The notes under the pieces: generated by a model | Database searches by the model: none | Seen by the model: only the letters and a program-made list of their open reading frames with translations | Told to the model about the DNA's origin: nothing | Shown: piece by piece, positions 1 through 43,568 of the stretch | Layout of the letters: each line of letters begins with the position of its first letter | How positions within the stretch are numbered: position 1 is the stretch's first letter | Program-made: the position numbers and the translations under genes | Virus record (IMG/VR): IMGVR_UViG_3300042905_001849 | Location: 1-43,568 of that record | DNA from: a virus | Strand: one strand, 5' to 3' | DNA: 43,568 nt

Positions 1-9
1 GTATCCCCA

Positions 10-63
10 CCCCCTGCGGGGGAAGGACCCTTCTCGCTTGTGGGAATTCTGCCGGTTTGGCAG
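10..63. other. Two short GC-rich hairpins after the last gene
   Basis: The 72 bases beyond the last minus-strand gene hold two small inverted repeats. One is five C and five G around TGC (10-22); the other is CTGCC/GGCAG around a five-base loop (49-63). Neither is followed on the minus strand by a run of T, so I do not call an intrinsic terminator, although some role in ending transcription is possible. Confidence 0.3.
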
Positions 64-72
64 TGTGCCACC

Positions 73-459
73 TCACCCCAACGCCGCCTGATACGCTTCC
101 TCAGCGGTCTGTGTGTCGCTGTCGATGCAGATTTTCAAATCCTGCGTCCTGACCGGAAATGAATCAGTCTCGCTCGATTGCGTGACCACGAATGTTCCCC
201 AGTATATGCCTGCAGTATCCACCCCTGCCGCGCTGAAATCATACTGCACCTGTCCTGTCGCCGCTGTGGTCACTGTCACCCCTGTGGATGTCAGGGCAAT
301 CTCTGCGGCCCCTGTGGCTGCGTTCAGCATCTTGAACTGCACGCTCAACCCTGTGAGGTTTACGGGCTGCAATACGCCCGCAGAATCCGGCTGCTGCAGT
401 GTAACCGGCAGTACAGTTCTGGTGTCACCGACTCTCCGCCTGTGTATCTGCTGTGTCAT
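73..459 (-). CDS. Baseplate/fibre N-terminal-like domain protein
   Basis: A 128-residue protein that is almost all beta-strand-like, with alternating Thr/Val/Ala stretches and no membrane segment. The opening (a short polar start with RRRVGDTRT, then LPVTLQQPDSAG and PVNLTGLSVQFKM) resembles the BppU-type N-terminal domain common in phage baseplate and fibre proteins, where an Ig-like fold attaches a receptor-binding part. Its start overlaps the preceding stop by four bases (ATGA), so it is translationally coupled to the small repeat protein at 456-689. It closes the fibre group. I infer a virion structural role from fold pattern and position; the exact place in the particle is unknown. Confidence 0.6.
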   Translation of the reverse strand: MTQQIHRRRVGDTRTVLPVTLQQPDSAGVLQPVNLTGLSVQFKMLNAATGAAEIALTSTGVTVTTAATGQVQYDFSAAGVDTAGIYWGTFVVTQSSETDSFPVRTQDLKICIDSDTQTAEEAYQAALG

Positions 460-689
460 TCGCTCGCCCCTGTCAGTGCCAATCGTTTGCCGCTTATTCC
501 TCGCACACTCATCCGCTCGCCCGATGTTCCGTCAATCGCCAGTCGTTGCCGACTCGTGCCTACAATCGTCAGCCGTGTGGTCAGTTCCTCCACAGGTATC
601 GGCCCTGCCCCACCGTTTGCCAACGCCCTGCCCGCAGCCCTGTAGCCTTGGCTGGCAAACCCCCGCATGATGAATCGACCGCTGCTCAT
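456..689 (-). CDS. Small protein with internal octapeptide-like repeats
   Basis: A 77-residue protein. After an N-terminal Gly/Ala/Arg-rich part of about 35 residues, the rest is a degenerate short repeat: RLTIVGTS, RLAIDGTS, RMSVRGIS, RLALTGAS. Such Arg-Leu-x-Ile/Val-x-Gly-x-Ser units would form a regular array of short beta strands. The start ATG lies just after the stop of the fibre gene at 691, and the end overlaps the next gene by ATGA. Lying between two fibre-like genes, it may be a structural linker, but no family is recognised. Confidence 0.6.
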   Translation of the reverse strand: MSSGRFIMRGFASQGYRAAGRALANGGAGPIPVEELTTRLTIVGTSRQRLAIDGTSGERMSVRGISGKRLALTGASE

Positions 690-690
690 G

Positions 691-1755
691 TCATGCCTTC
701 GTCAATGTGGTCGTTGACCTGTTGCCCGATCCATCCAGCCCGCTGTAGGCTGCCGTGTAGGTGTTGCCACCGATGCTCAGCACATACGTTTCCGTTGCCG
801 TTTGTGCCGTGCTGCAGTTGCCTGCCAATGCACTCAAGCAATAACTGACCCGATCAATTGCAATGAGCAGATTCGCAGCTGTCGCCAGTCCGCTCTGAAT
901 CTCTGCCACCGAATGGACGTGGCTGGTTGGATCAATAAGCACCGTATCCCCTGCACTCGGTGCCGTGACCAGTGCGTTTTCCAACGTCACTGTGATTGTG
1001 CCGTCGCCGTTGTTAGTCGTGCTCAGAATCGGGCTGTTCTGCTCCTGTGATGCCCCCGAATTCATCCACAAGACAGACCCAGTCAAGGCTCCTGTCGGAT
1101 AGTCTGCACCGCTGATCCGGAATACAGTCGTGGTTGGCGTCGGGCTTGCGAGAATTGTACCCTCAAGCACCGTGTTTGACTTCCGCAACGTGTCCATCAG
1201 CTTGCCAAACGTCCCCGCCGTTGTGTGCCCTGAATACGCCTCATCCCAGACCGCATCTGCAATGACTCCGGCTGTGGGCGGTGCCGTGTATGAAGTCGTG
1301 GCTAGCCTGCTGCTGATTGTGGCGTCAATCCGATTGAGTTCCGTTGTCAGTTCAGTTCGCACTCCGCCCGCTGTCAGTGTACTGATCGCACCCGCCAATG
1401 CCGTCACGCTGCCTGTGGCTGTCACCAATCCGCCTATGCTGTTCGTCGCATTCGTCTGCAATGCGTCAAATACTGACGCCAGCAGGACCAGCCAGTTGTG
1501 CACCGCTGTTGCCTGTGCTGTGTTGCCGGAATATATCTCCAGTCGTCCGACGGTGTCCGTGTTGCTGGTGGTGAGTGCAATCGTGTAGTAACCGTTTGCG
1601 TCATGCGTCACGGTCGCGCCGCTCAGCGTTGCTGGCGTGCCGTTTTTGCTGATGCGGAAATCTCCGACAACAGCCGTTGTTACAGCCGCTCCGTTGGCGT
1701 CCAGCACTGGCCCGACGGTGACTGTTGCGGTTGTCGATTGCTTCAGAATCTTCAT
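691..1755 (-). CDS. Putative tail fibre / baseplate protein
   Basis: A 354-residue protein starting at the ATG that follows the lectin gene stop by two bases; an earlier in-frame Met at 1776 lies inside the neighbour and is not needed. Residues 1-95 look like an Ig-like strand domain (TATVTVGPVLDANG, then GYYTIALTTSNTDTVG). The middle carries ADAVWDEAYSGHTTAGTFG, a segment often seen in phage fibre or baseplate proteins. The C-terminal third is again Thr/Ser-rich beta sequence. It sits in a run of virion surface proteins with a LamG-type lectin. A structural role in host contact is likely; the exact position on the tail is inferred. Confidence 0.65.
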   Translation of the reverse strand: MKILKQSTTATVTVGPVLDANGAAVTTAVVGDFRISKNGTPATLSGATVTHDANGYYTIALTTSNTDTVGRLEIYSGNTAQATAVHNWLVLLASVFDALQTNATNSIGGLVTATGSVTALAGAISTLTAGGVRTELTTELNRIDATISSRLATTSYTAPPTAGVIADAVWDEAYSGHTTAGTFGKLMDTLRKSNTVLEGTILASPTPTTTVFRISGADYPTGALTGSVLWMNSGASQEQNSPILSTTNNGDGTITVTLENALVTAPSAGDTVLIDPTSHVHSVAEIQSGLATAANLLIAIDRVSYCLSALAGNCSTAQTATETYVLSIGGNTYTAAYSGLDGSGNRSTTTLTKA

Positions 1756-1757
1756 GC

Positions 1758-2564
1758 TCAACACTCCGCTCCGCAAATGATTCGCCGCCGTCTGTTGCCC
1801 GTGTCCTGCACCGAATACACCCGTCGCCTGCGTCGTCGCTCCAGCATTCCGCCGCGACCGAGCTCATACACTCGCCGAAGTTCGGCGTCGGTCAAAATTC
1901 GATTCCAGCAACACACATTGTCGATTTTGCCCGAAAAATAACGGCCTGATGTACCGCCCGCCAGCGCCTGATCGTGAGATCCAATTTGAATAAACGTCGA
2001 TCCAGTTGTCTGGGCTCCATTTGCTGCTGCCGTGCCTTGGCTTGTGGTGTTTACGTATGTGCGTAATCCAGTCGCCTCACTGTAGCTCATAGCGACGAAA
2101 TACCATGTGTGCACGCTTAGCGTTGTGGATCCGCTGCCGTCAATAAACACTGCGTTTGACGCATAGACATAATACGCCATTTTGCCGTTTGATTTCGCCA
2201 GAATCGTACAATAGCGGTTGATGGCTTCGTTTTTGCAAATCACAGTGTTGTAAGCATTCGGAAACGCCGCTGGGTTTATCCACGCCGCAACAGTCAAGAA
2301 CGGCCGCTCTAGGGGCGAGGCCGATTCCACTCGGACAGTATCATTTGACCCATCAAAATCCAACGCATACTGGCCACCATCAATCGCCCAGTCCGTCGCC
2401 GCGTCCATATTCGTCAGCGTGCCCCAGTTGCCGAATCGGCTCACGTCATGCAATCGCGTTCCAGTCGGCCCCAGGCACGGCGACCAATAGCCCACGACAC
2501 CGTCCCACAGATCCGGGTGGGCGGATTCGTCGTAGGTGCCGTAGTCCTGGAATGACGCTCTCAT
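1758..2564 (-). CDS. LamG/concanavalin A-like lectin domain protein
   Basis: A 268-residue protein with a typical laminin-G/concanavalin-like jelly roll. Residues about 20-70 read WDGVVGYWSPCLG and LHDVSRFGNWGTLTNMD; about 70-75 YALDFDGSNDTVRV; about 90-95 LTVAAWINP; about 130-150 HTWYFVAMSYSEATG; then FSGKIDNVCCWNRILTDAE near residue 220. This order is diagnostic of LamG domains that bind glycans. The last 35 residues are strongly basic (RRRRRR). The start overlaps the upstream stop by ATGA. In a phage fibre cluster such a protein most likely contacts host surface polysaccharide. Confidence 0.85.
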   Translation of the reverse strand: MRASFQDYGTYDESAHPDLWDGVVGYWSPCLGPTGTRLHDVSRFGNWGTLTNMDAATDWAIDGGQYALDFDGSNDTVRVESASPLERPFLTVAAWINPAAFPNAYNTVICKNEAINRYCTILAKSNGKMAYYVYASNAVFIDGSGSTTLSVHTWYFVAMSYSEATGLRTYVNTTSQGTAAANGAQTTGSTFIQIGSHDQALAGGTSGRYFSGKIDNVCCWNRILTDAELRRVYELGRGGMLERRRRRRVYSVQDTGNRRRRIICGAEC

Positions 2565-3118
2565 GTCAACGCATCCACAATAGCAGGGTACACGGGAACA
2601 ACGATTAGCCGGCTGCCGTTGTCGGTGGCTGTGGTCTCATTACGGACTGCCTGCCCGAGGTTGTTGTCTGCGATTGGTGAGACGTATCGCCCCCGAGGAT
2701 ACCACACCGACGGCACTTGAGTAATCACCGTGCTTCCGTCTGCAGTTGCAACCAGTGACACAACAGGAGGCCCAGCCTGTCGCAGGTTTGCGTCTGATGT
2801 TCCGAGTGTGTAACTGCCGTTACTGCCAGTGACTTTTGCGGGCCATACTGTGTTGTCCCAACTGCTAACCAGATACGCCTCAAACGAAGTGCCAGCAGCC
2901 GGTGCTGTGCCTGTCTCAATCGACAAATACACCCAGCAGAATTCCGGCAGCAACTGAATTCCGCCAACACTCAGAGCGAGATCCGCAGATGCTCCTTGCT
3001 GCGCCGATCCGCTTGCCAAATTGTTGAATGATAACTCTTTGGTGACGCCTGTAGCGCCAGACTGCCCCCACACTATCGCAGTGCCCTGTACGGTGCCCGC
3101 GAAATCAGGTAACGCCAT
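2561..3118 (-). CDS. Putative virion protein, all-beta
   Basis: A 185-residue protein; the chosen ATG follows the ribosome site GGGAGGAG and overlaps the upstream gene by 14 bases. The sequence is rich in Val, Thr, Ser and Gly with few charged residues. Features such as TGVTKELSFNNLASGSAQQG, FCWVYLSIETGTAPAAG and VWYPRGRYVSPIADNN fit an extended beta-sandwich of the kind found in phage tail-tip or fibre accessory proteins. It sits immediately upstream (in transcription order) of the lectin gene with an ATGA overlap. No family could be named with confidence. Confidence 0.6.
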   Translation of the reverse strand: MALPDFAGTVQGTAIVWGQSGATGVTKELSFNNLASGSAQQGASADLALSVGGIQLLPEFCWVYLSIETGTAPAAGTSFEAYLVSSWDNTVWPAKVTGSNGSYTLGTSDANLRQAGPPVVSLVATADGSTVITQVPSVWYPRGRYVSPIADNNLGQAVRNETTATDNGSRLIVVPVYPAIVDALT

Positions 3119-3563
3119 TGTCTGCTCCTCCCGTGACTCTGTGCCATTCGCGTGCCGCCCCGACCTGCTGCTGTGTGATCGTTTGCGGATTGTCTGCCAG
3201 CACCTGCAGCGCGTCCAGTTGTTCCTGCGTTGCCAGATTGTACGAGAGCAGCACAGCCCCCACGCCCTGCACAGTGCCGCCGTCCATGTCGATCGGTCTC
3301 CCTGCCTCGATCCAATCCACGAACGACATTGCAGCCCCTCGGGGAGGGTTTGGCAGCCCCACGTTTTGCGCCGCAATCTTGACGATTGCCCACAAGCCGC
3401 TTGCGATTGCTGCGGCCTGAACACGCTCCGCCGCCACCGGCTGCCGGATCGGTGGTGCAATGGCAGAACATCGCACCGCACACCCCTCGTCGTTGCCCTC
3501 GGCATACAGGGCAGCCGCCTGCGCGTCACCCTGAATCAGTGTGTATAGTTCCGCGTCTGTCAT
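3105..3563 (-). CDS. Unknown protein, possibly virion-associated
   Basis: A 152-residue soluble protein. The N-terminal half is helical (AELYTLIQGDAQAAALYAEG, then ERVQAAAIASGLWAIVKIAA). The middle has FVDWIEAGRPIDMDGGTVQG, and the C-terminal part VLLSYNLATQEQLDALQVLA. Its start overlaps the stop of the coiled-coil gene by ATGA and its end overlaps the next gene, so all are translated together. I do not recognise the family; the context (between membrane-protein genes and fibres) suggests tail or lysis-linked work. Confidence 0.55.
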   Translation of the reverse strand: MTDAELYTLIQGDAQAAALYAEGNDEGCAVRCSAIAPPIRQPVAAERVQAAAIASGLWAIVKIAAQNVGLPNPPRGAAMSFVDWIEAGRPIDMDGGTVQGVGAVLLSYNLATQEQLDALQVLADNPQTITQQQVGAAREWHRVTGGADNGVT

Positions 3564-3922
3564 TGGTTGTCTGCCCTTGTCACAATCTCGATTTCATCCA
3601 CCACCTGCCGGACTCGATTCGCCGCAGTTGTCAGCAGCAGCTTTGCGCCGTTCAGGCTCTGTTGCGCTGTGTTCCAGTTTTGCAGTTTCTCAATAGATCC
3701 GGCTGCGTGCAATTTTCGGCAGCTCCAGAACTGGTCCAACAGATTGCCAATTCGCTCGTTCTGCAGATCCATCAACCGCAGCTCCTCGTCCAGTGCGTCC
3801 TGGTATAGGTGGCACGGATCGGAATAACTCGGTTCGTCCGTCTGTGTAGGTTCGTCGCTCAAGTCTGCCGCCCCCACGAGACTCGACCACGTCTGCTGCA
3901 GCCAACTGTACAATTCCGCCAT
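3560..3922 (-). CDS. Helical coiled-coil protein of unknown role
   Basis: A 120-residue acidic, strongly helical protein with no membrane segment. The region DALDEELRLMDLQNERIGNL and a later AKLLLTTAANRVRQVVDEIE could form coiled coils. The ATG is preceded by GGAGGG at good spacing, which supports this start even though the frame of the upstream membrane protein (3690-4154) runs through it for about 230 bases. The start context TGAGTCATG shows that a stop in another frame sits just before the ATG (see findings). Function unknown. Confidence 0.6.
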   Translation of the reverse strand: MAELYSWLQQTWSSLVGAADLSDEPTQTDEPSYSDPCHLYQDALDEELRLMDLQNERIGNLLDQFWSCRKLHAAGSIEKLQNWNTAQQSLNGAKLLLTTAANRVRQVVDEIEIVTRADNQ

Positions 3923-4154
3923 GACTCACACCCTCCGATCGTTTTGCTTCAACCACCATTGCCAAATGTTCATTCACTCGGACTGCGTGCGCACCATAGC
4001 ACGTCAGCACCGCAGGACTCAACGCAATCAATCCACGACTGACAATGCGAGCGAGTTTATCCCGCCGCAATGCCTGAAACATCCAGACACCAAACGCGAA
4101 TGCTGACCACGAAATCATTACGGCTTGCCAGAATTCACCGCTGATATCAACCAT
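3690..4154 (-). CDS. Small membrane protein, holin-like candidate
   Basis: The first 65 residues contain two likely membrane helices: about 9-27 (AVMISWSAFAFGVWMFQAL) and 36-54 (VSRGLIALSPAVLTCYGAHA), separated by the basic RRDKLAR. The rest, about 80 residues of charged low-quality sequence, overlaps the next gene for about 230 bases and may not be natural: a one-base shift near 3930-3945 would end the protein at a TGA just before the next ATG. The upstream 79-residue membrane protein overlaps its start by 37 bases. Size, topology and position near a peptidase gene make a holin possible, but this is inference. Confidence 0.45.
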   Translation of the reverse strand: MVDISGEFWQAVMISWSAFAFGVWMFQALRRDKLARIVSRGLIALSPAVLTCYGAHAVRVNEHLAMVVEAKRSEGVSHGGIVQLAAADVVESRGGGRLERRTYTDGRTELFRSVPPIPGRTGRGAAVDGSAERANWQSVGPVLELPKIARSRIY

Positions 4155-4357
4155 GACGCACCCATGCAAATCGAAAGAATCAGAAGCGAAACCCCAAACA
4201 ACACTACAACCCAATTCCAGCTTTTTCCCGTGTGATCCATGAAGGTCTTCGCTGTGTCCTCAGACACCTCGCCCTCGAATCCGGGCATGTCCACAGACAC
4301 ACCCTTCCGCCGACTTGGCTGCCGCTTCGGCTTGTTGTCAGGTTGACCGTCGGCCAT
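4118..4357 (-). CDS. Single-pass membrane protein
   Basis: A 79-residue protein with a basic N-terminus (KPKRQPSRRKG), an acidic middle and one membrane helix at about residues 50-70 (VVVLFGVSLLILSICMGASW) followed by a short tail. The basic N-terminus suggests a cytoplasmic N-terminal side. It lies 47 bases after the thioredoxin-like gene and overlaps the next membrane gene. No clear ribosome site precedes the ATG. It may belong to a lysis cassette with the peptidase upstream, as holin, antiholin or anchor; the sequence does not decide between them. Confidence 0.55.
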   Translation of the reverse strand: MADGQPDNKPKRQPSRRKGVSVDMPGFEGEVSEDTAKTFMDHTGKSWNWVVVLFGVSLLILSICMGASWLISAVNSGKP

Positions 4358-4404
4358 CGCGTTAAATCCACGGCAGTCTCAATTGTTGACAATTTTCGTA
4401 AACT

Positions 4405-4878
4405 CTACAGATTTTTTCCCCGTCGTGCAACATGCGATGCCTTTACCCTGTCCAGCAGGCCCGCAATCGTCCCTCGCGTGTAGCCTGTCTGGACCACCTG
4501 TTTGCCGTCCGCGCCGATCCATCGCATCGCCGGAACCCTGTCAGAGAACCGCACCCATCGGACGGCCACGCCTGATTCTCCCAGTGCCGCCAGATCGGCT
4601 TTCAGCACCTGGCAGGGACCACACCACGTTTCGCTGTGGATCTCCAGCACCGGCAGATCCTCGGCAGCGGGTGCGGATGCCACCGGCGGTTGTGCTGGCC
4701 GTCCGGATTCCAGATCCCGCACCCGCTGTTCGAGGTCGCTCACCCGCTTCGAGAGTGTGGCCAGATCCGCCACGGCTGCGGGAGTCGGCTCGTCGGCGTG
4801 CATCATTGCCGCCAGTGGCACCGCAGATACCACTGCAAACAGCCCCGCCGCCGCAAGAACTGACCATGTCCTGATCAT
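4405..4878 (-). CDS. Exported thioredoxin-like protein
   Basis: A 157-residue protein. Residues 1-29 form a signal peptide (MIRTWSVLAAAGLFAVVSA start, with cleavage possible near AMMHADE). Residues about 38-60 are a short coiled coil (DLATLSKRVSDLEQRVRDLE), followed by a Pro/Ala-rich linker and a thioredoxin fold. The redox-active motif WCGPC is at about 85-89, preceded by VLEIHSETW and followed by QVLKADLAALG. The family reduces or makes disulfides; here it would act outside the cytoplasmic membrane. The start overlaps the cysteine peptidase stop by ATGA. The coupling suggests the pair work together, for example controlling cysteine oxidation of the peptidase, which is inference. Confidence 0.85.
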   Translation of the reverse strand: MIRTWSVLAAAGLFAVVSAVPLAAMMHADEPTPAAVADLATLSKRVSDLEQRVRDLESGRPAQPPVASAPAAEDLPVLEIHSETWCGPCQVLKADLAALGESGVAVRWVRFSDRVPAMRWIGADGKQVVQTGYTRGTIAGLLDRVKASHVARRGKNL

Positions 4879-5732
4879 GCGAAATACCCTCCACCCTGCG
4901 TGATTCTGTCGTATCGCTCCACCATGCGATCCGGCGTCAAGAGGAAGCCCCCAAATGGCTCCCAGCTATTCCTGCACAGTTGTTCGTAGCACCGCCGCGA
5001 CATCAGATAGTACCCATCGCCGTGCGAATTCCAAACGGCCAGATACCACTCGCTGCCGACCTCCACAGCCCAGATGATCTCCGTGGCATGTCCGCCGCCA
5101 GACCGCGGTGCCTGATCCATGACCCGCTTCGGAGCACCGGGCACAGTCCGCCAGCTCACGCCCCAGAACGTGCCGATATGTCCTGTGCTCCCTGCAGCCA
5201 ATGCGGCCAGCATATCGTCCCACGGTGGCAGGTCTTTGACCTCGGTGACGTGTGGTGCCTCAACTTGCAGCCCCTGACAACACCGCACGAATTCCGACGC
5301 CCTCCGGCAGTATTGCGCGTAAGGCCAGACAGACTCCGTGGGCAATCCGGGGTCAACCTGCAGACCCGGGATTCCCTCGCACAACACTCTGACACCCGAG
5401 TGAATCGACGTGCCACGGTCGCCGCCCACGTTGCTCGGCTGCATCACGTATTCCGACGCATTATACGCGTAAATCTCAGACAGCACCGGCATGCGCTGCC
5501 GCCCGCTGCAATACCACGACCGCACTTCCTCGCCGTTTGCAGTTGCATTCCCCTGGCAATCGTTGCGCTGCTGCCGCTCAACCTGCATCCGTGTCAACGG
5601 GCTGTTGACTGGATCGCGCAAGACATCCAGATAGCCCGGAAAATTGCTCGCCGGGAACGTCGCACCAACTCGACGCCCGACCGCCTCACGCTCCGCATCA
5701 CTGGGTCTGTGTAGATTTGCTACGCTGACCAT
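4875..5732 (-). CDS. Papain-like (C1) cysteine peptidase, endolysin candidate
   Basis: A 285-residue protein; the start follows AGGAGGT and overlaps the previous gene by 35 bases. A papain-type catalytic set is visible in order: Cys59 in RQQRNDCQGNAT (the C1 family has Gln then Cys here), His215 in SGGGHATEIIWAVE, and Asn235 in WNSHGDGYYLMS, matching the family's NSWG box. It has ten or more other cysteines and no signal peptide. Because it lies in a block of exported and membrane proteins and no other muralytic enzyme is seen, it is the best endolysin candidate, cleaving peptide bonds in the wall. A virion or host-protein protease is the alternative. Confidence 0.7.
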   Translation of the reverse strand: MVSVANLHRPSDAEREAVGRRVGATFPASNFPGYLDVLRDPVNSPLTRMQVERQQRNDCQGNATANGEEVRSWYCSGRQRMPVLSEIYAYNASEYVMQPSNVGGDRGTSIHSGVRVLCEGIPGLQVDPGLPTESVWPYAQYCRRASEFVRCCQGLQVEAPHVTEVKDLPPWDDMLAALAAGSTGHIGTFWGVSWRTVPGAPKRVMDQAPRSGGGHATEIIWAVEVGSEWYLAVWNSHGDGYYLMSRRCYEQLCRNSWEPFGGFLLTPDRMVERYDRITQGGGYFA

Positions 5733-6414
5733 CTGCGTACCTCCTGATGTACCGCGCGTGTTTCTCAGCCGTCCAGCCTTCGCCACCAAACACAATCGAC
5801 TCAGCTCGCAGCAACGGCAAAAACGCCTGTTTCCGGGCCTCCTGACCTGCAACGGAAAACCAATCCGCCGCCGCTTTTTCGCTGGTAATTTCTCCCGACT
5901 CCAAACGGTCGGCCAGTTCGCCCTGCGCGGCTCGCCACGATTTTTCATAGGCCCGGAACGCCGCTGCAACATCATCCGCCGGAGGCTGTGGCCTGCCGTC
6001 TGGTGGTGTCGTCTCGGCTGCCGTGACGTTGAGGATTCTGCGTCGCAGGTCCGTCAGATCCGCAGAACCCGCAGGCAGAATCAGCAGCTCTGCAGTCCCT
6101 GCAGCCAGACCGCGCACAACGTACCCATTCGCCCTTGTGACGGTCTTTTCTTCCAGCCCCTTGCCACCAGCAAATCGGGAGAAAATCACGGCTCCCTGTT
6201 TGGCTGGTGTCACCTGCAGCACACCCGCAGGACTCGCAAGAATCACGAGCGCGATGTCCGACTGGATCAGGTATAGCTGGTCGGTGGCAAACGTGTCCAC
6301 GCTCGGCTGTGGGGCTGTGTCATCCACCACAACCGGCGCAGGTGCAGGAGGCTCCGGAAACTCAATCGCGCTACCATCCTGCAGCATTGTCAGCAGCAGA
6401 AGGATGGCCCTCAT
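5698..6414 (-). CDS. Exported protein of unknown function
   Basis: A 238-residue protein with a short signal peptide (MRAILLLLTMLQDGSA) and then a Pro-rich linker (EFPEPPAPAPVV). Residues 35-130 form a beta-rich domain (YLIQSDIALVILASPAG, VIFSRFAGGKGLEEKT, YVVRGLAAGTAELLILPAGS). The C-terminal half is helical and charged (AAFRAYEKSWRAAQGELADR, then EKAAADWFSVAGQEARKQAF). The ATG overlaps the upstream stop by ATGA. It lies directly before the peptidase. It could be a periplasmic partner of the peptidase or a lysis or exclusion protein; no family is recognised. Confidence 0.6.
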   Translation of the reverse strand: MRAILLLLTMLQDGSAIEFPEPPAPAPVVVDDTAPQPSVDTFATDQLYLIQSDIALVILASPAGVLQVTPAKQGAVIFSRFAGGKGLEEKTVTRANGYVVRGLAAGTAELLILPAGSADLTDLRRRILNVTAAETTPPDGRPQPPADDVAAAFRAYEKSWRAAQGELADRLESGEITSEKAAADWFSVAGQEARKQAFLPLLRAESIVFGGEGWTAEKHARYIRRYADGQRSKSTQTQ

Positions 6415-7043
6415 GTTATGCCACACTCAGCGCACAGTGCAGCCGCGTCTTTTGCGGGCATTGTGGCTGCCTCGGTGTGAATCTTGTCCGCAAGTCTGTA
6501 AGCCGATTCTGCGGTGATCGAAAATCGCCCTACGTCTGCCGGAACGCCTGTCTGGCGTGCTCGTCTGCGTTCGGCTGCTGCCCCACGACTGCACTCCTGC
6601 AGAATCTTTGTTTGCAGTGCTCGAATGTTTTTAGCTTGCTGTGCCGGGTCAGCATGTGCCGCTGCCAATTGCTGTTGCGGTGTCTGGTCCTGTTGTCGCT
6701 GCTGCCGCTTTTCCCGGCAGGCTTGAAACCACTGCGTAATCACCGGCAGAATTGTGGTGATCAGTGTAATGATCGTGACGGGGTCGAACGCCACCGGCTT
6801 CCCTGCCTCAGTCGCCCCCGTTAATCCGCCACACTTGCCCGTCACCGATGTCGCAAATTTCTGCGCCGCCTTACCCATGTCCACGCCCTCCGTAATCCCA
6901 CCACAGGAATTGAAATCGCGGCTGCCGTATGGTGCGCCCGGAGGTGGCACGGCAGCCGCGCGGCCGTCCTGGCCCTGTGTTGATTTGGCGTCCTGCCGTC
7001 CTCCGCTCCCGTTCATTGTGGCCACGGGATTCCGGATTGTCAA
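6411..7043 (-). CDS. Membrane-associated helical protein
   Basis: A hydrophobic helix lies at about residues 88-106 of the long form (VTIITLITTILPVITQWF), followed by a strongly charged Gln/Arg-rich helix and a C-terminal domain with Cys residues. Two starts are possible. A TTG at 7043 overlaps the upstream stop (TTGA), giving 210 residues. An ATG at 6878 has a strong GGAGGG site, giving 155 residues (MGKAAQKFATSV start). The shorter form is better supported by its ribosome site; the longer avoids a 160-base gap. It may be a lysis-cassette component; the role is unknown. Confidence 0.5.
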   Translation of the reverse strand: MTIRNPVATMNGSGGRQDAKSTQGQDGRAAAVPPPGAPYGSRDFNSCGGITEGVDMGKAAQKFATSVTGKCGGLTGATEAGKPVAFDPVTIITLITTILPVITQWFQACREKRQQRQQDQTPQQQLAAAHADPAQQAKNIRALQTKILQECSRGAAAERRRARQTGVPADVGRFSITAESAYRLADKIHTEAATMPAKDAAALCAECGIT

Positions 7044-7381
7044 CAGGTTCGGTTCGGCCTCCAGCCGAACCCCTGCCCGGACTCCTGCACGGCCTCATGC
7101 ACTCGCTGCCAGTGTGCCACGTGTATTGACCACTCCCAGCCCAGCACCCCTCCGCCTGCACCTTTGTATTGATAGTACACCGTTTTCTGCGTCCACGATG
7201 TTCCAATCACCCAAACAACATGGGTTCCCGTCCAATACCACCCCGTCCGGATCGGCTCCGGCTGCGGCTGCCGCTCGTTAATGTCCTTGCCGGTTTCGTC
7301 GATGGTTCTGCCTGTCATTCGTGCCCTCGCTCGTTCCTGTGCCTGTTCGAGCATTGCCCTGTCTTCGTCGCTCAGCCCCAT
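7040..7381 (-). CDS. Unknown small protein after the helicase
   Basis: A 113-residue protein whose ATG lies inside the last codons of the helicase gene after a GAGGAG site. The N-terminal part is helical and charged (DEDRAMLEQAQERARARM). The middle is rich in Trp and Tyr (GWYWTGTHVVWVIGTSWTQK, then VYYQYKG and GWEWSIHVAHWQ). The Trp-rich beta part could be a small binding domain. It overlaps the next gene by four bases. No family assigned. Confidence 0.6.
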   Translation of the reverse strand: MGLSDEDRAMLEQAQERARARMTGRTIDETGKDINERQPQPEPIRTGWYWTGTHVVWVIGTSWTQKTVYYQYKGAGGGVLGWEWSIHVAHWQRVHEAVQESGQGFGWRPNRTC

Positions 7382-8562
7382 CGGTCGTACTCCTCGAATT
7401 TCGCCTTCGGCCTGAAATGATATCTCGGCCCATCCAGTTGCACGTCCACCGTGCTCAGTCTGCCGCCTCGATTCTTCGCCACGATCAGCTTTGTTTCGCC
7501 TTCGCCCTCGTCCAAATTCTTCGACGGGTGAATCAAAATCACCACGTCCGCATCCTGCTCGATTGCTCCGGACTCCCGCAGGTCTGCCAGTGTCGGTTGC
7601 CCCCGCTTTTCGGTGTCGCGATTGAGTTGGCTGCCCACGATTATCGGCACCTGCAGGTCGAGTGCCAGCCGCTTCAGGCTCCGGCTTGCCTTCGCAATTT
7701 CGCGTTCCCGGTTGTCCGCGCGACTCACGGCCACCTCCAGCAACTGCAGGTAATCCACCGCAATTCCGCACAGGTTTTTCCGCCGCGCCGTGACCTTCAG
7801 CAGTGCAAGAATCGCCCCGAGATTGCTGGTGGAGTCCAGATAGTGCAGGTTTAGCTTCTCCAACGTATCCCGGCTGAATCGCGTGCTCAGCCGCTCGCTG
7901 ATTTCCGCCGCCATCATCTCCAGCGAAACAAACACGCCAGCCTGTGCAGGACTGACGGACGCCAGCAACATCTGCAGCATCAACACGGATTTCCCGCTTC
8001 CCGGCCTGCCACCGACAACCACCAGTTGCCCGGCCTTCAGTCCGCCCCCCAGTGCCGCGTCCAGATCCGCCAGCCCGGTTTTGTGCACGGCTGCCGGGTT
8101 TGCGTGTCGCGCGTCCATTGCCTCCAAGGCCTCGCGCTGCGTGCACAGTTTGGCCAGTTCGGTCTGCCGAATCTCATCCAGTTTGGCAATGTACTCGTCA
8201 ACGTCTGGCTCTGTGTCCTTCAGCAGCTTCGCCCCTAGGCTCCTCGCGTCGTCAATCTCGTTCAGCTTCCGCAGTTCCCCGCAGTAGTACCCGACATGGC
8301 TGACCTCGAATTGCAGGGCGGTCAAATCCACCAGCACCTGCAGGTTGCAGCGTTTGCGGGTCAGTTCATCCATCATCGTCTCAACGTCGAAAGGCTCCCC
8401 AACTTCGGCCCTGCGCGTCAGAATCTCCCAATATGCCCGCCTGTCAGGATCTCGGAATGGGTGGTCTCCGGCTGTGGCCTGAATCTCCGCCACCACGTCA
8501 GCCCCGCACAATGCAGCGCACAGCAGACCGCTTTCGATCGTCGCTCGGTTAGAAAGGCTCAT
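7372..8562 (-). CDS. dnaB: DnaB-family replicative helicase
   Basis: A 396-residue protein with the two-part DnaB layout. The N-terminal domain (residues 1-110, RATIESGLLCAALCG then AYWEILTRRAEVGEPFDVET) binds primase. The RecA-like motor (about 160-396) has Walker A GGRPGSGKS at 184-192, Walker B and DnaB box VDYLQL at 269-274, the sensor segment PIIVGSQLNRDTEKR, and SGAIEQDADVVILIHP. It unwinds DNA at the replication fork. It is somewhat short for a bacterial DnaB, as in phage versions. It overlaps the initiator-like gene by 14 bases, so the two are co-expressed. The phage therefore supplies its own helicase and presumably recruits host primase and polymerase. Confidence 0.95.
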   Translation of the reverse strand: MSLSNRATIESGLLCAALCGADVVAEIQATAGDHPFRDPDRRAYWEILTRRAEVGEPFDVETMMDELTRKRCNLQVLVDLTALQFEVSHVGYYCGELRKLNEIDDARSLGAKLLKDTEPDVDEYIAKLDEIRQTELAKLCTQREALEAMDARHANPAAVHKTGLADLDAALGGGLKAGQLVVVGGRPGSGKSVLMLQMLLASVSPAQAGVFVSLEMMAAEISERLSTRFSRDTLEKLNLHYLDSTSNLGAILALLKVTARRKNLCGIAVDYLQLLEVAVSRADNREREIAKASRSLKRLALDLQVPIIVGSQLNRDTEKRGQPTLADLRESGAIEQDADVVILIHPSKNLDEGEGETKLIVAKNRGGRLSTVDVQLDGPRYHFRPKAKFEEYDRWG

Positions 8563-9589
8563 TGTTCACCTCATCCTTCACTCGTGAAAACTCAGCCGCC
8601 AGTCTCGGCAACGTGTATTCCGTCACCGCCACAAACCGATCCCCGCCGATCCGTTTGGCAATCCTCAGGAGGGTATCCCCAAGGTGTCCGGCCCGTGCCT
8701 GCCTGTGTTCGTCCGATGCGTCCGGCCAGCGTCGATACGCCTCCAGTGTTCGCAGGAACTCTGGATCTTGATCAGGCTTTGGCCTGTTCCCCTGTCCGCG
8801 CGTACTGGTGCGGGTGTCGTCCACGTCTCGGATTGTCTTCCAGCCGTGCTGGATGCTGCCTCTGACGTCACGCAAGAATTTCTCCCGGCCCTTGCGCCCC
8901 ATCTGCTGCCACCACTCCTGAAGTTGCGTTGCGCTGTTTTCGGGGTTTCGGTCCCCAAGATCCTTTTCTTCGAGATACCGGAACCACGTCTGTGCAACGT
9001 GCCTGCACTCAGGATCATTCAGGCACTCTGGAATAATGACTTGCTCATGTCCTCCGCCGATTTTGCCCGTCGGTCGTTCCGGGTCCGCGCCCGCAGGGAC
9101 AGGACTCGGAATAGGATCAGGGACAGGTATAGAAGGTTCCCCCTGTTTGACCCCCGCAACATATCCGGCATCATACCCCTGTTTATACCCCTCATCATAT
9201 CCCTGTTTGTATCCTTTATCGGGCTGTAATCCTGTACAGCTCGGCTCGATTGGTGCATCGCTGATCTGGTCATATCCCTCGGGAATCGTGACCCAATATC
9301 TGCCCGGCTTGCGATTGCCGCCGTCCTCGTAATACAGCCAGCCAGCCGCCATTGCCTCTTTCCGGCAACGGTTCAGCCGCTCCCATTTCTTCAGTCCCGT
9401 CGTCTCTTGCAACTGGCTGTTCCAGAACGTGACTGCCCCCGTGTATCTCGCCGCATCTTCCGTGTGGGCGATGATCACCAGCAGCAATACGACGTCGGTA
9501 CCCAGATCGTTCGCCAGTGCCGTTTTGTGCATCAGGCGCACAAACTTGTGGGCAAAGAATCCCCCACGTTTCCCGGCTGGATATTCCAC
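8549..9589 (-). CDS. Winged-helix replication initiator-like protein
   Basis: A 346-residue protein. I choose the GTG start with AAGGA seven bases upstream: the longer frame would run through a transcription terminator. Residues 15-105 resemble the helix-turn-helix/winged-helix domain of phage initiators (ALANDLGTDVVLLLVIIAH, TFWNSQLQETTGLKKWERL, AMAAGWLYYEDGG, YWVTIPEGY). A linker follows with an eight-residue repeat (GYKQGYDEGYKQGYDAG), then a C-terminal domain rich in Trp and Arg (WFRYLEEKDLGDRNPEN, then RDVRGSIQHGWKTIRDVDD). It sits next to dnaB like lambda O or DnaD/gp18-type loaders. The role as origin binder and helicase loader is inferred. Confidence 0.6.
   Translation of the reverse strand: MEYPAGKRGGFFAHKFVRLMHKTALANDLGTDVVLLLVIIAHTEDAARYTGAVTFWNSQLQETTGLKKWERLNRCRKEAMAAGWLYYEDGGNRKPGRYWVTIPEGYDQISDAPIEPSCTGLQPDKGYKQGYDEGYKQGYDAGYVAGVKQGEPSIPVPDPIPSPVPAGADPERPTGKIGGGHEQVIIPECLNDPECRHVAQTWFRYLEEKDLGDRNPENSATQLQEWWQQMGRKGREKFLRDVRGSIQHGWKTIRDVDDTRTSTRGQGNRPKPDQDPEFLRTLEAYRRWPDASDEHRQARAGHLGDTLLRIAKRIGGDRFVAVTEYTLPRLAAEFSRVKDEVNNEPF
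9169..9214. repeat. Iteron-like direct repeats inside the initiator gene
   Basis: Two 22-base direct repeats, at 9169-9190 and 9193-9214, are spaced 24 bases apart and differ at three positions. A third degenerate copy lies to the left (around 9150). They are A+T-richer than their surroundings and lie in the middle of the initiator-like gene, the same place where lambdoid phages keep their origin iterons. They also encode the protein repeat GYKQGYDE/GYKQGYDA, so selection on protein could explain them. Confidence 0.45.
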
Positions 9590-9630
9590 AGCATCATCCT
9601 TTCCATTGCTTACCGCCTCCGCCAGTGCGC

Positions 9631-9674
9631 AAAAAAACCCGCAGGATGGTAGGTACCAGCTACCACCCTGCGGG
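9631..9674 (-). terminator. Strong intrinsic terminator
   Basis: On the minus strand an inverted repeat with 15-base arms (9638-9652 with 9660-9674, one mismatched pair) and a seven-base loop is followed by seven T. It would end transcripts of the gene at 9758-10897 before the initiator-dnaB operon begins at 9589. Because it sits inside the longest possible frame of the initiator, it also argues for the GTG start at 9589. Confidence 0.85.
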
Positions 9675-9757
9675 CGAAGATCCGGCTTGCCGGATAGAAT
9701 CAGTTGGTGGTGTCGCCTGGTACTCAACACCGCCGTCATTGTACCACGCCCCGTCCC

Positions 9758-10897
9758 TCAGTCAATCGCGTGGCTGTCCAGACCCGTGAGGTGCCGCATG
9801 ATCTTCGGTAGATGCTGAATTACCTCCTCAGCCAGCCAGCCCGCTCGTGTGGACTCTGCAACATTGTCTGCTGCCTCGATCGTTGCCCGAACCGGTTCCA
9901 GCCATTCCACGATGGCCTCGACAGCCTCGGCTTTCGTGGTCTCTTTGATGGTACACAGATCGGCAAAGATTCGGTCGTAGGCGTCTTTGCACGTGTCCCG
10001 GTCCAGTGTCATGTCAGCCAGACGCAGTCGCAACTGCCGCAGCTCTGGCAGGTCTGCGGGCACCTGCTGCGCGGCGTCCAGTTCGATCTGCAGTTGGTGG
10101 GAAACGGCTGCCGCAATCGTCAATTCTTCCTTGGCTACTGCCACTTCTCTCTGCAAACTCGTGACCAGTTCTTCCAGGTGAGTGACTCGCTGCCGTGATT
10201 CGCCAAGCAGATTCTGCACGTAGGACACTTCGCTGCGCAATCTGGTCGTGACCTCCCGTTCCTGCTGCAGTCGCGTCCCCAACGTCACCTCGCGACCTTT
10301 GAGGAATGTCACTTGCGCCTGCAGTTCAGTGTCTGGCTGCGACTGTAGTTCGTCGGCTGTGTAGGCCGGCTGTGGCTCCTGTGTCTTGTCCTCCGGCTCA
10401 ATCGGCCCCAGATACCCGACGAGATCCAGCGGGCTGTCTCCGCCAGAGAAATATCGACCATCGTGACCCCACGTCTGGCCATATTCAGCATCAAGCCACG
10501 GCCACCGCTCCTCCCGCTCGTCACCTTCCGGCGTCGGTGTCACGTTCCGGATGTCACCGTTTCGAGTCAGCCAGCGGCCCTCGCGGACCTGAACTGTGTC
10601 GGCCTGTCCTTCAATCTCCGCCAGTTGTTCGCTGGTCGTTTCCGGCTCCACCTCATTCGCCGGCAGCGGCCTGACCCAGTGCAGCAGATCCCACCGATTA
10701 GGCTCAAGCCCTCCGTCAAATCGCTGACGGCCATCGCTGCCGTACCAGTCGACTGTCCCGTTCCACTCTGAGACCCACCAGCCCTCTTCCCAACCAGTGA
10801 TCTGTACGATATCGCCGCCCCGGCTCTCATACAGCCCCGGCTGTGTGATAACATCTCCCGCCATCACTTCCGGGCTTGTTGTCGTTTCATCAGTCAT
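9758..10897 (-). CDS. Modular protein with N-terminal repeats and coiled coil
   Basis: A 379-residue protein; the ATG has GGAG seven bases upstream and overlaps the previous gene by eight bases. Residues 15-150 hold three related small modules around Gly-Leu-Tyr or Trp-Leu-x-Arg-x-Gly-Asp (TQPGLYESRGGDIVQITGWE, GRWLTRNGDIRNVTP, WGHDGRYFSGG). These are followed by a Pro/Glu/Gln linker. Residues about 170-290 are a long coiled coil (LRSEVSYVQNLLGESRQRVT, LVTSLQREVAVAKEELTIAA). The layout parallels the protein at 22503-23369, so the two may be distant paralogues. Followed by a strong terminator. Function unknown; scaffolding or DNA-bound structural roles are possible. Confidence 0.6.
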   Translation of the reverse strand: MTDETTTSPEVMAGDVITQPGLYESRGGDIVQITGWEEGWWVSEWNGTVDWYGSDGRQRFDGGLEPNRWDLLHWVRPLPANEVEPETTSEQLAEIEGQADTVQVREGRWLTRNGDIRNVTPTPEGDEREERWPWLDAEYGQTWGHDGRYFSGGDSPLDLVGYLGPIEPEDKTQEPQPAYTADELQSQPDTELQAQVTFLKGREVTLGTRLQQEREVTTRLRSEVSYVQNLLGESRQRVTHLEELVTSLQREVAVAKEELTIAAAVSHQLQIELDAAQQVPADLPELRQLRLRLADMTLDRDTCKDAYDRIFADLCTIKETTKAEAVEAIVEWLEPVRATIEAADNVAESTRAGWLAEEVIQHLPKIMRHLTGLDSHAID

Positions 10898-11156
10898 GAT
10901 CGTCTCCAAATTCAAATAGTGTTCGCAATTTCGGACCAGGCCTCTTTGGCCGTGTCTGCTCTGAAACAAAATCTGTCCACTCCTGATCTTCGGCACCATG
11001 CCACAGGATCACACCGTCCACGATCCGCAGCCAGGCACTCCGGCTGCCTCGGTCGTGCTCGATCCATCGCACGGGCTGCCTGTCAATGACGGCCTCTCCC
11101 TCGACCTTCCACCCGTGCTCCCGCAGCCATGCAATCCGCTGTAAATCTGTCTGCAC
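10890..11156 (-). CDS. Unknown small protein, GTG start
   Basis: An 88-residue protein beginning at a GTG preceded by AGGAGGG. The sequence is compact and well formed (RIAWLREHGWKVEGEAVIDR, then QPVRWIEHDRG, SAWLRIVDGVILWHGAEDQE) and ends in an acidic tail. Its 5' part overlaps the end of the gene at 11009-11338 by 148 bases in another frame, which is far longer than the usual overlaps here. The codon pattern makes me favour this frame in the shared region. No family recognised. Confidence 0.6.
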   Translation of the reverse strand: MQTDLQRIAWLREHGWKVEGEAVIDRQPVRWIEHDRGSRSAWLRIVDGVILWHGAEDQEWTDFVSEQTRPKRPGPKLRTLFEFGDDHD

Positions 11157-11338
11157 GTGTGCCGCCCTCCTGTTGCACGGACCTCGACATCATCAATCAC
11201 CGGGACCGATTCCCATTCGTACCAACCGGCGTCTTCGAGTCCGGCCAGTCCTGCAATCAATCGCCGTGCTCTGAATTGCAGTGTTGGCTGCCCCTGTGGA
11301 TTCACCACGATTCGCAGGCTGCATGTTTTGACGTTCAT
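11009..11338 (-). CDS. Unknown small protein with doubtful C-terminal end
   Basis: A 109-residue reading whose ATG overlaps the stop of the RecT-like gene by ATGA. The first 60 residues look genuine (TCSLRIVVNPQGQPTLQFRA, AGLEDAGWYEWESVPVIDDV). The last 49, overlapping the next gene, are Ser/Gly/Arg-rich and look like an out-of-frame shadow. Either the overlap is real or an indel has removed an earlier stop. Function unknown. Confidence 0.45.
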   Translation of the reverse strand: MNVKTCSLRIVVNPQGQPTLQFRARRLIAGLAGLEDAGWYEWESVPVIDDVEVRATGGRHTCRQIYSGLHGCGSTGGRSRERPSLTGSPCDGSSTTEAAGVPGCGSWTV

Positions 11339-12342
11339 GCGGTCTCCAGTACAGCCGCCCGCTGCTGACACAGTTTTTCGACCGACTTGCGAATCTTCGC
11401 CGCCACCTGCAATTGCTGCAGCACCGGCAAGATTTCTGGCTGCCATCGTGCCCGCAGTGTTGCCACGTCCTCGGCCTCTGCAATGCAGTCGAGAATGCTC
11501 TGGAATGCGATTCGCATCCCGTCGTCCTGAATGCCTGTCGCATACGCCACCAGCTCGCTGCGTGTGCCGTCATAGAGGGCCTGTGGGCTGATTTGCTGTT
11601 CTGGAATGCGTGCAACAATCGTCTCGACCTGCTGCACTCGCTCCGGTTGGTCATCGTCTTCGCCGTCGCACTCACCCGAGACCAGAACCCACAGATCCCG
11701 CAGGAGCCTTCGCCGTGCCTGTGCCTCAGTCTTGTCTGGTGTGTCCGACTCGTATGCTGGCAACAGCAGCGGAGCTTCCTTCGTCCGTTCGACCGTGTAT
11801 GCCTGCCCATTCACTTTGCATGATGCTGACCCAATAAGGACCATGTCAGACCGGCTGGCGTTGTTTGGTCGCGGCCTCAATCCGAGACTCAGGGCAGACG
11901 CTCGCACGTCTGACGCGCCAATCTGCCGCAGCTTGTACCGCAGCCCGTTTTCTTTGATGAGGACTGAGACCGCGCCGCCCTTGCCAGAAATCAGGGTAAA
12001 CATCGGCCCCGCTTCGTGGCTCAACAGCAGTCCGCGCTTCAGTGCCTCAATTGCCCCCTGAATGACCAACCCGTCAGGCATGTAGTAATCCTTGGAGTCT
12101 GCAATTTCGAACTCCTTGAACTCACGACCGATCAGCAAAACGAACGCCTGCACGTCAGGACGGTTGAGCACCGCATAGAATTCGCGCAACGCCATAGCGC
12201 GGCTGAAACTCGCCTGCATTGCGTCCTCGGCTGTTGCCACCGACACGGCCCTTACACGATCAACGCCAGCCTTGATCCGCACGGCCAACGCTGTCGCTTC
12301 CTGTTCCGTCAATACCTTCACTTCGTTCTGATTCCTAGTCAT
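11335..12342 (-). CDS. RecT-like single-strand annealing protein candidate
   Basis: A 335-residue protein in a recombination-flavoured operon that also encodes RusA. The region at about residues 75-145 has the RecT-family order: a helical lead (FVLLIGREFKEFEIADSKDY), then GLVIQGAIEALKRGLLLSHE, then MFTLISGKGG, then a VSVLIKENGLRYKLRQIG block, comparable to the small-sheet DNA-binding part of annealases. The C-terminal part is acidic and then helical. RecT/Red-beta proteins anneal complementary single strands in phage recombination. No partner exonuclease is visible, so the call rests on pattern and context only. Confidence 0.45.
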   Translation of the reverse strand: MTRNQNEVKVLTEQEATALAVRIKAGVDRVRAVSVATAEDAMQASFSRAMALREFYAVLNRPDVQAFVLLIGREFKEFEIADSKDYYMPDGLVIQGAIEALKRGLLLSHEAGPMFTLISGKGGAVSVLIKENGLRYKLRQIGASDVRASALSLGLRPRPNNASRSDMVLIGSASCKVNGQAYTVERTKEAPLLLPAYESDTPDKTEAQARRRLLRDLWVLVSGECDGEDDDQPERVQQVETIVARIPEQQISPQALYDGTRSELVAYATGIQDDGMRIAFQSILDCIAEAEDVATLRARWQPEILPVLQQLQVAAKIRKSVEKLCQQRAAVLETA

Positions 12343-12623
12343 CTTAACCCCTCCAAAAACGCCCTCACCACGTCCGCAGTCAGCACCATACTGACCGCCT
12401 CACGTTCTCTGTTGTGCCGCTGCATCGCCTCGATCCGCTGCAACGTCCTGTCTGTTTCTTGTCTCCAACTTGCAACCAGCGCATCGGCCTTCGCAGTCTG
12501 CTCTGGCGTGCCCTGTATCAATCGCGGGTATTGCTCGCGATATGCTCTGAAATCTGTCGCGTGCGTGGCTGCATTGTCAACGTCATGCCACGAGTCCTGA
12601 CAGTCGTAGTCTGTGTATCTCAC
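12339..12623 (-). CDS. Small helical protein, GTG start
   Basis: A 94-residue protein starting at a GTG that overlaps the upstream stop as GTGA, with GGAGGAAGC just before. It is highly charged and helical (DFRAYREQYPRLIQGTPEQT, ASWRQETDRTLQRIEAMQRH). It is followed by ATGA coupling to the RecT-like gene. A single-strand annealing accessory role cannot be shown. No family recognised. Confidence 0.6.
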   Translation of the reverse strand: MRYTDYDCQDSWHDVDNAATHATDFRAYREQYPRLIQGTPEQTAKADALVASWRQETDRTLQRIEAMQRHNREREAVSMVLTADVVRAFLEGLR

Positions 12624-12832
12624 CACGCTTCCTCCGGCGGCCCTGAGTCTTCCAGCAGCTCGACACAGCACGGGCAAAGATGCTGCAGGCTGTGACCGTC
12701 TGCCCGCTCGGTCCACGAGTGTTGGCGGACCTGCTGCAGCACTTCAGCACCATCAACGGCCTCGCGCACCGGCAACAGAATCTGCGTGTCGCAGTAGTCG
12801 CAGGTGATGCGTAGAATCATTTCCGCACTCAT
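12620..12832 (-). CDS. Small zinc-binding protein
   Basis: A 70-residue protein with two cysteine pairs, CDYC near residue 11 and CPCC near residue 52, plus a His between them (HSLQHLCPCC), a pattern for one structural zinc site. The middle is helical (EAVDGAEVLQQVRQHSWTER). It is coupled on both sides (ATGA upstream, GTGA downstream). Such small zinc proteins are common in phage early operons and may bind nucleic acid or protein. Confidence 0.65.
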   Translation of the reverse strand: MSAEMILRITCDYCDTQILLPVREAVDGAEVLQQVRQHSWTERADGHSLQHLCPCCVELLEDSGPPEEAW

Positions 12833-13023
12833 GGCACCCTCCCGACCATCCACCGGCTGCGTTTCTGCGCGTCGATTAACTGGACCAAATCCCACGTCTG
12901 TGCACCCGCTGCCGCCAGCAGGTTTCGCACGTTCAATTCTGCGGAATACTTCGCTGGTAAAATCAGCCGTTCGCCCGGCTTCATTGCCTGCAGCCGTGCC
13001 ACCAGTCGCCTGTCAATCATCAT
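12829..13023 (-). CDS. Unknown 64-residue protein
   Basis: A small basic protein (RRLVARLQAMKPGERLILPA, then SAELNVRNLLAAAGAQTWDL and KRSRWMVGRVP) with an alternating helix-strand pattern. It is coupled by ATGA to the CsrA-like gene upstream and to the zinc protein downstream. Its size and charge would suit nucleic acid binding, but nothing more can be said. Confidence 0.6.
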   Translation of the reverse strand: MMIDRRLVARLQAMKPGERLILPAKYSAELNVRNLLAAAGAQTWDLVQLIDAQKRSRWMVGRVP

Positions 13024-13289
13024 GGCTCTGGCCTCCCCTCCAGCTCTGCCCGCAGGATTTCGACGTCTCGCGGTGCGGAAAATGCCAGCCGTGCCCGGTC
13101 GCCGCGTATCTCGACCATCACCACCTCAATTGTGACATCACCACACCGGATGAGCACAGATTCCTGAGCCTTCCGCCCCAGCGTCAACACGCCGTTGCCG
13201 TCCGCATTCACTCGGAATTTTTTAACCTTGCTGACCGGCCTCGGTGCCTCCATTGGGACCGCTGCCACTGCTGCCTGTTTGCGTTTCAT
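13020..13289 (-). CDS. csrA: CsrA-like RNA-binding regulator
   Basis: An 89-residue protein. A basic 32-residue extension leads into a full CsrA domain at about 33-86: GVLTLGRKAQESVLIRCGD aligns with the first strand and turn of CsrA, and VTIEVVMVEIRGDRARLAFS and APRDVEILRAEL align with the following strands and helix. The two arginines that contact RNA in CsrA (R6 and R44 in E. coli) match R39 and R80 here. CsrA dimers bind GGA motifs at ribosome sites and change translation or mRNA stability. It is ATGA-coupled to rusA. Likely targets are host mRNAs or the phage's own GGA-containing leaders; the N-terminal extension is unusual. Confidence 0.85.
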   Translation of the reverse strand: MKRKQAAVAAVPMEAPRPVSKVKKFRVNADGNGVLTLGRKAQESVLIRCGDVTIEVVMVEIRGDRARLAFSAPRDVEILRAELEGRPEP

Positions 13290-13711
13290 GTTAGCTCCTC
13301 GATTGTGATTCCAATTCCACCGTGCTCAGCCCACAGCTTCCGCAGGACGTCGAACTGCCACACCCTGCTATCGTCACCAATCACCGGCAACAGTCCGTCC
13401 AACACCGCCTTCGCCAGATTGTCCAGATCCGGTTTTTGACAGTGCGGACTGTGCAGCAGTGCTGCGCGTTTTTTCTTGCTCCAACTGGCAGGCATCGGCA
13501 GATAAAACACCAACCCGAACACCAGCGGACCGTCGCCGACCTCGATACCTGCCTCACGCACTGCGTGCTGCAGTGCCAGCTTGTACCCGTGCACCGGGTG
13601 TTTCTTCGGCAGGTAGGATCTTGCCCGTCCGCCGATTGTCGATATCCGCTGCCGTGGCTGTGCCACTGGCGTGATGGGCACAAAGACGCTCCGTCGTCTT
13701 TCAGAACTCAT
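13286..13711 (-). CDS. rusA: RusA-family Holliday junction resolvase
   Basis: A 141-residue protein of normal RusA length. The family core is present: a basic N-terminal strand region, FGLVFYLPMPASWSKKKRAA near residues 65-83, the acidic metal-binding motif KPDLDNLAKAVLDGL (93-107, Asp95, Asp97, Asp105) and IGDDSRV (Asp113, Asp114). RusA dimers cut four-way DNA junctions. In phages it resolves recombination intermediates and can trim branched DNA before packaging. Its ATG lies two bases after the preceding stop, and it is ATGA-coupled to the CsrA-like gene. Confidence 0.93.
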   Translation of the reverse strand: MSSERRRSVFVPITPVAQPRQRISTIGGRARSYLPKKHPVHGYKLALQHAVREAGIEVGDGPLVFGLVFYLPMPASWSKKKRAALLHSPHCQKPDLDNLAKAVLDGLLPVIGDDSRVWQFDVLRKLWAEHGGIGITIEELT

Positions 13712-13713
13712 AA

Positions 13714-14076
13714 TCAGGTGCCCCCCTTCGCCAGACCGTTGCCCTTCACCACCTGAATTTCAACGTATGTGCGCTTCGGTCCGCACCAGCGTTTCTCGCG
13801 TTCCTCTGGTGACCACGTGGCCTGCACCGCCAGACACCGCCGCTTGAATTCATCCTCCGGGATTCGTGGCTCCCGCTCGGGCATTTGATACGCCAGACGA
13901 TGCGGACCCACCTGTACAAACTCGCCGCTTTCCATCTCGACGATATACTCGTAATCCTCCCTGCGCACTGCTGCCAGCACCCTGTGGATTCGTCCCGGCT
14001 GCCAGTCGTCGGGGATGTCCATTTCGACCACAACCCGCTCACCCAACTGCCGAATCTTCTTTGATCGTAACGGCAT
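13714..14076 (-). CDS. Unknown 120-residue protein
   Basis: The ATG follows a good GGAGGG site; an in-frame upstream TTG/GTG is not needed. The protein has a beta-rich first half (RVVVEMDIPDDWQPGRIHRV, YEYIVEMESGEFVQVGP), then a charged helix (PRIPEDEFKRRCLAVQATWS) and a strand ending. It may be a small nucleic-acid-linked domain, given its place just before rusA. No family recognised. Confidence 0.6.
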   Translation of the reverse strand: MPLRSKKIRQLGERVVVEMDIPDDWQPGRIHRVLAAVRREDYEYIVEMESGEFVQVGPHRLAYQMPEREPRIPEDEFKRRCLAVQATWSPEEREKRWCGPKRTYVEIQVVKGNGLAKGGT

Positions 14077-14169
14077 CTCGTTCCCTCCTGTCATGTGTTG
14101 TAAAAACCACCGGCGAATCATTCGCCACGGGGATCAGCCGCCAGCGGACCTGTTGCTGTGCTGCGGTGG

Positions 14170-14589
14170 TTAGGTGTTGTGCTTGTTTCTGCATCTCATG
14201 CGATATTGCTGGAAGTCTGCAAATGTCGCATCTGGCGGACCAGTCCATGCCAAACTTCCATCAGACAACCTCTTACCCCATTGCATTGCGACTAATGCGC
14301 ACTTGTACGTTTTCCATGTGCTCTGGCTCCATGCCGTCAACGCCTCTGCCTCCGTCAAACATTCGGCAGTCGTCAGCCGCAACCACAACTCATCCCCTTT
14401 GCCGATCGGTCGCGACTTTTTGCGTTCGGCAATTTGCACTAACATGTCATCGCGAATTGCAAACTCTTTGCACGCTGCAAGCCACTTGCGAACAATTGCG
14501 GCTCGCATGTTGTACCTGTACCGCACGCTTTCCAGCGGTACCACCGCACATGCTGCAGCAAACCACACCGATGCTGTACATGGTGCCAT
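14170..14589 (-). CDS. Unknown protein after the internal ParB-like gene
   Basis: A 139-residue protein. The ATG at 14589 lies 18 bases beyond the ParB-like stop. A TTG at 14610 overlaps that stop as TTGA and would add seven residues; both lack a clear ribosome site. The sequence is helical and Trp-rich (AAIVRKWLAACKEFAIRDD, WLRLTTAECLTEAEALTAWS, STWKTYKCALVAMQWG), with a basic tail. It could be a partner of the ParB-like protein, but no family is recognised. Confidence 0.55.
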   Translation of the reverse strand: MAPCTASVWFAAACAVVPLESVRYRYNMRAAIVRKWLAACKEFAIRDDMLVQIAERKKSRPIGKGDELWLRLTTAECLTEAEALTAWSQSTWKTYKCALVAMQWGKRLSDGSLAWTGPPDATFADFQQYRMRCRNKHNT

Positions 14590-14606
14590 CTGCTCGGCCA
14601 GTGCTG

Positions 14607-15542
14607 TCAACTTCGACCAATAGCGGCTTGGAGAGTGTGCGCCACGGTTTGTACTTCGGAAAGTAACTTCGCCGCATCCTCGCGGGTCAGTTGCAACGCC
14701 AGCAGTGTCGGCTTGTTCTTCGTCTGATTGCTCAACAGGTTGACCGCACGTTTGATCTGTGCCGCCACCGGGTACATCCTCGCCTTTGGTCCTGTTGTGT
14801 CCTGACATTCCTGTGTCGCCTTCTCAATAAGTGCCTTACGCTCCGCCAGTGTTCCAGCCTTTCGCACGCTCCGACACAATGACGCCAGCCTGTCATGGCT
14901 GCAGTTCGGGCTGGTGGCAAATTCATACAATGCCGGAAACACATCGCCATCATTCACCAACTCGCCGATGCTGACGCCGTCCGTGTTTCGCAGCTTGTTC
15001 GAGCATGGCAACCCCAGCTCCATTGCTCGCTGCCGGACCTTGTCCGTTCGCAGGGCTGCTGTGACCACATTGCTGCTGATTCCTGCCGTCCTTGCCGCAA
15101 CATCCACCGACTGCCCATGCTGCTGCACCAAATCAATGGCCTGTGCAATTCGGACCTCGCGTGATTCGCGTTTGCCGTTGACTGTGTTCAGCCGCTTCGC
15201 CAGTGTGGCTGCCTCAAACGCTCCGCACTCTACGACAATGGCAGGCACTGAGGCCGCACCGATCTTGACCGCAGCCTGCAGCCGATGATTGCCGCCAATA
15301 ACCTGCAGTTTCTTTTTGCCGTCAATTGCTGCCAGCACAATATGCGGGAACACATCACCGGCACGCATTGCGCACAGGTAATCGTCAACCAGTTCCGCGT
15401 CAATAGGCTTCTGCCGCGCCCCGTTTGGCGTCCGAGTGTCAATCTCGGTCTGAACTACGACCTCCCTCACGACGTGACTCAGGCCCATTTGTTGCATCAT
15501 TGCAACGGCCTGCTCATCTGGTCGCCATTGTATCTGATCCAT
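14607..15542 (-). CDS. ParB-like DNA-binding protein
   Basis: A 311-residue protein starting after a GGAGGTG site. Residues about 25-110 form the ParB/Srx N-terminal fold with the phosphate-binding box IGGNHRLQAA (82-91). A helix-turn-helix follows at about 135-155 (SVDVAARTAGISSNVVTAAL). The remaining C-terminal part is helical and basic. ParB-type proteins bind centromere-like sites or act as nucleases or transcription factors. The gene is preceded by a G-rich tetranucleotide repeat and a nested inverted repeat (15559-15670) that could be its target. No ParA partner is visible, which favours a regulatory, replication or nuclease role over partition. Confidence 0.8.
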   Translation of the reverse strand: MDQIQWRPDEQAVAMMQQMGLSHVVREVVVQTEIDTRTPNGARQKPIDAELVDDYLCAMRAGDVFPHIVLAAIDGKKKLQVIGGNHRLQAAVKIGAASVPAIVVECGAFEAATLAKRLNTVNGKRESREVRIAQAIDLVQQHGQSVDVAARTAGISSNVVTAALRTDKVRQRAMELGLPCSNKLRNTDGVSIGELVNDGDVFPALYEFATSPNCSHDRLASLCRSVRKAGTLAERKALIEKATQECQDTTGPKARMYPVAAQIKRAVNLLSNQTKNKPTLLALQLTREDAAKLLSEVQTVAHTLQAAIGRS

Positions 15543-15558
15543 GCCACACCTCCGCAAA

Positions 15559-15578
15559 CCAACCAACCAACCAACCAA
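15559..15578. repeat. Tetranucleotide repeat (CCAA)5, G-quadruplex-prone
   Basis: Five perfect copies of CCAA on the plus strand. On the coding (minus) strand this is GGTT repeated, giving five GG runs with two-base T spacers, flanked by GGG and GCGG. Such a strand can fold into a two-tier G-quadruplex. It sits 17 bases before the ParB-like start codon, in the untranslated leader. Confidence 0.8.
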
Positions 15579-15623
15579 ACCCGCAGCGCACCATACGCCG
15601 CTTGTGTGTATTCGTCCCCGGCC

Positions 15624-15670
15624 CTGCAGTCACCGGGAGTGGTCGCGAGGCTCGCGACTGCGGACTGCAG
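15624..15670. promoter_or_regulatory. Nested inverted repeat, possible parS or operator
   Basis: The inner palindrome GTCGCGAG-G-CTCGCGAC (15642-15658) has perfect eight-base arms around one base. It is nested in an outer pair CTGCAGT (15624-15630) and ACTGCAG (15664-15670). It has no adjacent T run on either strand, so it is not an intrinsic terminator. It lies in the 165-base gap upstream of the ParB-like gene, the only sizeable non-coding stretch in this operon. The gap otherwise holds the CCAA repeat and no convincing -35/-10 pair. Confidence 0.55.
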
Positions 15671-15707
15671 GACCAGGGGACCGGACAGCTTACGCCGCCC
15701 GAAGGGA

Positions 15708-15947
15708 TCATTTGTGCCGAAAGATTGCCTTTGCCCGTGGGCAGTAGTACTGTGATTTCTTGCCCGGATCAACAACCCGCACAACGCCGCTCCCCAGCGT
15801 TTCGAGGTCTTCCAGATCCCGACTGAATGCTCGTTCATATGCGTAGCCGAGTGTATTGCAGCACTCGCGTTTGGTGCGTTTGCCAGTGCAAAGAAACGCC
15901 TCAAGGCTCTTCAACCGCTCCACGATTTCCAACCGCTTGTCCATCAC
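15708..15947 (-). CDS. Small winged-helix-like protein
   Basis: A 79-residue basic protein with the order helix (RLEIVERLKSLEAFLCTG), turn, helix (KRTKRECCNTLGYAYERAFS), helix (RDLEDLETLGSG) and a beta pair (VVRVVDPGKKSQYYCP). That is the layout of a DeoR/HTH-11 type winged helix, so DNA binding is likely. Translation can start at GTG (overlapping the upstream stop as GTGA) or the ATG that follows. The 165-base intergenic region with inverted repeats comes next, so it may bind there; this is inference. Confidence 0.6.
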   Translation of the reverse strand: MMDKRLEIVERLKSLEAFLCTGKRTKRECCNTLGYAYERAFSRDLEDLETLGSGVVRVVDPGKKSQYYCPRAKAIFRHK

Positions 15948-16141
15948 TGGCCACGCCCTCCGTTTTGTCCTCTGACCGCCTGACGTTGTGGCTGCTTGCG
16001 GCTGCTGGTCACGATGCGGGCAAACCAGTCAAGCGCGAAAAACATCAGGACCAGCCCGAACACCCCGGCGAACGCACCGCACGTGAATCCGAATTGCACG
16101 TCGTGATTCCAGAGTAGTTGCCATTTTTGTTCGTTGCTCAT
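15944..16141 (-). CDS. Small single-pass membrane protein
   Basis: A 65-residue protein with a polar N-terminus (MSNEQKWQLLWNHDVQF) and one long hydrophobic span at about 18-42 (FTCGAFAGVFGLVLMFFALD, then WFARIV). A basic Gln/Arg-rich tail that would stay in the cytoplasm follows. It is ATGA-coupled to an even smaller membrane peptide upstream. Possible roles are membrane tether, superinfection exclusion or holin-like; none can be chosen. Confidence 0.55.
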   Translation of the reverse strand: MSNEQKWQLLWNHDVQFGFTCGAFAGVFGLVLMFFALDWFARIVTSSRKQPQRQAVRGQNGGRGQ

Positions 16142-16218
16142 CCCTCACCCCCGATCTGACTTGCAGCCGCCCACGCAAACGCCACCGCAATCAGGCATCC
16201 CACGATATCCTCAATCAT
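16138..16218 (-). CDS. 26-residue membrane peptide
   Basis: A 26-residue peptide with an ATG preceded by GGGAGGA at nine bases. Its stop overlaps the next start by ATGA. Residues 4-20 are hydrophobic (DIVGCLIAVAFAWAAAS), enough for one membrane helix. Tight coupling to the 65-residue membrane protein suggests the two act together or that this peptide mainly sets translation of the next gene. Confidence 0.45.
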   Translation of the reverse strand: MIEDIVGCLIAVAFAWAAASQIGGEG

Positions 16219-16234
16219 TGGTCATTCCTCCCGC

Positions 16235-16263
16235 AAAAGGCCCCGCCGCACTCGCAGCGGGGC
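16235..16263 (-). terminator. Intrinsic terminator after the 81-residue gene
   Basis: The minus strand shows ten-base arms (16240-16249 and 16254-16263, one mismatched pair) around a four-base loop, followed by four T. It lies 16 bases past the stop of the gene at 16279-16524 and would end that transcript, at least in part. Confidence 0.7.
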
Positions 16264-16278
16264 TGTGTTGTTGTTGAA

Positions 16279-16524
16279 TCACTTTGCGTCTGGCGTGCGG
16301 TCTGCCCAATGGCCGGAAATCGTCCGATTGTGCTGACCCCAGACAATCACCCGATAACCGCCACTGCTGCCACCGTAGGGCTTCATTCCGGCCTGATATT
16401 CTGCCGTCAGCTTCTTCGCGATCTTGCGGGCCGTCTCAAGGCTGCCGCTCGTGCGTGCGACGTGCACCGTGTCACCAGACTGATACATTCCCTGTGTCGG
16501 AATAACTGCGTATGCGTTCTTCAT
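16279..16524 (-). CDS. Unknown 81-residue protein
   Basis: A compact protein with strand-helix-strand order: AYAVIPTQGMYQSGDTVHVA, then the helical SLETARKIAKKLTAEYQAG, then a Gly-rich turn and GYRVIVWGQHNRTIS. Its leader (TTGAGGGATCAGGACA before ATG) closely matches that of the 40-residue gene at 24393-24515, and both genes have a GC-rich hairpin on either side. The leader also holds CAGGACA next to the start, a possible GGA site for the phage CsrA. Function unknown. Confidence 0.65.
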   Translation of the reverse strand: MKNAYAVIPTQGMYQSGDTVHVARTSGSLETARKIAKKLTAEYQAGMKPYGGSSGGYRVIVWGQHNRTISGHWADRTPDAK

Positions 16525-16550
16525 TGTCCTGATCCCTCAATGATTGCCAG

Positions 16551-16577
16551 AGAAACCCGCCACACTGTGCAGCGGGT
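16551..16577 (-). terminator. GC hairpin after the 88-residue gene
   Basis: Six-base arms (16555-16560 and 16572-16577) enclose a loop that has its own CAC/GTG pairing. On the minus strand they are followed by TTCTCT, a weak U-rich tract. It lies 15 bases past the stop of 16593-16859. A weak terminator or processing hairpin. Confidence 0.5.
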
Positions 16578-16592
16578 GTTGTGTGTGTGAAA

Positions 16593-16859
16593 TCAGCAGC
16601 CGCCAAACTCGACAACGCTCAGGCGGAATGCTTCGCCCTTGTCCGTCTTGCCCCACACATCGTAAGTGCATTCACCGTCGGCGTCTTCGACGCTCGCATT
16701 GGCTGCGTAGTCGATTTCGTCGATCCCTGTCAGCGCGTCTTCCATCCAGTCCAGATTGCCGGATGCTTCGACTCGCACGCGAACCTCAACCGTGCGGTCT
16801 TCGCTGATGCTGGTTGCGATTGCTGCGGACATCTTTGCGGCTCGTGTCGTCATCGTCAT
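16593..16859 (-). CDS. Acidic small protein, first gene of promoter 1 unit
   Basis: An 88-residue acidic protein. Two ATG codons lie six bases apart (16859 and 16853); the second has the better spacing from GGGAGA. The sequence has a helical Ala-rich start, then a strand-rich domain (VEVRVRVEASGNLDWMEDAL, ECTYDVWGKTDKGEAFRLSV). It is the only gene between promoter 1 and the hairpin at 16551-16577, so it forms a near-monocistronic unit. Small acidic early phage proteins often block host enzymes; that is only a possibility. Confidence 0.65.
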   Translation of the reverse strand: MTMTTRAAKMSAAIATSISEDRTVEVRVRVEASGNLDWMEDALTGIDEIDYAANASVEDADGECTYDVWGKTDKGEAFRLSVVEFGGC

Positions 16860-16883
16860 TCTCCCAGTTTTTTTGTGTCGCTT

Positions 16884-16899
16884 GCAACCCCTTAGTTGC
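16884..16899 (-). promoter_or_regulatory. Leader hairpin 1 with UAAGGG loop
   Basis: In the 5' leader of the 16593-16859 gene, GCAAC and GUUGC pair perfectly around the six-base loop UAAGGG. The same position of the other two leaders holds the same loop type on a different stem sequence, so the stem is conserved by pairing, not by sequence. Confidence 0.65.
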
Positions 16900-16911
16900 T
16901 CGCATGGGTAC

Positions 16912-16939
16912 AGTCTACACTATCGGCACGGTGTGTCAA
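16912..16939 (-). promoter_or_regulatory. Promoter 1 of the repeated family
   Basis: On the minus strand: -35 TTGACA (16939-16934), a 16-base spacer ending in the invariant GTGCCGATAGTG, and -10 TAGACT (16917-16912). The invariant 12-mer recurs in promoters 2 and 3 and is longer than expected by chance, so it may be an operator or activator site overlapping the spacer. It lies in the 145-base gap after the cytosine methyltransferase gene. Confidence 0.75.
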
Positions 16940-17004
16940 CCCCATTCAGACAAATTTGGAAGAATTTTCAGAACAGCACCCCCTGCCGCAGTCGTTCGGC
17001 TGCG

Positions 17005-17748
17005 TCAAATCTCGCCCTGCTGCTCAACGATGCGTCGTCCAATCCACTCAGCCACCTGTGGGACTACGGCGTTTCCGAGTCCTCGCAGTCGGTCCACCCT
17101 GGAGGGAATCCCATCAGATATTCCACCACTGTGACCGGCGGGTACACCAGATTCCACAACTGCCGAAAGTAGTCGCGTAAATTGTTCATTGGACCACGTT
17201 TCAGCCGTTTTTGCGACCTTCCCGCGCCTTTGCCGTCGCAGGCGTTTGGCGTCGGTGTGGTAGGCTGTGATAAACATTCTCTCGCGTAGGTGATGGTTGC
17301 CAAACTGCGCCGCGAATATGCAATCCCATTCCGCATCATACCCGATCGCGGCCAACGTCCCGAGAACTCTGTCCAGCCCCCGAGTAAGCAGCGCTGCCAC
17401 GTTCTCCAGCACCACGACTCTGGGCTGCAATTCTCGAACCACGCGAACGGCTTCGAAGAACAATCCGGACCGTTCGCCCTCAAGTCCTGCCCCGAGTCCG
17501 GCGTAGGAAATATCCTGACACGGGAACCCGCCGCAGACAACATCGACGGGCTGCAGGTTGTGTGCCCCACACTGCCGGATGTCTCGTTCTCTGTGAACTG
17601 CTGGCCAATGTTTTGCGAGCACTCTGTTGGCGTAATCGTCAATTTCCACCTGCCATTTGCAGACCATTCCAGCCCGCTCGAAACCCAAATCAAATCCGCC
17701 GATGCCTGCAAACAGGCTCCCGAATGTCAGCGATTGCCCGTCGCTCAC
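17005..17748 (-). CDS. dcm: C5-cytosine DNA methyltransferase
   Basis: A 247-residue protein with a GTG start four bases after the preceding stop. Motifs in order: I FAGIGGF (13-19, SAM binding), IV PCQ (76-78, catalytic Cys77), VI ENV (115-117), VIII QFGNHHLRERMFI (148-160) and X GLGNAVVPQV (233-242). It transfers methyl from SAM to cytosine C5 in a specific site. The target recognition stretch between VIII and IX is only about 70 residues, making the enzyme short for the family. No cognate restriction enzyme is present, so it is an orphan, probably protecting phage DNA from host restriction. Confidence 0.95.
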   Translation of the reverse strand: MSDGQSLTFGSLFAGIGGFDLGFERAGMVCKWQVEIDDYANRVLAKHWPAVHRERDIRQCGAHNLQPVDVVCGGFPCQDISYAGLGAGLEGERSGLFFEAVRVVRELQPRVVVLENVAALLTRGLDRVLGTLAAIGYDAEWDCIFAAQFGNHHLRERMFITAYHTDAKRLRRQRRGKVAKTAETWSNEQFTRLLSAVVESGVPAGHSGGISDGIPSRVDRLRGLGNAVVPQVAEWIGRRIVEQQGEI

Positions 17749-17751
17749 TGC

Positions 17752-17958
17752 TCAAATCTCCTCGCCTGTCAGGTTGTGGATTTCGATTTTGCTACTGCTC
17801 TGTGCCAGATGCAGCATCCCCGCAATGATCTGGTCCACGGTGTTCGCCGCCTCCTTCGCCGACGAAAATTTACGCGAGCGATACACAGGCGAGCTACCTC
17901 GCATCAGTCGCCACTGATAGAACCCGACGCCTGTTTTCACAATCTCAAAACGTATCAC
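17752..17958 (-). CDS. DUF1508 (YegP-like) small protein
   Basis: A 68-residue protein with one YegP-type unit: FEIVKTGVGFYQWRLMRGS, then PVYRSRKFSSAKEAANTVDQ, matching the family's 'FEIYK...WRWRL...SE.Y.SK..A..GI' pattern. These are small strand-strand-helix domains of unknown biochemistry, found in bacteria and phages. The GTG start overlaps the stop of the truncated methyltransferase as GTGA. Confidence in the family is moderate because the domain is short. Confidence 0.65.
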   Translation of the reverse strand: MIRFEIVKTGVGFYQWRLMRGSSPVYRSRKFSSAKEAANTVDQIIAGMLHLAQSSSKIEIHNLTGEEI

Positions 17959-18083
17959 CGTGTCCTCCGAATCTGAAACGTATTCACGATTGCGTGCACG
18001 GACTCATCCGGCAACCCCGCCATCACCTCCCTGCAGTCCCCGTGGTACAGCGTGACGCCGTCCTGCTCGAAGTATGGTGTCAT
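17955..18083 (-). pseudogene. Truncated N-terminus of a DNA amino-methyltransferase
   Basis: A 42-residue frame that starts exactly like N4/N6 DNA methyltransferases of the DPPY class: YFEQDGVTLYHGDCREVMAG, then LPDESVHAIV. In intact enzymes that last phrase is followed at once by the catalytic TDPPY; here it is replaced by NTFQIRRTR and a stop. The catalytic motif, the SAM-binding motif and the target domain are missing. It still has an ATGA overlap with the upstream gene and a GTGA overlap with the next, so the reading frame has been kept, perhaps only for translational coupling. Confidence 0.7.
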
Positions 18084-18268
18084 TGTTGTGGCCTCAGCAT
18101 TTGTGCCGCCGAATACTCACTCACACCTTCGCATGTCCTCACGTAATGCCGCACCGGATGTCCTGGTTTTACATGCACGCCGACGATAACGCCGCGATAC
18201 CATGCATTGTGCCACCAGACCTCAACCGCTTCACCCCTTGCGTACTCGATCACGTTCCAATTCATCAC
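18080..18268 (-). CDS. Small beta-rich protein (SH3-like pattern)
   Basis: A 62-residue protein (61 from the ATG) reading like a small barrel: VIEYARGEAVEVWWHNAWYR, GVIVGVHVKPGHPVRHYVR, then CEGVSEYSAAQMLRP. The 'V.VWW...WYRG.I.GV' pattern is seen in small SH3-like or Tudor-like domains. Start is either GTG overlapping the upstream stop or the adjacent ATG. Function unknown. Confidence 0.55.
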   Translation of the reverse strand: MMNWNVIEYARGEAVEVWWHNAWYRGVIVGVHVKPGHPVRHYVRTCEGVSEYSAAQMLRPQQ

Positions 18269-18477
18269 TCACCCCCATACGGTTTGCATTCCGACCGCAG
18301 CACAACCACACCAGACGTTGCATCGACAATCTGCCACCACTCGATTCCCACTGCCTGCACGGCCTCTGTGGCTGCAGCCTTCGCCGCATCCAGCGTCGGA
18401 TAAATGCCCAGCAGATCATTCATGCCGCCGGATGGGTAGTACACCTCACCGCCAAATAACCAGTGCCAGCCTGTCAT
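18265..18477 (-). CDS. Unknown 70-residue protein
   Basis: A compact protein: WHWLFGGEVYYPSGGMNDLL, a helical stretch TLDAAKAAATEAVQAVGIEW, then a strand pair (WWQIVDATSGVVVLRSEC). It is ATGA-coupled to the helical gene before it. The strand-helix-strand layout resembles other small proteins of this operon (for example 16279-16524), which hints at repeated use of one small fold. No family recognised. Confidence 0.6.
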   Translation of the reverse strand: MTGWHWLFGGEVYYPSGGMNDLLGIYPTLDAAKAAATEAVQAVGIEWWQIVDATSGVVVLRSECKPYGGE

Positions 18478-18680
18478 TGTTTCACCCCCTCCAACGTGAC
18501 GATGGCTGTTTTCAGCGCGTTGCGCGTAAGCTGAATGCGATTCAGCACACCTCGCAAAAACGCCTCCAGCCCACCCTCACCGAATTCAGCGTCGTGCTCC
18601 TCTGGTGTACTCTGCTGCATCGCTCCTGCAATCATTTGCAACATTCGCTGTTCAGCCGCATTCAAATCGCTCGTTCTCAT
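18474..18680 (-). CDS. Small helical protein
   Basis: A 68-residue protein starting at the ATG that overlaps the upstream stop (ATGA). It is all helical, amphipathic and acidic (DLNAAEQRMLQMIAGAMQQS, EAFLRGVLNRIQLTRNALKT). No domain recognised. Confidence 0.6.
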   Translation of the reverse strand: MRTSDLNAAEQRMLQMIAGAMQQSTPEEHDAEFGEGGLEAFLRGVLNRIQLTRNALKTAIVTLEGVKQ

Positions 18681-19885
18681 TCCTTCACCCTCCAAGCAAT
18701 GACATCATCGTACCTACCCGTTGACTCCCGCCAGTCCTCGATGGTCCATCCATCCCGCCGCAGCGAGTCTACGCTGTCCTGCGTCTGGATGTCCTCGATC
18801 ACGTACACGCCGCCGGGTCTCAACCGACGCCCCATGACCTCAGCAGTTGCCGTGTAGTCGTAGTACAGGTGTGACCCATCGTCGATGATCAGATCCAGCA
18901 CTGGCACCGCTCGGGCAATCGTTCGCGCATCCTCCGGCATGACGCCAAACATCACAGCAGGCCCGCAGTGACTCTGTGACACGTCTCGGTCTACTCCATA
19001 CACATCTGTCACACCAGCAGCCTGCCAAGCCCTCAGACTGGCCCCGCGATATACCCCAATCTCCAGCACTGCCGTCGGTCGCAGCCGGGCAAACAGCTCG
19101 TCATAGAATGACCCGTAATTGTGCGTAGAGACTTTGTCGGACCCGTAGACGCTCAGCCACTGACTGACACGCATTCCCCGCGCCCGTTGTCCGTGCTCGC
19201 GATAGTCTGCAGATGCCTGCCCGCTTGGTGCAATCGCTGCATCGACCGCCGCCAGATCCACCGGCCACGCATCCGGCTGCCAATTGCCCGCAGGGGTGCC
19301 CCTGTACTTCGGCAGCGTGCTGGTCTCAGCGTCCCCGTGGCGTACCCAGATCCAGCCAGGCTTGAGCGATGCTCGGACACTCCGCCATTCCCGCTGAATC
19401 ACAGCATGCGCTTTGTGGTGTGGGTCAATGCCCCGAGACGTGCTCAGTGTCAGATATTGATTCCCCTTGTGCTCCAAGCGGAACATCTGCCCGCGCCAAT
19501 ACACCAGGCCAACAGGCCAGATAATCGCCCGCTCGCGGTGCACCATTCCGCAGTGATGAACGATCTCGCAGAAGTCAGCGCGCAACACGTCATCATCATC
19601 AACACGCCCGATGATGCAGTGCCCTTCCGGGATCTGCCAGCTCTCGCCGTACAGCTGCCACGTGTCCCGATACAGCACAACGCAATCGCAGCCAGTGCCA
19701 GCGTATCCTGCCAGTCGTTCCTGCAGGTGCACGTCATCTGCAGAGACCACGATGTGCAGCGTGGGCTTTCGCGTCTGCGCTGCCAGACTCGGCAGCAGTG
19801 TGGCTCGGCTGATCTCAAGGCGCCTCAAAGACAACACCGGGTCCGTGTAATGGGACATGATGCAGAGAATGTGGGGACTGGTCAT
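18677..19885 (-). CDS. Glycosyltransferase-methyltransferase fusion
   Basis: A 402-residue two-domain protein. Residues 1-235 resemble rhamnosyltransferase-like/GT-A enzymes: LCIMSHYTDPVLSLRRLEIS, LLPSLAAQTRKPTLHIVVSA, and the acidic metal/nucleotide site IGRVDDDDVLRADF (DDDD 96-99). Residues about 240-402 are a class I SAM-dependent methyltransferase: motif I VLEIGVYRGAS (273-283), the acidic end of strand 2 YGVDRD (296-301), DLIIDDGSH (331-339) and LRPGGVYVIEDI. Such fusions build and cap glycans by O-methylation. In a phage it may decorate virion or host surface sugars, or hydroxylated DNA bases. ATGA-coupled on both sides. Confidence 0.8.
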   Translation of the reverse strand: MTSPHILCIMSHYTDPVLSLRRLEISRATLLPSLAAQTRKPTLHIVVSADDVHLQERLAGYAGTGCDCVVLYRDTWQLYGESWQIPEGHCIIGRVDDDDVLRADFCEIVHHCGMVHRERAIIWPVGLVYWRGQMFRLEHKGNQYLTLSTSRGIDPHHKAHAVIQREWRSVRASLKPGWIWVRHGDAETSTLPKYRGTPAGNWQPDAWPVDLAAVDAAIAPSGQASADYREHGQRARGMRVSQWLSVYGSDKVSTHNYGSFYDELFARLRPTAVLEIGVYRGASLRAWQAAGVTDVYGVDRDVSQSHCGPAVMFGVMPEDARTIARAVPVLDLIIDDGSHLYYDYTATAEVMGRRLRPGGVYVIEDIQTQDSVDSLRRDGWTIEDWRESTGRYDDVIAWRVKE

Positions 19886-20142
19886 AGAACGTCCCCTCCC
19901 AACAGAGTCTCAATCGCACCGTCCACGTCCTGCGATGGCACTGCGTATGACTCCTCTTCATCGTCCTCGTGCATCAGCATGATCCGCTCAGCGTTCTCTA
20001 GCGTGTCGGCCACTTGAATCGCAGCCTTTGCCACGCCGATCAGCGTCTTCAAATCGGCGATGAATTCGGGAGGGTAATGCGGTTGCCAGTGCTCCGCCCA
20101 CTGCTCCAGACGTTCAATCGTTTTTGCCAGTTCGTCAGTCAT
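19882..20142 (-). CDS. Small acidic helical protein
   Basis: An 86-residue protein, helical in the first half (ELAKTIERLEQWAEHWQPHY, PPEFIADLKTLIGVAKAAIQ) with a very acidic centre (HEDDEEES). Coupled by ATGA to neighbours on both sides. No family recognised. Confidence 0.6.
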   Translation of the reverse strand: MTDELAKTIERLEQWAEHWQPHYPPEFIADLKTLIGVAKAAIQVADTLENAERIMLMHEDDEEESYAVPSQDVDGAIETLLGGDVL

Positions 20143-20363
20143 GTTTGCCCCTCCTGCAAAATCTGAATCGCCTTAACCACGTCGTCAAATCTCAGCCAAC
20201 TGCCGTCTGCATAAGGCACCATTATTTCTGGCCGAAACGCCTTTGTTCCGCAGTTGTACCGCTGTGCCCGCTGCAGCACCTGCAGTGCCCGCTGGATGCG
20301 GTCCTCACGCCTGCCGATCATAGATGATGCCTCGCTTAACGCCCGCTGTGTTGAGTCACTCAT
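20139..20363 (-). CDS. Small helical protein
   Basis: A 74-residue protein; the ATG chosen overlaps the upstream stop (ATGA). It is mostly helical (ALSEASSMIGRREDRIQRAL, QVLQRAQRYN) with the segment MVPYADGSWLRFDDVVKAIQ near the C-terminus. No family recognised. Confidence 0.6.
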   Translation of the reverse strand: MSDSTQRALSEASSMIGRREDRIQRALQVLQRAQRYNCGTKAFRPEIMVPYADGSWLRFDDVVKAIQILQEGQT

Positions 20364-20947
20364 TCTGTCACCCTTTCCACATTCCAAACTGATTCCCCGA
20401 TACACCGCACAACAAACCGAATGCCGCGCTTTTTGAACCGCCATTTTGCCCGGACGATATCGCACCTTTCGACGCCCCGCACGACTGTACCCTGACCCGC
20501 TCGCAGACGCTCAACGGCCCGCATCACTCGCGACAATTCCGCCTCACGCCTGATCCTGATGGTTTTGTTTTTCGGCAGCTTCAAGACGGTCGGGACCGAA
20601 TCCCGCACGACCACGCGAAACCTGTACGGCCTTCGCAGCACCCGCGCCCACTCATTCAGCTTCACCACGCTTTTCTGCACGGCCACCGGATCACGCCCCG
20701 GAAACCTCCGGGACTTGCCGGTCTTCCACTCCGGACTGTCGGCAACCTCGACCGACTCGACCAGCCATACCCGCAGCCCGTCCGGCGTCCTCAGTGTCTT
20801 CAGCCGCAGCCCGTCGCTGCGTTCAGCGTTCAGGGTGCCCACGCCCCTGCGGATCTGGCGTTCCTCGCAGGACGGTACCGTCAGGAGTGTGGATTGCCCC
20901 AGCGTCAGATCCTGCAGGTTGTGACGTCTGATTGCCAACGGAATCAT
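20360..20947 (-). CDS. Basic protein of unknown function
   Basis: A 195-residue, strongly basic protein. The start overlaps the upstream stop by ATGA. The sequence is strand-rich and Arg/Lys/Val-heavy (SDGLRLKTLRTPDGLRVWLV, RPYRFRVVVRDSVPTVLKLP, RAKWRFKKRGIRFVVRCIGE). Such a charge suggests nucleic acid binding. It lies between two small unknown proteins in the long coupled operon. No motif identifies an enzyme. Confidence 0.6.
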   Translation of the reverse strand: MIPLAIRRHNLQDLTLGQSTLLTVPSCEERQIRRGVGTLNAERSDGLRLKTLRTPDGLRVWLVESVEVADSPEWKTGKSRRFPGRDPVAVQKSVVKLNEWARVLRRPYRFRVVVRDSVPTVLKLPKNKTIRIRREAELSRVMRAVERLRAGQGTVVRGVERCDIVRAKWRFKKRGIRFVVRCIGESVWNVERVTE

Positions 20948-21381
20948 CGCCCCGCCCTCCGCTCCAAATACTGCTCTCGTGCTGTGTCCGGATTCCACCC
21001 CAAACATTCATAGACCGCCCGCCAGCGTTCCTCATGTGTCTCCGGCGTGCAGTCCTCCGCAGCCTGCAGCACCTCGCCTAATCGCCTATACGCCTGCCAC
21101 TGCCGCAACGTCTGCCGCCAGAATGTCTCAACGACATGCAACCACTCGCCCAGCCCGCAATCGTAAAATGTGCAGTCATGGCGGAACACCGCCCGATATC
21201 TCGGATCGTACTGCACATGACTCGTGCACGCTCCGCTGATGACCTCGCCCGTAATGCGTCCGTTGCGGTCGACCTCCAGAAACCAATCTGACACCACCGG
21301 GATTGGCGGACAGTGCTCCAGCAGGTGCTCACGCTCACGCGCTGCAAAGGCCCTCAAGGACTCCAGTTGTTGCTCACTCAT
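20944..21381 (-). CDS. Unknown 145-residue protein
   Basis: An acidic, Trp- and Cys-containing protein. The first part is helical (LESLRAFAAREREHLLEHCP). The middle is beta (VVSDWFLEVDRNGRITGEVI, YRAVFRHDCTFYDCGLGEWL). The end is helical again (WRQTLRQWQAYRRLGEVLQA). Cys residues in the middle (HDCTFYDCG) could bind a metal. ATGA-coupled to the HD-domain gene before it. No family recognised. Confidence 0.6.
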   Translation of the reverse strand: MSEQQLESLRAFAAREREHLLEHCPPIPVVSDWFLEVDRNGRITGEVISGACTSHVQYDPRYRAVFRHDCTFYDCGLGEWLHVVETFWRQTLRQWQAYRRLGEVLQAAEDCTPETHEERWRAVYECLGWNPDTAREQYLERRAGR

Positions 21382-21869
21382 GCCGCACCCCCGATCGTAA
21401 TGAATTCACGCACCAAATCCGCCCACGACTTCGCCGGAAACTGATACAGGTCATATGGTGCCCGACCCTGCTGTATCTGCTCCAACTCCCACGCGCCGAC
21501 GGCCCTGTCTGCAGCAATGACTGCCTCCCAGCTCATGCTGCCAGGCTGCGGAACTCGCATCGGCAACCGCCGCACGATTGCAGCGTCAATCTCATCCTGA
21601 TCCATCCGCAGCCGTGCTGTCACATATGGTCGCACCACGTCGCCTGTCAGCACCTCGTGGCAATCGTGCAGCAATGCCCACAGCCGCGCCCTGTCTGATG
21701 CCGTTGGGTCAGCGTCCACGCGCTCAAACACGTGCAGACTGTGCCGCAGCACAGTGCAGTTCGGCACCTGCCCGCCGAATCGGTTGATGCGGTGCAGGCA
21801 TTCCGCCACACGCTGCGGATCATTGCGGATTGCGTTTGCCAGTTGTTCGGGTGTTTGGATAAGACTCAT
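21378..21869 (-). CDS. HD-domain phosphohydrolase, complete paralogue
   Basis: A 163-residue HD-superfamily protein of the YfbR/5'-deoxynucleotidase-like type. Metal ligands in order: His43 (VLRHSL), His68-Asp69 (LLHDCHEVLTGDV) and Asp121 (AADRAVGAWELEQI). These enzymes remove phosphate from nucleotides. Residues 1-100 are nearly identical to the protein at 23880-24350, and the shared DNA around 21741-21790 is almost base-for-base the same, so the two are recent duplicates. This copy keeps the last ligand and so is likely active. A phage use could be altering nucleotide pools or countering nucleotide-signal defence. Confidence 0.85.
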   Translation of the reverse strand: MSLIQTPEQLANAIRNDPQRVAECLHRINRFGGQVPNCTVLRHSLHVFERVDADPTASDRARLWALLHDCHEVLTGDVVRPYVTARLRMDQDEIDAAIVRRLPMRVPQPGSMSWEAVIAADRAVGAWELEQIQQGRAPYDLYQFPAKSWADLVREFITIGGAA

Positions 21870-22135
21870 GGTACCTGTTCCTCCTTAAAAGCCCGACGGA
21901 TCTCCGCCAGCACTGCGTCGACAGCCTGCTCAGCAGTGGCACCGACTGCGTGCGTCCACGGCCAGCCGCTGCTGCGGACGCTCCAATGCTTCACGCCTCC
22001 GACTTTCGGCGGACTGACTCGCATCTCAGCAAAAAACAAATCCATCCGCTCAATTGCCGATTGCAGCTTTTTCCGCAACTCCGCGTTCTCGGCCTCCAGT
22101 TGTTGCATTTCCCTTTCCATCATTTCGCCACTCAT
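21866..22135 (-). CDS. Small coiled-coil protein
   Basis: An 89-residue protein. Residues 5-35 form a coiled coil (REMQQLEAENAELRKKLQSA). A short domain with Trp and Gly follows (VGGVKHWSVRSSGWPWTHAV), then a helical end (EQAVDAVLAEIRRAFKEEQ). The last two parts resemble a small strand-helix domain seen in several proteins of this operon. ATGA-coupled to both neighbours. Confidence 0.6.
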   Translation of the reverse strand: MSGEMMEREMQQLEAENAELRKKLQSAIERMDLFFAEMRVSPPKVGGVKHWSVRSSGWPWTHAVGATAEQAVDAVLAEIRRAFKEEQVP

Positions 22136-22506
22136 GACCCTTTTTCCCCCTCTGCCTTAAGCTCCGCGGCCCGTCGGTAATACCACCTCAAAATATGCTG
22201 CAACCCAGCATCACGACTCACAAAAAACTTATCCAGATCCGCAGCCCACTCCGGCTCCAGTGTCACGGTTGCCTGCAGGCTTGCGTTTACCTGCGCGACC
22301 GCCGCCTGCAACTCAGCATTCTCGCGTTGCAGATCCTGCACCCTGCGACTAAGAGTTTCCCACGTGGCCTTCAGCATTCCTTGCAGTGCCTCGATCCTCC
22401 ACTCTGGAGAATCTGTGTCAGCCCGTTTCCGCGGTGGTGGTGGCGATGTCGGACGGTTTTCCGGCTGTTCGCCGGATGGTGGTGGTGTAGGTTGTTTTGC
22501 ACTCAT
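22132..22506 (-). CDS. Pro-rich N-terminus plus coiled-coil protein
   Basis: A 124-residue protein: residues 1-30 are a Pro-rich unstructured tail, 33-80 a coiled coil (ALQGMLKATWETLSRRVQDL, NAELQAAVAQVNASLQ), and 85-124 a helical end (EWAADLDKFFVSRDAGLQHI). The start overlaps the previous stop by ATGA. Three neighbouring proteins carry coiled coils, so they may form a complex. Confidence 0.6.
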   Translation of the reverse strand: MSAKQPTPPPSGEQPENRPTSPPPPRKRADTDSPEWRIEALQGMLKATWETLSRRVQDLQRENAELQAAVAQVNASLQATVTLEPEWAADLDKFFVSRDAGLQHILRWYYRRAAELKAEGEKGS

Positions 22507-23369
22507 GGTACCTGCCCCTCTGCGTCGTCCTCAATCAGTCGCGACGCAATGCCCGGCAAATATCCCAGCACAGCCACAGCCAGCGGGCTGCAGTCGTCGG
22601 GATGTTCTGCGACCAACTCCAGCACTGGACGCAGCCACGCCTGCATCGCCTCCAATACCTGCTGTCGCCCTGCCGATGCTCTGCTGTGCTCAATCGCTCC
22701 GGCCAACTGGTTTCGGTACCGGTCGCGTTCCCGCGTCAGCGTCTGCAGCTGTTCCCGCAACTCCTGCAGTTCGGCGTTGACCTGCTGGCCTCTGATGCAA
22801 CTTTCGTGATATGCAGCCGCCATCGCGTCCCGCTCTTTTGTTATCTGCTCCTGAGACGCGATCAGTTGCGCGAAACGTTGCTGTGCTACCATTTGCTCGT
22901 GTTGGTGGTGCCTGCGCAACTGTTCCATCGTCTCCGGCTCGCTGTCGCTCGGCTGCTGTGGCTCGATACGACGGCGGTATGTGCCACCGCGGCCCTCGCG
23001 TGCGAGCCTTCCCGGCACCCTCGTGCGAAGCCACAGGCCGGTATTGTTTTTCAGCATGTCGCCGTCCTGCAACAATTCATCCGGCTCAACATCCCGCCAG
23101 CCCGGCCCGCTTGGGTCGTCTGGGGTTAGCTGTGGCTCTGGTTGTGGCTCTGGTTGTGGCTCTGGTTGTGGCTCTGGCTCTGCCTGTTGTTCGATGCGTC
23201 GGCGGTAAACACCTTGCCATGTGCATCGGGAGCCAGCAGCGTCGGTGTGCACGAATCTCGTGCCATCGGAGAGCATGTCACTCGATTGCAGAATTTCGCC
23301 CACCTCAACATCCCGCCACCCCTCGCCGCTCGGGTCGTCTGCCTGCTGTGTTTGTTGTTCGTCGCTCAC
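22503..23369 (-). CDS. Tandem-module coiled-coil protein
   Basis: A 288-residue protein. Two copies of a roughly 55-residue module (DDPSGEGWRDVEVGEIL and DDPSGPGWRDVEPDELL, each ending YRRRIE) are joined by a Pro-Glu-Pro-Gln repeat that is encoded by 12-base tandem DNA repeats. Residues about 145-235 are coiled coil (HHQHEQMVAQQRFAQLIASQ, QQVNAELQELREQLQTLTRE). The end is a helical tail. Overall layout is like the protein at 9758-10897. ATGA- and GTGA-type overlaps tie it to its neighbours. Role unknown; scaffold or adaptor is plausible. Confidence 0.65.
   Translation of the reverse strand: MSDEQQTQQADDPSGEGWRDVEVGEILQSSDMLSDGTRFVHTDAAGSRCTWQGVYRRRIEQQAEPEPQPEPQPEPQPEPQLTPDDPSGPGWRDVEPDELLQDGDMLKNNTGLWLRTRVPGRLAREGRGGTYRRRIEPQQPSDSEPETMEQLRRHHQHEQMVAQQRFAQLIASQEQITKERDAMAAAYHESCIRGQQVNAELQELREQLQTLTRERDRYRNQLAGAIEHSRASAGRQQVLEAMQAWLRPVLELVAEHPDDCSPLAVAVLGYLPGIASRLIEDDAEGQVP
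23131..23178. repeat. Four tandem 12-base repeats coding Pro-Glu-Pro-Gln
   Basis: Four units of TGTGGCTCTGGT (the last with one change) in frame inside the gene at 22503-23369. Copy-number change by slippage would lengthen the linker between its two modules by four residues per unit without breaking the frame. Confidence 0.9.
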
Positions 23370-23563
23370 TGCTTTTCCTCCTCATTCCCAATAGACTGCT
23401 GATGCACGGTAATCAATCGCCAACCGCTCCATTCACCACGTTTCACGCCGGCCTTTAGCGCCTTCACCAGCGAAAGGTGCGATTTGTGCCGGCTCGCAAA
23501 ATCCACCCATCGACAATTGCCCAGTGCCGGCTCAAATTGCAAAACCATTGCTCGCAATTTCAC
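23366..23563 (-). CDS. Small basic protein, GTG start
   Basis: A 65-residue protein starting at GTG, which overlaps the upstream stop as GTGA. The sequence MVLQFEPALGNCRWVDFASR, HLSLVKALKAGVKRGEWSGW and RLITVHQQS suggests a small strand-helix-strand domain. No family recognised. Confidence 0.6.
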   Translation of the reverse strand: MKLRAMVLQFEPALGNCRWVDFASRHKSHLSLVKALKAGVKRGEWSGWRLITVHQQSIGNEEEKQ

Positions 23564-23865
23564 TTGCCGTCCTCCCTCTGGATCTGTGGTTCTGCTGCTG
23601 CCAGTTCCGCAGCCTCATACCATATCGAGTCGTCGATCGGCCCTCCTGCCGAAATCAACGCCACCGCAAACCGCCGCGTCAGTTCCTGACGTTCCTCCTG
23701 CTCCGGCGTGATGCTCGCGTCTGCCCACTCGCCGCAGCGGTCTGTTGCCGCCGACTGCGGGACCGTCCCGTCAGTGTCCATTGGCGGATTGCGTCTGCAC
23801 ATTCCGTAGGACGCAAATGGATACCGATCCCACCACCGACAATTCTCACACCTTCGTTCTGTCAT
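23560..23865 (-). CDS. Cys-rich small phage protein
   Basis: A 101-residue protein after a GGAGGTG site. The N-terminal 45 residues hold CENCRWWD, a CRRNPP segment and CGEWAD, giving four or more cysteines in a layout common in small phage zinc-binding proteins (C-x2-C-x-WW). The C-terminal half is helical (EEQERQELTRRFAVALISAG, DSIWYEAAELAAAEP). Function unknown; zinc binding is inferred from the cysteine pattern. Confidence 0.65.
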   Translation of the reverse strand: MTERRCENCRWWDRYPFASYGMCRRNPPMDTDGTVPQSAATDRCGEWADASITPEQEERQELTRRFAVALISAGGPIDDSIWYEAAELAAAEPQIQREDGK

Positions 23866-23879
23866 CGTCACACCTCCCC

Positions 23880-24350
23880 TCAAAAGCCCACATACCGAAA
23901 AATCTCCCTCGGCATACACCGAAGGGTGTTGAGGCAATGCGCTCGCATCGCCTGCTCTGTCACTGGCCGGCCCAGCTGCCGCTCGACCTCCTGCAGGAAG
24001 TCCCGCCACCTCGGCCTCTCCAAACCCATTTTCACCCACTCCCGATGCCGCCGCACAATCACCGCGTCAATTGCCTGCTGATCCATCCGCAAACGCGCAT
24101 TGACATAGGGGCGCACCACATCCCCCGTGAGTATCTCGTGGCAGTCATGCAGAAGTGCCCACAGCCGCGCACCGTTCGAAGCTTCCGGGTCAGCGTCAAT
24201 CCTGTAGTACACTTCCAGGCTGTGCCGCAGCACAGTGCAGTTCGGCACCTGTCCGCCGAATCGGTTGATCCGGCCCAAGCACGCCGCCACCCGCTCCGGG
24301 TCCGTGACGATTGCCTCTGCCAGTTGCTCTGCTGTTGTTATCAGTCCCAT
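23880..24350 (-). CDS. HD-domain phosphohydrolase paralogue, divergent C-terminus
   Basis: A 156-residue protein, nearly identical in its first 100 residues to the one at 21378-21869: His43, His68-Asp69 and the segment LLHDCHEILTGDVVRPYV are all kept. After residue 100 the sequences part. This copy has RRHREWVKMGLERPRWRDF and ends QAMRAHCLNTLRCMPREIF; it lacks the Asp-Arg-Ala segment that supplies the last metal ligand in the other. It may be inactive, regulatory or altered in substrate. It starts after GGAGGGG and follows a terminator, so it may begin a transcription unit. Confidence 0.75.
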   Translation of the reverse strand: MGLITTAEQLAEAIVTDPERVAACLGRINRFGGQVPNCTVLRHSLEVYYRIDADPEASNGARLWALLHDCHEILTGDVVRPYVNARLRMDQQAIDAVIVRRHREWVKMGLERPRWRDFLQEVERQLGRPVTEQAMRAHCLNTLRCMPREIFRYVGF

Positions 24351-24362
24351 TGTGCCCCTCCG

Positions 24363-24387
24363 AAAAAACGCCCGCCGGTTGGCGGGC
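24363..24387 (-). terminator. Intrinsic terminator after the 40-residue gene
   Basis: On the minus strand, seven-base GC arms (24370-24376 and 24381-24387) around a four-base loop are followed by C/G and six T. It lies six bases past the stop of the gene at 24393-24515. Confidence 0.85.
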
Positions 24388-24392
24388 TGATG

Positions 24393-24515
24393 TTACACCG
24401 ACTCCACCACACCGCCCACCAACGCCGCAACTGCGTCTGCCTCCGTGTGCGATTGATAGACCCCGAACCGAGACCGCCCACCGTTGCTCAGCCTAATCCA
24501 GACTGCCCACTGCAT
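24393..24515 (-). CDS. 40-residue protein
   Basis: A small protein (MQWAVWIRLSNGGRSRFGVY, then QSHTEADAVAALVGGVVESV): two strands and a helix. The ATG has GAGGGA eight bases upstream in a leader that shares CTGATCCCTCAA (plus strand) with the 81-residue gene at 16279-16524. It is framed by a hairpin on each side. The small size makes it uncertain, but the matching leader, the terminator just after it and the natural composition support it. Confidence 0.55.
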   Translation of the reverse strand: MQWAVWIRLSNGGRSRFGVYQSHTEADAVAALVGGVVESV

Positions 24516-24535
24516 GATTCTGATCCCTCAAAAAC

Positions 24536-24568
24536 CGATTGGAAACCCGGCAGACAGTCCGCCGGGTT
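24536..24568 (-). terminator. Hairpin after the zinc-knuckle peptide gene
   Basis: Eight-base arms (24544-24551 and 24561-24568) around a nine-base loop are followed on the minus strand by TCCAATCGGTTTTT. The T run is displaced, so termination may be partial and allow read-through into the 40-residue gene. Confidence 0.55.
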
Positions 24569-24575
24569 GGTTGTC

Positions 24576-24665
24576 TCACTCTGCCAGCACCTGCCCGCAG
24601 TCTGCACAGATGGTCTGCGGGTCGCTCGTGGTCGGTAGGCTGATGCTGTCGTGTGGGCAGGTCAT
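24576..24665 (-). CDS. 29-residue zinc-ribbon-like peptide
   Basis: A 29-residue peptide reading MTCPHDSISL, then CADCGQVLAE. Cys3 and His5 together with the Cys-x2-Cys pair at about 21-24 can bind one zinc ion. GAGGTGA lies just before the ATG, inside the end of the preceding gene region, and the start is nine bases past that gene's stop, so the two are co-translated. A minimal zinc knuckle may bind RNA, DNA or a host protein. Confidence 0.55.
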   Translation of the reverse strand: MTCPHDSISLPTTSDPQTICADCGQVLAE

Positions 24666-24674
24666 TGTGTCACC

Positions 24675-24962
24675 TCAGGCCGTCTGCAGGTTCCGCTTCT
24701 GCCATCCGGCAACTACGCTCATCGCTGACCGCACTGCGGGCTGTGCTTTGAGTGCGGCAAAGTCGGATTCTGCCAGACGTCCAATCGCGTCTACAGCCGC
24801 TTCCATTGCCGTGTGGCATTCTGCGATCAACTCTGCCCGTCGGTGCATACGCTTAAAAATGGTTGTCGATGACAAGTGACCACTTGTCAGGCTGTAATTG
24901 ACTTCTTCGCTGAATGCTGCTGCGGCTGCCAGAATCAGAGTTTTTGCTGTGTTGACTTCCAT
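24675..24962 (-). CDS. Small helical protein, first gene of promoter 2 unit
   Basis: A 95-residue, Ala-rich helical protein (TAKTLILAAAAAFSEEVNYS, RRAELIAECHTAMEAAVDAI, GWQKRNLQTA). It starts at the ATG following a GGGAGA site in the leader of promoter 2. The leader shares the hairpin and the sequence ACAAACACTCAA with the LPD29 gene leader, so both respond to the same control. It is followed by the 29-residue peptide. Function unknown. Confidence 0.65.
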   Translation of the reverse strand: MEVNTAKTLILAAAAAFSEEVNYSLTSGHLSSTTIFKRMHRRAELIAECHTAMEAAVDAIGRLAESDFAALKAQPAVRSAMSVVAGWQKRNLQTA

Positions 24963-24995
24963 CACTGTATCTCCCGGTCTTGAGTGTTTGTTCCT

Positions 24996-25011
24996 CGCGG
25001 CCCTTACCGCA
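24996..25011 (-). promoter_or_regulatory. Leader hairpin 2 with UAAGGG loop
   Basis: UGCGG pairs with CCGCG (one U-G pair) around the loop UAAGGG in the leader of the gene at 24675-24962. It stands at the same distance from the promoter family's -10 box as in the LPD29 leader and shows the same loop with a changed stem compared with leader 1. Confidence 0.65.
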
Positions 25012-25018
25012 CGTCCAC

Positions 25019-25046
25019 ATCTTACACTATCGGCACAACGTGTCAA
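25019..25046 (-). promoter_or_regulatory. Promoter 2 of the repeated family
   Basis: On the minus strand: -35 TTGACA (25046-25041), a 16-base spacer with GTGCCGATAGTG at its end, and -10 TAAGAT (25024-25019). It lies just downstream of the terminator that closes the LPD29 unit, so it restarts transcription. Confidence 0.8.
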
Positions 25047-25070
25047 CGGTCTTTCGGACAATCTGCAAAG

Positions 25071-25103
25071 AAAAACAAAAAACCCCGGAGAGTGTCCGGG
25101 GTT
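25071..25103 (-). terminator. Strong intrinsic terminator after the LPD29 gene
   Basis: Minus-strand nine-base arms AACCCCGGA and TCCGGGGTT (25081-25089 and 25095-25103) with a five-base loop are followed by a T-rich run (TTTTGTTTTT). It sits nine bases past the stop of 25113-25685. Confidence 0.9.
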
Positions 25104-25112
25104 CGGGGGCTG

Positions 25113-25685
25113 TCAGGCTGTTGCCAGTTCTTCCGTTCGTCGCATCCAGTAATCCAGCGTTTCTCCGTCGTGATACAGCTTCCAACTTTCTGCCCCGTTG
25201 TCATTGATGCCGTACCGTTGTACGGCTCGCTTCCGCAGGTCTGCTGTGTACTCGGCTGACAGTTCCCGCACCGGGCTGATGTATTTCACATTGCTGTCAA
25301 CCAGAACGGCTCCCGGCTCGGGGCAGTCGGTTGCGTATCCCTTGACGTGCCCCATTGAACCTGAAGTGCCACGGCTTTCGGCTGAAGCCATTTCGCCGGA
25401 CGGCAGCAGCCAGTTACGGCTGATGTATTCCAGATCAATGCTGCCATCAAACCCGCCGAAGGTGAACTGACGGCAGATGTCCAGCACCTGACCGCTGCGG
25501 GGTCCGTCTGTCCAGCATACCCTCATTGCGTTGCTGTCACTGCGGACGCTGAATTTGACCACTGGGAACGCCTTCTTCAGGGCTGCCCGAATCAGGACTG
25601 CAACGTCCTTCGCTGCCAGATAGGCAATGCCGCGTTCGTTGCGACTGTTGCGGGCGGTTTCGATGATCGTCTTGACGTTTGCCAT
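25113..25685 (-). CDS. LPD29-domain protein, promoter 3 unit
   Basis: A 190-residue protein. The region from about 22 (LAAKDVAVLIRAALKKAFPV, VKFSVRSDSN) to about 85 (VCWTDGPRSGQVLDICRQF, FGGFDGSIDLEY) matches the LPD29 domain of large polyvalent and small phage or plasmid proteins, whose molecular job is unknown. The rest has a short Cys-containing middle and a helical end (YTADLRKRAVQRYGINDNG). It forms its own unit: promoter 3, leader hairpin, gene, terminator. The leader has ACAGGAC just before the ATG, which is a good CsrA-type site. Strong isolated expression suggests an early phage function. Confidence 0.8.
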   Translation of the reverse strand: MANVKTIIETARNSRNERGIAYLAAKDVAVLIRAALKKAFPVVKFSVRSDSNAMRVCWTDGPRSGQVLDICRQFTFGGFDGSIDLEYISRNWLLPSGEMASAESRGTSGSMGHVKGYATDCPEPGAVLVDSNVKYISPVRELSAEYTADLRKRAVQRYGINDNGAESWKLYHDGETLDYWMRRTEELATA

Positions 25686-25717
25686 TGTCCTGTCTCCCGG
25701 TTTGAGTGTTTGTCCCT

Positions 25718-25733
25718 CGCGGCCCTCACCGCG
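25718..25733 (-). promoter_or_regulatory. Leader hairpin 3 with UGAGGG loop
   Basis: CGCGG and CCGCG pair perfectly around the loop UGAGGG in the leader of the LPD29 gene. Compared with leader 1 (GCAAC/GUUGC) every stem position that differs is compensated, which supports an RNA structure. Confidence 0.7.
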
Positions 25734-25741
25734 ATGGATGT

Positions 25742-25769
25742 AGAATACACTATCGGCACCGCATGTCAA
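25742..25769 (-). promoter_or_regulatory. Promoter 3 of the repeated family
   Basis: On the minus strand: -35 TTGACA (25769-25764), a 16-base spacer ending GTGCCGATAGTG, and -10 TATTCT (25747-25742). Upstream, between the glycosyltransferase stop and the promoter, is a small AAUCU-UUCG-AGAUU hairpin. This 119-base gap holds nothing else. Confidence 0.8.
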
Positions 25770-25804
25770 CGGTCTTCAGCAGAATCTCGAAAGATTTTTG
25801 GAAA

Positions 25805-26872
25805 CTACTGAATCGGCTGCGGTTGATTGCACTTCCACGTTGACGGATGCCTGCGTTTCACTGGCTTCCGCTGCGGTCTGCCGACCTTGCGGAACTCAGG
25901 GCGGAATCCGGAATCCTCAGTCTCTCCGGTTGCGGGTGTGGGCAGCAGCTCGCTGAGATACTGCCTCAGAGGCTCATTCCAGCCCGTTGCCACGTGATTC
26001 AGGACACTGGCCAGCCGCGCCCGTTGCCGCAGCTCTGGCAACGTCACAGGGGCCAGCAGGCGGCAGAAAAACGGCTCCGGTCGAATAGGGCGGGATCTGT
26101 GGACGTTGCCATACAGCACCTCCCAAAGCAGCGTATTCGACTGCAGGTCGAACCGCTCGAACAGATCCGCCAATTTGCTTTTCTCCGCATGGTGTGGCAG
26201 GTGTGTGGCGTAGTCGTGGTTCGTGTGTCCGGCCTCGCGAAGGATTCGCATTGTGTTCGATTTGCGTTTCTGCCACGAATTCGAGACATCCTCCCGCCAA
26301 CCGTACGCGCGAGGCTGCTGCAGCTCATCGAGTGAAACGGGTTTCAGGAAATAGATATCATCCATCATCCACACGAATTCGGACTGAATCTCCGGGTGTG
26401 TGGCTATGACCGCCATCTTGTTCAGCATGTCCCGGAAGCCCCGGTTTGCCGTCGGGCCGATCCTCGGGCAATCAATCACGTGACCACGCCACCACGGCGG
26501 ACGGTCGCCGACGATCGTACACAGGGCCTTGCCCTCGTAATGCTGCTCGACGCTCCGAATACTCCAGCGGATCTCGTCCCCACTTGCTCCGGCGTGCCAG
26601 TACGGCCAGACGAACTGCAACACGTCCACACGCCGCTTGACCGTGCCACAACCACCGCAGGTACGGGGCCGGGGAACGTACACGCCCTGAGATTGCTGCA
26701 GCGTGTAGAGTCGGCTGTTGTCGCTCAGGTAGTCTGGCTCAGTCCGCAGCAGGCAGCCGCTGCAGATCTCCAGCGGGACCGTACCCATGTGCAGAATGTC
26801 GGGATGCTCGCAGCCGCATTCAGTCGCAGTCATCGGGACACGATACCGGCAGCGGTTCACACCGTCCTCCAC
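25805..26872 (-). CDS. Stealth-like glycosyl/sugar-phosphate transferase
   Basis: A protein of about 355 residues (GTG at 26872 or 26860, or ATG at 26833; none has a perfect ribosome site). A Cys-rich N-terminal part (C-x-C-x-H, CSGC, CGGC) probably binds zinc. Residues about 84-180 match Stealth-family proteins: DEIRWSIRSVEQ, then TIVGDRPPWWRG, then NRGFRDMLNKMAVIATHPEI and FVWMMDDIYFLKPVS, with the Asp pair at 171-172 for substrate or metal. The family transfers hexose-1-phosphate or sugars to make capsule-like glycans. It follows the distal tail genes, so it may modify host wall or virion glycans. Confidence 0.65.
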   Translation of the reverse strand: MEDGVNRCRYRVPMTATECGCEHPDILHMGTVPLEICSGCLLRTEPDYLSDNSRLYTLQQSQGVYVPRPRTCGGCGTVKRRVDVLQFVWPYWHAGASGDEIRWSIRSVEQHYEGKALCTIVGDRPPWWRGHVIDCPRIGPTANRGFRDMLNKMAVIATHPEIQSEFVWMMDDIYFLKPVSLDELQQPRAYGWREDVSNSWQKRKSNTMRILREAGHTNHDYATHLPHHAEKSKLADLFERFDLQSNTLLWEVLYGNVHRSRPIRPEPFFCRLLAPVTLPELRQRARLASVLNHVATGWNEPLRQYLSELLPTPATGETEDSGFRPEFRKVGRPQRKPVKRRHPSTWKCNQPQPIQ

Positions 26873-27693
26873 GGTTCAATGAAGATGGTTTCGGGGAACG
26901 TGCCCCTGTGGAATTGATAACTGATGTTATTCCCCGGACCAATTCCCCACGATTCCCATCCCGCGCCGTCCGGGTTTCGCCGTTCTCGGTTTCCGTAGGC
27001 CGTTTTCCACGTCAGCGCAATCCGGCTCATGCACGAAAATTTGTCGACAACCACTTCCGTTTCGTATTCAACCTGTAACAGCTCGCGTTGTATTGGCACG
27101 CTGGTCGGCGAGCAATTCACCAAACCACGAAACAATAATATCGCCTGCACCACATACCGCAGCGGATTGTTGATTTCGTCGATCGTTTTGAATCTGACAC
27201 TGCAGGCTGGCTGTGTTGCACATGGCATCGTTGCTATGCCGTCACGGGGGACAAATTGCCCGTTGATCACTCGGGTGCAATCGATCGGATCTCCAAGGGC
27301 TGGTGGATTGTATGGCGGATTCTGCGTGCCATAGAGGCAATTGTATGGAGGGAATCCCGGCGCGACCGGGAAAAGGGTATCTCCACCGGGATCTGCAAAC
27401 GGTGGCATTTGCACGCGAAACGGTCGCAGCATGTTAGCGCAGCCCCAGTCGCCAAACTGTGTCGGCCCTCGCTGTATCATTCCCGGCCTTCCAAGTGTTA
27501 CACGGTAGGCGGTCGCGCGTACTCCTGCGATGCACGCTGTGCACGGCTCGGGTCTGTATGGCTCCGATGGCGGGATCGACTCCGGCCAACTCGACTGACT
27601 CGGGAATGATCCAGACCAGTCGCCGGACTGCGCGCCGCTTGCCGGGTAGCTCTGGCTGTCCTCCGTGCACTGACACCCGCAGCCCACCAGCAT
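26857..27693 (-). CDS. Cys-rich distal tail / virion protein
   Basis: A 278-residue protein after an AGGAGGG site. Cysteines cluster at the start (GCGCQC) and recur (PCTACIAG, NCLYG, DCTRV, CATQPACS). The first 60 residues are Ser/Pro-rich. The rest is beta-like (AYRVTLGRPGMIQRGPTQFG, RFKTIDEINNPLRYVVQAIL, VEYETEVVVDKFSCMSRIAL). It lies at the end of the tail gene series, so a virion role is likely, with disulfides or zinc. No family recognised. Confidence 0.55.
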   Translation of the reverse strand: MLVGCGCQCTEDSQSYPASGAQSGDWSGSFPSQSSWPESIPPSEPYRPEPCTACIAGVRATAYRVTLGRPGMIQRGPTQFGDWGCANMLRPFRVQMPPFADPGGDTLFPVAPGFPPYNCLYGTQNPPYNPPALGDPIDCTRVINGQFVPRDGIATMPCATQPACSVRFKTIDEINNPLRYVVQAILLFRGLVNCSPTSVPIQRELLQVEYETEVVVDKFSCMSRIALTWKTAYGNRERRNPDGAGWESWGIGPGNNISYQFHRGTFPETIFIEPWRTV

Positions 27694-27694
27694 C

Positions 27695-28138
27695 TCACGG
27701 CCCTCCTGTGCCTGCAGACGCCTCTGGTTCTACGCTTGCTCCAATGCTCGCCAGCAGACTGGACGCACCTTGCGAATTCGGTCCGCAGTCGGCCTTGTAT
27801 GGCGTCCATTCACCGCACATGAATTCGATGCCGATGAGGGTGTCAGCGTCTATGGAAATGTTTTCGAAACGGTTGACCACCGTGACAGTTTCGTCAGTCA
27901 CCTCAAGATCGCCGTTCGCCTTACGGTCGATCAGGTGGGCGGTGGCTGTGCTCGGGTCTGCAAACATATCAACGGCTGCCAGCAGGTCAGCGTCAAGAAT
28001 TGCCCACCGGCGTTCCTGTCCCTGCTGTCGTGTTCTGCCGGCCTCACCGCCACCGTACATCTGCGCGTAGTGCCGGACCGTTGACTGAATCTGTGCCAAC
28101 AGTTTCGGCCCGATCAGATATCCCGGCGCGTCAGCCAT
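27695..28138 (-). CDS. Putative tail-associated protein
   Basis: A 147-residue protein. The N-terminal part is helical (GPKLLAQIQSTVRHYAQMYG, RRWAILDADLLAAVDMFADP). The middle reads GDLEVTDETVTVVNRFENIS, with FMCGEWTPYKADCGP near the end. The C-terminus is Gly/Ser-rich. It lies in the series after the tape measure. Its partner order suggests a tail-tip or head-fibre adapter; no family recognised. Confidence 0.55.
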   Translation of the reverse strand: MADAPGYLIGPKLLAQIQSTVRHYAQMYGGGEAGRTRQQGQERRWAILDADLLAAVDMFADPSTATAHLIDRKANGDLEVTDETVTVVNRFENISIDADTLIGIEFMCGEWTPYKADCGPNSQGASSLLASIGASVEPEASAGTGGP

Positions 28139-28141
28139 TGC

Positions 28142-28513
28142 TTAACTTTCGTAGTGGATTGCACGCACCTTGCAGGATGCCGTGTTTGCCTTCAGGTACA
28201 ACGTTGCTCCCGGCTCCATTCGGAACGGACCTGCAGTCTCACCAGCTCGCAACCGGCCACCGTACACACCAGCAGCGAATCCCCACTGAACGTAATTGGT
28301 TGTATCAAGATTCTGCAGCAACACGAATCCATTCGTGCTGATGTCTGTAAACGTGATGCTTTCCTCAGTCGTGCCAATCGTGTGCTTGCGGTCGTCCTGT
28401 CCCGTGCCGCTCTGATCGTACTGTTTCCGCAGCGCGGGGAAGGTGTGACTGTCCGCCGTGTTAGTCGCGTGTCGCCGCTCCATTGCCAGCGTAATCGTAA
28501 TTTCGTTCGCCAT
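28142..28513 (-). CDS. Putative small tail/virion protein
   Basis: A 123-residue beta protein: EITITLAMERRHATN, then the Thr-rich TIGTTEESITFTDISTNGFV, LLQNLDTTNYVQWG, and a hydrophobic end (AGPFRMEPGATLYLKANTAS). The pattern 'NLDTTNYVQ.G' followed by a Gly-rich 'P.G.....' is typical of small phage tail or capsid accessory barrels. It lies three genes after the tape measure. Confidence 0.55.
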   Translation of the reverse strand: MANEITITLAMERRHATNTADSHTFPALRKQYDQSGTGQDDRKHTIGTTEESITFTDISTNGFVLLQNLDTTNYVQWGFAAGVYGGRLRAGETAGPFRMEPGATLYLKANTASCKVRAIHYES

Positions 28514-28522
28514 GTGTTCGCC

Positions 28523-29359
28523 TCAGGTCAGCGGAAGTAAATTGAAGTCGTAGGCTGGATACAAATTGAATGCCCCGAACACGGCATTCACCGGGGAAGG
28601 ATTCGCAAGCACAGCCCCGGAACCATTCAGACACACCGGCGATGTCGGCAGTGTACCGTCAGTGTTCGTGATAATCTTCCGATCGGTGCCAGACTTGTAG
28701 CGGAATCCGGCGTCCAATGGCTGCGCGGCCCAACCATCTTTGTTGAGCTTCATCGTCATCGTCATCTGGCGGAAACGGGTGTTGTTGCGGAACTCCCACG
28801 GTCCCAGTCGCGGGGCTGACAGTTTGGCCTTCCCGATCGGCACCGCAAATCCATCGACAACAAAGGCCAGACTGTTTACCGCGTCTTCGCTGGTGATGAT
28901 CCAGTCAGGGACCGCAGCCACGTTTTTTACGATGGAAATCACGCGCCGTGTTCGCTCACGAAACAGCCCCTCGAACGGGTCACCTGCGCTGTTTAAGACG
29001 GCTTTGTTGTCGCGGTCGAATATCGCCACCTCTTCGAAGTTTTCGCCGTCCCAACTGATCTGTGCAGGCTGCACCAGCGGATTCTCTGACAGCTCAAAAC
29101 TGCTGTCATAATTTGCGGTCACGGTCCAGTTGTTGCGGTCCTTGCCTCCAGCCCTGGCCACCGTCAGCGACCGGCACCACGCCTGCGGATCTTCGTAATG
29201 CACGCTGCCGATTCGTGGCAGATTGTTGTTGCTGCCGACCGTGTAGGGGCCTTCGCTCGCAGTTGTTGACAGCCCGTACTGCCGCGTATATTTGCGCACG
29301 CCCAAATCATTCGTCGCCGTCTCACCGTCAGGCAGCGGACCGTTAAAAATCACAGCCAT
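28523..29359 (-). CDS. Distal tail protein candidate
   Basis: A 278-residue protein that begins one base after the tape measure stop (TGA then ATG). It is beta-rich with charged loops (TVTANYDSSFELSENPLVQ, ISWDGENFEEVAIFDRDNKA, PWEFRNNTRFRQMTMTMKL). In siphoviruses the gene right after the tape measure is the distal tail (Dit-like) or hub protein. The position fits that role, but the sequence does not show a known Dit domain. Confidence 0.6.
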   Translation of the reverse strand: MAVIFNGPLPDGETATNDLGVRKYTRQYGLSTTASEGPYTVGSNNNLPRIGSVHYEDPQAWCRSLTVARAGGKDRNNWTVTANYDSSFELSENPLVQPAQISWDGENFEEVAIFDRDNKAVLNSAGDPFEGLFRERTRRVISIVKNVAAVPDWIITSEDAVNSLAFVVDGFAVPIGKAKLSAPRLGPWEFRNNTRFRQMTMTMKLNKDGWAAQPLDAGFRYKSGTDRKIITNTDGTLPTSPVCLNGSGAVLANPSPVNAVFGAFNLYPAYDFNLLPLT

Positions 29360-31183
29360 TCACGCACCCTCCGCCACAGCAAATTCTGGCTTGTTCTGTT
29401 TGATTGCTGCCACCAGATCCTTCGTCTGCTTTTCAGTTGCCGCCACGTTGGGATCTTTGCGGCCCATACTTCGAAGGATTGTGCTGAATGCCTCACCACT
29501 GCCACGCATTGCAGCACCCGCAAATCGCGGCTCCTGACTGACCGCCGCCGGAGCTGTCTGCTGATCCAGTTGTTTCATCTCGTCTTGCACCTGCTTTGCC
29601 GCCAGTGCCGCCTCCATGACGTTCAGCATTCCGGACTTTTCCAGTTCGTTGATTCGCTCCAGTCGTTCGTCGAGTTTTTGCCTCGGTGTTTTGATGCTGT
29701 CTTTGATCGCATCCACCTCAGCCTGCAGTGCCGCTTTGCTCTGCTCTGCCGCTGCTGTGATGTCGGCCTGTCTCTTCGCCTCTTCCTCTTGTTGCGCCAA
29801 CAACTTCTCCCGCTCGGCCTGCATCTGCCGCAGTGCCTCAATCTGTGCGTTACTCGCCCCAGCCTGCAGCATGCGCTGAAACTCGATTTCCTGCGCGGTC
29901 GTCTCGCCTCGCAGGATACTTAATTCCTTCTGCAGTTCTTTGGTCTTTTCGCCCACGCCGGTAAACGCATCAATTGCCGCTTGCTTGTACGACTGGAACT
30001 GCTCCGGCGTCATGTCGGTACGCCCGAGTTTCCGCAGCGTGTTGAAGTCGTCGGTCAACTGTGCAATCTTGCGGCGCAGGGCCTCAGCCTGCCCCTGTGC
30101 AGACTGCGTGTTCATCTGTTCGATTGACTTGACGAATGCCCCGACGTTTTCGCCTTTGACGTCCAGCACACTCTTCTGCGGTTGTGCTTGTGCTTTCTTC
30201 ACTCGCTCTGTTTGGTCGGCTGCATCTTTCAGCAGTCGCGCGGCCTCTTCGGTCTCCCGATTCTGTTCGGCAAAGCTTAACCCCAATAACGCAGCCGCTC
30301 CAGCAGCCAGCCCGAGACCGATTGATAATTCCAGCCAACCCTTCGGACCGCTCAGGGCCTTCGCAAATGCCTGCGCTTTTGCGTACGCCTGCACGGCCTT
30401 TGTGACTGCCTGCATGGCGAGAACCACGCCACCAATCACCGCAGCAGCTATCCCGAGCACCCCGAAGAAATCCCGATACTCCGTTACCAGCTTTGCCGTC
30501 AGGTTAAACAGCGGCGTCAGTATGTCCGCCACGAATGAACCAATCACCATTGCCAGCCCTGTAAACGACGTCAGAAGGTTGTCGATCGAATCGCCTAGTT
30601 CTGCCGCTGATACTGCCATGTCGTCGGTAATCATGGCACCGAATTCCACGCCCTTCTGCTGCATGTATTCAATGCCCTCTCCGCCCATTTGCAGCAACGG
30701 CAACAGGTCGCCAGCCCCCTTCCCAAATATCTCCATTGCAGCAGCGGCCTGCTGTGATGGATCTGAGATTCCGGCTATCGCGTCGGCCACCATCTTGAAC
30801 TGCTGCTCAGGATTCGCCGCCAGCATTTGCGTAGTTGACAGCCCGAGTGCCTGCAGTTTCTCCGCTGCCTGTGCCGATCCGCTGCGGACCTCGCCCATCA
30901 GCTTCGCCATTTTCATCAGTCCGCCTTGCACGGACTCAATGCTGGTGTCTGACAGTTTGGCAGCGTAAGACAGCGTTGATAACGCTTCCACGCTCACGCC
31001 CGTGCGCTTTGCCATGTCGTCAAAGGCTGATCCGACTCGCACGAACTGCGCCACGGATGCAGTAGCAAACGCCACTGATGCCGCCGCAAACGCAGTCATG
31101 TAGCCTTGTGCCTCCTGCAATCCGGACTGCACGCCCTTAGAATTGGCGGTGAGATTGACGACCAAATCACCCAGGCTTGCCAT
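29360..31183 (-). CDS. Tape measure protein
   Basis: A 607-residue protein. It is Ala/Gln-rich and helical with three hydrophobic spans (about 210-230 GLAMVIGSFVADILTPLFNL, 240-260 FFGVLGIAAAVIGGVVLAMQ, 285-305 LSIGLGLAAGAAALLGLSF). A long charged coiled coil follows (MQAEREKLLAQQEEEAKRQA, SKAALQAEVDAIKDS). The opening GDLVVNLTANSKGVQSGLQE and the GDLLPLLQMGG region are typical. Tape measures set tail length at roughly 0.15 nm per residue, so a tail of about 90 nm is predicted. The start overlaps the chaperone frame by 17 bases. Confidence 0.9.
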   Translation of the reverse strand: MASLGDLVVNLTANSKGVQSGLQEAQGYMTAFAAASVAFATASVAQFVRVGSAFDDMAKRTGVSVEALSTLSYAAKLSDTSIESVQGGLMKMAKLMGEVRSGSAQAAEKLQALGLSTTQMLAANPEQQFKMVADAIAGISDPSQQAAAAMEIFGKGAGDLLPLLQMGGEGIEYMQQKGVEFGAMITDDMAVSAAELGDSIDNLLTSFTGLAMVIGSFVADILTPLFNLTAKLVTEYRDFFGVLGIAAAVIGGVVLAMQAVTKAVQAYAKAQAFAKALSGPKGWLELSIGLGLAAGAAALLGLSFAEQNRETEEAARLLKDAADQTERVKKAQAQPQKSVLDVKGENVGAFVKSIEQMNTQSAQGQAEALRRKIAQLTDDFNTLRKLGRTDMTPEQFQSYKQAAIDAFTGVGEKTKELQKELSILRGETTAQEIEFQRMLQAGASNAQIEALRQMQAEREKLLAQQEEEAKRQADITAAAEQSKAALQAEVDAIKDSIKTPRQKLDERLERINELEKSGMLNVMEAALAAKQVQDEMKQLDQQTAPAAVSQEPRFAGAAMRGSGEAFSTILRSMGRKDPNVAATEKQTKDLVAAIKQNKPEFAVAEGA

Positions 31184-31502
31184 CGTTCCCGCCTATCATT
31201 TGCAAAGCTTTGTAGTCTGGACCGTCATCGCCTGCCGGCAGGTATTCCGCCAGTGCGTGCACCGTGTCCGAAAACCATTCCGACGTCGCATGCTCCGCAC
31301 TCATTTGACAGGCCATCAGATTCGCCGTGCTGATTGCGTTCCGCAGGTCTGCCCGACGTTCTCCCCACGGTGCAGCGACATACATTGCCAGTTGCGTCTG
31401 CCACTGAAACGGCGTGTGTTCTTCTCTGACATTCCACCAGTCATGCCGTCCGAGACTTCGGGCAAACTCCGCCGCAAACTTTGCCTCGAAGTCTCGTTTC
31501 AG
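31167..31502 (-). CDS. Tail chaperone T-part, made by -1 frameshift
   Basis: This frame has no start of its own that would give the whole product: reading enters it from the upstream G-part at the slippery site. The joined protein then continues LKRDFEAKFAAEFARSLGRH, DWWNVREEHTPFQWQTQLAM, and on to the stop, adding 111 residues to the 110 of the G-part (221 in all). The fusion resembles lambda gpGT, whose T-part binds tail-tube protein and tape measure during tail assembly. It ends inside the tape measure gene start (17-base overlap). A Met in the middle (31385) is probably not used. Confidence 0.85.
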   Translation of the reverse strand: MKRDFEAKFAAEFARSLGRHDWWNVREEHTPFQWQTQLAMYVAAPWGERRADLRNAISTANLMACQMSAEHATSEWFSDTVHALAEYLPAGDDGPDYKALQMIGGNDGKPG

Positions 31503-31831
31503 TTTTTTGTCAGTGACTCCTGATCGACTGGTTTACTAAGCTTTGTCATCGCCTGCATGATGGCATTCAGCAGCCCTGGTGTCACCTGGTCTTCAGCATC
31601 CAGTTTCACCCTTGCTGCCAGTTGTTCCGGCGTTTCTTCCGGCTCCTCTTTATATGCTCGGATGCCGTGCTCATCCACAAGACAATAGGCAAGACTCAGC
31701 CACGTCTTCGCGTCCGCGTCAGCCAGTGCCGCTACTCGGTTGATTTGCCGGAAAGTCAATTCCTGCACATACAACCCAGTATCACCAACGGCCAACGATT
31801 GCCGTTTTTTCAACCGCTCGAATATGCTCAT
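31499..31831 (-). CDS. Tail assembly chaperone G-part
   Basis: A 110-residue acidic protein, starting at the ATG that overlaps the preceding stop by ATGA. The N-terminal SIFERLKKRQSLAVGDTGLY is followed by VQELTFRQINRVAALADADA and AYCLVDEHGIRAY, as in lambda gpG-type chaperones that hold the tape measure in an extended form before tail polymerisation. The last codons are ACA AAA AAC TGA, which gives both the stop for this short form and the shift site for the long form. Confidence 0.85.
   Translation of the reverse strand: MSIFERLKKRQSLAVGDTGLYVQELTFRQINRVAALADADAKTWLSLAYCLVDEHGIRAYKEEPEETPEQLAARVKLDAEDQVTPGLLNAIMQAMTKLSKPVDQESLTKN
31502..31508 (-). promoter_or_regulatory. -1 programmed frameshift heptamer A AAA AAC
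   Basis: The coding strand reads A AAA AAC in the zero frame directly before TGA, a canonical X XXY YYZ slippery site of the most efficient bacterial type. Sliding one base back enters an open frame that runs to 31167 and lines up with the T-part. The stop codon immediately follows, so the site controls the ratio of short to long chaperone. Confidence 0.9.
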
Positions 31832-32244
31832 AACTCTGCCTCCTCCAAGGCTTGTTTTGCTCTCTGATACTCGCCCCACTTCGGCCCCGGCTTGTAGCTC
31901 AGATCGGCGTTATATCCAAGGATCACGCCGGCCCGGTACAAATCACGGTCCCCCTTGTTATTGATGCCCAGCGCGTTCATTTCATACTCAACACGCAAGA
32001 CGTCAATTTCCTGTTGCGTCAGATTCAACGCCGCAGCGCATTCATCGTCTGCCGGTGCCGCCTGTCCTGTCCTGCACAACTGCAGGGCAATCGGTCCCTC
32101 AAAGACAGTGCCTGCCGGATACACGGCAACGCTGACGGGCTGCCCGGAACTGTTCTTTCCGGGCACCCATTGAACAAGCGGCTGCAGCTCTGGAGTCACC
32201 TTTGAGATATCACAGAACTGCTGCAAATGCAAACGCGCCTTCAT
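31828..32244 (-). CDS. Tail protein of unknown role
   Basis: A 138-residue protein between the tail tube and the tail chaperones. It includes the strand-rich LVQWVPGKNSSGQPVSVAVY, a Cys pair (LCRTGQAAPADDECAAAL), a helical stretch (QQEIDVLRVEYEMNALGINN) and GPKWGEYQRAKQALEEAEL at the end. Start ATG and upstream stop share a base. No family recognised. Confidence 0.6.
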   Translation of the reverse strand: MKARLHLQQFCDISKVTPELQPLVQWVPGKNSSGQPVSVAVYPAGTVFEGPIALQLCRTGQAAPADDECAAALNLTQQEIDVLRVEYEMNALGINNKGDRDLYRAGVILGYNADLSYKPGPKWGEYQRAKQALEEAEL

Positions 32245-32651
32245 CAGGTCACGGCCCCAGTAGTCTCAATTGTGAATGACCCCCGCAGCATGTCGCCGGG
32301 ACTTGCGGTGCGGTCAAAGCCCATGCCCAACCCCGAGTAAATCTCGTTCGTCGGTGTGGCGTCGGCATACGTTATTTTGAAGTTGTTCGTGCCCGCTGCT
32401 CGAACCTTCGCAATGAATGCAATGTGCACCGTGTCATCAGGATCGTACAGGCACTCGCCGCTGATGGTGGCATTGTCAACATAGCCTGTGTTGTTCTTCG
32501 TCTTCGCCGCGCCGCCGTCAAGCGTGGTTGTGTCCACGGTTTCGGCTTTTTCGCCCGCGATGTTCAGGCTGCTGATCTGCGGGAATGCTGTGTACACGCT
32601 GGTGATTTCCATCAGTAGCGCGGTGCCTTTGCTGGGGACTTTGTTCGGCAT
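32244..32651 (-). CDS. Major tail tube protein
   Basis: A 135-residue protein with the beta-sandwich pattern of tail tube proteins: TALLMEITSVYTAFPQISSL, the ETVDTTTLDGG segment, ISGECLYDPDDTVHIAFIAK, FKITYADATPTNEIYSGLG, and SFTIETTGAVT. Such proteins stack as hexamers to form the inner tail. Length is at the short end for the lambda gpV/phi-type family. It sits between the tail completion gene and the chaperones, the usual place. Confidence 0.8.
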   Translation of the reverse strand: MPNKVPSKGTALLMEITSVYTAFPQISSLNIAGEKAETVDTTTLDGGAAKTKNNTGYVDNATISGECLYDPDDTVHIAFIAKVRAAGTNNFKITYADATPTNEIYSGLGMGFDRTASPGDMLRGSFTIETTGAVT

Positions 32652-32654
32652 GTC

Positions 32655-33296
32655 TCAACCCTTTCCGGTTGCTTGTACTAAACGACGTGCGGCAGCACTT
32701 GCACGCGCTTTTGCTGCCTTCTTCTCGATCTTTTTCGCTCGTGCTTCCAAGTATCTGCGGCCTGCTCTGACCATGACGGCTTGCATTTCCGAGATGCTTT
32801 TTTTTGCAGCCTTCGCTGCCAGCCCTTCCTGCAGTGCCGGCATTTGCCCTGTCGGTCGTCCTGTGCCTGTCCGCTCGGCTTGCCGCTTACGTTGTCGCAG
32901 GCTCAACGGTTTCCCCGAATCAATCGTGACGCCCTGATTGCCGTATCGCATACGCTCGCCAGTGCCTGCAATGAACCAGTGCACGTTCGCCGGACCGATA
33001 CCGACTCCGCCGCGTGATGTTCGCTTGCGTCGGAACGGCACCTTCCGCGCATCCTTGCCGACGTTGAATCCGACCTTTGCCCGTGTGACGTTCTGCCGGT
33101 AAATCGTGACACGATTCCCCACAGCGTTGCCCGCCTCTTTCACTCGCGGGTCAAGGTCTTTTTTCATCTGCTTACCGATTACATTCAGGCCGGCTTTCAG
33201 CACAACGCGGGCCAGTTGTCGCCCCAGTTTTGTGTGCAGAAACTCCAACTCCGGCACCAGTATGTCAACGCCCTCAATCGTGATGCTTGCCTTCAT
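32655..33296 (-). CDS. HK97 gp10-like tail completion protein
   Basis: A 213-residue protein; the ATG overlaps the upstream stop by ATGA. The first 120 residues follow the HK97-gp10/neck protein pattern (SITIEGVDILVPELEFLHT, LARVVLKAGLNVIGKQMKK, and the basic VPFRRKRTSRGG, then NVHWFIAGTGERMRYG). The last 90 residues are a very basic Lys/Ala-rich tail (AKKSISEMQAVMVRAGRRYL, RAKKIEKKAAKARASAAARR). It helps seal and connect head to tail. The tail may add DNA contact. Confidence 0.8.
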   Translation of the reverse strand: MKASITIEGVDILVPELEFLHTKLGRQLARVVLKAGLNVIGKQMKKDLDPRVKEAGNAVGNRVTIYRQNVTRAKVGFNVGKDARKVPFRRKRTSRGGVGIGPANVHWFIAGTGERMRYGNQGVTIDSGKPLSLRQRKRQAERTGTGRPTGQMPALQEGLAAKAAKKSISEMQAVMVRAGRRYLEARAKKIEKKAAKARASAAARRLVQATGKG

Positions 33297-33739
33297 GGCT
33301 TCACCTCGACACGGCATAGAATGCTGGCGACGAATGAACGGTCTTGGTGGAACATATCCCGCTCCATCAGCGGGGCCTGTGAATTGCTGACATCCCAAAT
33401 GCGGACGCGCCAATCTGTGGTGGCGTAGTTCAGCAGCCGCAATTCAATCTGCCTCCGCAGCAGCTTCAATTGCTCCACTTCATCCTGTGTTTTCGTGTCC
33501 AGCTTCTTGCGTATCCAGACCCGAATCTGGTGGCTGCTGTTGTCCTGCAGATCCAGTGTTTCAACCAGTTGCTCTTCGGTTTCCTGAATCACGTCCACAC
33601 GCAACTGGCGAAGGTCTTGCAGATCCTCAGTCAACTCATCAACCACCGTTGCCCGAACCTCGAGCGCGTAATCCGTGCCGCTGTTGATGCGGTCGCGGAT
33701 TGCTTCGCAGGCTTCGGTTGATGGTGACAGCGTGGGCAT
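33293..33739 (-). CDS. Tail terminator-like protein
   Basis: A 148-residue protein after the head-closure gene, the usual site for the head-tail terminator. The first part (STEACEAIRDRINSGTDYAL, EVRATVVDELTEDLQDLRQL) and the strand part DNSSHQIRVWIRKKLDTK, then WRVRIWDVSNSQAPLMERD and FVASILCRVEVKP, have the alternating order of lambda gpU-like folds. The call rests mainly on position. Four bases overlap the next gene. Confidence 0.6.
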   Translation of the reverse strand: MPTLSPSTEACEAIRDRINSGTDYALEVRATVVDELTEDLQDLRQLRVDVIQETEEQLVETLDLQDNSSHQIRVWIRKKLDTKTQDEVEQLKLLRRQIELRLLNYATTDWRVRIWDVSNSQAPLMERDMFHQDRSFVASILCRVEVKP

Positions 33740-33742
33740 GAA

Positions 33743-34084
33743 TCAGACTTGCTTCGTATGTATTCTCGTCATTGTTGGTGTGATTCGCCTGAAGCACTTC
33801 TCCGACGTTGTCGGTGTGACCTCAAACCGCTTGCCGTCGCACGTGATGCGGTCGCCTGCCTCTGGTGTGTCGTATGGCAGGGCAGAAGTCAGGCCGATGA
33901 AATCCACCGGCCTGACCTCCACAATCAACCCGTTTCCTGTGTCCATGTACTGCGGTGCCAGGCTGCTGCGGCGCAGTGTGATGGTGGCTGAAGATGCCCC
34001 ACGAATATACACGCAAGACTCTCCGGCGAACGCCAGCAGCGTCTCTGTCATACTCGTGGCAGCATCTTCGAAGCCAGTCGTCAT
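33743..34084 (-). CDS. Head-tail joining (stopper-like) protein
   Basis: A 113-residue protein. The segments SMTETLLAFAGESCVYIRG, SATITLRRSSLAPQYMDTG and VEVRPVDFIGLTSALPYDTP, then DRITCDGKRFEVTPTT and FRRITPTMTRIHTKQV, match the short beta barrel of head-closure or adaptor proteins (lambda gpFII/SPP1 gp16 type). It plugs the portal channel and attaches the tail. Position after the decoration protein supports it. Confidence 0.7.
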   Translation of the reverse strand: MTTGFEDAATSMTETLLAFAGESCVYIRGASSATITLRRSSLAPQYMDTGNGLIVEVRPVDFIGLTSALPYDTPEAGDRITCDGKRFEVTPTTSEKCFRRITPTMTRIHTKQV

Positions 34085-34092
34085 TGCAGACC

Positions 34093-34806
34093 TCAGCGTG
34101 CGTCAGGAACGAGTGCAGCCTGTGCAGCACCAAGCTTCGTCAAGCCGGTGACAATCCAGAACCCGCTCTTCGTGTAGACGCACGTGTAGAGTGCTTCAGC
34201 AGTCAGGGCCAGCTCGTTCGTCGCGCCAACGGTGACCTCGTTGACCTTGTCAACAGCCACTGCAGAAATCAATTCGCAGGCAGTCGTGCCAATCAGAATT
34301 CGCAGCACCTGTCCAACATAACCAGCAGGCAGACTGATCTGCTTATCGGCGTTGTCGCTCGTGACCGTGACGAATGACGCACCGGCTGGAATCAGGCCAG
34401 TGGTTGCGCCGCCAGTGGTCGCGGTGACAGCCACCGGCCTCTGAGGATACGGAGCATTCAGCAGCACTCGTCCGGTGTTGTCGCCAGATCCGGCAGCCTG
34501 TGTTGCGATACCCATGTAAACGCCAGTGCCGATCTGGTTAGCGGCCCCGCTGCTTGCGTCTCCGCTGTCCGGTGTTCCAGTTGAATCCCAAAACACCGGC
34601 TGACCAATCACCCAAGCAGCGGTGGTCTTCGGGACATCGTAGATGCCTTCGATTGCCAAACTGCCTTTTTCGCTCGCGGCCAGATCGGTCGGCGTGATGC
34701 CAACAATACCGGCCTGCACGACGACGTCTCCGCCAACCACCGCAGCGGCTGGCGTGTAGTCTACAGCGTCATCGTCGCTGTAGAGAAATGCGGGACTCTG
34801 TGCCAT
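34093..34806 (-). CDS. DUF2190-like head decoration/fibre protein
   Basis: A 237-residue protein; the ATG has AGGAG nine bases upstream. The first half follows DUF2190: VDYTPAAAVVGGDVVVQAGI, VGITPTDLAASEKGSLAIEG, YDVPKTTAAWVIGQPVFWDS, GVYMGIATQAAG, GRVLLNAPY. The second half is an added beta domain (GASFVTVTSDNADKQISLPA, GQVLRILIGTTACELISAVA). Proteins of this family decorate capsids or bind the capsid protease. It follows the capsid gene across a terminator, so it is probably supplied at a different level. Confidence 0.8.
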   Translation of the reverse strand: MAQSPAFLYSDDDAVDYTPAAAVVGGDVVVQAGIVGITPTDLAASEKGSLAIEGIYDVPKTTAAWVIGQPVFWDSTGTPDSGDASSGAANQIGTGVYMGIATQAAGSGDNTGRVLLNAPYPQRPVAVTATTGGATTGLIPAGASFVTVTSDNADKQISLPAGYVGQVLRILIGTTACELISAVAVDKVNEVTVGATNELALTAEALYTCVYTKSGFWIVTGLTKLGAAQAALVPDAR

Positions 34807-34836
34807 CTGTATATGCTCCTGAATGGATTCAATTTG

Positions 34837-34864
34837 AAAAGACCCGGCAGCCACTGCTGCCGGG
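34837..34864 (-). terminator. Intrinsic terminator after the capsid gene
   Basis: On the minus strand, eight-base arms (34843-34850 and 34857-34864) around a six-base loop are followed by TCTTTTC. It lies 22 bases beyond the capsid stop and before the decoration protein, so it may reduce downstream expression in the late operon. Confidence 0.75.
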
Positions 34865-34886
34865 ATTCACTCACTCGCCGCCTGTA

Positions 34887-36968
34887 TCAGGCAGCACCCT
34901 TGCTCTTGACGCCTGCCAGGTATTCGGACTGCGAGCAGCCGAAGTCGTGGTAGCCACGGAACTGAATGCCGAGCGTGTTGAAATCAGCATCAGCAGATTC
35001 AACAGTCGGAGAACGCTGTCCATTCAGGAACGAGGTCACAACCGGCTTCAGCGTGTCGCCGAACAGGTACCACGCCGTGGAGCTGTAACCGCCACCATAC
35101 ACGGAATCAGACAGCTCAGATGCAACCACTACGCGGTACTTGCCCGCGTGGATGTTTGCGTCCGCTGCCTTCACAGCAGCCAGATTGCGGGCCACATACA
35201 GGGCCTCAGCAACGGCTTCCAGCTCCGGCGGAACCAGCAGCTTTGTTGCACGTCCGCCCAGCGTCATGCGGCTGGATTCTTCAGCACCAGTCACCAGCGG
35301 GGACTTCCGCTGACGGAAAGCCTTCACGCCAAGACTCAGGCCAACGCCATCGGTTCCGAGATTGGTCGTGCCGCCTTCAATGTAGTTCGTGCGGGCACTC
35401 GTCCAGAACGTCGTGTGATTCGCCAGAAAGGTCGTCCACACCAGACGATTCAGGCGACGGGCTGCGCCACGTCCGAGACGCACACGCAGATCATCAAACG
35501 CCCCGAGGTCATCGTTGATAATGTCCCGACGTGTCAGCGAAAACATCTTCGCGTAGGTGTCAGCAGAGCGATTGTAACTCTCTTCGCTGATCTTGCCGTG
35601 CTTCATCACGCCGCCCGGCCCCAGTTCCTCATACTCCATTTCGTCGTTGAGACGATATGATGTGTGAGTCTTGAAGTCCGAAACGCTTTTCACGTCGCTG
35701 ATTTCTTCCCAGTTGTTATCCTCTTCCTCAAACCCTGCCAGCAGTTCCTTGTTGGCCAGATTGCTGAAGATGCCCGGAAGGCTGACCGTGCTGAATGCGG
35801 CCTGCAGATTCTGACCGCTCGCGTACTGCAGGGCCTCGCGCAGGTTGCCGTCATGCAATCGGCTGCCAACATGAATCGGCATTCCGTTTGCGGCAGCGGC
35901 CTGAATGATCACCTGCTGAAGACCAACGCGGCCACGGTACTGACTGTGTGCGGCCTGCAGTTCGGCGTCGGTGAAATGCTTGTCAGCCTTGTGCCCGCGT
36001 GCGACTGACAACGCTGCCTGCAGGATTCGGGTCTGGTCCCCGCTGCCCTGTGCCGCATTGAATGAAGTCGGTCGCGTGCGGTTCTGCGAATGCTGTCGCT
36101 TCAGTGCTTCCAGCTCAGTCTTCTCAACACTCCAGCCCTGCTCAATCGCAGTGGCTGCGATGTCGTGGAACCCACCAGCAGCGGCGTTGATTGCCGACGC
36201 TCGGCGATGCTCAGCAGCCAGACCCTGGCGGAATCCGGCCATCAGATCCACCTGTGCTGCAGCGGCTGCAGTGGTCGGTGCCACGGCTGCCATTGGCTCC
36301 GGCTTTTTCTCCGGCATGTTGTCGGCAGCAGCCACCTTCATCTTTGCGGCGTAGGCGTCCTGCAACGCGGCCTGCTGTTCTGGATTCATGGTGCTGGAAT
36401 CCAGCCCCAAACTCTTTACCCAATCTTCAAACGACATAACCAGCCCTTTCGATGCTGCGGCTGCGGATGCAGCCAAATTAACTGACGTGCTCGAATCCGC
36501 ACCAAGCGGCAGTATCGAGGTTTCCTTCAGAACACTTTTCACAGCCAGCACAAACGGCCCGGAAATCTCCTGCCCGTTCACGTTGACAACCTGACCCTCG
36601 GGGACTTCCACTGACTCCAGCACACGCGCCCCGATTGACGCCTGCCAAGTTTGCCCGGCTGCATCCTGTGCCAGCACAGTCTGCACTAATGGCGACACAC
36701 CCGTGACTAGTCCGGCCAGCGTCAGCGTCTCGCCTGTGTTTGCGATTGCATCCGTGATACCCAGTGTGGCCTCCACCTCTTTGCGATGGTCAATTAAAAT
36801 CGGGATCTGGTTAGGTGTCTGCAGCCCCCGCAGATCCACCACGACCGGATACTCAAACCCATCGACCGGCAACAGACCGCCGTTGTACGCCTCAATCCTG
36901 AACCGTCGCGGTTTTGCGCCGTCCGCCGCCTGCAGTTGTAGGCGATTCGTGATGCTTATGTTCTTCAT
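34887..36968 (-). CDS. Protease-scaffold-major capsid single-chain protein
   Basis: A 693-residue protein whose ATG overlaps the portal stop (ATGA) after GAGGTGG. Residues 1-200 are a caudovirus prohead serine protease: His61 in LIDHRKEVEATLG and Ser111 in WQASIGARV. Residues about 200-330 are helical and charged, as a scaffold. The rest is a capsid shell domain (SLPGIFSNLANKELLAGFEE, MKHGKISEESYNRSADTYAK, TLGGRATKLLVPPELEAVAE). Fusing the three parts sets their ratio at one to one, and self-cleavage would free the shell domain, probably near residue 330. An internal start for the capsid alone is not obvious. Confidence 0.9.
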   Translation of the reverse strand: MKNISITNRLQLQAADGAKPRRFRIEAYNGGLLPVDGFEYPVVVDLRGLQTPNQIPILIDHRKEVEATLGITDAIANTGETLTLAGLVTGVSPLVQTVLAQDAAGQTWQASIGARVLESVEVPEGQVVNVNGQEISGPFVLAVKSVLKETSILPLGADSSTSVNLAASAAAASKGLVMSFEDWVKSLGLDSSTMNPEQQAALQDAYAAKMKVAAADNMPEKKPEPMAAVAPTTAAAAAQVDLMAGFRQGLAAEHRRASAINAAAGGFHDIAATAIEQGWSVEKTELEALKRQHSQNRTRPTSFNAAQGSGDQTRILQAALSVARGHKADKHFTDAELQAAHSQYRGRVGLQQVIIQAAAANGMPIHVGSRLHDGNLREALQYASGQNLQAAFSTVSLPGIFSNLANKELLAGFEEEDNNWEEISDVKSVSDFKTHTSYRLNDEMEYEELGPGGVMKHGKISEESYNRSADTYAKMFSLTRRDIINDDLGAFDDLRVRLGRGAARRLNRLVWTTFLANHTTFWTSARTNYIEGGTTNLGTDGVGLSLGVKAFRQRKSPLVTGAEESSRMTLGGRATKLLVPPELEAVAEALYVARNLAAVKAADANIHAGKYRVVVASELSDSVYGGGYSSTAWYLFGDTLKPVVTSFLNGQRSPTVESADADFNTLGIQFRGYHDFGCSQSEYLAGVKSKGAA

Positions 36969-39214
36969 TTCGCCACCTCGCGAGCGTTCTGCAATTGCTC
37001 GAACTTTGACCGCGCCCACGTCTGCCCAGCATCTCCGCCCCACAGTGCCCACGCAATCCGGCCATTGCTCGGGAATCCGTCTTCACCCGGACTGAAGCCA
37101 TCAGCTTTTTTGTTGCCTTCGTGACGGCTGAAGAATGACACCATTCGGCTGACGGTCTCAGGCGACAGGCTCTTCCCGTTTGCAATGTCTCGTGCTCGCG
37201 CAATACCTACCGGGGTGCCTCCGCGCCCGTGTTCCTTGCGCCAATCCAGCCCGCGCTGCGCTTCCTGTTTCATGCCCTCTGACGGTGTCAGATCCACGTC
37301 AGACAGCGCAGCCATGATGTCAGCGTCTGCAGCGTCAACCTGCTGCAATTCGTCATCCGTCACACCGCTCGCCAGTGCATCATCGAGCAACGCCCGAGAC
37401 CGCTCGGGACTCAGGCCGATAGACTGCAAAGTCTGGTCCGCCATCACCTCAGAAATCTCGCCCGATGTCAGGCTGTCGAGAGTCTTGCGGATGCGTTTCT
37501 GGTTGTTGGTAAATGCTCGCTGTCCGATCGTCGTGTATTCACCGGCAGCCGCAGCGGGGGCCTGCTGCGTGGCTGCCGGTGCCTGCTGCGCCACGTTCTG
37601 AAACGGGGCCAGCATCTGATCCACATTCGACTCTGCAACCAGCGGGAAAGCTGATCGAATCAGGGCCTTCGCCGATGCGGCTGGAATCACTCCGGCTGCC
37701 ACCTGGCCAATGATTGCCACGATACTACTGACCTGCGCCCCGTTCATCGCGGTGTCAGCCACTGCCGTACTCGCTGTGGTCACAGTCGTATCGGTCGGCA
37801 TGCCGGGTGCCTGCGGCGTGCCAGTCACGGGGAACGTTTGAGCAAACACAGCCTTCCGGTATGCGTCAACACTTACACCGAAGTCAGCAGCCCCACGCAC
37901 AGACTCCAGATCCCAGTCTTTGCCCCTGCGTGCGTGCTCTTCGGTTGGCGTTGCCAGACCGGTCCGCAATCGAATCTCAGCGGCCTGTGCTGACTCGACC
38001 TGATCCAGTTCCGGCAATGGTGGCCAGTGCCATCGGTGTTCGATGTCTGCGATTGCCGGCAGCCCATTCAGCAGCCCCGGAACGAAAACAGCAGACTCCA
38101 GAAACCACTGCCACAACCGCTCCACGATATCCATCTGGATCCGGTTTTGCTCGACCTGCACTTCCGGTTCCCAGACGTTTTTCATGTCGCCTTTGAAGGA
38201 CGAGAAATTCGCGTCTTTGCCCGTGCCTGCTGCCAGCGTGTAGGGCATATTCGTACAACGACAAAAGCTCATCAGGGCCTGCCGCTGAAACATTTCGTAA
38301 AGTGGCCCCGGCTGCTTCGGCTCGACCTGTCCAATTTCCCAGCCTGCGGGAAGCGTGGTCAGCATGTTCCGCGTTAGCTCGATTTCTGCGAAGTCGCTCG
38401 GGCTGTCTGCAGGATCAATTGCCGGGCTGTTGCTCTTCAGATACATCGCAAAATTCGCTGCGGTCTCTGCAGAGTACAGTGTTGCCAGCTCCTGCCGCCG
38501 CATAATCGGCAGCGTTTGCAGTGCCGGCGTGGCTCGCGGGATGCCTCTGGTTTGCCCTGGTCGCTCAGCCCGGTACAGGTGACAGACTTCACGCGCCGCG
38601 TACCATTGCCCCTGCAATGTGCTCACGGGCGTGTTCAGTCCGGGGTGATAGTCGTAAACATAAAATTCCAGCTCATTCGTCGCGCGGTCAAACCTGATGC
38701 CGTCGTCCACAAACGGGTCAACCAGTTGCGACTGCTGCCACGGTGTGGCAATCTGATCAGACTCCAGAACCAGCAGATCCAGCCCCAGCGGAAACCGGAT
38801 CGAACTGCCCCGCATGATGAAGACTTCGCCGTCTCGCCAGTACGCTTCAACGCACGTGCGCAGAATGTCGGCCAGCTTCACTCGGTGTGACCACTGACGC
38901 CAAGCGGACTCTAAGCGGCGGTTTGCGTCGGTGTCTGCCGTCAGCACCTGTAATCGCGGGCCTGCTGCGCCGACGATATGGTTGGAGGCTGTTCGCAGGA
39001 TACCGGCATACCATGAATTGTTGTCCGCCTCGTATCGGCTGCGAATCCGAACCACTCGCCGGACTGCCGGACTGATTGCAGCTCGTGCCGCCAATCCATC
39101 AGCATTCGTCCAATGCCTGCGGTTGTCCGGCGTCGTTTGTGCCAGATCAAACTTCGCACGCACCATCTTCTGTGGTGCCGCTGCAGGCTGCTTGTATCGT
39201 CCACGTCGGGCCAT
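36965..39214 (-). CDS. Lambda-type portal protein with C-terminal extension
   Basis: A 749-residue protein. Residues 1-510 match the phage portal family 2 (lambda gpB): RVVRIRSRYEADNNSWYAGI, DILRTCVEAYWRDGEVFIMR, DLLVLESDQIATPW, VCHLYRAERPGQTRGIPRAT, then SFCRCTNMPYTLAAGTGKDA. Twelve copies form the packaging channel. Residues about 560-749 are an added part with two helical segments, then SEGMKQEAQRGLDWRKEHG and KSLSPETVSRMVSFFSRHEG and GRIAWALWGGDAGQTWARS, a module often fused to phage proteins. The portal of lambda is about 530 residues, so 200 residues are extra. Two-base gap to the gpW-like gene. Confidence 0.93.
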   Translation of the reverse strand: MARRGRYKQPAAAPQKMVRAKFDLAQTTPDNRRHWTNADGLAARAAISPAVRRVVRIRSRYEADNNSWYAGILRTASNHIVGAAGPRLQVLTADTDANRRLESAWRQWSHRVKLADILRTCVEAYWRDGEVFIMRGSSIRFPLGLDLLVLESDQIATPWQQSQLVDPFVDDGIRFDRATNELEFYVYDYHPGLNTPVSTLQGQWYAAREVCHLYRAERPGQTRGIPRATPALQTLPIMRRQELATLYSAETAANFAMYLKSNSPAIDPADSPSDFAEIELTRNMLTTLPAGWEIGQVEPKQPGPLYEMFQRQALMSFCRCTNMPYTLAAGTGKDANFSSFKGDMKNVWEPEVQVEQNRIQMDIVERLWQWFLESAVFVPGLLNGLPAIADIEHRWHWPPLPELDQVESAQAAEIRLRTGLATPTEEHARRGKDWDLESVRGAADFGVSVDAYRKAVFAQTFPVTGTPQAPGMPTDTTVTTASTAVADTAMNGAQVSSIVAIIGQVAAGVIPAASAKALIRSAFPLVAESNVDQMLAPFQNVAQQAPAATQQAPAAAAGEYTTIGQRAFTNNQKRIRKTLDSLTSGEISEVMADQTLQSIGLSPERSRALLDDALASGVTDDELQQVDAADADIMAALSDVDLTPSEGMKQEAQRGLDWRKEHGRGGTPVGIARARDIANGKSLSPETVSRMVSFFSRHEGNKKADGFSPGEDGFPSNGRIAWALWGGDAGQTWARSKFEQLQNAREVAK

Positions 39215-39215
39215 C

Positions 39216-39416
39216 TCAATGACCTCCGGGCGGGACGATTTTCAGAATGGCACCACGCAACCACGCCTTCGGAGATGCGGCAGCAGACTTAGCGGCCTGA
39301 TGCTTTTCGTATTCCATCAGTTCCGTGAGGCTGCGATTGCTCACGCTGACGCCATCATTGCTGATGGCTGCAGGCTTGCTCACGTCGGATGCGAGTTGTT
39401 CGGCTGGTGTGGTCAT
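39216..39416 (-). CDS. gpW-like head-tail connector protein
   Basis: A 66-residue protein between terminase and portal. Its order (DGVSVSNRSLTELMEYEKHQ then AKAWLRGAILKIVPPG-type ending) follows small connector proteins of the gpW type: a helix, a short V-x-V-x-x-R-S-L strand and second helix. gpW seals the portal after packaging. There is no clear ribosome site before the ATG; an upstream ATG at 39434 exists. Confidence 0.6.
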   Translation of the reverse strand: MTTPAEQLASDVSKPAAISNDGVSVSNRSLTELMEYEKHQAAKSAAASPKAWLRGAILKIVPPGGH

Positions 39417-39459
39417 GCCCGTATAATGGCACACTACACCACGTACAGAAACGACATGC

Positions 39460-39473
39460 TGGCATTAGTGCCA
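39460..39473. other. Small inverted repeat in the 58-base gap
   Basis: TGGCA and TGCCA flank TTAG just past the zinc-ribbon stop. With no T run it is not a terminator; it may be an operator or RNA hairpin. The gap holds no other feature on the coding strand. Confidence 0.35.
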
Positions 39474-39474
39474 A

Positions 39475-39735
39475 CTACTGCATCGGCTCATTGAATTTTC
39501 CGTGACGTTCACGGACTGCAACGATACGTTCCGAAGTCGTATTGATTCGACCGCAGGCAGGACAATGACGCTCCCGCAGAATGAAACCCGGCGTTGTCCG
39601 TGTGTGCTGCACTCGCGTCAGCACTTCTCCGCAATGCTGACACGGCAATCCTCCGGGCAGTTGGAAAGCACGATCAGCCACGGACGCCCCCGGGTAGTGC
39701 AAATGTCCGCCGCTGCTTGCTCCCTGTCCGCTCAT
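39475..39735 (-). CDS. NrdR-type zinc ribbon protein
   Basis: An 86-residue protein with its ATG inside the end of the terminase gene (62-base overlap) after GGGGGTGG. It has one zinc ribbon: CQHCGEVLTRVQHTRTTPG, then ILRERHCPACGRINTTSER. This matches the zinc domain at the start of NrdR (C-P-x-C...RRRR-x-C-x-x-CG...TTxER). The ATP-cone part is absent. It may bind late phage DNA, RNA or the terminase. It is not close enough to Mu Com to claim a link with the Mom-like gene. Confidence 0.7.
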   Translation of the reverse strand: MSGQGASSGGHLHYPGASVADRAFQLPGGLPCQHCGEVLTRVQHTRTTPGFILRERHCPACGRINTTSERIVAVRERHGKFNEPMQ

Positions 39736-41830
39736 TCGCCACCCCCACGCCGCAAATACTCGCGGCCACATTGCACCCGACAAAACAGTCCCACCAGTCG
39801 TTATCCCGCCCGACCAGCAGTTCCCACGCCACTCCGGTTGCACCATCATAACTGACAGCCTTCGGCGATTCACTCGTGAAGTGCTCTGCCAACAATCGGT
39901 TCGCCCGCTCGTCATTGCCCGGCAACAGGACGGCAGACGGTGCCCCGATTGTGGTTATCAGTCTTCGTGCCGCATGGCTCTTCCAGATGTTTGTATCGTA
40001 CTGCACGTGATGAATGCCTTCGCTGCGTTTCTCCAGCCAGTACGCCCCTGTCTGACGGTCTCTGTGCTGATCCCCCCACAGATGCACAGGCTTGCGTCCC
40101 GGTCTCGGTGCAAAGCCTTTTGATGGCCTGATACGGCTTCTGTTTGCCGATGCTGAAACCTGTGATTCAATGCGGGGTTTCTGGCCACCGTCTGACCAGT
40201 CTTTCAAGATCAGATCCAGCTCGGGGAATAGCTCGACCAGCTCCCGCTCCAATTCGTTGTGCGCGTGGGCAAATGCCTCTTCCCACGACGCGCCCGGCTT
40301 CTCTTGCGATATCCTGCGGACCAGATCGGACTTGTAAAAAATGGGCCTGCCCTGATCTGGCCACGTTCCGTAATCCACAATCACGCCGCTGAAATCTCGT
40401 TCCCACGCACAGACCATCCACCAGAGTACTTGGTCGCTGCTGTCGATGAATGCGGTCACGTGGCTGGCGTTACCCGGAATTCTACCCCGCTCATTCTGTG
40501 ATAGCCTGCTGAGGATTGCTGTGGTGTCCAGTCGCATCCCGCTGCTGTTTACTGGTGCCGTGCCTTCCTGCTGAATCTCACGGCGGAAGAATTCCGGATC
40601 GAGTGCCCTCACCGTCATCATCGACTGCAGGGCGGACAACTCCTCCGGCAGCTTGTCGTGCTCCCACGCCACCTTCGCGCCTGCGTCCATATCGGCACGA
40701 TTGCGTGCGTAGAACTCCTGTGCTGCGGCTTTGCCGTCCTTCGGTGTTTCGCCCGTCCCCAGCAGTGCCGCGTAACGGTCCCACAAGTCCATCCGCTCCG
40801 GCATTCGCAAAACAGACTTCCACACCTTCCCGTGCCAATCCGGATGTCGCTTGCGGTCCATGAATCGTTCGGTCAGATCCTGATGTGCTCGCACCGTGCA
40901 CACCATGACCGTTGCCATCTCCACGCCCAGCCCAGCCAACCCCATGAAGGTCTTTGTTATCAAATCCTCACGCTCATCCGTCTGGCTCGGGCTGGTCGAA
41001 CTCTGCGGTGTTTGCACGTCGTCAAATATGATCAGATCCGGGCGAATCACCCGACCATCGTTTTGAATGTATGACAGCCCAGACACGTCCGTTGCCATCA
41101 GGCTGAATGGTGCCACGTGCACCTGTGACGATTCACTGCCGGGAATGTCCGGGAACACGATCCGCCCGCGGTCGTCTTTTGCGTGCAACGTCAGCAGTTT
41201 GCCGTTCAATCGGAACTGCCGCTTTGGTTGTTTCGACTTCAGGATCAATGGCACGACTTCCGGGAAGTCCTGTGCCAGCATGTCAGACGATGCGAGCAAA
41301 TTGAAAAAGTTTTCCCTGTGCTCGCTGGCCTTGTCGTCCGTTGCTCCGGTGAGAACCAGAAACCGCCTGTGGCCATATACCGCTGCCCAGATCGCAGCAA
41401 CACGGGCGCAGGTGCTTTTCAACCCGCCTCGCCTGACTGCATGGGCTTCACGTCCACCGCCCAGAATGACGGCCTGGAATCGCTCAAACATCGCCACCTG
41501 ATACGGTGCCAACTCGATGTAAAACGTGCTCTTGAAATAGGTCAGGGCAAAGTCCAGCAGATCCCATTTGCAGCGGTCCCGTCGTGTCTGATTTGCGACT
41601 GGTGGCAGTGGCCCGACTTCCTGCGCGGCTGCCGTTTTCGCATTGATGACTTCCGCGTTTCTGCGGCTCCGGTCGCTCGCGTAATTGTCCGTGAATTGCA
41701 GCCCGTCAATCTCGGCTGCAACGATCGGCAGAACGTCATCCGGCAGGCTGCTGAGAAATTCGGTTAGCTCGGATTCGCTCAGCGATTGCAGACGCGAGAG
41801 TTCGTCCGGCGTCAGTATTGCCGCTGCCAT
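39674..41830 (-). CDS. terL: Terminase large subunit
   Basis: A 718-residue packaging motor. The ATPase part has the Walker A-like AVRRGGLKST at 131-140, the following strand GHRRFLVLTGATDDKA, and Walker B DLIIFDD at 265-271 with a downstream Gln/Ser segment. The nuclease part includes HVTAFIDSSDQVLWWM near 455-470 (first catalytic Asp), with a later acidic segment EFPELDLILKDWSDGG. It cuts concatemeric DNA and pumps it into proheads with energy from ATP. The first 95 bases overlap the small upstream gene. The ATG has AGGTGA next to it. It is long for the family. Confidence 0.93.
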   Translation of the reverse strand: MAAAILTPDELSRLQSLSESELTEFLSSLPDDVLPIVAAEIDGLQFTDNYASDRSRRNAEVINAKTAAAQEVGPLPPVANQTRRDRCKWDLLDFALTYFKSTFYIELAPYQVAMFERFQAVILGGGREAHAVRRGGLKSTCARVAAIWAAVYGHRRFLVLTGATDDKASEHRENFFNLLASSDMLAQDFPEVVPLILKSKQPKRQFRLNGKLLTLHAKDDRGRIVFPDIPGSESSQVHVAPFSLMATDVSGLSYIQNDGRVIRPDLIIFDDVQTPQSSTSPSQTDEREDLITKTFMGLAGLGVEMATVMVCTVRAHQDLTERFMDRKRHPDWHGKVWKSVLRMPERMDLWDRYAALLGTGETPKDGKAAAQEFYARNRADMDAGAKVAWEHDKLPEELSALQSMMTVRALDPEFFRREIQQEGTAPVNSSGMRLDTTAILSRLSQNERGRIPGNASHVTAFIDSSDQVLWWMVCAWERDFSGVIVDYGTWPDQGRPIFYKSDLVRRISQEKPGASWEEAFAHAHNELERELVELFPELDLILKDWSDGGQKPRIESQVSASANRSRIRPSKGFAPRPGRKPVHLWGDQHRDRQTGAYWLEKRSEGIHHVQYDTNIWKSHAARRLITTIGAPSAVLLPGNDERANRLLAEHFTSESPKAVSYDGATGVAWELLVGRDNDWWDCFVGCNVAASICGVGVANERTGSKQRRTFALPGGVRG

Positions 41831-42089
41831 TCACCTGAACTCCTACGTTGACCACTGGGGCGGTGTTCTGCGTTGGCAATGGATGATTCTGCGCATTCAT
41901 CGCAATCAACACCCGCGCTGCTGCATTCTTTTCGCGATTGCTTCCGGTGGCCAATATCTGCCCGATCACAATTCCGGCTCGCTCAAACAGCGCATCCGGA
42001 ATCTGCCAACTTTTGCGGATTGCTGTCTCGACTTCCCGCAGGTCCTTGCGGGTATGTGCCGGATCAGTCAGCAGTGTGGTTTCGGTCAT
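41736..42089 (-). CDS. Terminase-adjacent small protein (TerS candidate)
   Basis: A 117-residue protein. Its helical N-terminal half (TRKDLREVETAIRKSWQIPD, GIVIGQILATGSNREKNAAA) is followed by a Pro/Asn linker and a short strand VNVGVQVNGSGN, then a basic helix. The gene is directly upstream of terminase large and coupled to the Mom-like gene by ATGA. TerS proteins have this size and place, with DNA-binding helices at the start, but the sequence is not diagnostic. Confidence 0.5.
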   Translation of the reverse strand: MTETTLLTDPAHTRKDLREVETAIRKSWQIPDALFERAGIVIGQILATGSNREKNAAARVLIAMNAQNHPLPTQNTAPVVNVGVQVNGSGNTDAGRTLASAIAERIRANRISQQPAG

Positions 42090-42877
42090 TGTGTTTGCTC
42101 CGATGTCTGTTCTGAATCGGAAAGCGTCCGGGTCGGATTTGCACCGCCCACTTCAGGCTGGTCGCCTGACGTGTCGCTATCAACACTTCGGACGCGTGGT
42201 TTCCCTTTGTACATTCCGGCCCCTCGCCGGTCAATCTCTGAGAACGGAAGAATCGGAACTGTGAGGCGTTCGCGGGCGGTTGGGTCGATGAAATAGATGT
42301 AGCGAAGTTGAAAGCCTGGCAATGGCGCACCGCCGCTGTTTGCAAAGAAACTCATTGATGATGCGCCTCCGGTTTGGCTTGCGTGCTTCATGCTTCCAAT
42401 TCCGGGGCGAAGTGTTGAGGTCGCAATAACCTTGCCGTCACCTAATTTCCAAATCTCTTTATTTTGCTTGATCCCCGTCAGCACGAATCCGCTTGCTCGA
42501 TAGATCGTTCCATCTCCACACTGGCAACCATCCGCAAACGACACGCACCACTTCAACTGTGGGTACTGCTTCCGCATCCAGCGAAACGCAAAACCCAACG
42601 CCCGGCTTTCCCCGTTGCGTGGCAGCCAGTCCGCAAACGCCATCCGGTTCAATTCGATGAACTCATTCCACAGCGTACCACGCACCAGCCCCTGAATCTT
42701 TCGCTTATCCAATGACGGCCCGAATTGCATCGCTCCGCCACACTTGCCATCGAGAAACACGCCTAAGTGCAACTGCGAATTTTGCACCGTCTTGCCGCTG
42801 TAGTGCAGGCTTTGCACGATGCGGTTGGCGTCCTTTGCAGATATCGGCTTTACGATCAATCGCTTCGCGTCACCCAT
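42086..42877 (-). CDS. mom: Mom-like DNA adenine modification protein
   Basis: A 263-residue protein. The first 190 residues match phage Mu Mom: LHYSGKTVQNSQLHLGVFL, GGAMQFGPSLDKRKIQGLV, WNEFIELNRMAFADWLPRN, RALGFAFRWMRKQYPQLKWC, and SFADGCQCGDGTIYRASGF. Mom proteins convert adenine to N6-(methylcarbamoyl)adenine, which blocks many restriction enzymes. The C-terminal 70 residues are unlike Mom and hydrophilic (DTSGDQPEVGGANPTRTLSD). The gene overlaps the ParB-like stop by eight bases. Expression with late genes would fit modification before packaging, but no Com-type translational activator has been proved. Confidence 0.88.
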   Translation of the reverse strand: MGDAKRLIVKPISAKDANRIVQSLHYSGKTVQNSQLHLGVFLDGKCGGAMQFGPSLDKRKIQGLVRGTLWNEFIELNRMAFADWLPRNGESRALGFAFRWMRKQYPQLKWCVSFADGCQCGDGTIYRASGFVLTGIKQNKEIWKLGDGKVIATSTLRPGIGSMKHASQTGGASSMSFFANSGGAPLPGFQLRYIYFIDPTARERLTVPILPFSEIDRRGAGMYKGKPRVRSVDSDTSGDQPEVGGANPTRTLSDSEQTSEQTQ

Positions 42878-43499
42878 TGAAGGCCTCGCATATCGCCGCC
42901 AGTGCGTTTCCGTTGCTGTTCTCGTTTACTTCCGACGATCCCCCGCCCGCGGCTTTCGCCTTCTTCAATGCCGCCTCAATCGCCTCAAACTGCGAATCAT
43001 GCACCGTAAACGTCATCTGCCGAAACGGCTCACGGTCGCCTTCGGCCAGTTCGGGCGGTGCGATTTCCTGCGCGTCGTATCCCAGCAACTTCCCCAACTC
43101 CTCCGCATCAAATCCAGTCAACCCCAAATCAATCTCGTCCGCGTGCAGGTCCTGCAGTTCATTCGCCAGCATCGCCTCATCCCAACCGCTGCTCAACGCA
43201 ATCCGGTTGTCCGCCAGGATGTACGCTCGCTTCTGCGCGTCCGTCAGATGGTCGAGTCGGATGCACGGGACCGTCTGGAGCTTCAGCAGGTCCGCGGCCC
43301 TCACCCGGCCATGCCCGGCAATGATGCCGTTCGCCTTGTCGATCAGAACCGGATTGCAAAAGCCGAACTCTTGAATGCTGCCGGCAATCTGTGCCACCTG
43401 CGCGTCGCTGTGCGTGCGTGCGTTGCGTGCGTATGGGATCAGGTCCGATGTCGGCACCTGCTCGACCTGCTGCGTTCCTGTGGGCTTCTTTGACGCCAT
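42870..43499 (-). CDS. ParB/Srx-fold protein at the packaging end
   Basis: A 209-residue protein. Residues 10-95 are the ParB/Srx fold: VPTSDLIPYARNARTHSDAQ, GSIQEFGFCNPVLIDKANG, the phosphate-binding box GIIAGHGRVRAA (58-69) and YILADNRIALSSGWD. The C-terminal part is acidic, then a Ser/Gly-rich helix end. Such proteins often precede terminase or adenine methyltransferase genes in phages and may bind or nick DNA. The fold is that of ParB-linked methylases without the methylase part. The start has a GGGGG tract next to it but no ideal ribosome site. Confidence 0.8.
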   Translation of the reverse strand: MASKKPTGTQQVEQVPTSDLIPYARNARTHSDAQVAQIAGSIQEFGFCNPVLIDKANGIIAGHGRVRAADLLKLQTVPCIRLDHLTDAQKRAYILADNRIALSSGWDEAMLANELQDLHADEIDLGLTGFDAEELGKLLGYDAQEIAPPELAEGDREPFRQMTFTVHDSQFEAIEAALKKAKAAGGGSSEVNENSNGNALAAICEAFNG

Positions 43500-43568
43500 C
43501 CCCCTGACCCCCTGATTTTTCGGCCAAAACTGCAAACAAAACAAACTCTAATCATACGGCGACCACCG

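Follow-up and report, generated by a model that had tools for sequence, protein, structure and literature searches.

The window, the whole 43,568-base stretch of virus DNA analysed here, carries one copy of a csrA-family gene (13020–13289, minus strand; 89 aa). We consider it probable (about 0.6) that the product of this gene, which is kept in a replication-region operon, is an RNA-binding protein of the CsrA family that likely forms a dimer and has host mRNAs as its likeliest targets. Phage csrA genes as such are already known, and 30 csrA-carrying phages had been catalogued by 2020 (Sobrero and Valverde 2020, PMC7366521). Plaques of phage PTXU04 became much smaller when its csrA homologue (PTXU04_00028) was knocked down, as reported in 2025 (PMC11879866), and the csrA copy of JC1, gp47, may be virion-associated, judging from one peptide (PMC9144972).

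The product matches the PF02599 profile with 47.8 bits (Pfam cut-off, 27) over residues 35–83, which correspond to the CsrA core (13041–13187, minus strand). It also matches PHROG 9500 (‘CsrA-like regulator’) at 8.6e-6, the CsrA-like families of the phage library matching weakly, and its PDB relatives by sequence are CsrA/RsmA proteins. The NCBIfam CsrA equivalog model TIGR00202 gives only 39.3 bits against a cut-off of 70.1, which indicates that the phage protein is divergent; judged by its sequence, it is a CsrA family member that is not classed with the bacterial CsrA equivalogs. Compared with the E. coli, B. subtilis and P. aeruginosa proteins, it keeps the equivalents of L4, R6, E10, G27, A36, P37, R44 and E46, and the same eight positions are constant in 13 aligned sequences of the lineage. 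These include the RNA-contact equivalents L37, R39 and R80 (L4, R6 and R44), which are invariant in the lineage. The earlier note had described a phage-encoded CsrA that retains the arginines equivalent to R6 and R44, and these are indeed Arg39 (codon 13173–13175, minus strand) and Arg80 (codon 13050–13052, minus strand), which line up with the two E. coli arginines and are the same in every sequence. The Thr5 position is occupied by Gly, and the C-terminal part is short, ending about six residues past the equivalent of E46.

Searches of IMG/VR recovered 18 csrA loci, 17 of which, in uncultured phage contigs, have a full-length relative (76–100% identity). In the single metagenomic contig L019 (4260–4600), an internal deletion that may be an assembly artefact takes out most of the core, and the frame appears to continue into the following ORF. 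The gene lies in a fixed neighbourhood: its start overlaps by 4 nt with rusA (13286–13711, minus strand; PF05866, 73.9 bits; PHROG 140), and its end overlaps by 4 nt with a 64-aa ORF (12829–13023, minus strand) that directly follows csrA in the lineage contigs covering the site and has no match among the Pfam, NCBIfam and PHROG profiles. Every lineage contig that covers the place of csrA contains it, and every one that reaches the site has the order rusA, csrA, 64-aa ORF. Using the 64-aa ORF as the query retrieved this set of contigs again and added three truncated contigs, which start within or near that ORF. The neighbouring rusA has been swapped between contigs (43–99% identity) and csrA remains, and leaders recombine with csrA alleles among the lineage contigs. 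The dN/dS ratio across csrA is 0.11–0.41, with the N-terminal extension evolving somewhat faster than the core; by this measure, csrA is under purifying selection.

A search of 84,980 bacterial and archaeal genomes (GTDB) gave no csrA relatives, and named phage records gave only two weak matches, both to the csrA core. The window’s 402-aa methyltransferase likewise has no relatives in GTDB genomes, the host search returned no plasmid match, and the capsid and helicase proteins are only 23–28% identical to those of named phages. Elsewhere, the window encodes a Mom-family DNA modification protein (42086–42877, minus strand; PF25680, 173.5 bits) and, alongside it in the gene complement, a C5-cytosine methylase (17005–17748). 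Two similar YfbR-like HD-domain proteins (21378–21869 and about 24000–24350, minus strand) both contain INRFGGQVPNCTVLRHS, which suggests a duplicated nucleotidase gene.

The predicted fold is compatible with the family assignment, with a caveat. A model built from the lineage-only alignment was set aside as too poor (pLDDT of 50) and had no CsrA among its matches, which is unsurprising because the CsrA chain is interlocked within the dimer. Adding canonical phage CsrAs to the alignment raised the pLDDT to 72, and the top 11 PDB matches of this deeper-alignment model in Foldseek were all CsrA/RsmA (probability 0.77–1.00; best E value 0.043, which is weak). The alignment itself contained CsrA homologues, so the Foldseek result supports the CsrA fold without being independent proof of it. 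The structure prediction covered a single chain.

Ahead of the core is a basic N-terminal extension (residues 1–33; 13191–13289, minus strand), delimited in the 13-sequence alignment. It has 8 K/R against 2 D/E and includes the invariant stretches MKR, AVAAVP and KKFR. The 32-residue basic extension of the earlier note is 33 residues long in this alignment and conserved, and the structure prediction proposed there as a check shows residues 1–15 as disordered (pLDDT <50). A pattern scan identified 206 IMG/VR stretches that encode close relatives of canonical CsrA. None of the 27 canonical phage CsrAs that were examined from this set has a long N-terminal extension; all 27 align from residue 1, most with a ribosome site immediately 5′, so the extension, judged on these 27, is unusual. 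The phage protein shares with the CsrA/RsmA family (PF02599), phage copies included, the core domain, the L4/R6/A36/P37/R44/E46 set and a phage-borne setting. It differs from canonical phage CsrAs in its conserved basic extension, shorter C-terminus and Thr5-to-Gly change, and in the placement of its gene between rusA and the 64-aa ORF. In another canonical phage CsrA (L200, 3001–3519), the ORF goes on past the CsrA part for about 110 residues, which form a C-terminal extension.

Together, these features suggest how the protein could act. The lineage would keep csrA as part of the rusA–csrA–64-aa ORF operon in the replication region, and the product would most likely be a dimer, like other CsrA proteins. 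Its beta1 and beta5 surfaces (L37, R39, R80 and E82) would grip AGG- or GGA-type RNA and thereby either prevent or allow the binding of ribosomes, and the basic tail at the N-terminus would add RNA affinity. By default, the likeliest targets would be host mRNAs that carry the usual A(N)GGA sites. Within the phage itself, the best candidate targets would be a set of hairpin leaders in which a URAGGG loop is followed by YGGGAG, rather than the ACAGGAC-type sites proposed before.

The sites in question are ACAGGAC (25687–25693, minus strand), which abuts the A-ATG at the start of the LPD29 gene (PF18847, 64.6 bits), and CAGGACA (16525–16531, minus strand), directly before the ATG of an 81-aa gene. 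Both are where the earlier note placed them, and the GGA-type ribosome sites that it reported for the promoter-family leaders are present as GGGAG. Its reading was that CsrA could time phage genes through such sites, besides possibly rewiring host carbon storage or motility. The two sites do resemble the CsrB repeats CAGGA(U/A/C)G and are conserved in the single orthologue found for each gene (LPD29, in contig L122; 81-aa gene, in L019), which is weak support at best. We regard CsrA action at these two sites as very unlikely, and we reject the two motifs as operators. ACAGGAC occurs 12 times in the window against 6.4 expected, a count reached in 4 of 100 shuffles, and at only one of 48 start regions; ACANGGA occurs at none of the 48, and A(N)GGA, at 10 against 11.5 after shuffling, is no commoner than chance. 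The sole enriched motif in start regions is AGGA, as ribosome sites require it. Predicted folds place neither GGA in a hairpin loop, and almost none of the other leaders in this promoter family has the motifs. Both genes are also accessory: of the first 22 loci of the csrA lineage, none has an LPD29 match and one has the 81-aa gene. Matches to the SELEX consensus RUACARGGAUGU with up to three mismatches were rarer than expected (49 against 69.7), and no canonical ANGGAN hexaloops were found near starts. Weighing against the CsrA reading of the protein itself, no CsrB-like decoy RNA was found, Rfam gave no match up to E = 1, and GGA sites are not enriched.

The URAGGG hairpins, which the earlier note does not mention, keep the promoter-family leaders plausible as candidate targets. 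Three genes of the window, all on the minus strand, share a promoter of the form TTGACA-N4-GTGCCGATAGTG-TAnnnT followed by a hairpin. The LPD29 gene (25113–25685) has its promoter at 25742–25769, the hairpin UCGCGG-UGAGGG-CCGCGA at 25717–25734 and CCGGGAG at 25694–25700. For a 95-aa gene (24675–24962), the corresponding elements are at 25019–25046, 24996–25011 (UGCGG-UAAGGG-CCGCG) and 24971–24977 (CCGGGAG), and for an 88-aa gene (16593–16859), they are at 16912–16939, 16884–16899 (GCAAC-UAAGGG-GUUGC) and 16861–16867 (CTGGGAG). In related contigs, at least 10 different stems occur, yet every hexaloop reads UGAGGG or UAAGGG, and the genes behind these leaders encode many unrelated small proteins. 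A hairpin of at least 5 bp follows 29 of 30 lineage promoters of this type, counted without selection on loop sequence, though a few overlapping loci may count twice. The loop is URAGGG in all 29 and in none has the A(N)GGA expected of a CsrA target hairpin. Unrelated phages have 17 promoters that share the spacer motif, and none of these is followed by a URAGGG hairpin. The stems covary strongly: in an alignment of 24 distinct hairpins, chosen by loop sequence, both positions of each of the six pairs vary, pairing is kept in 94.4% of cells, and covariation scores 0.974, compared with 0.05–0.23 for controls with slid partners. Unrelated phages (L167, L169, L172 and L175), for which no named relative was found, also repeat TGCCGATA as the spacer motif between TTGACA and the -10 box, but have no hairpin. 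The motif resembles the sigma-28 -10 element GCCGATAA, or may reflect a promoter feature common to the hosts.

That the loop stays constant in the lineage while its stems change, and is missing from the unrelated phages, speaks for a self-regulon, in which a CsrA of shifted specificity binds URAGGG, bridges to YGGGAG and times small phage genes. The layout, with YGGGAG 18–25 nt after the loop, also resembles that of the CsrA-repressed glgC leader of E. coli. There too a site in a hairpin loop lies ahead of a ribosome site containing GGA (some 20 nt on in the phage leaders), and CsrA tethered to the loop reaches across to the ribosome site (PMC7652899). Here, however, the loop is URAGGG and not GGA-containing, and the phage CsrA would be only a putative reader. 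Sites selected by SELEX with E. coli and C. jejuni CsrA contain GGA without exception, whereas the phage loop reads AGGG and ends in GGG, and the leader stems of 5–8 bp are longer than those of most SELEX hairpins. RsmE can use AGGA without the N (PMC4005645), which puts the URAGGG loop one base away from an accepted site. The side chain of RsmE Thr5 contacts the loop-closing pair (PMC4005645); that pair is G-C in 13 and C-G in 11 of the 24 hairpins, and these, together with the Gly at the Thr5 position, could fit an altered reading of the loop, although this is suggestive only. Every hairpin contig shares proteins with the window, many short ones stopping before the csrA region. The cassette and csrA are therefore features of a single lineage, and their co-occurrence is not independent evidence. 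On balance we find the self-regulon unlikely, and its stronger form, in which the extended phage CsrA has a loop specificity for URAGGG instead of A(N)GGA and controls the whole promoter–hairpin–ribosome-site cassette as a regulon, a shade more doubtful.

We lean slightly towards hairpin leaders that are unrelated to CsrA and serve as 5′ stabilisers, as a ribosome standby site with a Shine–Dalgarno-like loop, or as the target of another phage or host factor. UAAGG and UGAGG can pair with the 3′ end of a typical 16S rRNA (CCUUA), and having A or G at the R position would be consistent with an A-U or a G-U pair there. Against this, the loop invariably ends in G, although an A at that position would match the rRNA tail better, and a pure stabiliser would need no invariant loop on changing stems. 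A comparable case is the start-associated SAS/ESAS of cluster K mycobacteriophages, whose reader is not known and which is likewise a repeated inverted-repeat element before the ribosome sites of unrelated genes (PMC3203893). Its sequence differs from that of the cassette, which combines a sigma-70-type promoter with a fixed hexaloop on changing stems, and the 13-bp GGGATAGGAGCCC that SAS/ESAS has at the ribosome site is absent from the leaders, which carry YGGGAG in a different sequence.

Phage-borne csrA is common, but the cited phage csrA papers report a phenotype for only one such gene and known targets for none. A lineage with csrA everywhere and a covarying leader hairpin provides a defined set of RNAs for testing phage self-control. 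Should something other than CsrA read it, the cassette would still be a start-associated element not described before and in need of a reader.

Follow-up and report, generated by a model that had tools for sequence, protein, structure and literature searches.

The 43,568-nt stretch of the viral record IMGVR_UViG_3300042905_001849 that was analyzed here (the window) raises the question of why one promoter type, each time followed by a small hairpin, recurs three times, and what might read the hairpin. Direct reading of the window gives the layout TTGACA-N4-GTGCCGATAGTG-TAnnnT with a 16-bp spacer at all three sites: TTGACA-N16-TATTCT at site 3 (25742–25769), TTGACA-N16-TAAGAT at site 2 (25019–25046) and TTGACA-N16-TAGACT at site 1 (16912–16939). 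All three lie on the minus strand, a detail missing from the first-pass annotation, which had correctly placed the three copies; promoter, hairpin and ribosome site are all there. The 12-mer GTGCCGATAGTG, with ~0.005 exact copies expected by chance from simple arithmetic, has three in the window, every one inside these promoters, and the next-best matches carry two mismatches, with none carrying one. In sigma-70-like scoring, each promoter was the top match of its region (10/12).

Downstream of the presumed transcript starts at 25735 (site 3), 25012 (site 2) and 16905 (site 1), minus strand throughout, each leader contains a hairpin. At site 3, the arms UCGCGG and CCGCGA enclose the loop UGAGGG (25717–25734, minus; 6 bp with a U-A pair), as seen by reading and by covariation with relatives. 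Reading and pair counts gave UGCGG and CCGCG around UAAGGG at site 2 (24996–25011, minus) and GCAAC and GUUGC around UAAGGG at site 1 (16884–16899, minus); beyond an internal loop, the site 1 stem continues in outer GC/GC pairs. The core stems CGCGG/CCGCG, UGCGG/CCGCG and GCAAC/GUUGC and their loops, thus, read as described earlier, and ACAAACACTCAA and GGGAGA, reported as common to two leaders, are present at sites 3 and 2. Taken by themselves, the three window sequences offer thin covariation because two of the stems have an identical 3′ arm. Nor do the leaders, each folded singly, stand out by their folding energies (z −0.3 to −2.7).

We gathered 27 distinct leaders across ~18 related contigs of uncultured phages by a promoter scan, looser scans and contigs fetched via TerL and DnaB. 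Pairing was counted on 24 distinct hairpins. At the four inner positions it holds in every cell (96/96), each position showing two to four pair types, and at the fifth position it holds in 23 of the 24 hairpins. Over seven pairs, 86% of cells are paired; slid structures reach 25–49% and shuffles 52 ± 3%. Both sides are changed in 57 cells versus 20 ± 3 in shuffles, a value reached by none of 500 shuffles. The first-pass proposal that pairing is kept while bases change is, therefore, borne out by the relatives, which supply both the covariation and the further copies on which it depended. Each stem position varies together with its partner, while the loop is constant as U[A/G]AGGG with five of six positions invariant; URAGGG was demanded in some scans, making this invariance partly selected, but the promoter-only subset has the same loop. 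That subset comes from searching viral contigs for TTGACA-N4-GTGCCGATAGTGTA, a pattern blind to the hairpin, which picked eight of them; seven contain the hairpin and L006 does not. Likewise, URAGGG follows 25 of 29 promoters with the spacer motif GCCGATA in GC-rich loci, and although pairing was not demanded there, every one of the 25 has a stem of 4 bp or more. Variable arms around a fixed loop are characteristic of an RNA, not of a DNA palindrome, and the hairpin is genuine as an RNA element. We infer from covariation with an invariant loop that the loop is recognized by sequence and the stem by pairing only. Rfam searches returned no match at the gathering threshold and nothing meaningful at a relaxed threshold up to E 10.

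Further features are regular across the leaders. A pyrimidine–purine step at positions +6/+7 relative to the −10 box is present in 27 of 27, suggesting that transcription probably begins there, and in 15 of 27 the stem starts 1 nt past this presumed +1. The linker 3′ of the hairpin is rich in A (46%) and poor in T (5%). A loop–linker pseudoknot (UGAG with CUCA) was also considered and dropped, as CUCA is missing from many leaders.

Behind each leader examined lies one small ORF (59–190 aa), usually with a terminator-like hairpin downstream (for example, GCCCCCGGAAACGGGGGCTTTCTTT), the T tails being weak in some. In the window, cassette 3 encodes a 190-aa protein with an LPD29 domain (25113–25685, minus; PF18847, E 1.4e-17), preceded by the ribosome site CCGGGAGA and ended by an intrinsic terminator, GAACCCCGGACACTCTCCGGGGTTT TTTGTTTTTC (25080–25104, minus). 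Cassette 2 encodes 95 aa without family assignment (24675–24962, minus), with an 82% identical homologue behind an equivalent leader in L011, and cassette 1 encodes 88 aa, also without family (16593–16859, minus), followed by the terminator-like hairpin CACCCGCTGCACAGTGTGGCGGGTTTCTC. Overall, ~20 unrelated ORF families use the leader, few of them common to different contigs. One ORF is 100% identical in G311 and L007 but stands behind the stems AUCGCGG and CGACUGC, respectively; a GKLVTV protein follows GCAAC in L004 and UCGCAC in G314; and a third protein has different stems in L009 and L081. As the same protein occurs behind different stems, the leader is portable rather than gene-specific: it is the portable 5′ leader of moron-like cassettes, most of the 27 having their own promoter, a single gene and their own terminator. 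Of the ‘one regulon’ proposed initially, the repeated promoter with its covarying leader stands, but the units are better seen as interchangeable single-gene cassettes. What has spread through these contigs is a module that is constrained at the RNA level and accepts exchangeable ORFs.

The DNA and RNA control elements suggested by the first-pass annotation are both present but do not form one element. AT-rich phage contigs of 20–170 kb carry up to nine copies of TTGACA-N5/6-GCCGATA-n-TATAAT without the hairpin, and a reversed control pattern had no match in them; these phages have essentially no proteome in common with the window. Conversely, the related phage G319 lacks GCCGATA and has three 5′-end hairpins with conserved GCAAGGUGC, with a GCAAGG ribosome site 18–23 nt further on by reading. 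The GCCGATA promoter motif and the hairpin are, thus, separable. The position of GCCGATA moves a few bases relative to the −10 box, a shift that would be more readily explained by a protein binding in the spacer than by contact with sigma, and the conserved spacer probably binds something. Among host genomes, the strict promoter pattern had no matches in 85k species, a looser one had 14 scattered matches, near the estimated chance level, and GCCGATA promoters were not enriched in Planctomycetota (1 of 294 genomes). The literature on such promoters yielded only unrelated k-mer matches. Their occurrence in phages of unrelated proteome points to an unrecognized promoter feature of several phage groups, which probably use it via a shared or related host.

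For the window, a planctomycete-type host is likely, judging from sequence comparison. Full-length TerL homologues (30–36%, E down to 1e-111) were found in ~15 of 149 Planctomycetota genomes, while the best match in 150 genomes of another phylum was partial (9e-20). Megablast and tblastn searches for close isolated phages gave a best TerL match of 27% over half of the protein. Planctomycetota genomes had no matches to a model of the leader, which is too short for such a search.

As to what might read the loop, one candidate emerged when clade-conserved small proteins were looked for: an 89-aa CsrA homologue encoded in the window itself (13020–13289, minus), scoring 47.8 bits against PF02599 (cut-off 27) and carrying an N-terminal extension of ~33 residues. 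It is divergent, with 32% identity to the Escherichia coli protein; the CsrA RNA-contact residues L4, R6, R7 and R44 correspond to L, R, K/R and R at the aligned positions. In an AlphaFold single-chain model of low confidence (pLDDT 63.5), the strand order fits the five-strand-plus-helix dimer fold of CsrA, but a fold search with the model gave no PDB match and was uninformative. Matches to PF02599 above the Pfam cut-off occur in nine of the TerL-family contigs searched (G014, G308, G314, G012, G319 twice, G320, G321, G322 and G480) and in none of the promoter-only phages; csrA in L004 looks broken. For comparison, csrA has been reported in only 1.2% of phages (PMC7366521). All six contigs that carry the window CsrA subtype with 4.3 kb or more of sequence upstream of it have the leader; L270, with 3.9 kb upstream of csrA, has no leader, and the contig may end short of its position. 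This co-occurrence is confounded by shared ancestry. In the sister lineages G309/G310, GCCGATA promoters are coupled with hairpins bearing CGGAC loops, and a PF02599 profile search found no CsrA there.

The geometry of the leader is suggestive. In each of 26 leaders, GGGAG, which contains GGA, starts 19–26 nt 3′ of the loop, and CsrA dimers bridge sites 10–63 nt apart with an optimum above 18 (PMC7652899); a fixed loop-to-Shine–Dalgarno distance is as expected for a two-site CsrA target. High-affinity CsrA loops, however, are ANGGAX (PMC4005645), the Campylobacter jejuni CsrA motif is mAwGGAs (PMC6692469) and GGA is present in 0 of 27 loops here. GGA occurs regularly only at the Shine–Dalgarno site, and an internal GGA that might act as a second loop site exists in only 9 of 26 leaders. 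The early hint at a CsrA-like reader, thus, gained a protein but not a canonical site: lacking GGA in the loop, the leader misses a feature that defines a CsrA site and is not classed as such. Because the phage CsrA is divergent and extended, the leader could still work like one, and this protein would be the most likely reader. Each cassette has a strong sigma-70-type promoter and, from ~+2 of the presumed transcript, an RNA hairpin of 5–8 bp with the loop U[A/G]AGGG. Behind the hairpin come an A/C-rich linker free of structure, the ribosome site GGGAG and a single small ORF of early type, in most cases ended by a hairpin resembling an intrinsic terminator. Under the CsrA model, a sequence-specific partner would read the loop post-transcriptionally: a CsrA dimer would place one site on the hairpin loop and the other on the G-rich Shine–Dalgarno sequence, and all cassettes would be switched together, in translation or stability, much as for E. 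coli glgC except that the loop motif is shifted. We tentatively favor such two-site control by the phage’s own CsrA-family protein, at somewhat less than an even chance.

A wider version is a private post-transcriptional regulon in which the divergent CsrA is dedicated to the URAGGG hairpins, any small gene dropped behind the leader falls under common control and sister lineages have their own loop/CsrA pairs; we consider it possible but rather doubtful. Lineage-specific loops in sister lineages fit a co-evolving reader. G320 and G480 have one 5′ hairpin each, with loops quite different from URAGGG; both bear csrA, a point against the CsrA model.

The main rival to CsrA control is a Shine–Dalgarno-like loop of the STAB-SD or standby type, whereby the hairpin would cap the 5′ end against pyrophosphohydrolase and 5′-dependent nucleases, RAGG(G) would hold the 30S subunit and the mRNAs would be long-lived or well translated. 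Upstream of starts in these phages, no 4-mer is more enriched than GAGG (81 versus 12), and GAGGG is overrepresented as well (39 versus 3.5); in several cassettes, the gene right after the terminator has TGAGGG as its ribosome site. Loops with A or G at the variable position both pair with the 16S 3′ end CCUCCUUUCU of planctomycete genomes, AAGG is exposed in the G319 leaders too, the hairpin begins at ~+2 and RppH prefers unpaired 5′ ends, and STAB-SD and the aprE 5′ stem-loop provide precedents (PMC3997798). Many purine-rich loops would serve this role, yet the loop varies at only one of its six positions; moreover, TAAGGG itself is not enriched at starts (0 of 473) and the G320 and G480 loops have no Shine–Dalgarno character. 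On balance, this explanation seems unlikely, if a serious competitor.

The fixed loop and free stem, together with loops that vary between phage lineages as in lineage-specific operators, would also suit a different RNA-binding protein, of phage or host, or a small RNA whose seed is CCCUYA, reading the loop as a translational operator. Yet CsrA is the sole candidate among those clade-conserved small proteins that have Pfam matches (most of the clade-conserved set belongs to no family), and we regard a different reader as rather improbable. Less probable still is an antitermination signal of the nut/put type, with RNA polymerase reading through the cassette terminators into downstream genes: the hairpin does sit at the transcript start, and promoterless genes lie within tens of bases past terminators, but the cassettes hold single genes, a separate promoter serves the next cassette, a boxA would not fit 5′ of the hairpin and only one short hairpin is present. 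Finally, that the inverted repeat is a DNA operator, as the strongly conserved and probably bound promoter spacer might suggest, or that its recurrence merely reflects recent duplication is very improbable, as an operator would keep the arms that vary here around a fixed loop, stems vary both inside a single genome and among orthologous cassettes, and the pair counts on 24 hairpins disfavor both.

Phage-encoded CsrA proteins are known, but their targets within the phage are obscure (PMC7366521; phage JC1, PMC9144972). Because these genomes combine csrA with an RNA element that is defined, repeated and covarying, a simple binding and reporter experiment could address this target question, and whichever partner reads the loop, the exchangeable early genes studied here have a shared expression standard.

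Among known systems, CsrA/RsmA 5′ leaders (E. coli glgC and Pseudomonas fluorescens RsmE targets) resemble the module in their 5′-UTR hairpin with a six-nucleotide purine-rich loop, in a second G-rich site at the Shine–Dalgarno sequence spaced by ~20–25 nt and in a CsrA homologue encoded by the same genome. They differ in their ANGGAX loop (PMC4005645), as opposed to URAGGG here, and the candidate CsrA is phage-encoded, divergent and N-terminally extended. mRNA-stabilizing 5′ stem-loops (ompA, papA, aprE) and STAB-SD share the hairpin at the extreme 5′ end, the A-rich unstructured linker and Shine–Dalgarno-like purines; generic 5′ stabilizers do not need an invariant loop, whereas here the loop is conserved across ~20 cassettes. 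Lambdoid nut sites (boxA–boxB) have boxA upstream of the hairpin, while here the stem begins ~0–6 nt from the presumed transcript start. The RNA element is new to Rfam, and its nearest published phage analog is the cluster K mycobacteriophage ESAS; SAS/ESAS are likewise repeated, partly inverted-repeat elements upstream of many unrelated small phage genes (PMC3203893). ESAS are sequence-conserved, 17-bp imperfect repeats beside GGGATAGGAGCCC, in contrast to a short hairpin with variable arms, a fixed loop and its own promoter; by the published definition (PMC3203893, PMC12699233), the leaders have neither GGGATAGGAGCCC near the start codon nor 17-bp inverted repeats. Closest in organization are phage morons, promoter–gene–terminator units that are also self-contained, single-gene transcription units differing between related phages. 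Unlike morons, all units of this clade have one promoter type and one RNA leader in common, a common standard of expression.

The GCCGATA motif, which lies in the promoter spacer between TTGACA and the -10 box, also occurs in large AT-rich phage contigs (G007, G008, G009, G010 and G011; for example, L162-L175 and L180-L181). There, early promoters of the form TTGACA-N-GCCGATA-n-TATAAT, each serving a single gene, are numerous and include variants such as TGTCGATA, one of which precedes a tRNA-like sequence. No hairpin was found at the GCCGATA-type promoters of these contigs. In contig L011, an altered leader copy without a promoter (GCGACTGCTGAGGGCATTCGCAGC...CCGGGAGA) lies directly 3′ of an ORF starting at 11198; the ORF behind this copy is preceded by the complete module in contig G014.

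The window encodes a CsrA homologue with an N-terminal extension of ~33 residues (13020-13289, minus strand), and csrA was likewise found in all the other near-full-length TerL-family contigs that were searched, with two copies in G319. In contig L004 (5196-5329), the gene seems to be broken: 28 residues from its start and 17 from its end are all that is left, and they adjoin in the DNA as if its middle had been deleted. Elsewhere, the window carries a DNA methyltransferase (17005-17748), two paralogues resembling YfbR-like 5′-deoxynucleotidases with an HD domain (21378-21869 and 23880-24350, both minus strand) and, immediately upstream of the terminase, adjoining Mom-like DNA modification and ParB-like proteins (42086-42877 and 42870-43544, minus strand).

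5′ hairpins of other loop types were also detected. The three of G319 (L215:18984-19480 and L216:14078-14130) share a conserved apex, GCAAGGUGC, on variable outer stems, and GCAAGG recurs in the ribosome site of the mRNAs bearing them. In contig L021 (G013), two GCCGATA promoters stand in tandem (10172-10330), and after the second comes a 5′ hairpin of 9 bp capped by a GAAA tetraloop. In contigs L012 and L030 (G309/G310), in which CsrA was not found, the 5′ hairpins behind GCCGATA promoters have loops of sequence CGGAC, which contain GGA like CsrA sites.
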